In this document: one piece after another, positions 1 through 34,914 of the stretch | How positions within the stretch are numbered: the first letter of the stretch is position 1 | Layout: the number at the start of each line of letters is the position of its first letter | Source: Gemmataceae bacterium | GTDB lineage: Bacteria > Planctomycetota > Planctomycetia > Gemmatales > Gemmataceae | DNA length: 34,914 nucleotides | Assembly (NCBI GenBank): GCA_019747685.1 | Contig: JAIEQN010000776.1 | Coordinates: forward strand, 1 to 34,914 | Direction of reading: 5' to 3' | The notes under the pieces: model-generated | What the model saw: only the letters and a program-made list of their open reading frames with translations | What the model was told of the DNA's origin: nothing | Databases searched by the model: none | Position numbers and translations under genes: made by a program

Positions 1-2022
1 GGCCTCCCGGCCGCCCCAGTGGAACGGGGCGAACAGGGTGTCCGGGCGGATGTCGGCCGTCACCTCGGCCCGGAACTCGGCCCGCCCGCGGCGGCTCTCG
101 ACCGTGACGAGATCGCCGCCGGCGACGCCATGCCGGCGGGCCGCGGTCGGGTGGAGTTGCAGGACCGGCCGGGGCTTCATCCCGGCCAGCTTCTCGACCA
201 GCCGAGTTTGGGCGCCGGAGTTGTAATGCTCCCTGTACCGCCCGGTGGTGAACAGGAACGGGAACCGGTCGCACGGCGACTCGCCCCCCGGCCGGTGCTC
301 GACCGGGAAGAACTTGGCCCGGCCGTCCGGGTGGTGGAACCGGTCGGCGAACAGCCGCGGCGTGCCCGGGTGGTCGTCCGCCGGGCACGGCCAAAAGACG
401 CCGTCCTCGGCGTCGATCCGCTCGTAGCTGATGCCGCTGTAGTCGGCCGGGCCGCCGGCCGTCGCCCGGCGGAACTCGGCGAACACCTCCCGGGGGGACA
501 GGAAGTCGAACTTCGGGCCGCACCCGAGCCGGTCGGCCAGTTCCCGCAACACGTCGATGTCGCCCCGCACCCCGGTCGGCGGCCGGGCCGTCACCCGCCG
601 GCGGACCACCCGCCCCTCGAAGTTGGTCATGGTGCCCTCCTCTTCGGCCCACTGGAGGACCGGGAAGACGACATCCGCGTGGGCCGTCGTCTCGTTCGGG
701 AACGAGTCGCTCACGGCGAGGAAAGCGAGCGACGCGAGTCGGTTCGCGATCCGGCCGGCGTCCGGCGACGCGACAGCGACGTTCGAGCCCATGACCAGCA
801 GCGAGCGGACGCCGCCGTCCGGGCCGAGCGCGTCCAACAGCTCGAACGCGCTCTTTCCCTTGCGGGGCAAGCTCGCGGGGTCGATCTCCCAGACCGCGGC
901 CAAGTGCTCACGGTCGGCGGGGTTCTCGATGAGCCGGTAGCCGGGGAGCTGGTCGGCCTTCTGGCCGTGTTCGCGGCCGCCCTGCCCGTTCCCCTGGCCG
1001 GTCAGGCAACCCCAACCGCTGTACGGCTTGCCCGGCAGTCCCAGCGTGAGGGCCAGGTTGATCCAGGCGTGGACCGTATCGACGCCCTTGGTGTGCTGCT
1101 CGGCCCCGCGGCCGGACAGAACCACACACGACCGGGCCGCCCCCATCCAGCGGGCGAGCTGCCGCAACACTGGCTCGGCCACGCCGGTGACGCGCTCGAC
1201 GTGGGCCGGGTGGTAGCTCAGAACCGTCTGTCGGACCGCCTCGAAGCCCTTGGTTCGTCGGGCGACGTACTCCTTGTCGACGAAGCCCTCTTCGATGGCC
1301 AGGTAGAGCAGCCCGTTGGCCAGGGCGAGGTCGGTCCCGGGGGTGACGGGCAAGTGCAGGTCGGCGGCCTTGGCCGTCGGCGTCTTTCGCGGGTCGATGA
1401 CGGCGAGCCGGCCGCCGTTGGCCTTCTGCTTCTCGAACCACTGCACGATCGGCGGCAGGGTGTCGGCGCAGTTGGCCCCGACCAGGACAACGAGGTCGGC
1501 GTGGGCGATGTCGGCGACCGGGAACGGTAGCCCGCGGTCGATGCCGAAGGCCCGATTGGCCCCGGCCGCCGCGCTCGACATGCAATAGCGGCCGTTGTAA
1601 TCGATGTTCGCCGTGCCCAGGGCAACCCGGGCGAACTTGCCCAGCAGGTACGCCTTCTCGTTGGTCAGAGCCCCCGACCCGAACACCCCGTTGGCGTCGG
1701 CGCCGTACCGGTCGCGGGTGGCCCGCAGGGCGTCGGCGGTGCGGTCGAGGGCCTCGTCCCAGTCGGACTCGCGGAGCGGCCCGCCCTTACGGTCGCGGAC
1801 CAGCGGTGTGGTCAGCCGGGCCGGGTGCCGCAGGAGGGCGTGCGAGGTCCACCCCTTGACGCAGAGCTGGCCGTTGTTGACCGGGAAGTGCGGGTCGCCC
1901 TGGACCGGAGGGCCGTCGGCCCCGTGGGCGTCGCCGAACAACATGCCGCACTGGTACGCGCAGTACGGGCAGTGGGTCCGGATCGCCAGGTCCGGGGCCA
2001 GGGCTAGCGGGGTGGTCGTCAC
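1..2022 (-). CDS. nasA: Assimilatory nitrate reductase catalytic subunit (molybdopterin oxidoreductase), C-terminus truncated by the window edge
   Basis: Hand translation of the minus strand from GTG at 2022: VTTTPLALAPDLAIRTHCPYCAYQCGMLFGD...NNGQLCVKGWTSHALLRHPARLTTPLVRDRKGGPLRESDWDEALDRT...GRYCMSSAAAGANRAFGIDRGLPF... N-terminal 4Fe-4S Cys motif and Mo-bisMGD fold signatures. Open to position 1. Directly downstream of nirD. Confidence 0.9.
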   Translation of the reverse strand, partial: MTTTPLALAPDLAIRTHCPYCAYQCGMLFGDAHGADGPPVQGDPHFPVNNGQLCVKGWTSHALLRHPARLTTPLVRDRKGGPLRESDWDEALDRTADALRATRDRYGADANGVFGSGALTNEKAYLLGKFARVALGTANIDYNGRYCMSSAAAGANRAFGIDRGLPFPVADIAHADLVVLVGANCADTLPPIVQWFEKQKANGGRLAVIDPRKTPTAKAADLHLPVTPGTDLALANGLLYLAIEEGFVDKEYVARRTKGFEAVRQTVLSYHPAHVERVTGVAEPVLRQLARWMGAARSCVVLSGRGAEQHTKGVDTVHAWINLALTLGLPGKPYSGWGCLTGQGNGQGGREHGQKADQLPGYRLIENPADREHLAAVWEIDPASLPRKGKSAFELLDALGPDGGVRSLLVMGSNVAVASPDAGRIANRLASLAFLAVSDSFPNETTAHADVVFPVLQWAEEEGTMTNFEGRVVRRRVTARPPTGVRGDIDVLRELADRLGCGPKFDFLSPREVFAEFRRATAGGPADYSGISYERIDAEDGVFWPCPADDHPGTPRLFADRFHHPDGRAKFFPVEHRPGGESPCDRFPFLFTTGRYREHYNSGAQTRLVEKLAGMKPRPVLQLHPTAARRHGVAGGDLVTVESRRGRAEFRAEVTADIRPDTLFAPFHWGGREA

Positions 2023-2028
2023 GGGGCG

Positions 2029-2346
2029 TCAGAGGGTCACGGTGACGGCCCCGTCGATCACCTCGACCGGGTAGGTGGCGATCGAGCAGACGCCCGGCTG
2101 GTCGCACGCCCCGGTGTCGGCGTGGAACCGGAAGGCGTGGTACGGGCAGACGACCTGGTCGCCGGCCAGCATCCCGTCGGCGAGCGGCCCGCCGCGGTGG
2201 GGACAGGTCGCGTCCACGGCGAACACCTTCCCGGCCCGAGTCCGGAACACGGCGATGGGGGTGTCGCCGACCCGGAACGGCCGGCCCAGCCCGACCGGCA
2301 GGTCGTCCAGGGTGCAGAGCGGCACACGGGCGAGCGTGGCGGACAT
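2029..2346 (-). CDS. nirD: Nitrite reductase small subunit, Rieske-type [2Fe-2S] protein
   Basis: MSATLARVPLCTLDDLPVGLGRPFRVGDTPIAVFRTRAGKVFAVDATCPHRGGPLADG...VVCPYHAFRF...: Rieske CxH...CxxH ligands. The longer ORF start (2502) overlaps nirB, so ATG at 2346 is preferred. Confidence 0.9.
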   Translation of the reverse strand: MSATLARVPLCTLDDLPVGLGRPFRVGDTPIAVFRTRAGKVFAVDATCPHRGGPLADGMLAGDQVVCPYHAFRFHADTGACDQPGVCSIATYPVEVIDGAVTVTL

Positions 2347-2356
2347 CTCGGCTCCG

Positions 2357-2425
2357 GCTTCGGTGGCACAGGCCTCCCGGCCTGTGCAGGTTCCAGCACA
2401 GGCCGGGAGGCCTGTGCCACCAAGC
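2357..2425. repeat. Perfect 26-bp inverted repeat (arms 2362-2387 and 2396-2421) in the nirB-nirD gap; each arm is itself a 9-bp hairpin
   Basis: GGTGGCACAGGCCTCCCGGCCTGTGC - aggttcca - GCACAGGCCGGGAGGCCTGTGCCACC. Extends outward by GCTT/AAGC with a 1-nt bulge. Confidence 0.95.
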
Positions 2426-2426
2426 A

Positions 2427-4892
2427 TTAGGCCATCGGCAGCGGGACTGTCCGCACGTCCTCGAACTGGCCGGCGTAGGCCGGGTTGTCCCGTTCGAGCC
2501 ACGGGTCGACGTAGGCGGCGGCCGTCTTCTCCACCTCGGCGTCCAGGTCCGCGACGATCCCGAGCGAGTCGTTGACGATGATGCCCCGCAACTCCTCAAT
2601 GCCGATCCGCGGCACGAAGTCGTAGGTCCGCTCGACCCACTTGGCGTTGTCGCGGTAGTAGATGAGGAACCGGCCGATCACCCGGATGGCCTCCTCCCGC
2701 GTCTTCACCCGGCACAGCACGTCCGTCTTGCGGACGTGGGCACCGGCCGCCCCGCCGACGAGGACCTCCCATTCGCCCCCCTCGGTAGCGACGACGCCCA
2801 CGTCCTTCACGGTGCTTTCGGCGCAGTTCCGCGGGCAGCCGCTGACCCCGAGCTTGACCTTGGCCGGGAACTCGAACCCCTGGTACGTCTTCTCCAGGGC
2901 GATGCCGAGGGCGGTGCTGTCGTTCGTGCCGTACCGGCAGAACTCGCTGCCGACGCACGTCTTCACCGTCCGCAGGGCCTTCGTGTAGGCGTACCCGCTC
3001 GGCATCCCGAGGTCCCGCCAGACGCCCGGCAGGTCGTCCTTCTTGATGCCCAGCAGGTCGATCCGCTGGCCGCCCGTGACCTTCACCATCCGGACGGCGT
3101 ACTTCTTCGCCACCTCGCCGATCTTGATGAGGTCGTCGGCCGACGTGACCCCGCCGTACATCCTCGGTATGACGGAAAACGTACCATCATTTTGGATGTT
3201 GGCGTGAACCCGGTCGTTGATGAACCGGGCGTCCCGCTCGTCGACGTACTCGGTCCCCCACAACCCCTTGAGCATCGAGGCCAGGCCGTTCTTGCTCTTC
3301 TCGTCCTCCCCGGTGCCGAGTTCGCGGAGGACCGCCGACACGCTCTTGAGGCCCCGCGTCTTCACCTCGGCCACGAGGGATGGCTTGTCGAGCGGCACGG
3401 CCGGGACGTACCAGCCCTCGCTCGGGTCGGCCTTGACCTCGCCGTTGACCGCCTCGATCAGCCCCTCGACCAGCTTCTTACACGAGCCGCAGCCCGTCCC
3501 GGCGCGGGTCGCCTTGCCGACGGACTGGACCGTCGTCTTGCCGGCCTGGATGGCCTTGACGATGGTGCCCTTGCAGACCCCGTTGCAGTCGCAGACCTGC
3601 TTGTCGTCCGGCATGTCGGCCAGGGAGAAGTCGGCCCCCTGGGTCCTGGTGCCGCTGCCGAAGAAGAGTTCGAGCCGCCGGGCCGGGGCCGGCCTTTCCG
3701 TCATGAAGTAGCTCACCACCTCGTCGGCCGGGCCGAGGTCGCCGAGCAGGCAACCGGCGACGACCTTCCCGTCCCGGACGATCGCCTTCCAGTACACCTG
3801 CCGGCCCGGCTCGGCGAACGTCACCACCTCGTCCGTCGGCTTCACGTCGCTGACCCGACCCATGCTGGCCAGCTCGACCCCCATCACCTTGAGCTTGGTG
3901 GCCAGCTTCGACCCGGTGTAGACGGCGTCCGGGTTTGTGCTCGTCAGCCGGGCGGCCAGGGCCTTCGTCTGCTCCCAGATCGGGGCGACGAGGCCGTACA
4001 CCACGCCCCGGTGCTGGACGCACTCGCCGACCCCGAAGACGCTCGGGTCGCCGGTCTGGAGGGTGTCGTCCACGAGGACGGCCCGGTCGCAGGCCAGCCC
4101 GCACTCGGCGGCCAACTCCTTGTTCGGGCGGATGCCGGCCGAGATGACGACGATGTCCGCCTCGACCTCGGACCCGTCGGCGAACACGACCGCCCGGACC
4201 GCCCCGTGATCGTCGGCCGCGAACTCCCTGGTGCTGGCGCTCGTCTTGACGGTGATCCCGAGCTTTTCGATGGTCTGCTGGAGGACCTTGCCGCCGGCCT
4301 CGTCGAGCTGCACCCCCATCAGCCACGGCCCCATCTCGACCACCGTGACCGCCACGTCGTGGGTCATCAGCCCCTTCGCGGCTTCGAGCCCGAGGAGCCC
4401 GCCGCCGATCACCACCGCCGACTTCTTCCCCTTCGCGTAGGCGGCGATGTTCCGGCAGTCGTCGATGGTGCGGAAGACGAACACCCCGCGGTGGGTGGTG
4501 CCCGGGATCGGCGGGACGAACGGCCGGCTGCCGGTGGCGAACACCAGCACGTCGTAGGGTTCCTCGACGCCGTCCGCGTAAACGACTTTCGCGTCGCGGT
4601 CGACCCGCGTGGCCCGCTTGCCGGCGTGCAGGGTGACGTGGTTGTCCGCGTACCACGCCAGCGGGTTGAGGAAGATTTCCTTCGGGTCCTGGGTGCCGTT
4701 CAGGACGTTCGACAGGAGGATGCGGTTGTAGTTGCCGTACGGCTCGTCGCCGAAGACGGTGATGTCGAACGGGTGGTCCGGGTCGGCGGCCAGGATGTCC
4801 TCGACCAGCCGGGCCCCGGCCATGCCGTTGCCGACGACGACCAGCTTCTTGCGGGTCGGCGGCAGGCCCGGGGTGGTGTTCAACGGGATCAT
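2427..4892 (-). CDS. nirB: Nitrite reductase [NAD(P)H] large subunit
   Basis: 821 aa: FAD/NAD(P) Rossmann motifs (VVVGNGMAGARLVEDI; VVIGGGLLGLEAAKGL), BFD-like CDCNGVCKGTI...GTGCGSCK, and siroheme/4Fe-4S motif CVGSEFCRYG...GVSGCPRNCAES. Confidence 0.97.
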   Translation of the reverse strand: MIPLNTTPGLPPTRKKLVVVGNGMAGARLVEDILAADPDHPFDITVFGDEPYGNYNRILLSNVLNGTQDPKEIFLNPLAWYADNHVTLHAGKRATRVDRDAKVVYADGVEEPYDVLVFATGSRPFVPPIPGTTHRGVFVFRTIDDCRNIAAYAKGKKSAVVIGGGLLGLEAAKGLMTHDVAVTVVEMGPWLMGVQLDEAGGKVLQQTIEKLGITVKTSASTREFAADDHGAVRAVVFADGSEVEADIVVISAGIRPNKELAAECGLACDRAVLVDDTLQTGDPSVFGVGECVQHRGVVYGLVAPIWEQTKALAARLTSTNPDAVYTGSKLATKLKVMGVELASMGRVSDVKPTDEVVTFAEPGRQVYWKAIVRDGKVVAGCLLGDLGPADEVVSYFMTERPAPARRLELFFGSGTRTQGADFSLADMPDDKQVCDCNGVCKGTIVKAIQAGKTTVQSVGKATRAGTGCGSCKKLVEGLIEAVNGEVKADPSEGWYVPAVPLDKPSLVAEVKTRGLKSVSAVLRELGTGEDEKSKNGLASMLKGLWGTEYVDERDARFINDRVHANIQNDGTFSVIPRMYGGVTSADDLIKIGEVAKKYAVRMVKVTGGQRIDLLGIKKDDLPGVWRDLGMPSGYAYTKALRTVKTCVGSEFCRYGTNDSTALGIALEKTYQGFEFPAKVKLGVSGCPRNCAESTVKDVGVVATEGGEWEVLVGGAAGAHVRKTDVLCRVKTREEAIRVIGRFLIYYRDNAKWVERTYDFVPRIGIEELRGIIVNDSLGIVADLDAEVEKTAAAYVDPWLERDNPAYAGQFEDVRTVPLPMA

Positions 4893-4923
4893 CGCGGCGG
4901 TCCTGGCGAACGGGAGGAGTTCG

Positions 4924-5712
4924 TCAAATCGTGGCGGCCGCGGCCGCGAGTTCGGTCAGGCGGTGGCGGAAGCGGACGCACTCCCCGACCACGATCACGG
5001 CCGGGGCGGTGACCCCGGCGTCCGCCGCCCGGTCGGCGAGGGTGGCCAGCTCGGCGTCGACCACCCGCATGTCCGGTAGGGTGGCCCGCTCGACGACGGC
5101 CGCCGGGGTGTCGGGCGGCATCCCGGCCGCGACCAGCTTCGCGGCGATCCGCGGCAGGTGCCGCAGCCCCATGTAGATGACGACGTTGCTCATCCGGGCC
5201 AGCCCGGCCCAGTCGAGGGTGCAGTCCGCCGAGTCCGGGTCGAAGTGGCCGGTGACCAGGGCGACGGCCTGCCCGGCGTCGCGGTGCGTGAGTGGGATGT
5301 TCGCGGCGGCACACGCCCCGACGGCGGTGGTCACGCCAGGGACGATCTCGAACGGGACGCCCCGCTCGGCCAGGTACTCGGCCTCCTCCCCGCCCCGGCC
5401 GAAGACGCACGGGTCACCGCCCTTGAGGCGGACCACGGCCAAGCCCTGCCGGGCGCGGTCCACCAGCACGTCGTTGATCGTTTCTTGCAGCGTCGAGCCG
5501 ACGCAATAGCCCCGCTTGCCGGCGTACACCCGCTCGGCGTCCGGGCGGACTTCGGCCAGCAGCTCCGGGTGGATGAGGGCGTCGTAGGCGACGACATCGG
5601 CGGCCCGGAGGAGCCGCAGCCCGCGGACGGTGATGAGGTCCGGGGAGCCCGGGCCGGCCCCGACCAGGGCGACCGGCCGGGTGGGATGTTCGGTACAACC
5701 GTCGGGAGTCAT
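4924..5712 (-). CDS. cobA: Uroporphyrinogen-III C-methyltransferase (SUMT; siroheme/corrin branch)
   Basis: 262 aa from ATG 5712: VALVGAGPGSPDLITVRGLRLLRAADVVAYDALIHPELL...VRLKGGDPCVFGRGGEEAEYLAERGVPFEIVPGVTTAVGACAAANIPLTHRD. Adjacent to the siroheme enzyme nirB. Confidence 0.95.
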   Translation of the reverse strand: MTPDGCTEHPTRPVALVGAGPGSPDLITVRGLRLLRAADVVAYDALIHPELLAEVRPDAERVYAGKRGYCVGSTLQETINDVLVDRARQGLAVVRLKGGDPCVFGRGGEEAEYLAERGVPFEIVPGVTTAVGACAAANIPLTHRDAGQAVALVTGHFDPDSADCTLDWAGLARMSNVVIYMGLRHLPRIAAKLVAAGMPPDTPAAVVERATLPDMRVVDAELATLADRAADAGVTAPAVIVVGECVRFRHRLTELAAAAATI

Positions 5713-6030
5713 TCCGTCCTGAGCCTCGAGCCAATAGCGGTCCGTGGCGGCACTGGGGCCGTCGCGGCGGAGGAGCGGCGTGCGGGACGCCGGGCTAGCT
5801 TGGTGCGGTACGACCGGAGGGGGGCCGATCGGGTGCGGCCGGGGAAAGGCAACTCCCGGGCCGGCCCGGGAGATTTCGGTGGAGTGGACGAAATGCCTTA
5901 GAAAACCAGGGCGCTCGGGTCGGCCGGGGTCGAATCCCGACCGCCCCGGTCGTGTTCCTACCGCCTGCAGGTGGGGCGGCCGTGCGGCCGACTTGGGCAC
6001 GGGCCGCGGGTTCATCCGTGGCCCGAGAGG

Positions 6031-7794
6031 TCATCGCCCGGGTCGCTTCGACCGGGTGGGCGGGTCGTGCCGGCCCTTCTTCCGGCGGGGCCGCTCGTCC
6101 CCCTCGTCCTCGACTACCTCGAACGCGGCGGCCGGGTGCTCCTCCTCGTCGTCTTCGGCGACCGCCCCCTCGTCGTCCTCCTCCCGCCGGGGCCGGAGGG
6201 CGAAGTAGAGGCCGAGGCCGGCCGCCCCGAGGACGACCGCCAGCCCGACCAGCCACGGCCAGACCGGCCGGTCCACGGCCGGCGGCGGGACCTCGGCCGT
6301 CACGGCCGGCTGCGGCTTCGGCTCGGCCTTCACCTCGGGCGGAGGGGGCGGGGGTTCCGCCGTTACTACCGAGACCGGGGGCGGAGGCGGCGGTGCTTCG
6401 ACCTTCGGCTTGGGCGTCTCGCTGACCTTGGCCGCGATCAGCCGGGTGTCGGCCATCAGCCGCTTCGACAGGTCGGGGGTCAGGTTGGCCCGCTTCAGGA
6501 ACAGCACGGCGAAGGCGGTGTTGAGGATCGGGTGCTCGCCCGGGAACCCGCCCTCGGCCCAACTGCCGTCGAGCTTCTGGTGGCCGACCAGGACTTCCAT
6601 CCCCCACCGGTACCAGTCCTTGTTCCCGAGGGTCGGTAGGTCGTACAGGACGGCGATCCGCTCCAGCGCCCACAGGTGGTACAGCCCGCCGGCGTCCTTG
6701 ACCGACGGCCGGCCGTCGAACGTCCCGGCCGGCTCGCCGACCTTGGTGGCCAGCATCCCGAACGCCTTGAGGACCGCCTGGTCCTGCTCCGGCCGGGCGC
6801 CGACATCCTTGTCCACCGCCAGGGCGTTGCCGATGGCCAGCCCGAGCAGGGCCACGCACGTCAGGGCCGGGGACGACCCGGACCCGCCCTTGGCGTAGCT
6901 GTACCCCCAGCCCCCGCCGCCCCCGTCCTGGCTCGACCGGAACCGGCGGGCCAGCAGGGTGAACGACCGGTCGACCGGCACGTCGTGCCGGCGGGCGGCC
7001 CACAGCCCGAGGACGGCGAAGTGGGTGTTGGAGTTGTCGGTCGTCCCGCCGACCGGCTCCTGATTCTTGCCCGGCGGGTCCTCCCACTTCAGCTTGTCCG
7101 GGTCCTGGAAGACCGGCAGCCCGCGGAACCGGGCCGGCAGCCCGGCGACGGCCTCGGCCCGGGCCTTCTCCGGGTCGAACTGGGCGGTCGTGGGCTTGGG
7201 CCGGACGTCGTCCGACATCTTGATGCACAGCCCGAGCGAGCCGGGTCGGTCGCGGAACCCGAACGTGGTCGCCGGCTTGGCCGCGGCCATCTTCCGCAAC
7301 GCCCCGAGGACCTGATTAGCCTCGGACGGGGCCGCGACCGGGACCTTGTACGCCCAGCCGCCGGACTGGGTCTGGCCGCCGATCAGCCGGGTGGCGAGCG
7401 ACTGGATGGCCGGCTTGTCCTTGGGCTCGGCCATCCGGTCGAGGAACAGGATGGCCAGGGCGACCTCGTAGGTCCGGTCGATGTGGGGGGCGGCGACCCG
7501 GACGACGAGCGCGGCCTTTCTCAGGGCCGGGTCGGACGGCGGCACCCCGGCCTCGGCCAGAGCCAGCCCGGCCAGGGCGGTGTACCCGACCAGGTAGCCG
7601 CCGTCGTTCGCCTGGGTCCCGGTGCCCCAGATGCCGGTCGGCTTCTGCTCCCGGCGGAGGAACTCGACCGCCCGGGCGACGGCGTCGTCGACCGCCGCCT
7701 GCTCCTTCGGCGGGAGCGGCGTCGGCTGGGCGGCCGCGAGGGACGTGGCCAGGACGGCGAAGCCGAGGGCGGCCGCGACGCGAACGGCGGTCAT
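6031..7794 (-). CDS. Secreted, membrane-anchored prenyltransferase/squalene-oxidase-repeat-like protein
   Basis: 587 aa from ATG 7794: signal-like MTAVRVAAALGFAVLATSLAAA; repeat-like motifs (GGYLVGYTALAGLALAEAG, TQSGGWAYKVP, GGGGGWGYSYAKGG, LDGSWAEGGFPG); Pro-rich linker; TM segment WPWLVGLAVVLGAAGLGLYFAL; charged tail. Confidence 0.75.
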   Translation of the reverse strand: MTAVRVAAALGFAVLATSLAAAQPTPLPPKEQAAVDDAVARAVEFLRREQKPTGIWGTGTQANDGGYLVGYTALAGLALAEAGVPPSDPALRKAALVVRVAAPHIDRTYEVALAILFLDRMAEPKDKPAIQSLATRLIGGQTQSGGWAYKVPVAAPSEANQVLGALRKMAAAKPATTFGFRDRPGSLGLCIKMSDDVRPKPTTAQFDPEKARAEAVAGLPARFRGLPVFQDPDKLKWEDPPGKNQEPVGGTTDNSNTHFAVLGLWAARRHDVPVDRSFTLLARRFRSSQDGGGGGWGYSYAKGGSGSSPALTCVALLGLAIGNALAVDKDVGARPEQDQAVLKAFGMLATKVGEPAGTFDGRPSVKDAGGLYHLWALERIAVLYDLPTLGNKDWYRWGMEVLVGHQKLDGSWAEGGFPGEHPILNTAFAVLFLKRANLTPDLSKRLMADTRLIAAKVSETPKPKVEAPPPPPPVSVVTAEPPPPPPEVKAEPKPQPAVTAEVPPPAVDRPVWPWLVGLAVVLGAAGLGLYFALRPRREEDDEGAVAEDDEEEHPAAAFEVVEDEGDERPRRKKGRHDPPTRSKRPGR

Positions 7795-7899
7795 GGCTCG
7801 GAACCTGGGGAGGGAAGCCGGGCGACGGCGCGAGTCTGTACCATCCGACGACTTGAGCCTACCCCGGGTTCCCGGATCGGGCAACCGGCGGCCGGCCGG

Positions 7900-8250
7900 T
7901 CAGGGGAGGCCGAGGGCGACCTTGAGGCAGGCGTCGAGCTGTCGCATCAGGGCGGGCGAGAAGAAACCGAGCGGCGGACCGGCCGTCGCCACCTCGGCCG
8001 TCCACAAGAACAGGCCGGTCACGACCGAATCGAACGCCAGACCGGTGTCCTTACCCTCCGGCGTGTTGATGTCGATGAACAGGCAGGCGGGGTCAGACCG
8101 GAGGGACAGGTTCGTCGTCACCTGGGCGACGACGACCGTGCGGACGACGCCGGCGTACGAGTCGGCCTGGACGACCACGCCCGGCCGCCGCTTCCCACGT
8201 GCCCCGGACGAGTGTGGGAAGCGGACGAGGACCACGTCACCCCGCTTCAT
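7900..8250 (-). CDS. PemK/MazF-like toxin
   Basis: MKRGDVVLVRFPHSSGARGKRRPGVVVQADSYAGVVRTVVVAQVTTNL...: KRGDVVLV + KRRPGVVVQ pattern of the PemK/MazF family. Start overlaps the stop of the upstream small ORF (TGATG; an alternative GTG lies at 8253). Confidence 0.75.
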   Translation of the reverse strand: MKRGDVVLVRFPHSSGARGKRRPGVVVQADSYAGVVRTVVVAQVTTNLSLRSDPACLFIDINTPEGKDTGLAFDSVVTGLFLWTAEVATAGPPLGFFSPALMRQLDACLKVALGLP

Positions 8251-8522
8251 CACCCCTCCGGGGTGTCGTACTTCGGGTCGTCATAAATGCTCCACTCGTT
8301 CTCGTCCCAGCCCATCGCCCGAACCGCCTGCCAGTACGCCGCAGCCCGTCCTTCTTCCGTCCAGTCCTCGTCGTCGTAACCGCCGACCTCGAGCACGAAC
8401 TTGGCGTGCTCGGTGGCGCGCAATAGCAGGAACCGTTCGCCGGTCCGCGGGTCGATCACCTCGACCGGCCCGGCCCCGTTCGTCGCCACCGCCGCCATCT
8501 GTTCCTCGGTCAGCTCGATCAT
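8250..8522 (-). CDS. Small acidic protein, putative antitoxin partner of the PemK/MazF-like toxin
   Basis: 90 aa, MIELTEEQMAAVATNGAGPVEVIDPRTGERFLLLRATEHAKFVLEVGGYDDEDWTEEG...; stop/start overlap with the toxin ORF; good ribosome-binding site (GGGAGGAGG) upstream of the ATG. Confidence 0.65.
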   Translation of the reverse strand: MIELTEEQMAAVATNGAGPVEVIDPRTGERFLLLRATEHAKFVLEVGGYDDEDWTEEGRAAAYWQAVRAMGWDENEWSIYDDPKYDTPEG

Positions 8523-8543
8523 GTCGGCCTCCTCCCGGCCATT

Positions 8544-11500
8544 CTACCCGACCCCGACCGGCCGCGGCGTGCCGGCCGGCCGGTAGCCCGGCACGGCCGC
8601 CGCCCACTTGCGGACCAGCCCGCACAGGTCCGGGGCCGGGCTGCCGTTCCGGTCGGCCGCGTAGTAGTACTGCTCGACCGCCGCCAAGTCCTGGTCCAGC
8701 GCCGCCCGTTGGGCCGCCGACAGCTCCGACCGGTCGCGGATGTCCCGCAAGACGGCCGCCGCGGTGAACGCGTCGGGGTCGTCCGGGAGTCCCGGGCCGC
8801 CGAGCGTCGGGGCCTTCCGGGTCAGCCAGTAGATCAGCCCGCCGACCAGACCCAGCACGACCACCGCCCCGGCCGCCAGCCGGTAGACGCCCCGCTTGCT
8901 GGCCGTCCCGTAGGTCCGCTCCAGCGACACGTCCTGGCCGACCGTCACCAGGTCGGCGTCGTTGTACCGCTGGTGGACCGTCTCCTTGGTCGGCACCTTC
9001 ACGTCCGGGAACCGGAACGCCGTCGGCAGCGTCGTCTGCCCGTCCTTCGCCGTCAGGGTCAGCGTCACCCCCCGCTCGGAGACGATGACGTTCCGGTCGG
9101 CGTCCTCCTCGAACTTCTTCACCCCCACCTCGGGGGCCTCGGTCTTGGTCACCTCGAACCCGTCGAACTTCGGGTCGATCAGCTCGTCCAGACTGGGCAC
9201 CAGCCCCTGCCCGATGGCCTTGATCTCCAGGATCAAGACGCCCTTGTCGGCCTGCCGCTCGTCGAGCGTCTGGGTGACGACGAGCTGGTCCACCGGCCGC
9301 GAGTCGCCGGACGGGTCCTTGCAGTCGATCGGCACGGCCGGGGTTTCCACCGGCATGACGACGAAGCCGGAGGTGTCGAGGAAGTCGAGGTCGAGCCGCA
9401 GGGGCGGGACCTTGTCCACCTGCGGCCCCTTCGGCTTGAGGAGCAGGTACGCATACGGCGTGTACCGCCAGCCGAACTCCTTGGCCGCCCGCGAGTGGAC
9501 CTTGTCGTCCTGGAACGACACCGACAGGACCTCGAAGTGGTCCTTCAGGGCGGCCCGGGCGGCGGTCTCGAACCGGTCCCGGTAGTCGGTCGTCGGCCGG
9601 CCGTAGTTGTACGAGAAGAACCCGCCGGCGTTCTGGTTCTGCAAGTACCGGCCGAACCCGCCCGACTCCCGCTCGATGTCCCGGGTGTGGGCGATGTTCA
9701 CGAACAGCCCGAACGGCCGGCCGTGGCCGACCCGGGTGGACCCGTTCCGCCCGTCCACCAGGGCTTCGAGCCGAATTTCCGTGACCAGGTCCTTGTAGTA
9801 GTCGAACACCTTCTTCGCCTCGGCGGCGTTCTTGTGGTCGCCGACGACCTGGAACCCGGCCTTCAGGTAGTTGAACTTCACGTGCGGCTTGGCCCCGCTC
9901 ATCTTCACGAACAGGTTGGTGGCGAACTTGCCCAGGTGCTTTTCGGCCAGGTCGCCGGGCAGCCCCTCGATCGCCTTGCGGATCAAGGGCGGCTGCCGCC
10001 AGTCCGGCTGCTTGTCCTCCGAGATCATCCCCAGGTCGACCGCCCCGAGGCCGGCGGCGAACCACTGCTCGTACAGGTCGGTGGTCTGCTCGTCCTCGGG
10101 CAGGGTGCGGACGGCCCTGGCGTAGTCGGCGGCGGCCGCCTGGTAGAGGGCGAACGCCTCGTTCCGCCGGGCCGAGAAGTCGGCCGACTTCTGCAGCTCG
10201 GACCGGAACCCGGCCTCGTCGTGGGCCAGCCCGGCGGCCGCCGTCAACAGCGCCCAGTGGCCGGGGAACTTCTTCGTGGCGTCGGCCACCGCCCCCCGGG
10301 CGACCTGGTAGCCCCGCAGGACCTCCTGCTCGATGTCCTTCTTCTTCCGGTTGGTCTTCTTGTTCTGCTGCTCGGCCGGGTCCTTCCACTGGCCGGCCAG
10401 GTTGCCCCGCATCTGCTCGGCCAGGGCGGCGACGGTCTTCGGCTTGAGCCCGCCCATCGGCCCGAACACGGCCTCGATCGCCTCCGTCCGGTAGACCTCG
10501 GCCGAGCTGTGGCAGGCGGTGAACGCCTTGACCAGGATGGCGTCCTCGACGTCGGCCGCCCCGGCCGGCAACGCCCTGATCCGCTTGGCCCACTTCGACA
10601 GCTCGACCAGGTTCCGCTCCTGCTTCGACCGGGTCAGCGGGATGCCCTCGGCCCGCTGCTCGAAGGCGAAGAAGTACCACGAATAGCGGTAGCGGTTGCG
10701 GGCGGCGTTCGGGTCGTGGTTGCGGGTCCAGACCTGGAGGAACTCCTTGACCAGCTCCTTGGCCTCGTTCGGCTGGGCGGCGGCCGTCTGCTCGATCAGC
10801 GGGAACGCCTTCTCGTCCTCCTCGACCTTCAGGTGCATCCGGGCGGCGATCCCGGCCAGCTTCGGCCGCAGGGACGGGTCGATGGCGGCCACCCAGGTGG
10901 GGTCCGGGGCGGCCTTCATCACGTCGGCCACCAGGATCGGCCGGGGCATGTTCGGCTGCATCATCATCCGCTGCTGCATCATGAAATCGTCGTCGTCGAA
11001 CATGTACATGTTCCCGTACCGGTCCCGGCGGAGGCGGGACCCGGACGAGGTGTCGAACCGCTGGGAGAACTCGGCCTCCCGCATCCAGCCGAGGGCCAGC
11101 AGGGTGAGCGTCGGCTGCCAGGTCTTGGCCTTCTCCGGGGCGGCCTTGAGCAACGCTTCCACGGCGGTCTTCATCAGCTTCAGGGTGTTCAGCCGCTCGT
11201 CGATCTGGTGCGGCCGGGTGGCCAGCCCGCGGGCGGCCGCGGTGCCGATGGCCGCCAGGATTTCCATCCCCCGGTCGGGGTTCTTGGTGAAGCTGGCGTC
11301 CAGCCACTCCTGGCCGTAGGCGTCCTTGAGCCGCGGGGCCAGCTCGACCGCCCGGACCAGGGCTTCTTCCTTCTCCTCCGGGTCGTTGAGCGGGTTGGCC
11401 AGGACCGCCTGGACGGCGGCCCACGCCTTCTCCAGGTTCCCGCCCTTCGCCTCCTTGGCGTGCAGGACGACGAAGTGCTTGGCCAGCAGGTTCAGCCCCT

Positions 11501-12521
11501 CGGCGTCGAGGTCCTTGATGGCCTGCTCCGGGGTCGGCAGGAAGTCGCCGGCGTAGGCCGCCTCGCCGGACAGGATGAGGAGCTTGGCCACCTGCCGGCG
11601 GCCGAACACCCGCTGGCCGTCCGGCTTGGCCACGTCGGCCTTGAACCGGGTGATGAGGACCTCGACCAGGGTGCCGCCGGCGGTCGTCTCGCGGAAGACG
11701 TTGGCCAGGGCGTTCAGGTTCTCCCGGTCCAACCCCGGCGGGGAGACGGCGGCGGCCGACGGCCCGCCGACGGCCGCCACCCGGCCCGGGAAGTGGGCCG
11801 GGTTCGGGGCGGTTGGGGCGGCGGCGGCCAGCCCGAACAGGTCGTCGGCGGTGAACACGTGCCGCTCGGCGAACTGCTGGCCCCGCTGCCCCTGCATCTG
11901 CTGGAGCATCTGCACGTCCTGCTCGGTCAGCCCCGGCGGGGGCGGACCGCCGGCGGACAGGTTGGCCGGCTGCTGGAGGCTGCGGAGGAGCTGGCGGTAG
12001 GCGGGGGTGGCCTCCTCGTCCGGCAGCCCGGCCAGGTACGCCTTGACGCCCGCCCAGTCGCCGAGCGTCACCTTCTTCTGGAAGGCGGCCAACTCCTCCA
12101 GGGCGGCGGCCTCGGCCGGGGTGAGGCCGCCGGGCGGCGGCCCCCCGGAACCGCCGGGACCACCTGGCCCGCCAGGGCTGTCGGGACCGTCCGGCCCCAT
12201 CACCGCCCCCGGCGGCATGTTCGGGGACCGCCCGCCCGGGCGGGGGCGGGTGAGGCCCGGCTTGGCCGGGGCCCAGGCCTTGAGGATGGCCGACGGCCGG
12301 CGGTCGAACGTGAGCTGCTTCAGCCTGACCAGCCGGGGCGACTCCTTCGGCCCCTCGCCCTTGGCGACGGCCTTCACCTCCCGCGGCTCGGGGGCGACGG
12401 CGACCTCCGCCCGGGCCGGCCGCGGCTCCGGGGCGACCGCGACCGGCGGCTGCTGGGCCGCGGCGGTCATCAGCCCGGCGGCGGCCGCGAACAGGGCGAG
12501 CGGGAGCAGCGGCGTCCTCAT
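8544..12521 (-). CDS. 1325-aa secreted/membrane-anchored protein of unknown function, last gene of the MoxR/vWA cluster
   Basis: ATG 12521: signal-like MRTPLLPLALFAAAAGLMTAAA; Gly/Pro-rich segment; helical repeat-like body; Met/Asp-rich patch MYMFDDDDFMMQQRMMMQPNMPRP; C-terminal TM VYRLAAGAVVVLGLVGGLIYWL. Confidence 0.8.
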   Translation of the reverse strand: MRTPLLPLALFAAAAGLMTAAAQQPPVAVAPEPRPARAEVAVAPEPREVKAVAKGEGPKESPRLVRLKQLTFDRRPSAILKAWAPAKPGLTRPRPGGRSPNMPPGAVMGPDGPDSPGGPGGPGGSGGPPPGGLTPAEAAALEELAAFQKKVTLGDWAGVKAYLAGLPDEEATPAYRQLLRSLQQPANLSAGGPPPPGLTEQDVQMLQQMQGQRGQQFAERHVFTADDLFGLAAAAPTAPNPAHFPGRVAAVGGPSAAAVSPPGLDRENLNALANVFRETTAGGTLVEVLITRFKADVAKPDGQRVFGRRQVAKLLILSGEAAYAGDFLPTPEQAIKDLDAEGLNLLAKHFVVLHAKEAKGGNLEKAWAAVQAVLANPLNDPEEKEEALVRAVELAPRLKDAYGQEWLDASFTKNPDRGMEILAAIGTAAARGLATRPHQIDERLNTLKLMKTAVEALLKAAPEKAKTWQPTLTLLALGWMREAEFSQRFDTSSGSRLRRDRYGNMYMFDDDDFMMQQRMMMQPNMPRPILVADVMKAAPDPTWVAAIDPSLRPKLAGIAARMHLKVEEDEKAFPLIEQTAAAQPNEAKELVKEFLQVWTRNHDPNAARNRYRYSWYFFAFEQRAEGIPLTRSKQERNLVELSKWAKRIRALPAGAADVEDAILVKAFTACHSSAEVYRTEAIEAVFGPMGGLKPKTVAALAEQMRGNLAGQWKDPAEQQNKKTNRKKKDIEQEVLRGYQVARGAVADATKKFPGHWALLTAAAGLAHDEAGFRSELQKSADFSARRNEAFALYQAAAADYARAVRTLPEDEQTTDLYEQWFAAGLGAVDLGMISEDKQPDWRQPPLIRKAIEGLPGDLAEKHLGKFATNLFVKMSGAKPHVKFNYLKAGFQVVGDHKNAAEAKKVFDYYKDLVTEIRLEALVDGRNGSTRVGHGRPFGLFVNIAHTRDIERESGGFGRYLQNQNAGGFFSYNYGRPTTDYRDRFETAARAALKDHFEVLSVSFQDDKVHSRAAKEFGWRYTPYAYLLLKPKGPQVDKVPPLRLDLDFLDTSGFVVMPVETPAVPIDCKDPSGDSRPVDQLVVTQTLDERQADKGVLILEIKAIGQGLVPSLDELIDPKFDGFEVTKTEAPEVGVKKFEEDADRNVIVSERGVTLTLTAKDGQTTLPTAFRFPDVKVPTKETVHQRYNDADLVTVGQDVSLERTYGTASKRGVYRLAAGAVVVLGLVGGLIYWLTRKAPTLGGPGLPDDPDAFTAAAVLRDIRDRSELSAAQRAALDQDLAAVEQYYYAADRNGSPAPDLCGLVRKWAAAVPGYRPAGTPRPVGVG

Positions 12522-12564
12522 CGGCGCGTCCTCAGCGGAGGGCGGTCTGTGTCGGATGGTTTTT

Positions 12565-12629
12565 GGCGAGCGGGGGGCGTCAGCCCCCCATGCAGAGACG
12601 CATCGGGGGGCTGACCCCCCCCGCTCGCC
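12565..12629. repeat. ~29-bp G-tract inverted repeat between the 199-aa ORF and the 1325-aa gene
   Basis: GGCGAGCGGGGGGCGTCAGCCCCCCATGC - AGAGAC - GCATCGGGGGGCTGACCCCCCCCGCTCGCC; one mismatch and one bulge. Confidence 0.9.
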
Positions 12630-12771
12630 GGGTCGGTCAGTGCCCGGTGTCGTCGACCGGCTCGGCGTCGCCGCCCTTGCGGGCGTCCTTCGGCTCGCCC
12701 TTGCCCGGCGGCTTGCCCTTGCCCGGCTTTTTCCCCGGCTTGCGGCCCAACTGGCCGCTGTTACAACCTTC

Positions 12772-13371
12772 TCAGACCGACGGCAGGGGCAGCCCCTGTA
12801 GCTCCGCCAGGTCGAGCCGGGCCAGCCGGACGGCCGCCTCCAGGTCTTCCTTGTGCTTGGCCGCGGCGGCCGCGTCGCCCCGCTTCTCGGCGTCCTCGGC
12901 GAGCAGCTTGTAGTTCTGCCGGGCGGCCTCGATCTCCGGCTCCCAGTCCTCCCGGGCGGCCCCTTCGAGCCGCAACAGCCAGGTGACGTAGAACTGGGCG
13001 TTGGCCCGGGCCGACCGGACATCCTCGGACAGCTTCGGATCGGCGGCCGGGTCGTCGGCCAACTCGTCGGCCAGGGCCGTCAGGTCGTTGTAAGCCGCCC
13101 CGAGTTGCTTCGAGAGCAACTGGGCCTTGGCCTTCTCCAGCCGGAGCTTGCGGGCCTCGGCCGTCCGCCCGGCCGGGAGGGCGGCCAGGGCCGCGTTGTA
13201 CTCGTCCACCGCAGTCAGGTGATCGTTGTCGGCGGCCGCGGCTTCGGCCGCCTGGACGTGCTTGGCCACCACGTCCAGGGCCTGCTGCTCCTGGCCCGGC
13301 CCGAGGTGGTACGCCAGCCCGGCCAGCGGCAACAGCAGCCAGCCGACGAGGAGCAGGATGCGGAGTACCAT
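12772..13371 (-). CDS. Membrane-anchored coiled/TPR-like small protein
   Basis: 199 aa: hydrophobic N-terminus MVLRILLLVGWLLLPLAGLAYHLG then Ala-rich helical repeats; SD GGAGGTCGC just upstream of the ATG; in operon order with vWA genes. Confidence 0.75.
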   Translation of the reverse strand: MVLRILLLVGWLLLPLAGLAYHLGPGQEQQALDVVAKHVQAAEAAAADNDHLTAVDEYNAALAALPAGRTAEARKLRLEKAKAQLLSKQLGAAYNDLTALADELADDPAADPKLSEDVRSARANAQFYVTWLLRLEGAAREDWEPEIEAARQNYKLLAEDAEKRGDAAAAAKHKEDLEAAVRLARLDLAELQGLPLPSV

Positions 13372-13418
13372 GCGACCTCCCGTTCCGGGGACACGGACCG
13401 TCTACCAGTGTAACAGGT

Positions 13419-14477
13419 TCAAACGCTGTGGGGAACATTATTCGGCCCGCCCCGGCTCGCCCGCGGCCGCCGGCCGGGGCTCCAACCGGTGCCGACCAGC
13501 CCGAGGACGGCCGGCAAGACGGCCAGCACCCCGCACCCGGCCCCGACGCCCAGCAGGGCGTACTCCCGGGCCGCCCACCGGTCGGCGTCCTTCGGCCGGG
13601 TCCGCTCGTCGATCCGTGACACCAGCTCGGTGGTCAGGTGCTTGTCGTTGCCGTCGTGGTAGACGCCGTTGAGCCGGTTGGCGACCTGCCGGAGGGTGGA
13701 CACGTCCTGGCGGGTGGTGTGCCCGCCGAGCGACTTCCCGGCGGTCGGGTTGCCGACCCCGACGATCACCACGTTCGCCCCGATCGACGCCGGCATCTTC
13801 GGCATCCCGGTGGCCGGGACGGTGTCCCCGTCGGTGACCATCACCAGCACCGCCGACCCCGGGGGCCACGGCTTGGCGACCCGGGCGGCCTCCTCCAGCC
13901 CGGCGAACAGGTCCGTGTCGCCCGGCTTGAAGGCGTGCCGCAGGGGCAGGTCGGACAGGATGTTCCGGACCACCTCCCGGTCGACGGTGTCGACCACCAC
14001 CGGCTTGGCCTCCTTGGCGAACGCGACCACCGTGGTCTTGTACCGCTCGGCCTCGACCCGCTCGAAGAACGACTGGATCAGGTCGGCCGCCCGCTCCCGC
14101 CGGGGCTGCTTCCCCTCCCGCCCGGCGTCCTCCACCGTCATGCTCCGGGACACGTCCAGGACCAGGACGAGGTGGCGGTACTCGCCGGGCAGGACCTCGT
14201 TCAGCTTGTGGGCCTTCGGCGGGAGCAGGGCCAGCACGGTCAGCCCCCAGGCGGCGGCCCCGGCGGCGAGGGTGCGGAGGGCCGGGGCGACGGCCGCCAG
14301 AGCCAGCCACCGGCGGGACGGGCCGAACGCCAGCGGGGCCGCCCGGAGCACCCGCCGGTAGTGCAGCACCTCGGCGGCCGCGGCCAACAGCAGGACCACC
14401 CCGGCGGCCACGAACCCGGCCCCGACGGCGGACAGCCCGACGGGGTCGTAGGCCGGGAGTTTCGGAACCGGGATCAC
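13419..14477 (-). CDS. von Willebrand factor A domain membrane protein (BatA/BatB-like)
   Basis: GTG start 14477 (or 14480) overlapping the upstream stop; TM helices, MIDAS motif VLDVSRSMTVED, VMVTDGDTVPATG, C-terminal TM. The longer 13419..15506 ORF start is antisense-frame read-through of the upstream vWA gene. Confidence 0.85.
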   Translation of the reverse strand: MIPVPKLPAYDPVGLSAVGAGFVAAGVVLLLAAAAEVLHYRRVLRAAPLAFGPSRRWLALAAVAPALRTLAAGAAAWGLTVLALLPPKAHKLNEVLPGEYRHLVLVLDVSRSMTVEDAGREGKQPRRERAADLIQSFFERVEAERYKTTVVAFAKEAKPVVVDTVDREVVRNILSDLPLRHAFKPGDTDLFAGLEEAARVAKPWPPGSAVLVMVTDGDTVPATGMPKMPASIGANVVIVGVGNPTAGKSLGGHTTRQDVSTLRQVANRLNGVYHDGNDKHLTTELVSRIDERTRPKDADRWAAREYALLGVGAGCGVLAVLPAVLGLVGTGWSPGRRPRASRGGPNNVPHSV

Positions 14478-15424
14478 CACGGGGTGTACCTCAACCCGTA
14501 CAGGGCCAGTGTGCCGGCCAAGAGCAGCACCGCCCCGGCCAGGGCGAACGGCTCGTAGTAGTCCACCGTCTCGGCGATGGTCGGGGTGATCTTGGCCTGC
14601 TTCAGGGCGTCGATCTTCCGGAACACCGCCGGCAGGGCGGCCGGGTCGTCGGCCCGGAACGCCTCCCCGCCGGTCTGCCGGCAGATGGTGTAAATCTCGT
14701 CCTGCGGCTCCTCCCCGCCGACGATGATGGCGAACACGGTGATCCCGCCGGCGGTCAGCTTCTGGATGTAGTCGGCCTCGTTCCCCGGCAGGTCGAAGCT
14801 CTCCCCGTCGGAGACCAGGACGATCATCCGGTCCCCCTCCAGGGCCCGCCGGGCCAGCTCCTCCTTGCACCCGGTCAGGGCCTTGCCGATCAGCGTGCCC
14901 CAGAACGCCCGGGGGAGGTGGTCCGGCCGCATCAGCGGCGGGGCGCATTTGATCGCCGACGGGTCGGTGGTCAGCGGGGTCCAGTGGACGAAGTTGCCGC
15001 CGAAGAAGGTCAGCCCGAAGGCGTCCCCCTTGCGGTGGTCGAGGAACCGCTCGATCGCCTTCATCGAGGCGTCGTACCGGGTCCCGTCCCCGAACGCCTC
15101 GGTCATGCTGGGGGAGACGTCGACGGCGAACTGGATGTTGGTGACCGACCGCTTGTCCTGGGGCGGGCCGTTCCGCTTGGGGCCGGCCAGGACGCACACG
15201 GCGACGGCCAACAGCAGCGGCGCGATCGACTCGGCCAGCGACAGCGTCACCCACCACCACCAGCCCCCGCCGGCCCGGGCCCGGTCGAGCGGCAGGACCA
15301 CCCGGCGGGACGGCAGGAGCCACCGCCCGGCCCACACCCCGGCCAAGAGCAGCCCGGGCAGGAGCAGCCCGAACAGCACCAGCGTGTGGGTGAACGCCGG
15401 CCAGACCAGGGGGATGTCCTTCAT
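14474..15424 (-). CDS. von Willebrand factor A domain membrane protein (BatA-like)
   Basis: 316 aa from ATG 15424: N-terminal TMs, MIDAS FAVDVSPSMTEAFGDG, MIVLVSDGESFDLPG, C-terminal TM. ATGA overlap with the upstream gene stop. Confidence 0.9.
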   Translation of the reverse strand: MKDIPLVWPAFTHTLVLFGLLLPGLLLAGVWAGRWLLPSRRVVLPLDRARAGGGWWWWVTLSLAESIAPLLLAVAVCVLAGPKRNGPPQDKRSVTNIQFAVDVSPSMTEAFGDGTRYDASMKAIERFLDHRKGDAFGLTFFGGNFVHWTPLTTDPSAIKCAPPLMRPDHLPRAFWGTLIGKALTGCKEELARRALEGDRMIVLVSDGESFDLPGNEADYIQKLTAGGITVFAIIVGGEEPQDEIYTICRQTGGEAFRADDPAALPAVFRKIDALKQAKITPTIAETVDYYEPFALAGAVLLLAGTLALYGLRYTPW

Positions 15425-16281
15425 GCGCCGCCCCCCCGCTCGCCCCCGACCCGCTCCAGCGCGTCCGGCGGCAGGTCCCGGTACGGGGCCAAGAGCGCCC
15501 CGACATCGACCGGCCGGCCCGGCCCGGGCCGGTGCAGCCACTCTTCGAGCCGGTTCAACAGCGGCCCGGCGTCCGGGTGCCGGCGGAGGGCGGCCATCGC
15601 CTCGGCCGGCGGGTCCGCCTCCAGCTTCAGCCGCTTCCGCCAGTACGCCAGCAGCGACCGTTCCAGGTCGGCCAGCTGGCCGGGCGACAACCTCCCGCCC
15701 ACCGCCCCCTCGACCAGCGGCCGGAGCCGGTCGGCCAGGGTCAGCGGCCGGCCGGCGTCGGCGGCCACGGCCTTCGCCCGCCGGGGGAAGAAGAACGACA
15801 GGACGATGGCCGCCAGCCCAAGGCCCCAGAGGACGCCGAGGCCGATGACCAGGAGCCGGTAGCCGCCCAGCCGTGGGCCGGGGTCGACCCTCAGGTCGTT
15901 CGGCAGCACCGGCCCGGGCGACCGGACCGGGTTCACCCGCACCGGGAGCGGCGGCAGGTCGGCGGCCGACGACCCGTCCTTCCGCCGCAGGGAGTCCCGC
16001 AGGTCGTGGGTGCCGGGTTCGAGGCCGAAGTACTCGAGGTCGTACCGGAAGGCCGTCCCGTGCGGGTAGACGGCGGCGACCCGGACCACCACCGCGGCCT
16101 TCCGGTCGGTCAGCGGCCTGGCCTCCAGCTCGGCCCCGGGCAGCACCAGACTGGTGAACCGGCCGGTCATCCCGACGGCCGTTTCGGGCTGGGCGTGGGC
16201 GGCCGGGGGGCAAAGGGAAAAGCTGACAAGTAGGGCTAAAGCCCCGGCGCAGGTCCCGGCGGTCCGTGTCAGCCGGCCCAT
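15421..16281 (-). CDS. Secreted/membrane protein of the MoxR-vWA cluster (BatD-like position)
   Basis: 286 aa: signal MGRLTRTAGTCAGALALLVSFSLCPPAAHA, beta-rich ectodomain, TM YRLLVIGLGVLWGLGLAAIVLSFFF, cytoplasmic helical tail. Confidence 0.75.
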   Translation of the reverse strand: MGRLTRTAGTCAGALALLVSFSLCPPAAHAQPETAVGMTGRFTSLVLPGAELEARPLTDRKAAVVVRVAAVYPHGTAFRYDLEYFGLEPGTHDLRDSLRRKDGSSAADLPPLPVRVNPVRSPGPVLPNDLRVDPGPRLGGYRLLVIGLGVLWGLGLAAIVLSFFFPRRAKAVAADAGRPLTLADRLRPLVEGAVGGRLSPGQLADLERSLLAYWRKRLKLEADPPAEAMAALRRHPDAGPLLNRLEEWLHRPGPGRPVDVGALLAPYRDLPPDALERVGGERGGGA

Positions 16282-16320
16282 CAGCCCTCCCCCCGACGGC
16301 CCGCCCGGATTCTCATTGGT

Positions 16321-16362
16321 TTGGTTCGGCTACCCACACACCCTGCGGCCGAACCAATTATA
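16321..16362 (-). promoter_or_regulatory. 10-bp inverted repeat (TTGGTTCGGC/GCCGAACCAA) abutting a TATAAT hexamer on the minus strand
   Basis: Arms 16321-16330 and 16348-16357; TATAAT on the minus strand at 16362-16357. No good -35 seen. Confidence 0.3.
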
Positions 16363-16383
16363 CCCGTCAAACCGATCATCGAA

Positions 16384-17244
16384 CTAGCGACGCCCCCGGC
16401 CGAGTAAGTTCCGGCCCCGGAGGAAGTTGCGTAAGTCGGCGGCGAACGGCCGGTCGGTCCGGACCAGCAGGTGATCGACCCCGGCCCTCTTCAACTCGCG
16501 GGCCGTCGTCTCGGGATCGACCCACCGGCGGGCCGCCCGGGTGACGAACACCCGGCCCGTCTCGGCCTCCCCGGCTCGCAGGAACCCGGCACCCGGCAGC
16601 CCGATCTCGGCCGGGTCCTGCAACTGGATTACCGCGACATCGTGCCGCTGGGCCAGCAGCTTCAACGCCGGCACCGCCGCCCCGTCATGCAGGTCGCTCA
16701 GCACGAACACCAGGCACCGGCTCGGCAGGGACGGGGCCAGCTCCGTCACCCGCCGGCCGAGGGTCGTCGGCTCGTCGTACCGGAACCGGCGGAGGTCGTG
16801 CAGCCACTGCAACACCCGCGGCCGGGACAGGCTCGGGTCGACCCGGTAGTCCCGCCCGCCGACCCCGACCAGCCCGACCGGGCTGACCCGGTCGAGGCAG
16901 GCGAAGGCCAGCCCGCCGGCGATGTGGACGGCGGCCGCGTACTTACTCCGCTTGACCGACGATACCGTCATCGACGCCGACGTGTCGAGGAGCAGGTAGG
17001 CCGGGATTTGCCGGGGGGCCTCGTACTCCTTGACGAACACCTTCCCGGCCCGGGCCGTCACCCGCCAGTCGATCGACCGGACCGGGTCGCCGGGTAGGTA
17101 CTGCCGGGACTGGGCGTACTCGATCCCGGACCCGAGGAACGGGGACTTGTCGGTCCCGTAGTTCAGCGCGTCGGCCAGCTTCCGCACGGCGATGTGGAAC
17201 TGCCGGGCGTTCAGATGGTCGGCGGTGTCGAGGTAGCCTTCCAT
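16384..17244 (-). CDS. DUF58 domain protein (vWA-like, MoxR-associated)
   Basis: 286 aa from ATG 17244: MEGYLDTADHLNARQFHIAVRKLADALNYGTDKSPFLGSGIEYAQSRQYLPGDPVRSIDWRVTARAGKVFVKEYE...LLLDTSASMTVSS; typical DUF58 signatures. Confidence 0.93.
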   Translation of the reverse strand: MEGYLDTADHLNARQFHIAVRKLADALNYGTDKSPFLGSGIEYAQSRQYLPGDPVRSIDWRVTARAGKVFVKEYEAPRQIPAYLLLDTSASMTVSSVKRSKYAAAVHIAGGLAFACLDRVSPVGLVGVGGRDYRVDPSLSRPRVLQWLHDLRRFRYDEPTTLGRRVTELAPSLPSRCLVFVLSDLHDGAAVPALKLLAQRHDVAVIQLQDPAEIGLPGAGFLRAGEAETGRVFVTRAARRWVDPETTARELKRAGVDHLLVRTDRPFAADLRNFLRGRNLLGRGRR

Positions 17245-17266
17245 CCGGGCAGCCTTCAAGACCGGC

Positions 17267-17363
17267 CCGCTGATGACGCGGACTTCGACGCAGATCAAAC
17301 CGGATTGAAACCAATTGTTCCGATCCGATTTCATCTGCGGGCTTTGATCTGCGTCATCAGCGG
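17267..17363. repeat. 21-bp inverted repeat filling the moxR-DUF58 gap; left arm carries a 12-bp insertion
   Basis: Left CCGCTGATGACGC[GGACTTCGACGC]AGATCAAA (17267-17299); right TTTGATCTGCGTCATCAGCGG (17343-17363). The moxR stop codon (17357-17359) lies in the right arm. Confidence 0.93.
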
Positions 17364-18400
17364 ACCAATTCTTCCTTCCTCCGCTTCCCCCGGGTCAGGT
17401 CGTGGAGGATGTCCTGGAGGACGTCGTCGCCCCGCTTGCCGTCGGCCAGGGCCTCGTAGTTCAGCCGGACCCGGTGCAGGATCACGTCCGGGGCCAAGGC
17501 GTACAGGTCGTCGGGTACGACGTACCCGCGGCCGCGGATCAGCGCCCGGGCCTTGGCCGCCTTGATGAGGGCGATCCCGGCCCGCGGGCTGGCCCCTAGC
17601 TCCACGTCGGGGTGGCTGCGGGTCCGGGTGACGGCGTCGATGACGTGTTCCACGAACGTGTCGCTGACGTACACGTCGGCCGCCGCCTCCATCGCGGCGA
17701 CGAGGTCGTCGATGGTGCCGACCGGCTCGTCGGCCAGCACGTCGAACTCGGTCCGGGCGACCGCCCCGCCGCCCTCCCGCTTCACCCCCAGGGCCATGTT
17801 CCGCCGGAGGATTTCCTTCTCCTCATCGACCGTCGGGTAGACGAGCCGGTGGCGGAGCATGAACCGGTCGAGCTGGGCCTCCGGCAGCTCGAACGTCCCG
17901 GCCTGCTCGACCGGGTTCTGGGTGGCGATCACTAAAAACGGCGAGGGCAGCTTGAACGCCTCCTTGCCAATCGTCACCTTCCGCTCCTGCATGGCTTCGA
18001 GCAGGGCCGACTGCACCTTCGGGGCGGCCCGGTTGATCTCGTCGGCCAACAGCAGGTTCGTAAAGACCGGCCCCTTGTTCACCCGGAAGTCGTGCGTCTT
18101 CTGGTCGAGGATTTCCGACCCGAGGATGTCCGACGGCAGGAGGTCGATGGTGAACTGGATGCGGGCGAACTGGAGGTGGATCGACTTGGCCAGGCAGGAG
18201 ACGAGCAGCGTCTTGGCCAGCCCGGGGACGCCTTCGAGCAGCAGGTGGCCGCTGGTCAGCAGGGCGATCAGGATGCGCTCGACCACGACATCCTGGCCGA
18301 CGACGACGGTGCCGATCCGCTGGCGGACGCCGTTCAGGAAGGTGACGGTCGGGGTCGGGGCGGCGTGGCCGTTGGCCCCGTCGTCGGCGGGCAGGGTCAT
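17357..18400 (-). CDS. moxR: MoxR-family AAA+ ATPase
   Basis: 347 aa: GHLLLEGVPGLAKTLLVSCLA (Walker A), FARIQFTIDLLPSDILGSEI, LLADEINRAAPKVQSALLEAMQE (Walker B), FLVIATQNPVEQAGTFELPEAQLDRFM. Confidence 0.97.
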   Translation of the reverse strand: MTLPADDGANGHAAPTPTVTFLNGVRQRIGTVVVGQDVVVERILIALLTSGHLLLEGVPGLAKTLLVSCLAKSIHLQFARIQFTIDLLPSDILGSEILDQKTHDFRVNKGPVFTNLLLADEINRAAPKVQSALLEAMQERKVTIGKEAFKLPSPFLVIATQNPVEQAGTFELPEAQLDRFMLRHRLVYPTVDEEKEILRRNMALGVKREGGGAVARTEFDVLADEPVGTIDDLVAAMEAAADVYVSDTFVEHVIDAVTRTRSHPDVELGASPRAGIALIKAAKARALIRGRGYVVPDDLYALAPDVILHRVRLNYEALADGKRGDDVLQDILHDLTRGKRRKEELVR

Positions 18401-18585
18401 CGGTTCTCCCGGCGAGATACGGGGACGCCAAGCAGACGACCGCGGGCGGGAATACTTTCACCCGTCCGGTCGGATTCTGTAACGAGGCCGCCGGCCGTGC
18501 GTTGGCGGGGGGTGCGGCGTGCCTTCCAGGTATAACCGGCGGCCGACCGCTTGGGAAGCGGCTACGCCTGATTTTCACCGGACCG

Positions 18586-19989
18586 TTACACGGCGACCGA
18601 TTCGCCCCGTTCGGGGGCGGCCACGTCGGCGAACCCGACGGCCCGGAGGGCGTCGGCCAGCTCGGCCGCCTTCTCCGGCTCGCCGTGGACCAGCCGGACC
18701 CTCACCCCCGGCCCGGCCAGTGGGAGGAGTGACGCCACCATGCCCGGGTGGTCGGCGTGGCTCGACAGCCCGTTGAGGACGACGACTTCGGCCCGCACCT
18801 GGACCGTCCGGCCCAGCACCTTCACCTCCGGCCGCCGCTCGACCAGTCGCCGGCCGAGCGTCCCGTCGGCCTGATACCCGGCGATCAGTATCGTGTTCCG
18901 GCCGTCGCCCAGGTTGTGCTTGAGGTGGTGGAGGATGCGGCCGGCCTCGCACATGCCGCTCGCGGAGATGATGACACTCGGGTCGGTTCGGCGGTTGAGG
19001 GCGACGCTCTCGTGGACCTTCTCGACGTACCGCACCCGCCCTTCCCCGAACACTTCCGGGTGTTCGTCCAGGAGCCGCGCGGTCTCCTCGTCGAAGCACT
19101 CCGGGTGAGCCTTGAAGACCTCCGTGGCCCGGACCGCCATCGGGCTGTCCACGTAGATCGGGATCGGCGGCAACGCACCCGAGTTCATGAGCTGGTGGAG
19201 GAAGTACACCACCGTCTGCGTCCGGCCGACGCTGAACGCCGGGATGACCACCTTCCCGCCCCGGGCCGCGGTCCGGCGGACGACCACGCCCAGCCGGGCC
19301 GCCGTCTCATCGACGGGTTCGTGGGTGTGCCCGCCGTAGGTGCTTTCGGAGATGATGAGGTCGGCGGGCGGCAGCGGCTCGGGGTCGCGGAGGATCGGCA
19401 GCCCCGGCCGGCCGCGGTCGCCGGTGAAGGTGATGCGGCGGCCACCGACGCGGAGGTGGACGGCCGCCGACCCGAGCAGGTGGCCGGCGTCGGAGAACTC
19501 GGCCTCGATCCCGGGTAACACCTCGAACGGCTTGCCGTAGGGGACCGCCTTCAGCTTCAGGAGCGTGCGGTACACGTCCCGGGCGTCGTACAGCGGCTCG
19601 ACCTTCGGCTCGCCCCGGTCGAGCTTCCGGTTCAGGTAGTCGGCGTCTTCCTGCTGAATCTTCGCGGCATCCCCGAGCATGACGGCGGCCAGCGCCCGGG
19701 TCGCCGGGGTGCAGTAGATGGGGCCGGAAAAGCCCTGCCGGACGAGGTTCGGCAGGTTCCCGCAGTGGTCGATGTGGGCGTGGCTGAGGACGACGGCGTC
19801 GACCTTCTTCGGGCGGAACGGAAACTCCCGGTTGCGGGCGTGGCTGTCGGCCCGGCGGCCCTGGTACAGGCCGCACTCCAGCAGCACATTCTTTCCGCGA
19901 GCCGCCAGCAGGTGCATCGACCCGGTGACGGTCCCGGCCGCCCCCCAGAAGGTGACGGTCGGCGTGGTCGGGGCGTGAGAGGTTGCCAT
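18586..19989 (-). CDS. Metallo-beta-lactamase/beta-CASP/RMMBL hydrolase (RNase J/CPSF73-like exonuclease family)
   Basis: 467 aa from ATG 19989: VVLSHAHIDHCGNLPNL (HxHxDH), STYGGHTHEP, ISASGMCEAGRILHHLKHNLGDGRNTILIAGYQADGTLGRRL, GLSSHADHPGM. Confidence 0.93.
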   Translation of the reverse strand: MATSHAPTTPTVTFWGAAGTVTGSMHLLAARGKNVLLECGLYQGRRADSHARNREFPFRPKKVDAVVLSHAHIDHCGNLPNLVRQGFSGPIYCTPATRALAAVMLGDAAKIQQEDADYLNRKLDRGEPKVEPLYDARDVYRTLLKLKAVPYGKPFEVLPGIEAEFSDAGHLLGSAAVHLRVGGRRITFTGDRGRPGLPILRDPEPLPPADLIISESTYGGHTHEPVDETAARLGVVVRRTAARGGKVVIPAFSVGRTQTVVYFLHQLMNSGALPPIPIYVDSPMAVRATEVFKAHPECFDEETARLLDEHPEVFGEGRVRYVEKVHESVALNRRTDPSVIISASGMCEAGRILHHLKHNLGDGRNTILIAGYQADGTLGRRLVERRPEVKVLGRTVQVRAEVVVLNGLSSHADHPGMVASLLPLAGPGVRVRLVHGEPEKAAELADALRAVGFADVAAPERGESVAV

Positions 19990-20033
19990 CCCGCTTAAGG
20001 TAGACGACGGGGGCGAGCCGAACCAAGCGGCCC

Positions 20034-20109
20034 CAGATGAAGACACGTGAGGCACAGATCAGAACAACACAGGTACTGTCTTGATCTGTGTCTCTCCTGA
20101 TTTCATCAG
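20034..20109. repeat. 31-nt-arm inverted repeat (24/31 identical by hand) between the MBL and P450 genes
   Basis: CAGATGAAGACACGTGAGGCACAGATCAGAA (20034-20064) - 14 nt - TCTTGATCTGTGTCTCTCCTGATTTCATCAG (20079-20109). The P450 stop codon (20106-20108) lies in the right arm. Confidence 0.88.
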
Positions 20110-21455
20110 TGGCCGGATTTTCGTAGGCCAAGGACCAGCCGCAGGCCGCCGGCCGGGCGGAGGGACATCCCGGCCACCGGCACCGGCTCGCCCTGCCCCG
20201 GGGCCGGGGCGAAGGTAAACCGCCGCAGGAGCATCGCCGTCAGCAGCACCAGCTCGGTCATGGCGAAGGTGTTGCCGATGCACACCCGCGGCCCCATCCC
20301 GAACGGGAAGTAGGCCCCCGGCGGGATGGCCTCGGCCCGGCCCGGGGCGAACCGGTCCGGGTCGAACTTCTCCGGGTCGGGGAACCACCGCGGGTCGTGC
20401 TGGGTGACCCACGAGAAGACCCGGACGAGGCCACCCTTCGGGATCGCCCAGCCGCCGACCTCCACGTTCTGAAGGGCCTGCCGGCCGAACACCCCGATCG
20501 TCGGCGTCCGGTGCCGCAGCGCCTCCTTCACCACCCGCTCGACGTACTTGAGCTGGGGCAGGTCGGCGAACGTCGGGTCGCGGCCGGCTAGCACCTCATC
20601 CACCTCGGCCGCCGCCCGGGCGGCGACCTCCGGGAGCGACGCCAGGAACCACCCCACCCAAAGCATCCCGGCGGCCGCGGTGTCGTGCCCGGCCAGGAAC
20701 AGGCCGACCGTGTTGTCCCGGGCCTGTTCGTCGGTCAGCCCCTTCCCGTCCCCCTCCTCGTCCGTGGCCCGGAGCAGCATGGAAAGCAGGTCGCCGCGGT
20801 CCTCGCCGGACGCCCGGCGGTCCCGGATGATCCGCCGCACCACCCCGTCGAGGGTCCGGATGGCCCACTTCTTCTCGCCCTGCCCCGGCCACCACCGGGG
20901 GACCAGGAACGGGGTCGTGAACTCCTTCATGGCCACGGCGTTAAGGACCTTCATCACCCGGGCCAGGTCCGCCCGGTCGGCCCCCAGGTCGACCCCGAAC
21001 AGCGTCCGGGTGGCCACGTCCATCGTCAGGTCGGTCATCTCCCGCTCGAACTCGACCTCCCCGGCCAGCCGGTCGAGGTGGTCCCGGGCGGCCGCCGCCA
21101 TCAGCCCGGCGTACCCCGGGAACCGGGACGGGTGGAAGGCCGGCTGGATGATCCGCCGGTGCCGCAGCCACAGCTCGCCGTCGGTCATCAGGAGGCCGTC
21201 GCCGTTCCACTGCCTGAGCACCCGGATCGGGTGTTGGAACCGGCCGAACTGCCTGGCCTTCTCGACCAAGATCTCCCGGACCGCGTCCGGGTGGAAGAAG
21301 GTGAAGTCCCGGTACGGGCCGAACCGCATGTAGACGGCGTCCCCGTACTCCCGGTGCATGCCGGTGTAAAAGGCGAGCGGGTCGGCCTTGACCCGGCCGA
21401 CCAGCCGCAAGCCGAGCAGGCGGTCCCGGGGGCCGGGCGGACGGGCGGCGGTCAT
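20106..21455 (-). CDS. Cytochrome P450
   Basis: 449 aa from ATG 21455: I-helix AGHDTAAAG, ExxR region EALRHRTP, heme loop FPFGMGPRVCIGNTFAMTE. Confidence 0.97.
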   Translation of the reverse strand: MTAARPPGPRDRLLGLRLVGRVKADPLAFYTGMHREYGDAVYMRFGPYRDFTFFHPDAVREILVEKARQFGRFQHPIRVLRQWNGDGLLMTDGELWLRHRRIIQPAFHPSRFPGYAGLMAAAARDHLDRLAGEVEFEREMTDLTMDVATRTLFGVDLGADRADLARVMKVLNAVAMKEFTTPFLVPRWWPGQGEKKWAIRTLDGVVRRIIRDRRASGEDRGDLLSMLLRATDEEGDGKGLTDEQARDNTVGLFLAGHDTAAAGMLWVGWFLASLPEVAARAAAEVDEVLAGRDPTFADLPQLKYVERVVKEALRHRTPTIGVFGRQALQNVEVGGWAIPKGGLVRVFSWVTQHDPRWFPDPEKFDPDRFAPGRAEAIPPGAYFPFGMGPRVCIGNTFAMTELVLLTAMLLRRFTFAPAPGQGEPVPVAGMSLRPAGGLRLVLGLRKSGH

Positions 21456-21734
21456 GGGAACGCCCTTGTCGGGATGGGATACGGCTGAGTGTACGAACCG
21501 GCGGCCGTGGCCCGGCCCCCGGGCCGTACCGCCGGCGTCGCCCGTGCCGGCCGGCCGGGCGAGCGGCGGACGGTGACCCGGGCTGCTCCGGGCGGGCCGA
21601 TTGGCGCGGTTCGGCGTCCGGTACGGCCTGCGGCGGACCGGACGCCGGCCGGCCGGGCGAACGCGGCCGAATCCGCCCCGCCCGGCGGCCGGAGCGCGGG
21701 CAGATTCTGATACCGGTGACCCAACCCCCGGCCG

Positions 21735-21761
21735 GCCCGCCCGCGGGGGGCGGCGTTTTTT
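21735..21761 (+). terminator. Rho-independent terminator-like hairpin followed by TTTTTT, no plus-strand CDS upstream
   Basis: GCCCGCCC-gcggg-GGGCGGC (one bulged C) then G and six T (21756-21761). Confidence 0.45.
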
Positions 21762-22069
21762 CCGACGGCCCCGCAAACCATACCCGGTGCGGCCCCGTCT
21801 AGTGAACGTCACCCCCCGTTCCGGGCCGCCGGCCCGGCCGTCGCCCCGTGCCCGGCCGGACTCGCACCGGTGGGACGCCCACCGCCCCGGAGGGACGGCA
21901 CGATGCGGCGAATCGGAACACCTAGCCCGGGTTTCCCAGATTCTATGGCCGGGATTTCTTCGTCACCCCCCGGCCGGCCGCTAACCTGGACCGACTAAGA
22001 CACGCGCGAATCCCGGCGGAACCCCCCGGCACCCCGCGGCACACCCTCGATACATCTCGGGAGCGTCCC

Positions 22070-25000
22070 ATGTTTAAGCTCGCCCGGCGGAACCGGTGGA
22101 CCGGGTGGGCGGCCCGCAAGCCGTCCCTGCTCCGCCCCTTCCCCGTGCTCGGGCTGGAGCAACTGGAGGTCCGGGACACCCCGGCCACCTTCACCTGGAC
22201 CGGGGCCGGGGCCAACCAGCTCTGGTCGACCCCGGCCAACTGGCAGGGCGGGGTCGCCCCGACCGGCAACCCGCTGAACGTCGAGGACCTGGTGTTCCCG
22301 GCCGGCCCGACCCAGCGGGTGGCGGTCAACAACATCTCCGGCGGCATCTTCAACTCGATCACCTACGGGGCCGGCGGGTACACCCTGTCCGGGTCCCCGC
22401 TGACCCTCGGCGGGATCTCCGGGGTCAGCCAGAGCGGCAACCTGGTGGTCACCGCCGGGGCCGTCGACAACGCCCTGGCGATGAACGTCACCCTGGGGGC
22501 GGCGGCCGGCAACTTCCAGACCTTCTCGATCCTCGACTCGGCCGCCCTGACCGTCTCCGGCCGGCTGGCCGGGGTGGCCAACTCGACCCTGACCAAGGAC
22601 GGGGCCGGGACCCTCACCCTGACCAACGACAACAGCGGGTTCGCCGGGTTCTTCCGGCTGAACAACAACGCCGGCCAGCTCGTCATCACCAACCCGAACG
22701 CCCTGGGCACCACCTCGGCCCGGACGATCGTCGGGGCCGGGTCGTCGGTCCGGGTGCTGGTCGACGCGGCCGGGGCGATCACCGTCCGCGAGCCGATCAC
22801 CCTGAACGGCCTCGGGTTCGCCAACGACGGGGCCCTGTCCACCCTGTCCGGGACGACCAACTGGGACGCCCCGGTGGTGCTCGACAGCGACGCCGCCCTC
22901 GGGGCGTCGGCCGGGTCGGTGCTGAACGTGACCGGGGTGGTGAGCGACTCCGGGGCCGGGTTCGCCCTGTACAAGGAGGGGGCCGGGGAGGTCCGGCTGG
23001 CCAGCCCGACCGGGAACACCTACCGCCGCCAGACGATCGTCGACGACGGGGTGCTGACCGCCACCCACCCGCTGTCCCTCGGGGCCGGCGGCACCACCCT
23101 GAGCGGGACGATCGTCAACTACACCCTGACCCAGGCCGGGCAGCTCCGGCTGGCCGACCTGGCCCCGACCGGGGCCGACGGGAACCCCACCGGGTTCACC
23201 GTCCGGGACGAGTTCCTGACCATCAACGGCCCGGGCCGGGACTTCCTGGAGAACGACGGGGCCTTGGCCAACACCGTCGGGAACAACTACTGGGCCGGCC
23301 CGGTCACCCTCGGCAGCCCGGCCCCGAACGTGGCCGTGGCCGCCGCCGTCGGGGCGGCCGCCGGGACCACCCTGACCGTCAGCGGGGTGGTGTCGTCCCC
23401 GAACGGCCCGTACGCCCTGACCAAGGTGGACGCCGGGCGGGTCGTCCTGGACAACGCCAACACCTACACCGGGACCACCCTGGTCGCCCAGGGGGCCCTG
23501 ACCGCCCGGGACTCGACCGCCCTGGGGACGGTCGGCGGGTCGACCGGGGCCGAGGTCCAGGCCGCCCAGGTGATCGGCTCGCCCGGGACGTTCCAGATTT
23601 TCTTCAGCGGGGCCGGCACCATCCCCCTGCCGTTCAACGCCACCGCTCCGCAGGTCGAGGCCGCGGTTAACGCCCTGTCGACCGTCGTGTCGGCCGGCGG
23701 GAAGGTGTCGGTGACGGCCACCCGGATCGCCGGCGGGACCCAGTACAACATCATCTTCGGCGGGGCGTTCGTCGGGCTCAACCTGCCCCAGATCCAGGCC
23801 CTCGGGGCCGGGAACGTGGCCGCCGACACCATCACCGTCCGGGACGGCGGCGGGTCGGCCACCGCGGTCGTCGAGGGCGGGTCGCTGGAGCTGGAGGTGG
23901 AGGCCGGCGACCTGACCATCCCCCAGCGGGACGCCCACGGCCGGGACCTCGGGAACGACTCCGTCACCGGCGACCCGAACCGGCTCCGGGTGGCCGAGCC
24001 GATCACCATCTTCGGCCGCGGGCTGGACACGACCGACAACGGCCGGACCGGCGGGACCGGGGCCCTGCGGAGCGTCAGCGGGATCAACGTCACCACCGCC
24101 CCGATCGAGCTCGGGTACGCGAAGAACGTGGCCGACGCGATCGGGGTCGACCAGGACCGGCGGGCCGGCCACCCGACCCCGGACGCCACCTACTTCACCG
24201 CCGACTACAGCCTGACCACCCAGGGCGTGATCCTCGGCAACCTCGACCCCGAGCTGGACCGGGCGACCGAGTTCGTCAAGCGGGGCGAGGGCCACCTGAT
24301 CCTGCCGATCGCCAACACCTACCTCGGGACCACCCGGATCGAGCAGGGGTGGGCGACGGCCCGGAACGCGGCCTCCCTGGGCGGCCGGTTCGAGACGGTC
24401 GTCCGCCCGGCCCCGGCGGCCAACGTCAACCCGATCGGCCAGGGGGACACCGCCCAGCCGCCGACGGTGGTGAGCGCCGGGGCCGCCCTCCACCTCCGCC
24501 CGCTCACCCCGGGCACGAACCTCACCTTCCCCGAGAACCTGACCATCGCCGGGGTCGGCCCGACCCACCCGTACAGCTTCATCGACCGCCGCGGGGCGCT
24601 GATGAACCTGGACGGGAACAACACCTGGGCCGGGGACGTCGGGCTGGTCGGCCAGGCCGGGATCGGGGTCGAGCAGGTGATCGGCGGGTCCCGCAGCGAC
24701 CTAGTTGTCACCGGCACCCTCCGGGGCGGCCAGAACTCGTTCAACCTGTCCTCCAACGGCGGCCAGGCCGAGCAGGCGTTCCTGATCGACACCGGGGCCC
24801 CGGCCGGGGTCGTCCGGGTGACCTACAACTTCTTCACCCTCCGCGACCGGCTGACGGCCTACTACCCGCCCCGGGGCGAAGCCGGCAGCACCCGCATCCT
24901 CGACACCGGGTACATCAACAACGCCCCCGACCTGACGCCCCGGACCCTCGAGTTCCCGTTCGGCCCCGGGACCAGCAACCGGGTCGAGCTGGTCGTCAAC

Positions 25001-28000
25001 GAGGGCGGCAACCCGGACCCGTTCACCGTCTGGGAGCTGTCGGCCGAGGCCGAGGTGGATGGCGGGCTGATCAAGTTCGGGTCGAAGCGACTCTCCCTCC
25101 AGGGGGAGGGGACCTACGGCGGGGTCACGGAGGTCCGGGAGGGGACCCTGCGGTCCCAGAACGACACCGCCCTGGGGCGGAAGTTCAGCGGCACCGCCCG
25201 CACCCAGGGGACGTACACCCAGACGGCCACCGTCGTTTCCCCGGCCGCCGTGCTCGAGCTGGCCGGGAGCATCGACCGGCTCAACGGCGGGGTCGCCGCC
25301 GGCACCCAGGTGTTCTACGAGCAGCTCGTCCTGGACCGGCCCGGGCAGCAGGTGGCCGTCGCCGGCTCGACCGTCCCCGGGTTCACCGGGACGTTCACCC
25401 TGAGCTACCGCGGGCAGGTCACCCCGCCGCTGTCGATCACCGCCACCGCGGCCGACGTGGCCGCCGCCCTGAACGCCCTGTCCACCGTCCGGGCCGACTT
25501 CGCCTCCGACGGCGGGGCGACCGTCACCCGGACCGGGAACGTCTACACCGTGGTGTTCGGGAACACCCGGTCGGTCAGCGCCCCGCTGCTGGTGGCGACG
25601 GCCTCCGGCGGGGCCGAGGTGGCGGTCAGCGGCGGCCCGGCCGGGCTGGTCGTGTCGTCCGAGGACCACACCTGGCGGGGGGCCGTCACCCTCCGGGACG
25701 GCGCCCGGGTGGACGTCCGGACCCGGGCCCGGGTGTCGCTGCACGGGCCGATCGACGACGCCGTCAACCCGTCCCCGGCCGGGTCCGACCTGGCCAAGCG
25801 GGGGGCCGGCGAGCTGCTCCTGGCCGGGCCGAACACCTTCCGCGGGACGACCGCGATCGACGAGGGGGTGGTCACCGCCGCCAACTCGACCGCGTTCGGG
25901 GCGACGGCCGGCGGGACGGTGGTGGCCGACGGGGCCCAACTCCAGCTCCAGGGGAACCTGACCGTCGCCGGGGAGGCCCTGACCCTCCGCGGGACCGGGC
26001 CGGCGGCGGTGTCGGCGTTCGAGGACACCGTCCGGTGGGTGAACACCGGCCCCGGGCCGACCAACAACGGGCTGTCCGGGAACACCCTGCCGACCAGCGG
26101 GCGGGTGACCAGCGCGGTCGCCGACCCGTCCGACCCGAGCACCGTGTACGTGGCCACCGCCGGCGGCGGGGCCTGGAAGACGACCGACGGCGGGGTCACC
26201 TGGAACCCGCTGTTCGACCTCGACCCGGACGGGAACGGGCTGATCTACGGCGGGTCGTTCGCCGTCGCCCAGTCCGACCCCCGGGTGGTGTACTTCGCCA
26301 CCGGGGACACCAACGGGTACCCGACCGGGTCCGGGGTCCAGGGGCCGGCGGTCAACTACGCCGGCACCGGGGTGTACAAGTCGACCGACGCCGGCCGGAC
26401 CTGGACGGTCCTGACCACCACCGGCGGGGCCAACCCGCTCCGCGGGCAGGCGGTCAGCAAGATCATCGTCGACCCGGAGGTGGCCGACCGCATCTACGTG
26501 GCCAGCGGGACGAGCAATGTCCTGAACGCCGACCCGGCGGCCGTCCCCGGCGTCTGGCGGTACGACGGGGCCGACTGGTTCAACCTGACCGGGGGGCCGT
26601 CCCCGAACCGGCTGAGCGTCCCCGGGACGGGCGACTTCGCGGCCCCGCCGGCCGGGGTCGGGGCCCCGGAGAACGCCGGCCCGGACGACGACTACCGGAT
26701 CATGTTCCCGCAGACGAACGCCACCTGGAGCGACATCCAGCTGATCAAGCGGGGGTTCAGCCCGTTCACCGGGGCGAGCGAGTGGGTCCTGTACGCCGCC
26801 CTCGGGGAGTCGTTCCAGAAGTACTACCAGGGGCCGACCAGCCAGGGCATCTTCAACGCCGTCTACCGGACCGAGGACCCGGACTCGACCGGGGCCAACC
26901 CGACCTGGTGGCTGGGCACCGGGACGGTCTTCGTCCGGTCCCACACCACCGGCCCGGACATCCCCCAGCCGCTCCCCCCGCTCCCCCCGCCGACCCCGCC
27001 GGACCAGCGGGCCAACCCGTTCCCGGTCGGCCCGATCACCCCGCCGATCCCGTACATCCCGCCCGGCCGCAACGGCTGGATCAAGCTGGCCGGGACCCAG
27101 GACAACTACCTCCAGCCGACCGCCCGGTGGCCGCTCACCAAGAACCCGAACGAGGGGATCACCAACGACTTCATCTACGGGGTCATCAACCCCCACATCA
27201 CCGTGTACGCCTCTGTGGTGTGGCCGGACTACCAGGACCTGCGGGGCGAGCTGCGGGACATCCAGAAGACCGGGTGGGACGGCGGGATCGCCACCACCTG
27301 GCAGGCGACCGGGGCGGTCCCGGTCCGGCCGTTCGGCACCGCCACCTTCGACCCGCAGATCCCGGCCCCGCCGAACTCCCCGTACTACCGGAACATCGTC
27401 AAGGGGACCGGCCGGTACAACAACGCCCTGCTGGTCCAGTCGTCCACCCCGCTGATGGCCGCGGACAACGAGCCGGACGTGGTCTACCTGGCCGGCCGGG
27501 ACGACATCTTCGTCAGCACCAACGGCGGGCAGGCCTGGTCGGTCCTCCCGCCCGACCCGACCGGCAACAAGCCGGGCAACCAGTACCAGAGCCTGACCCG
27601 GGACTTCGCCGGCCGGCTGGTGATCGGGACCGACGGCGGGGTGTGGCGGTACGACCCGACCGTCGCCCCCGCCGACCGCCGGTACGTCAACCTGAACGGC
27701 GACCTGGCGGTCACCCAGCTGAACTCGGCCGACCCGCACCCGACCGACCTGAACCAGGCCCTGGCCGGGGCGACGGATAGCGGCACCCAGCGGTTCGACG
27801 GCGGGCTGGCCTGGGCCCGGCTGGACGACACCGCCGGGAGCAACACCGGGGTCGTCCGGTACGACCCGCGGAACCCGCTGGTGGCCTACGCCGCCCGGGA
27901 CGGCCAGCTCCGCAAGACGACCGACGGGGGGGCCACCTGGTTCACCCTCCGGAACGTCTCGACCGTCCCCCCGGACCTGAAGTTCGCCGACCTGTTCGAC

Positions 28001-31000
28001 CCGTTCAACCGGTCCTACGGGACGGCCCGGGTGTCCCCGGTCGGCCCCGGCGGGAACACCGGCCGGGTCGACCAGTACCAGCGGAACGAGGGGTCGAACT
28101 TCTTCCCCCTGGTGGTCGACCCGATCAACACCAGCCGGGTGCTGATCGGCAACCCGAACCCGGTGGTCGTCGGCGACCCGCTCGGCGGGGCCCCGGACGA
28201 CATCATCGCCAACAACCTGCTCGAGTCGTCCAACGGCGGGCTGACGTTCACCAACCTGAACGCCGGCATCACCGTCACCGCCATCGGGACGGCCACCTTC
28301 CAGGGCCGGTTCGCCCTCGACCCGGAGCCGAACGCGCTCGGGGCCTCCCCGCCCGGGTTCCCGAACGTCACCGACAAGGGGTCGAACACCTACGACCCGG
28401 ACACCATCTACGTCGCCGGGTACTTCCAGCAGGGGCTGACCCAGGCCAACCGCCGGGAGGAGCTGCGGGTCACCAAGGACCACGGCACCTCGTGGATCGT
28501 CCGGACCCCGCCGGGGGCCACCCCGACCGACCCGGCCCCGATCACCGACATCACCGTCGACCCGGCCAACCGGGACACGGTGTACGTCACCCGGAGCCGG
28601 CGGGTCGGGCAGCCCGGCGGCCGGGTCTACCGGTCGACCGACGCCGGCCGGAACTGGACCGACATCACCGGGAACGACGCGGACATGCAGGCCCCGGCCT
28701 ACGCCACCGCCGTCGACCCCCGGGACGGGACCCTGTACCTGGGCAACGAGCACGGCGTCTGGTCGCTGCGGAACGCGGCCGACACGACCTCGTACATCTG
28801 GGTCAAGTTCGGGGCCGGGATGCCCCGGGTGGCGGTCAAGGACCTGGTCCTGAACCAGACCCTGAACACCCTCACGGCCGCGACCAACGGCCGGGGCATG
28901 TTCCAGCTCCTGCTGACCGACTACCAGCCCAGCTCGGGCGCCCTGCGGGCCCTCAGCGGGGCGTCGGTGTGGACCGGGAACGTCACCCTGACCGGGGACA
29001 CCACGATCGGGGCGGCCGGCACCCAGCAGCTCCAGAACGGGATCGCCTCGGCCTCGGTCAACCTGATCGGCCGGGTGGCCGACGACACCCCCGGGGCCAA
29101 CCACGAGCTGCGGAAGATCGGGCTGGGCACCCTGATCCTGTCCGGGGCGAACACCTACGGCGGGCAGACCCTGGTGCAGGAGGGCGTCCTCCAGGTGAAC
29201 AACCCGCGGGCCCTCGGGGCGTTCGAGCCGGCCGCCACCGCCAACACGGTGGTGTCCGACGGGGCCGCCCTGGAGCTGCGGAGCGACCTGGAGGCCGAGC
29301 CGGTCACCGTCAACGGCCGCGGGTTCCCGTTCAACCAGCGGTTCACCGGGGCCCTGCGGAACGTCAGCAGCAACAACACCTACACCGGGACCCTGACCCT
29401 GGCGACGGACAGCACCATCGGGGTCGACTCCGGGACCAGCCTGACCATCGGCCGCAAGGCCGACCTGGTCGGGATCGGGACGATCACCGACGGGGCGGAG
29501 AACTTCGCCCTGGACAAGGAGGGGCCCGGGACCCTGATTCTGGCCGAGGCCAACACCTACGACGGCCTCACCCGGGTGGCCGCCGGGGCCCTCCAGGTGC
29601 AGGACGCCCTGGCCCTCGGCAGCACCGGGCTGGCCGGCGGCCCGGCCGACACCCGGGTGCTCGACGGGGCCCAGCTCCAGATCGCCCGGAACGCCTTCAC
29701 CGGCGACCCGACGGTGGTGGTCGACGAGCACCTGTTCCTGTCCGGCAGCGGGATCGACAAGACCGGGGCCCTGCTCAACGTCCACCCGGACGCCGACCCG
29801 GCCGGGGCGACGAACGTCTGGCGGGGGCCGGTCACCTTCAACCTCGACCCGAGCACCGCCCCGCCGACCGTCCCGTCCTCCCAGGTGTCGATCGGGGTGT
29901 CCGACCCGGCCGACACCCTGGTCATCGACGGGCCGATCGACCAGGTGAACAGCCAGGCGTCGTTCGGGCTGATCAAGGTCGGCCCCGGGCGGCTGACCCT
30001 GGCCCAGGCCAACGTCTACACCGGGGTGACCAACGTCGAGGCCGGGACCCTGACCGTCCGCGGCCCGGACGCCCTCGGGCCGGCGGTCTCGTCCGAGGTC
30101 CAGACGGTGGCGGTGGTCGGGAGCGTCGACCCGGCGACCGGGCTGCCGTACCAGTTCACCCTGTCGTTCAACGGGGACGCCACCGGGCTGCTCGACGCCT
30201 CGACCATCACCGCCGCGGTGGTCCGGAGCAAGCTCGGGGCCCTGCCATCGGTCGGCGGGACGGGCAACCTCATCGTGGCCGAGAGCCCGACCTCGAACGG
30301 GAAGACGTTCACCGTCACCTTCCGGAACGCCCTGGGCAACCAGGACCTGCCGACGATCGTGGCCGGGAGCATCTCCCCGGGGCTGTCGGTCAACGTGACC
30401 GAGGCCCAGCGGGGCGGGCTCGGGACCGTGGTGTCGGCCGGGGCCACCCTGGAGATCGAGGGCGACACCGGCGGCGGGTTCACCGTCAGCGAGGTGCTGG
30501 CCCTGAACGGGGACGGGGTGGGGGCCGGCGGGGCGCTGCGGAACGCCTCCGGGGCCAACACCTACGCCGGGCCGATCACCCTGGAGACGGACGCCAGCAT
30601 CGGGGCGGCCGCCGACAGCACCCTGTCGGTCACCGGGACGATCCGGGACCCGAACCCGGCCCCGGTCCCGGCCGCCCGGCTGCGGAAGGCCGGGGAGGGC
30701 GTGGTCGAGCTGCGGACGGCCAACCCGTACGCCGGGCTGACGGTGGTGGACGAGGGCGTGCTGCGGGTGTTCAACCCGAGCAGCCTGGGCAACAGCGGGC
30801 CGGAGGTCCAGCTCGTCCAGGTGACCGGGTCGGCCGGGACGTTCACCCTGATCTTCGACGGCCAGCCCACCACCCCGCTGTTGGTCACCGCGACCGCGGC
30901 GGACGTGGCGGCGGCCCTGAACGCCCTGCCGAACATCGGCGGGGTCGGCGGGTCGGTGGCCGTCACCCGGACCGGGTCCGCCGGCAACTTCTTCTACGAG

Positions 31001-34000
31001 GTCACCTTCGGCGGGACCCTGGCCGGGGCCGACCAGCCGCAACTGACGGCCACCGCCACCGGGGCGGCCAACGCCTTCATCAGCACCACCCGGGAGGGCC
31101 CGGGGGCGACCGTGGTGAACACCGGGGCCACCCTCCAGGTGGCCGGCGGGATCACCATGAACCGGGAGGCCGTGACCATCAACGGCCCCGGGTTCAACGG
31201 CCAGGGGGCCCTGAACAGCTTCCTCGGCAACCTCAACGTCTGGGCCGTCCCGCTCACCCTGGGCAGCGACGCCTCGATCGGGACCACCACCGTCGTCCAG
31301 GTGTTCTCGTTCACCGCCCCGATTACCGACAACGGGCTCGGGTTCGGGCTGGACATCGTCGGCCCGGGGACCGTCTCCTACGACGGCACCGCCGACAACA
31401 CCTACTCCGGGACCACCACCGTCCGGGCCGGCACCCTGCGGCTAAACCAGGCCGCCGGGATCGCCGTCAACGGCGACCTGGTGGTCGGCGACGGGGCCGC
31501 CCCGGCGGTCGTCCGGGCCACCCGGGACGACCAGATCGCCGACACCTCCGACGTGGCGGTCAACGCCACCGGGACCTACGACCTGAACGGCCGGGCCGAC
31601 ACCATCGCCGACCTGTCCGTCACCGGCGGGTCGGTGCTGACCGGGGCCGGCGGCAGCCTGACCGCCGCCGACGTGACGATGGCGGGCGGGACCATCACCG
31701 CCGGGGCCAACGCCACCCTGACCGTCCGGGACGTGGACATGACCGGCGGGACGATCGCCGCCGGGGCGAACGCCGTCGTCACCACCCGGGACATCCGGAC
31801 CGCCGGCGGGGCGATCACCCTGGCCGCCGGGTCCGAGCTGAACCTGACCGGGGACATCACCGGGACCTCGACGGCGGCCGGGTCGGCGTCGATCACCGGC
31901 CCGGGCACCCTCGACCTGAACGGGGCGGTCCGGACGGTGATCGTGACCGACGGCCCGCAGCCGGAGGACCTGCGGATCACCGCCGTCCCGACGGCGGCCG
32001 CCGGCGAGGGGCTGGTCAAGGACGGGGCCGGCCGGCTGGTCCTGGCCCCGACCGCCCCGACCGCGGTGCCGGTCCGGGTGGTGGACGGCGACCTCCAGGC
32101 CGACGGGGATGTCGGCCCGAAGACCCTGGACGGCCCGAACGCCAGCCTGAGCGGGGTCGGGTCGGTCGACTCGGTCGGCGGGGCGTCCGGCCCGGCCGTC
32201 GGGACGGTCAGCCCGGGGAACAACTGGCGGCTCAACCCGGCCGGCGTCCTGCGGGTCACCGGGGACGTGGTCTGGGGGGCGGCGACGACGTACTTCGTGG
32301 ACCTGGACGCCTCGTCCCACCCGACCCCGCCGGCCGGGGCGGACTACGACCAGCTCCGGGCGACGGGCACCGTCACCCTCGGCGGGGCGACCCTGTCCGG
32401 GTCGTTCGGCCCCGGGGTGCTGCTGGGCGACCGGTTCACCATCATCACCGCCGGGTCGGTGGTCGGCCGGTTCGCCGAGCCGTTCGGCCCGAACGTGGTG
32501 TTCATCGGGGGCCAGAAGTTCCGGGTGGTGTACACCGCCACCACGGTCGAGCTGGAGAAGGTCAAGGCGGACGTGGCGGTCACGGTGGCGGCGTCCCGGA
32601 ACCCGTCCACCCTGCGGGAGCCGGTGACGTTCACCGCCACCGTGACCCCGGAGCCGGGGGCCGGGCCGGTCCCGACCGACGACACGGTGACGTTCACCGT
32701 GGACGGGGTGAGCTACGGGCCGTTCATGCTGGACGCGAGCGGCCGGGCGACCTTCACCACCACCGCCGTCCCGGGCGGGTTCCTGGCCGGCGGGACCCAC
32801 ACCGTCTCGGCCGCGTTCAGCGGGGACGCCCTGAACTTCAACGCCGGGACCTCCCCGGTCCTGACCCAGGTGGTCGAGGTGCCGGCGATCGCCCCGCTGG
32901 TCGGGTCGCCGGCCCTGATCTCGCCGAACAACAGCCCGGGCGTCCAGGACGCCTTCACCGCCGCCACCACCGTCACCCAGGAGCGGGCCCTGACCGACTG
33001 GACGGTGGTGGTCAAGAACTCGGCCGGCGATGTCGTCCGGACGTTCAGCGAGCGGGTCCCCCGCAAGCCGTCGCCGGGGGCGGACAACTCGTTCGCCATC
33101 GCCGTCACCTGGGACGGCCGGGACCAGACCGGGGCGTTCGTCCCGGACGGGGACTACACCCTGACCGCGTCGTTCCAGGACGAGTTCGGGAACACGGCGG
33201 CGGCCGCCCCGATCACCGTCCGGGTGGACAGCACCTCCCCGGACTCGACCCCGGTGACCAGCCCGGTCCCGGTGATCGCCCCGCTGCCGGTCGGGCTGCC
33301 GGCCGGGACGGCCAGCATGGTCCCGACCACCACCCGGCTGACCGGGACGGTCGGGGACGAGAACCTGGACCACTGGACGGTCCGGGTGCTGGACGCCGGC
33401 GGGGCCGAGGTCCGGCGGTTCGAGGGGGCGGCCGGGGCGACGGCCGTGGACATCACCTGGGACGGGCGGGACTCGGCCGGCAACGTCGTCCCGGACGGGG
33501 TCTACTCGCTGGTCATCGAGGTGCTCGACCGGGCCGGGAACGTCACCCGCCCGGCGGCCGCCACGGTGGTCGTGCTCGACCGCCCGCCGTCGATCGGGGT
33601 CAGCTCGAACGGCCCGACCACCTACGGCCAGAGCATCACCCTGACGGCGGCCGTCACCCCGCTCGTCCCGGGGCTGGCCGGGCTGCTGGAGGGGGACGAG
33701 GTCCGGTTCTTCCAGGGCACCACCCTGCTGGGGACCGGGACGCTCGTCCTGGTGGGCGGCGAGTACCGGGCGTCGGTCACCGTGCCGACGTTCAACGCCG
33801 GGACGTACTCGGACATCACCGCCGCGTACCCCGGGTCGGAGTTCTTCCTGCCCGGCACGTCGGCCCCGTTCACCCACGTGGTCGTCCCGGCCGTGCTGAG
33901 CGTCCAGGCCGACGACGCGACCAAGGTGTACGGCCAGCCGGTCCCGCCGCTGACCTTCCGGGTGAGCGGGCTGGTCAACGGGGACACCGAGGCCGAGGTC

Positions 34001-34914
34001 GTGTCCGGCCTGCCCGGGACGGCGGCGACCGCCGCCAGCCCGGTCGGGGCGTACCCGATCACCCAGGGGACGCTGACCGCCAACCCGAACTACACGGTCA
34101 CGTTCACCCCGGGCACCCTGACCGTCACCCCGGCCCCGCTGACGGTCCGGGTGAACGACGCGACCAAGGTGTTCAACCGGCCGAACCCGCCGTTCACCGC
34201 CGCCTTCGAGGGACTGCTGCTGGGCGACACCCCGGCGGTGGTCCAGAACCTGAACCTGGTGTCGACGGCCACCCAGTCGAGCAAGGTCGGGACCTACCCG
34301 ATCACCGCCCGGGGGACGCCGACGGCCCTGAACTACACCATCACGGTGATCCCGGGGACCCTGACCGTCACCCCGATCCCGTCGGAGATCGACGTCGGGA
34401 CCGGGCCGGGGGCGACCGCGACCGTCACCCGGTACGACCCGGACGGCCGGCCGTTCGGCACCCTGACCCCGTTCGGGTCGTTCGCCGGCGGGGTGCGGAC
34501 GGCGACCGCCGACCTGAACGGGGACGGGATCGAGGACGTGGTGATGGGGACCGGGCCGGGGACCCAGGCCCGGGTGCTGGTGATCGACGGGAACACCGAC
34601 GAGGTGCTGTACTCGGCCTTCCCGTTCGGGGACTTCACCGGCGGGGTGTTCGTGGCCACCGGGGACCTGACCGGGGACGGCCGGGCCGACCTGGTGGTCA
34701 CCCCGGACGAGGGCGGCGGGCCGCGGGTGCAGATCATCCGGGGCGGGGACTTCGCCCCGGTGGTCAGCTTCTTCGGCATCCAGGACCCGAACTTCCGGGG
34801 CGGGGTGCGGGCGGCCGTCGGCGACATCAACGCCGACGGGTTCGCCGACCTGGCGGTGGCGGCCGGGTTCGGGGGCGGCCCGCGGGTCGCCCTGTGGGAC
34901 GGGAAGGCCCTGGC
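22070..34914 (+). CDS. Giant multidomain extracellular-type protein, C-terminus beyond the window (at least 4281 codons)
   Basis: ATG 22070 (MFKLARRNRWTGWAARKPSLLRPFPVLGLEQLEVRDTPATFTWTGAG...). Frame verified by hand at 24302, 26942, 30002, 33002 and 34862, with no stop noticed. About ten NTYxGxTxVxxGxLxVxxxxALG motifs (autotransporter-associated beta-strand repeat, TIGR02601-like). N-terminal LExLExRxxPA motif resembles planctomycete LEPR-XLL-type starts. Not in the ORF track because it lacks an in-window stop. Confidence 0.92.
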   Translation, partial: MFKLARRNRWTGWAARKPSLLRPFPVLGLEQLEVRDTPATFTWTGAGANQLWSTPANWQGGVAPTGNPLNVEDLVFPAGPTQRVAVNNISGGIFNSITYGAGGYTLSGSPLTLGGISGVSQSGNLVVTAGAVDNALAMNVTLGAAAGNFQTFSILDSAALTVSGRLAGVANSTLTKDGAGTLTLTNDNSGFAGFFRLNNNAGQLVITNPNALGTTSARTIVGAGSSVRVLVDAAGAITVREPITLNGLGFANDGALSTLSGTTNWDAPVVLDSDAALGASAGSVLNVTGVVSDSGAGFALYKEGAGEVRLASPTGNTYRRQTIVDDGVLTATHPLSLGAGGTTLSGTIVNYTLTQAGQLRLADLAPTGADGNPTGFTVRDEFLTINGPGRDFLENDGALANTVGNNYWAGPVTLGSPAPNVAVAAAVGAAAGTTLTVSGVVSSPNGPYALTKVDAGRVVLDNANTYTGTTLVAQGALTARDSTALGTVGGSTGAEVQAAQVIGSPGTFQIFFSGAGTIPLPFNATAPQVEAAVNALSTVVSAGGKVSVTATRIAGGTQYNIIFGGAFVGLNLPQIQALGAGNVAADTITVRDGGGSATAVVEGGSLELEVEAGDLTIPQRDAHGRDLGNDSVTGDPNRLRVAEPITIFGRGLDTTDNGRTGGTGALRSVSGINVTTAPIELGYAKNVADAIGVDQDRRAGHPTPDATYFTADYSLTTQGVILGNLDPELDRATEFVKRGEGHLILPIANTYLGTTRIEQGWATARNAASLGGRFETVVRPAPAANVNPIGQGDTAQPPTVVSAGAALHLRPLTPGTNLTFPENLTIAGVGPTHPYSFIDRRGALMNLDGNNTWAGDVGLVGQAGIGVEQVIGGSRSDLVVTGTLRGGQNSFNLSSNGGQAEQAFLIDTGAPAGVVRVTYNFFTLRDRLTAYYPPRGEAGSTRILDTGYINNAPDLTPRTLEFPFGPGTSNRVELVVNEGGNPDPFTVWELSAEAEVDGGLIKFGSKRLSLQGEGTYGGVTEVREGTLRSQNDTALGRKFSGTARTQGTYTQTATVVSPAAVLELAGSIDRLNGGVAAGTQVFYEQLVLDRPGQQVAVAGSTVPGFTGTFTLSYRGQVTPPLSITATAADVAAALNALSTVRADFASDGGATVTRTGNVYTVVFGNTRSVSAPLLVATASGGAEVAVSGGPAGLVVSSEDHTWRGAVTLRDGARVDVRTRARVSLHGPIDDAVNPSPAGSDLAKRGAGELLLAGPNTFRGTTAIDEGVVTAANSTAFGATAGGTVVADGAQLQLQGNLTVAGEALTLRGTGPAAVSAFEDTVRWVNTGPGPTNNGLSGNTLPTSGRVTSAVADPSDPSTVYVATAGGGAWKTTDGGVTWNPLFDLDPDGNGLIYGGSFAVAQSDPRVVYFATGDTNGYPTGSGVQGPAVNYAGTGVYKSTDAGRTWTVLTTTGGANPLRGQAVSKIIVDPEVADRIYVASGTSNVLNADPAAVPGVWRYDGADWFNLTGGPSPNRLSVPGTGDFAAPPAGVGAPENAGPDDDYRIMFPQTNATWSDIQLIKRGFSPFTGASEWVLYAALGESFQKYYQGPTSQGIFNAVYRTEDPDSTGANPTWWLGTGTVFVRSHTTGPDIPQPLPPLPPPTPPDQRANPFPVGPITPPIPYIPPGRNGWIKLAGTQDNYLQPTARWPLTKNPNEGITNDFIYGVINPHITVYASVVWPDYQDLRGELRDIQKTGWDGGIATTWQATGAVPVRPFGTATFDPQIPAPPNSPYYRNIVKGTGRYNNALLVQSSTPLMAADNEPDVVYLAGRDDIFVSTNGGQAWSVLPPDPTGNKPGNQYQSLTRDFAGRLVIGTDGGVWRYDPTVAPADRRYVNLNGDLAVTQLNSADPHPTDLNQALAGATDSGTQRFDGGLAWARLDDTAGSNTGVVRYDPRNPLVAYAARDGQLRKTTDGGATWFTLRNVSTVPPDLKFADLFDPFNRSYGTARVSPVGPGGNTGRVDQYQRNEGSNFFPLVVDPINTSRVLIGNPNPVVVGDPLGGAPDDIIANNLLESSNGGLTFTNLNAGITVTAIGTATFQGRFALDPEPNALGASPPGFPNVTDKGSNTYDPDTIYVAGYFQQGLTQANRREELRVTKDHGTSWIVRTPPGATPTDPAPITDITVDPANRDTVYVTRSRRVGQPGGRVYRSTDAGRNWTDITGNDADMQAPAYATAVDPRDGTLYLGNEHGVWSLRNAADTTSYIWVKFGAGMPRVAVKDLVLNQTLNTLTAATNGRGMFQLLLTDYQPSSGALRALSGASVWTGNVTLTGDTTIGAAGTQQLQNGIASASVNLIGRVADDTPGANHELRKIGLGTLILSGANTYGGQTLVQEGVLQVNNPRALGAFEPAATANTVVSDGAALELRSDLEAEPVTVNGRGFPFNQRFTGALRNVSSNNTYTGTLTLATDSTIGVDSGTSLTIGRKADLVGIGTITDGAENFALDKEGPGTLILAEANTYDGLTRVAAGALQVQDALALGSTGLAGGPADTRVLDGAQLQIARNAFTGDPTVVVDEHLFLSGSGIDKTGALLNVHPDADPAGATNVWRGPVTFNLDPSTAPPTVPSSQVSIGVSDPADTLVIDGPIDQVNSQASFGLIKVGPGRLTLAQANVYTGVTNVEAGTLTVRGPDALGPAVSSEVQTVAVVGSVDPATGLPYQFTLSFNGDATGLLDASTITAAVVRSKLGALPSVGGTGNLIVAESPTSNGKTFTVTFRNALGNQDLPTIVAGSISPGLSVNVTEAQRGGLGTVVSAGATLEIEGDTGGGFTVSEVLALNGDGVGAGGALRNASGANTYAGPITLETDASIGAAADSTLSVTGTIRDPNPAPVPAARLRKAGEGVVELRTANPYAGLTVVDEGVLRVFNPSSLGNSGPEVQLVQVTGSAGTFTLIFDGQPTTPLLVTATAADVAAALNALPNIGGVGGSVAVTRTGSAGNFFYEVTFGGTLAGADQPQLTATATGAANAFISTTREGPGATVVNTGATLQVAGGITMNREAVTINGPGFNGQGALNSFLGNLNVWAVPLTLGSDASIGTTTVVQVFSFTAPITDNGLGFGLDIVGPGTVSYDGTADNTYSGTTTVRAGTLRLNQAAGIAVNGDLVVGDGAAPAVVRATRDDQIADTSDVAVNATGTYDLNGRADTIADLSVTGGSVLTGAGGSLTAADVTMAGGTITAGANATLTVRDVDMTGGTIAAGANAVVTTRDIRTAGGAITLAAGSELNLTGDITGTSTAAGSASITGPGTLDLNGAVRTVIVTDGPQPEDLRITAVPTAAAGEGLVKDGAGRLVLAPTAPTAVPVRVVDGDLQADGDVGPKTLDGPNASLSGVGSVDSVGGASGPAVGTVSPGNNWRLNPAGVLRVTGDVVWGAATTYFVDLDASSHPTPPAGADYDQLRATGTVTLGGATLSGSFGPGVLLGDRFTIITAGSVVGRFAEPFGPNVVFIGGQKFRVVYTATTVELEKVKADVAVTVAASRNPSTLREPVTFTATVTPEPGAGPVPTDDTVTFTVDGVSYGPFMLDASGRATFTTTAVPGGFLAGGTHTVSAAFSGDALNFNAGTSPVLTQVVEVPAIAPLVGSPALISPNNSPGVQDAFTAATTVTQERALTDWTVVVKNSAGDVVRTFSERVPRKPSPGADNSFAIAVTWDGRDQTGAFVPDGDYTLTASFQDEFGNTAAAAPITVRVDSTSPDSTPVTSPVPVIAPLPVGLPAGTASMVPTTTRLTGTVGDENLDHWTVRVLDAGGAEVRRFEGAAGATAVDITWDGRDSAGNVVPDGVYSLVIEVLDRAGNVTRPAAATVVVLDRPPSIGVSSNGPTTYGQSITLTAAVTPLVPGLAGLLEGDEVRFFQGTTLLGTGTLVLVGGEYRASVTVPTFNAGTYSDITAAYPGSEFFLPGTSAPFTHVVVPAVLSVQADDATKVYGQPVPPLTFRVSGLVNGDTEAEVVSGLPGTAATAASPVGAYPITQGTLTANPNYTVTFTPGTLTVTPAPLTVRVNDATKVFNRPNPPFTAAFEGLLLGDTPAVVQNLNLVSTATQSSKVGTYPITARGTPTALNYTITVIPGTLTVTPIPSEIDVGTGPGATATVTRYDPDGRPFGTLTPFGSFAGGVRTATADLNGDGIEDVVMGTGPGTQARVLVIDGNTDEVLYSAFPFGDFTGGVFVATGDLTGDGRADLVVTPDEGGGPRVQIIRGGDFAPVVSFFGIQDPNFRGGVRAAVGDINADGFADLAVAAGFGGGPRVALWDGKAL
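26018..28936 (+). other. Asp-box/BNR (sortilin/sialidase-like) beta-propeller domain within the giant CDS
   Basis: Asp-box motifs TTDGGVTWNPL, STDAGRTWT, STNGGQAWSVL, TTDGGATWFTL, SSNGGLTFTNL, TKDHGTSWIV, STDAGRNWTDI, with interleaved VDPxxxxxVYVA motifs. Confidence 0.85.
31610..31849 (+). repeat. Four ungapped 20-residue (60-nt) tandem repeats within the giant CDS
   Basis: DLSVTGGSVLTGAGGSLTAA / DVTMAGGTITAGANATLTVR / DVDMTGGTIAAGANAVVTTR / DIRTAGGAITLAAGSELNLT. Confidence 0.85.
32563..33890 (+). other. Ig-like and FlgD-like Ig domains within the giant CDS
   Basis: Ig-like ...STLREPVTFTATVTPEPGAG...GTHTVSAAFSGDALNFNAGTSP; two FlgD-like segments WDGRDQTGAFVPDGDYTLTASFQDEFGN and WDGRDSAGNVVPDGVYSLVIEVLDRAGN; second Ig-like SSNGPTTYGQSITLTAAVTP. 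Confidence 0.75.
33895..34375 (+). other. Two consecutive MBG-like domains within the giant CDS
   Basis: LSVQADDATKVYGQPVPPLTFRVSGLVNGDT...PVGAYPITQGTLTANPNYTVTFTPGTLTVTPA and LTVRVNDATKVFNRPNPPFTAAFEGLLLGDT...KVGTYPITARGTPTALNYTITVIPGTLTVTPI. Confidence 0.85.
34400..34914 (+). other. FG-GAP/VCBS-like calcium-binding repeats at the visible C-terminal end of the giant CDS
   Basis: FAGGVRTATADLNGDGIEDVVMGTGPG, FTGGVFVATGDLTGDGRADLVVTPDEGGGP, FRGGVRAAVGDINADGFADLAVAAGFGGGP: DxNxDGxxD loops. Confidence 0.85.

Follow-up and report, generated by a model that had tools for sequence, protein, structure and literature searches.

The question raised by this locus is what kind of protein is encoded by an open frame that runs off the end of a Gemmataceae contig, and whether that frame is a gene at all. 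Translation from the ATG at position 22070 of the plus strand to position 34914, the right-hand edge of the window (the whole stretch of 34,914 nucleotides that was analysed, which is contig C1188 of its assembly), gives 4,281 codons with no in-frame stop, as the initial annotation had claimed. In 200 first-order Markov sequences matched to this frame in composition and length, the longest open run had a mean of 586 codons and a maximum of 1,172. The G+C content at the three codon positions is 0.66, 0.55 and 0.995 over the giant frame and is nearly constant in each 1.5-kb slice. The long ORFs in alternative frames and on the antisense strand display the same position-wise values in the wrong order. 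This shift identifies the overlapping ORFs on both strands as shadows of the giant frame, and their dismissal as spurious when the region was first read was correct.

Rightward extension, suggested at that time as the way to find the stop, has been possible through the assembly itself. The final 77 bases of the window have one further exact copy in the genome, which lies at the end of contig C606; a de Bruijn assembler leaves a shared end of 77 bases where two contigs are neighbours. Joining C1188 to C606 places the stop at joined coordinate 35345, 144 codons past the window, and gives a protein of 4,425 amino acids with the C-terminus ...GFFGGVFVG-stop. A complete syntenic orthologue is present on a contig (L050) of a Gemmataceae MAG, where the frame begins MFKLARRNRWTGWTARKPSLLRPFPTLGLEQLEVRDTPATFTW and ends ...FLGGVFVG; the alignment of the two proteins spans residues 1-4425 at 71% identity. 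Downstream of the giant gene the two genomes carry the same gene in convergent orientation, which reads as a gene for a PQQ-like membrane protein. The matching start, end and downstream gene of the orthologue lend the join independent support. The giant gene for a 4,425-residue protein, with the window ending inside it, is confirmed as genuine.

The neighbours of the gene are a divergent cytochrome P450 gene and a series of unrelated genes on the minus strand, and for this reason the neighbourhood offers no clue to function. On the minus strand, positions 1-6015 hold a molybdopterin oxidoreductase-like frame (1-2022), a gene of nitrite reductase type (2427-4892) and one for a tetrapyrrole methylase (4924-6015), which together look like a nitrate/nitrite assimilation cluster. 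A 1,492-residue frame at 8544-13022 (minus strand) has a coding-like third-position G+C of 0.956, and Pfam gives no match for it at E 1e-4. At 13419-18400 (minus strand) a MoxR-type AAA ATPase, a DUF58 protein and frames that resemble vWA/BatA-type proteins stand in a row, a common bacterial cluster. No match was found in the plasmid collection.

The features of the giant gene, all on the plus strand of the window, are as follows.

22070..34914 (+): giant gene, 4,281 of 4,425 codons; the other 144 codons lie on G000:C606 (L017, minus strand)
22070..22186 (+): N-terminal leader, residues 1-39, Arg-rich, without a clear hydrophobic core, ending ...VRDTPA
22148..22183 (+): surface-protein motif LGLEQLEVRDTP, residues 27-38, exact LxLExLExRxxP match
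22187..26023 (+): PATR / autotransporter-type beta-strand repeats, stretch 1 (PF12951, TIGR02601), a predicted solenoid
23540..23851 (+): inserted module, copy 1, about 100 aa, residues 491-594, phage tail-like
25346..25657 (+): inserted module, copy 2, about 100 aa, residues 1093-1196
26024..28921 (+): sortilin/Vps10- and BNR-type beta-propeller region, about 960 aa, within one PATR unit; boundaries approximate
28922..32329 (+): PATR and degenerate repeats, stretch 2; right boundary approximate
30083..30427 (+): inserted module, copy 3, about 100 aa, residues 2672-2786
30797..31099 (+): inserted module, copy 4, about 100 aa, residues 2910-3010, relative of the Bxb1 tail-tip cage protein gp23
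32588..32875 (+): Ig-like domain Big_3_5, first, domain match
32891..33520 (+): two FlgD-type Ig-like domains, domain matches
33602..33883 (+): Ig-like domain Big_3_5, second, domain match
33896..34370 (+): two MBG_2 domains, domain matches; right boundary approximate
34388..34914 (+): FG-GAP propeller, first part, the rest on contig C606; left boundary approximate

Domain searches recovered the modules that had been read by eye from the translation, namely autotransporter-strand repeats, propeller, Ig, FlgD-like, MBG and FG-GAP; no catalytic domain was recognised in the protein. PF12951 matches in 10 stretches and TIGR02601 in 11. The sortilin/Vps10-BNR propeller scores 33.9 bits when the whole protein is searched (cut-off 33) and falls below the cut-off in separate tiles. 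When the flanks of the propeller were rejoined and aligned locally with an intact PATR unit they scored 101, and the halves alone scored 59 and 69. Since the rejoined flanks outscore either half, this large propeller sits inside a PATR unit, and relatives of the giant carry it at the same place and in the same order within their repeats. At the C-terminus, FG-GAP repeats are found above the cut-off with both PF13517 and PF01839, and the end may be read as six blades, five with calcium-type loops and one closed by the terminal GGVFVG strand. AlphaFold with two-sequence alignments gave a low-confidence model of the sortilin-type propeller region (mean pLDDT 26.8), and the solenoid fold was not obtained, both models being of low confidence outside the inserted modules.

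We consider it likely that this is a surface or matrix protein exported by a motif-tagged, planctomycete-specific route, with a solenoid stalk that displays modules, an FG-GAP cap and a probable role in adhesion or as part of a cell cover. The motif literature and the types of domain are the grounds on which export, surface location and adhesion are inferred. The Arg-rich N-terminus with its LxLExLExRxxP motif would act as an address tag for export from the cytoplasm. The PATR strand repeats would fold into a long beta-solenoid, from whose loops the sortilin/BNR-type propeller and the small phage-tail-like modules would be displayed; the Ig, FlgD-like and MBG domains would serve as spacers, and the FG-GAP propeller with its calcium-type loops would cap the C-terminus. 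Protein length may be tuned through gain and loss of repeated modules.

The case for the address tag begins with residues 27-38. The string LEQLEVRDTPA had been noted without a family; it agrees with an N-terminal motif already known from cell-surface proteins of planctomycetes (PMC8567305). Two forms are given there: RRLxxExLExRxLLA in R. baltica, and LxLExLExRxxP in Tuwongella immobilis, the latter worked out from the signal of R. baltica surface proteins (PF07595). In T. immobilis 52 genes carry the motif, 20 of their products were detected (8 of these in the SDS-soluble fraction only), and the motif is present on 8 of the 10 longest proteins, of 4,016-10,566 amino acids (PMC8567305). These proteomic data lend indirect support to a surface location of the motif-bearers. 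The Pfam model PF07595 itself (gathering cut-off 25.5 bits) gives no match to the N-terminus of the giant, reaches 17 bits in one other census protein, and passes the cut-off in no genome of the genus. As a genome-wide detector at E up to 10 this model was non-discriminating, matching 8 of 14 control genomes, and searching for the motif with a degenerate DNA pattern proved too strict and also gave hits in controls. A further giant frame in the same genome (5,934 aa; G000:C1175, L157) has a VEALEERVVP motif at its N-terminus and FG-GAP-like repeats, and is not among the PATR matches.

An alternative to a planctomycete-specific route is ordinary Sec export by an unusual, weakly hydrophobic signal peptide, with LExLExRxxP acting as a maturation or retention site. 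The leader of the giant is Arg-rich and contains a short, moderately hydrophobic segment, LLRPFPVLGL, and the motif ends in Pro-Ala, which would be a plausible neighbourhood for cleavage. No classical hydrophobic signal peptide had been obvious in the first reading, and by hydropathy the leader is without a clear hydrophobic core, its highest Kyte-Doolittle mean over 10 residues being 1.41. Against the Sec reading, 18 of 19 motif-bearing leaders (each measured between the closest upstream Met and the last residue of the motif, so that the true start may differ) have a maximum 12-residue hydropathy of no more than 0.6, that is, they are without a hydrophobic segment by this simple measure. A hydrophobic core is therefore not general among motif-bearers, and we regard Sec export as unlikely.

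The presence of the motif at one end of the protein was found to be associated with the FG-GAP propeller at the other. Near their start, 27 of 29 FG-GAP-ended proteins carry LExRxxP, compared with 2 of the 92 remaining frames of the stretches examined (Fisher p about 2e-22); these stretches were fetched around FG-GAP-ended genes of two genomes, and the paralogues are related and not independent. The census filter on codon-position G+C was relaxed, since its first version lost most proteins. Gemmataceae genomes at a greater distance also show the pairing of motif and propeller end, and there the ends vary more. In the reverse direction, when 13 frames were picked for carrying the motif, only 1 showed several FG-GAP motifs close to its end. 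Motif and cap are thus not an obligate pair, most motif-selected proteins lacking an FG-GAP end, and it follows from this failure in reverse that the motif is the general tag, with the propeller as one ending among several. It is doubtful that LExRxxPA and the propeller ending G-V-F/Y-V-G belong together as the opposite ends of a single planctomycete display system, in which the motif would direct non-Sec export, the cap would be recognised at the surface and the modules between would vary.

The abundance of PATR / autotransporter-type passenger repeats, together with weak equivalog matches to the autotransporters EprS and ShdA that lie far below the cut-off, might indicate a classical type V autotransporter, in which a beta-barrel at the C-terminus of the same chain carries the passenger over the outer membrane. 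The completed C-terminus, which the initial annotation had proposed to check for a sorting or barrel domain, is instead an FG-GAP propeller, and the orthologue ends likewise. Searches of every protein tile and of the last 169 amino acids recognised no barrel family and no sorting domain. Since the located stop leaves no barrel, the type V reading fails for this polypeptide and is very improbable.

The stalk proposed for a motif-tagged surface protein is interrupted by four copies of a module of about 100 amino acids, three of which are placed between the ALG or SLG turn of a repeat unit and the strand that comes next in that unit. Sequence comparison relates copies of the module to gp23, the tail-tip cage protein of mycobacteriophage Bxb1 (PDB 9d93), with E values of 1.6e-14 and 1.2e-6, and there are weak matches to profiles of phage major tail proteins. 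For one copy the AlphaFold model reaches a local pLDDT of up to about 85, and its best structural matches are phage virion proteins, a weaker line of support than the sequence matches. With a profile built from the four copies, 4 matches are obtained in the orthologue, 6 and 9 in relatives of 4,553 and 5,109 amino acids, 21 in a relative of 6,151 and 26 in one of 6,507, some of these counts including split matches. As the counts rise from 4 to 26 with frame length, module copy number accounts for much of the difference in length.

Within the genus, frames of 4,487, 4,553, 5,109, 6,151 and 6,507 amino acids have the N-terminus, propeller and C-terminus in common and in the same order. A further relative (G003:C258, L089) has a frame of 3,057 amino acids in the fetched stretch that ends in the insert-module region, and may represent a gene that has been shortened or a fault in the assembly. 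More widely, a propeller of this type is found in 16 of 95 Gemmataceae genomes (E <= 1e-20) and PATR repeats in 64 of the 95, often in frames of 4,000-6,500 amino acids. This wide distribution makes a giant gene of this kind ordinary for the Gemmataceae. Comparison with the L050 orthologue gives dN 0.20 and dS 0.25 (NG86), with dS compressed by the extreme third-position bias. The similarity of the two values makes constraint on single residues look weak, but the ratio is uninformative here, given that G or C fills nearly every third position. Next to no credence is due to the idea that the frame is decaying or untranslated and open merely through very high G+C, since for all the scarcity of stops in such DNA and the similar size of dN and dS, the frame far exceeds the open runs of composition-matched sequences, its third-position G+C stays at 0.995 over the full length, and five complete relatives conserve its start, its end and the order of its domains.

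Planctomycetes have many giant genes, and the term is already used in their literature for genes over 15 kb (PMC8303584); nothing direct was found in a search for literature on giant Gemmata autotransporters. What this locus offers is a complete syntenic orthologue pair, with relatives that lengthen with module copies, material that should be useful in testing the motif as an export signal and in tracing the growth of giant genes. The remaining interest lies in the putative N-terminal export tag and in growth by phage-tail-like modules.

The protein belongs to an already known class, the motif-tagged mosaic giants of the Gemmataceae, of which it is a well-preserved example; the propeller-split PATR repeat, the phage-tail-like inserts that track length and the association of motif and cap are details found here. 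The T. immobilis giants share with it an N-terminal LxLExLExRxxP, a length of 4,000-10,500 amino acids, membership of the Gemmataceae and a mosaic of extracellular-type domains (PMC8567305). The domains named for them, in the portion of that article consulted, are integrin-beta (Na/Ca exchanger type) and Ig-like, with no description of a PATR solenoid like that predicted here, enclosing a sortilin-type propeller and ending in FG-GAP. The Planc_extracel proteins of Rhodopirellula baltica (PF07595; Studholme et al. 2004, as cited in PMC8567305) likewise have a short N-terminal ExLExR and a predicted surface location, but their consensus ends in LLA and the motif of the giant, unmatched by the Pfam model, in xxPA. 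With the PATR / TIGR02601 autotransporter-repeat proteins the giant has ten or more detected repeats in common, and differs in having no C-terminal barrel and in the large domains inserted in its repeats. The C-terminal D-x-D-G blades resemble those of integrin-alpha-type propellers (the orthologue C-terminus matches integrin alpha-V with E of about 3e-6), although here a probable six blades are closed by a terminal GVFVG strand and there is no integrin context. Finally, the repeated module of about 100 amino acids is common, by sequence, to the inserts of the giant and to Bxb1 gp23, but in this family it is set, in 4 to 26 copies, within the repeats of a giant cellular protein.

Follow-up and report, generated by a model that had tools for sequence, protein, structure and literature searches.

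The giant protein encoded at the end of a Gemmataceae contig has a β-solenoid core, and one rung of that core is split by a long stretch predicted to fold as two β-propellers. The evidence best supports an in-frame domain insertion into a single rung. The fuller reading, which is favored here with moderate confidence, is that one insertion event has produced a surface fiber displaying laterally a double propeller that is probably non-hydrolytic and would serve to bind a ligand.

The window (the whole stretch of DNA analysed, 34,914 nucleotides) is one entire contig, at the end of which the 3' part of the giant frame is lost:

22070..34912, + strand: giant protein gene, at least 4281 aa, open frame leaving the contig end

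The N-terminus of the protein is of the LExLExRxTPA type (its N-terminal segments are given no family by NCBIfam); ~10 PATR/TIGR02601 β-solenoid repeats with the inserted propeller make up the solenoid, and Ig-like (Big_3_5, FlgD_ig), MBG_2 and FG-GAP repeats lie C-terminal to it. Membership of the PATR family is clear: TIGR02601 scores 218.9 bits over 11 stretches in the NCBIfam scan (cut-off 19.85), and PF12951 scores 159.6 bits over 10 stretches in the Pfam scan. A classical signal peptide is not obvious by eye, and a Pfam scan of L040, a homologue that is complete (4487 aa, stop-terminated), returned neither a C-terminal outer-membrane β-barrel nor a known anchor. Nei-Gojobori dN/dS against L040, the nearest orthologue, is ~0.7-0.9 everywhere and uninterpretable, probably on account of skewed base composition. 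The neighboring genes (MoxR-type ATPase, DUF58, VWA, β-CASP hydrolase, nitrite/sulphite reductase) are on the opposite strand and give no functional clue; the MoxR-type AAA ATPase/DUF58/VWA cluster occupies 13419-18400 (- strand), and PF20030 (bpMoxR) also matches its ATPase.

The interrupted rung is the sixth solenoid unit, arranged as follows:

25955..26017, + strand: left part of the rung, NLTVAGEALTLRGTGPAAVSA (aa 1296-1316; modelled strand 98-102)
26018..28936, + strand: inserted double Asp-box β-propeller, GH74-like fold by prediction (aa 1317-2289)
28937..29218, + strand: right part of the rung, GALRALSG...NNPRALG (aa 2290-2383)

In translation the rung breaks after LTLRGTGPAAVSA (26017) and restarts with GALRALSGASVW (28937), with 973 residues between them in one frame; a PATR/TIGR02601 match at 29108-29200 falls within the right part. 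Translation and motif scan thus agree with the first-pass annotation, which had placed the split at 26017/28937 with at least seven Asp boxes in between. Two HMMs of the solenoid unit were built, one from 11 uninterrupted repeats (the interrupted rung was left out) and one from 124 uninterrupted units. When the insert is deleted in silico, as had been proposed, the repeat HMM runs across the junction in one alignment (model positions 2-102). With the first HMM the joined halves score 83.0 bits, the right half alone 71.8 and the left half alone 7.6; the corresponding scores with the second are 88.7, 75.1 and 8.2. Insert-internal 27-mers set before the right half all score below the true join (maximum 84.1, mean 77.6), and repeat pieces taken from elsewhere in the giant protein match or beat the true left half. 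The gain in bits is supportive and not decisive, because other repeat fragments also add bits; the unbroken, in-register alignment of the joined halves is the stronger point. The halves are complementary, the left one stopping near model position 17 and the right one beginning near 15-20, their join amounts to one unit, and intact sister units are present in the same protein, all of which bears out the earlier claim of an in-frame insertion into one rung.

It is conceivable, if unlikely, that the protein is instead made of two solenoid blocks joined like beads on a string by the propeller, the left half closing the first block as a C-terminal cap and the right half opening the second as an N-terminal cap. 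Joining gains only ~13 bits, we estimate at ~1/10 the chance that two breakpoints fall within five residues of each other in a 102-residue unit, no orthologue with an empty rung was found, and conservation of the site counts as only one event, since all the insertions probably go back to one origin (see below). Against separate blocks stand the register of the halves in one unbroken alignment, the coincidence of the break with a length-variable loop, and a strand order that equals that of intact rungs. The loop is at model positions 15-20 and is 3 to 18 residues long in the 124 uninterrupted units. The AF2 model of the interrupted rung has a strand at LTL (98-102, model numbering), a loop, and a strand at ALR (1086-1088), and the same strand-loop-strand order is found in modelled intact rungs. 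The position of the break in a variable loop, together with this strand order, places the insertion in a turn of the rung and not in a strand, and across it the folded solenoid would be continuous. The first-pass annotation had a single propeller inside a strand: the propeller stands, while it looks double and sits in an inter-strand loop.

The insert contains seven Asp boxes (S/T-x-D/N-x-G-x-x-W/F), at 26180, 26381, 27515, 27917, 28226, 28472 and 28634, and the remainder of the 4281 residues has none; shuffled versions of the insert contain 0.03 on average and at most 2 in 1000 shuffles. These motifs, with a predicted fold that matches propellers, mark the insert as an Asp-box β-propeller. 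Its AF2 model (mean pLDDT 75.7, pTM 0.76, 20 sequences in the alignment) has long low-confidence loops. In a Foldseek search of the PDB the top 25 matches to this model are all GH74 xyloglucanases (E 1e-21 to 4e-15; TM 0.40-0.61 by target length), and GH74 also ranks first in a profile search (E 1e-23). GH74 enzymes consist of two seven-bladed propellers in tandem, with 4+5 Asp boxes (PMC2716378). On the model, the insert would likewise be a tandem double propeller of GH74-like fold; the low-confidence loops and an rmsd to GH74 near 10 Å leave the way the two propellers are turned toward each other provisional.

Having the GH74 fold, as predicted, and being a GH74 enzyme are separate questions, and on the second the alignments point the other way:

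26159..26161, + strand: Ala1364 in TAGGGAW, aligned with the GH74 catalytic Asp (structure/profile alignments)

At the GH74 position aligning to Ala1364, 2cn2 and 6mgj have Asp; 2cn3 and 6mgl have Ala there (the title of 6mgl gives D60A). The mutated Asp, numbered D70 in C. thermocellum Xgh74A and D60 in PoGH74, is taken here to be the catalytic one. In relatives of the insert this column holds Ala in 19/20, Ser in 1/20 and Asp in 0/20. At the second GH74 Asp site, where the alignment is less certain, ~8/20 rows have Asp, the window protein among them; the others have N, S, T, G or A. GH74 catalysis is unlikely because the catalytic Asp is lost. An insert that works as a glycoside hydrolase on the fiber, through residues other than the catalytic ones of GH74, is improbable: similarity in fold and profile to GH74, the Asp retained at the second site in the window protein and some relatives, and a weak, below-cut-off match to the F510_1955 'glycosylhydrolase' family speak for it, but the position of the catalytic base is never Asp, the second site varies, and Vps10 receptors, which are also Asp-box propellers, are not enzymes (PMC2716378). 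The propeller had been proposed to be catalytic or binding; of these, binding is preferred.

Relatives were found by phmmer with --max (plain phmmer missed several, probably because of its composition filter). A paralogue in the same genome (contig C1170) has a propeller inserted at the same place, and so do ~20 other giants from 16 Gemmataceae genomes of 10 genera, among 95 genomes of the family searched; some of the 16 hold two or three such solenoid-propeller giants. In all of these the right half resumes around model position 10-22, and every full-length member found in the family carries the insert. In a maximum-likelihood tree 21 inserted propellers are separated by a single branch (support 100/99) from 18 others. 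Distances between propellers correlate with those between the flanking solenoid segments (Mantel r 0.75 for the left segment and 0.56 for the right; none of 2000 permutations reached these values). Because the solenoid-borne propellers group together to the exclusion of free-standing ones, the insertion is likely to be ancient and to have happened only once, probably in the ancestor of a Gemmataceae protein family, with vertical descent and duplication thereafter.

Homologues with and without the insertion had been called for, and the search was partly successful: inserted relatives were found in the family, and propeller-free giants built on this repeat are present in other planctomycetes of the class (L106 to L112, L116), while searches of family and class yielded no orthologue in which the interrupted rung is empty. 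A single-contig genome of the same genus (G088) was considered as an empty site and rejected; its locus L102, near C1:4984156, retains only a fragment of a related solenoid, in a 357-aa frame with an apparently out-of-frame upstream part, and looks decayed. Outside the family, the propeller matches of the class-wide search (E up to 1e-18) come from frames 927 to 2027 aa long and, judging from these sizes, solenoid-inserted propellers are likely absent there. Two giants of ~3800 aa (L062 and L063, on G024:C11 and G022:C38) contain a related propeller and have no solenoid unit matches; these are a different host protein. An open frame of 12608 residues with a solenoid match is present in another planctomycete family (G131:C11:40403).

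A small domain of ~90 residues recurs in the giant protein:

23552..23815, + strand: copy 1, phage tail-tip-cage-like (aa 495-582)
25370..25615, + strand: copy 2, in the preceding rung region (aa 1101-1182)
30095..30382, + strand: copy 3, between rungs (aa 2676-2771)
30803..31066, + strand: copy 4, between rungs (aa 2912-2999)

Its consensus is EVQxVxVxGxxGTFTLxFxGxTTxPL...VTFGGxLAGxxxPxL. An HMM of the domain has 159 matches in 27 frames, 21 of them inside propellers; these counts are somewhat inflated, as one gene is represented twice (by L040 and L041) and some matches are partial. Propellers in which it is nested are those of L009, L043, L044, L047, L050, L060 and L061. A phmmer search of the PDB matches the domain to gp23, the tail tip cage protein of mycobacteriophage Bxb1 (E 2.9e-13), and PHROG tail proteins match it weakly; tblastn at 1e-5 found no match in the phage collection, and when the giant protein was scanned with Pfam and NCBIfam no family was listed for this domain. 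Copy 2 may occupy the equivalent loop of the rung before the interrupted one, but this placement is at best weakly supported: the HMM does not back it in the window protein and backs it just slightly in the paralogue. A wider reading, which is tentative and on present evidence rather doubtful, is of Gemmataceae-specific giant surface fibers in which a catalytically dead polysaccharidase-like double propeller acts as a glycan receptor, with three nested levels of insertion. Were it true, one protein family would hold, in relatives of the window protein, phage-tail-related modules within a propeller within a solenoid rung.

In the proposed arrangement PATR-type units of ~105 residues would form the β-solenoid core of a giant, probably secreted surface fiber, and the GH74-like double propeller would have entered once, at the turn that joins two strands in the sixth unit. 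Because the insertion is in a turn of the rung, it leaves the solenoid able to run on, and the propeller would project sideways. Lacking the GH74 catalytic Asp, the propeller is most probably a side domain that binds a ligand, perhaps a glycan, on an adhesin-like fiber. The combination of conserved blades and a lost catalytic position points to binding: blade motifs and many Gly, Trp and Asp positions are invariant in 20 divergent propeller sequences. A mere structural spacer that binds nothing and lengthens or stiffens the protein seems a poor alternative. Its loops, which differ in length and tolerate additional insertions, would suit that part, and no known ligand-binding motif is present, but the propeller is kept in all full-length members found and its blade motifs are invariant (a property that would fit a structural need too). 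We infer surface location, secretion route, binding role and ligand alike; no barrel or known anchor having been found in the complete homologue, the first of these rests on domain company. In β-helix autotransporters such as Hbp, side domains stand out from the stem, and exchanging them need not block secretion (PMC3521207). By analogy with these, display of the propeller on the side of a long fiber is likely.

This is a clear case, traceable in a tree, of a folded domain of nearly a thousand residues inserted in a single solenoid rung and retained in a bacterial lineage, and the uninterrupted units of the same protein allow direct comparison with the interrupted one. It suggests how very large surface proteins may be put together in planctomycetes, with modules nested in loops that tolerate insertion, and a GH74-like propeller predicted to be non-hydrolytic offers a directly testable ligand question. 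Literature searches did not find this architecture, a solenoid giant with an inserted propeller, described.

Among known systems, Vps10/sortilin is a ten-bladed propeller followed by a 10CC module; the PF15902 match covers 76 of 446 positions at 43 bits, sortilin reaches only E 5e-4 in the profile search, and no 10CC module was noticed. Autotransporter passengers (Hbp, IgA1 protease, EspP) resemble the giant in having a β-helix stem with folded side domains (PMC3521207). The profile search also reaches the IcsA passenger (E 2.4e-7); Foldseek of the solenoid model against the PDB gave no match at E<0.001, and autotransporter passengers are among its weak ones. Unlike them, the giant is much larger, is made of PATR-type units and has a double propeller as side domain, and no barrel was found in the complete homologue L040, which sets it apart from type V autotransporters. 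PATR/TIGR02601 giants of other planctomycetes (L106, L109, L110, L111, L116) share the repeat unit and a similar N-terminal region, and differ in having no propeller. Conversely, stand-alone Gemmataceae Asp-box propellers (L064, L066, L069) are homologous to the insert, but are solenoid-free and fall outside the clade of inserted propellers. The best structural and profile matches remain the tandem Asp-box propellers of GH74 (Xgh74A, 2cn2/2cn3; P. odorifer PoGH74, 6mgj/6mgl); in contrast to these enzymes with their catalytic Asp, the insert and its relatives have Ala or Ser in its place, and the insert has 973 residues, includes a proline-rich stretch and is seated in a solenoid.
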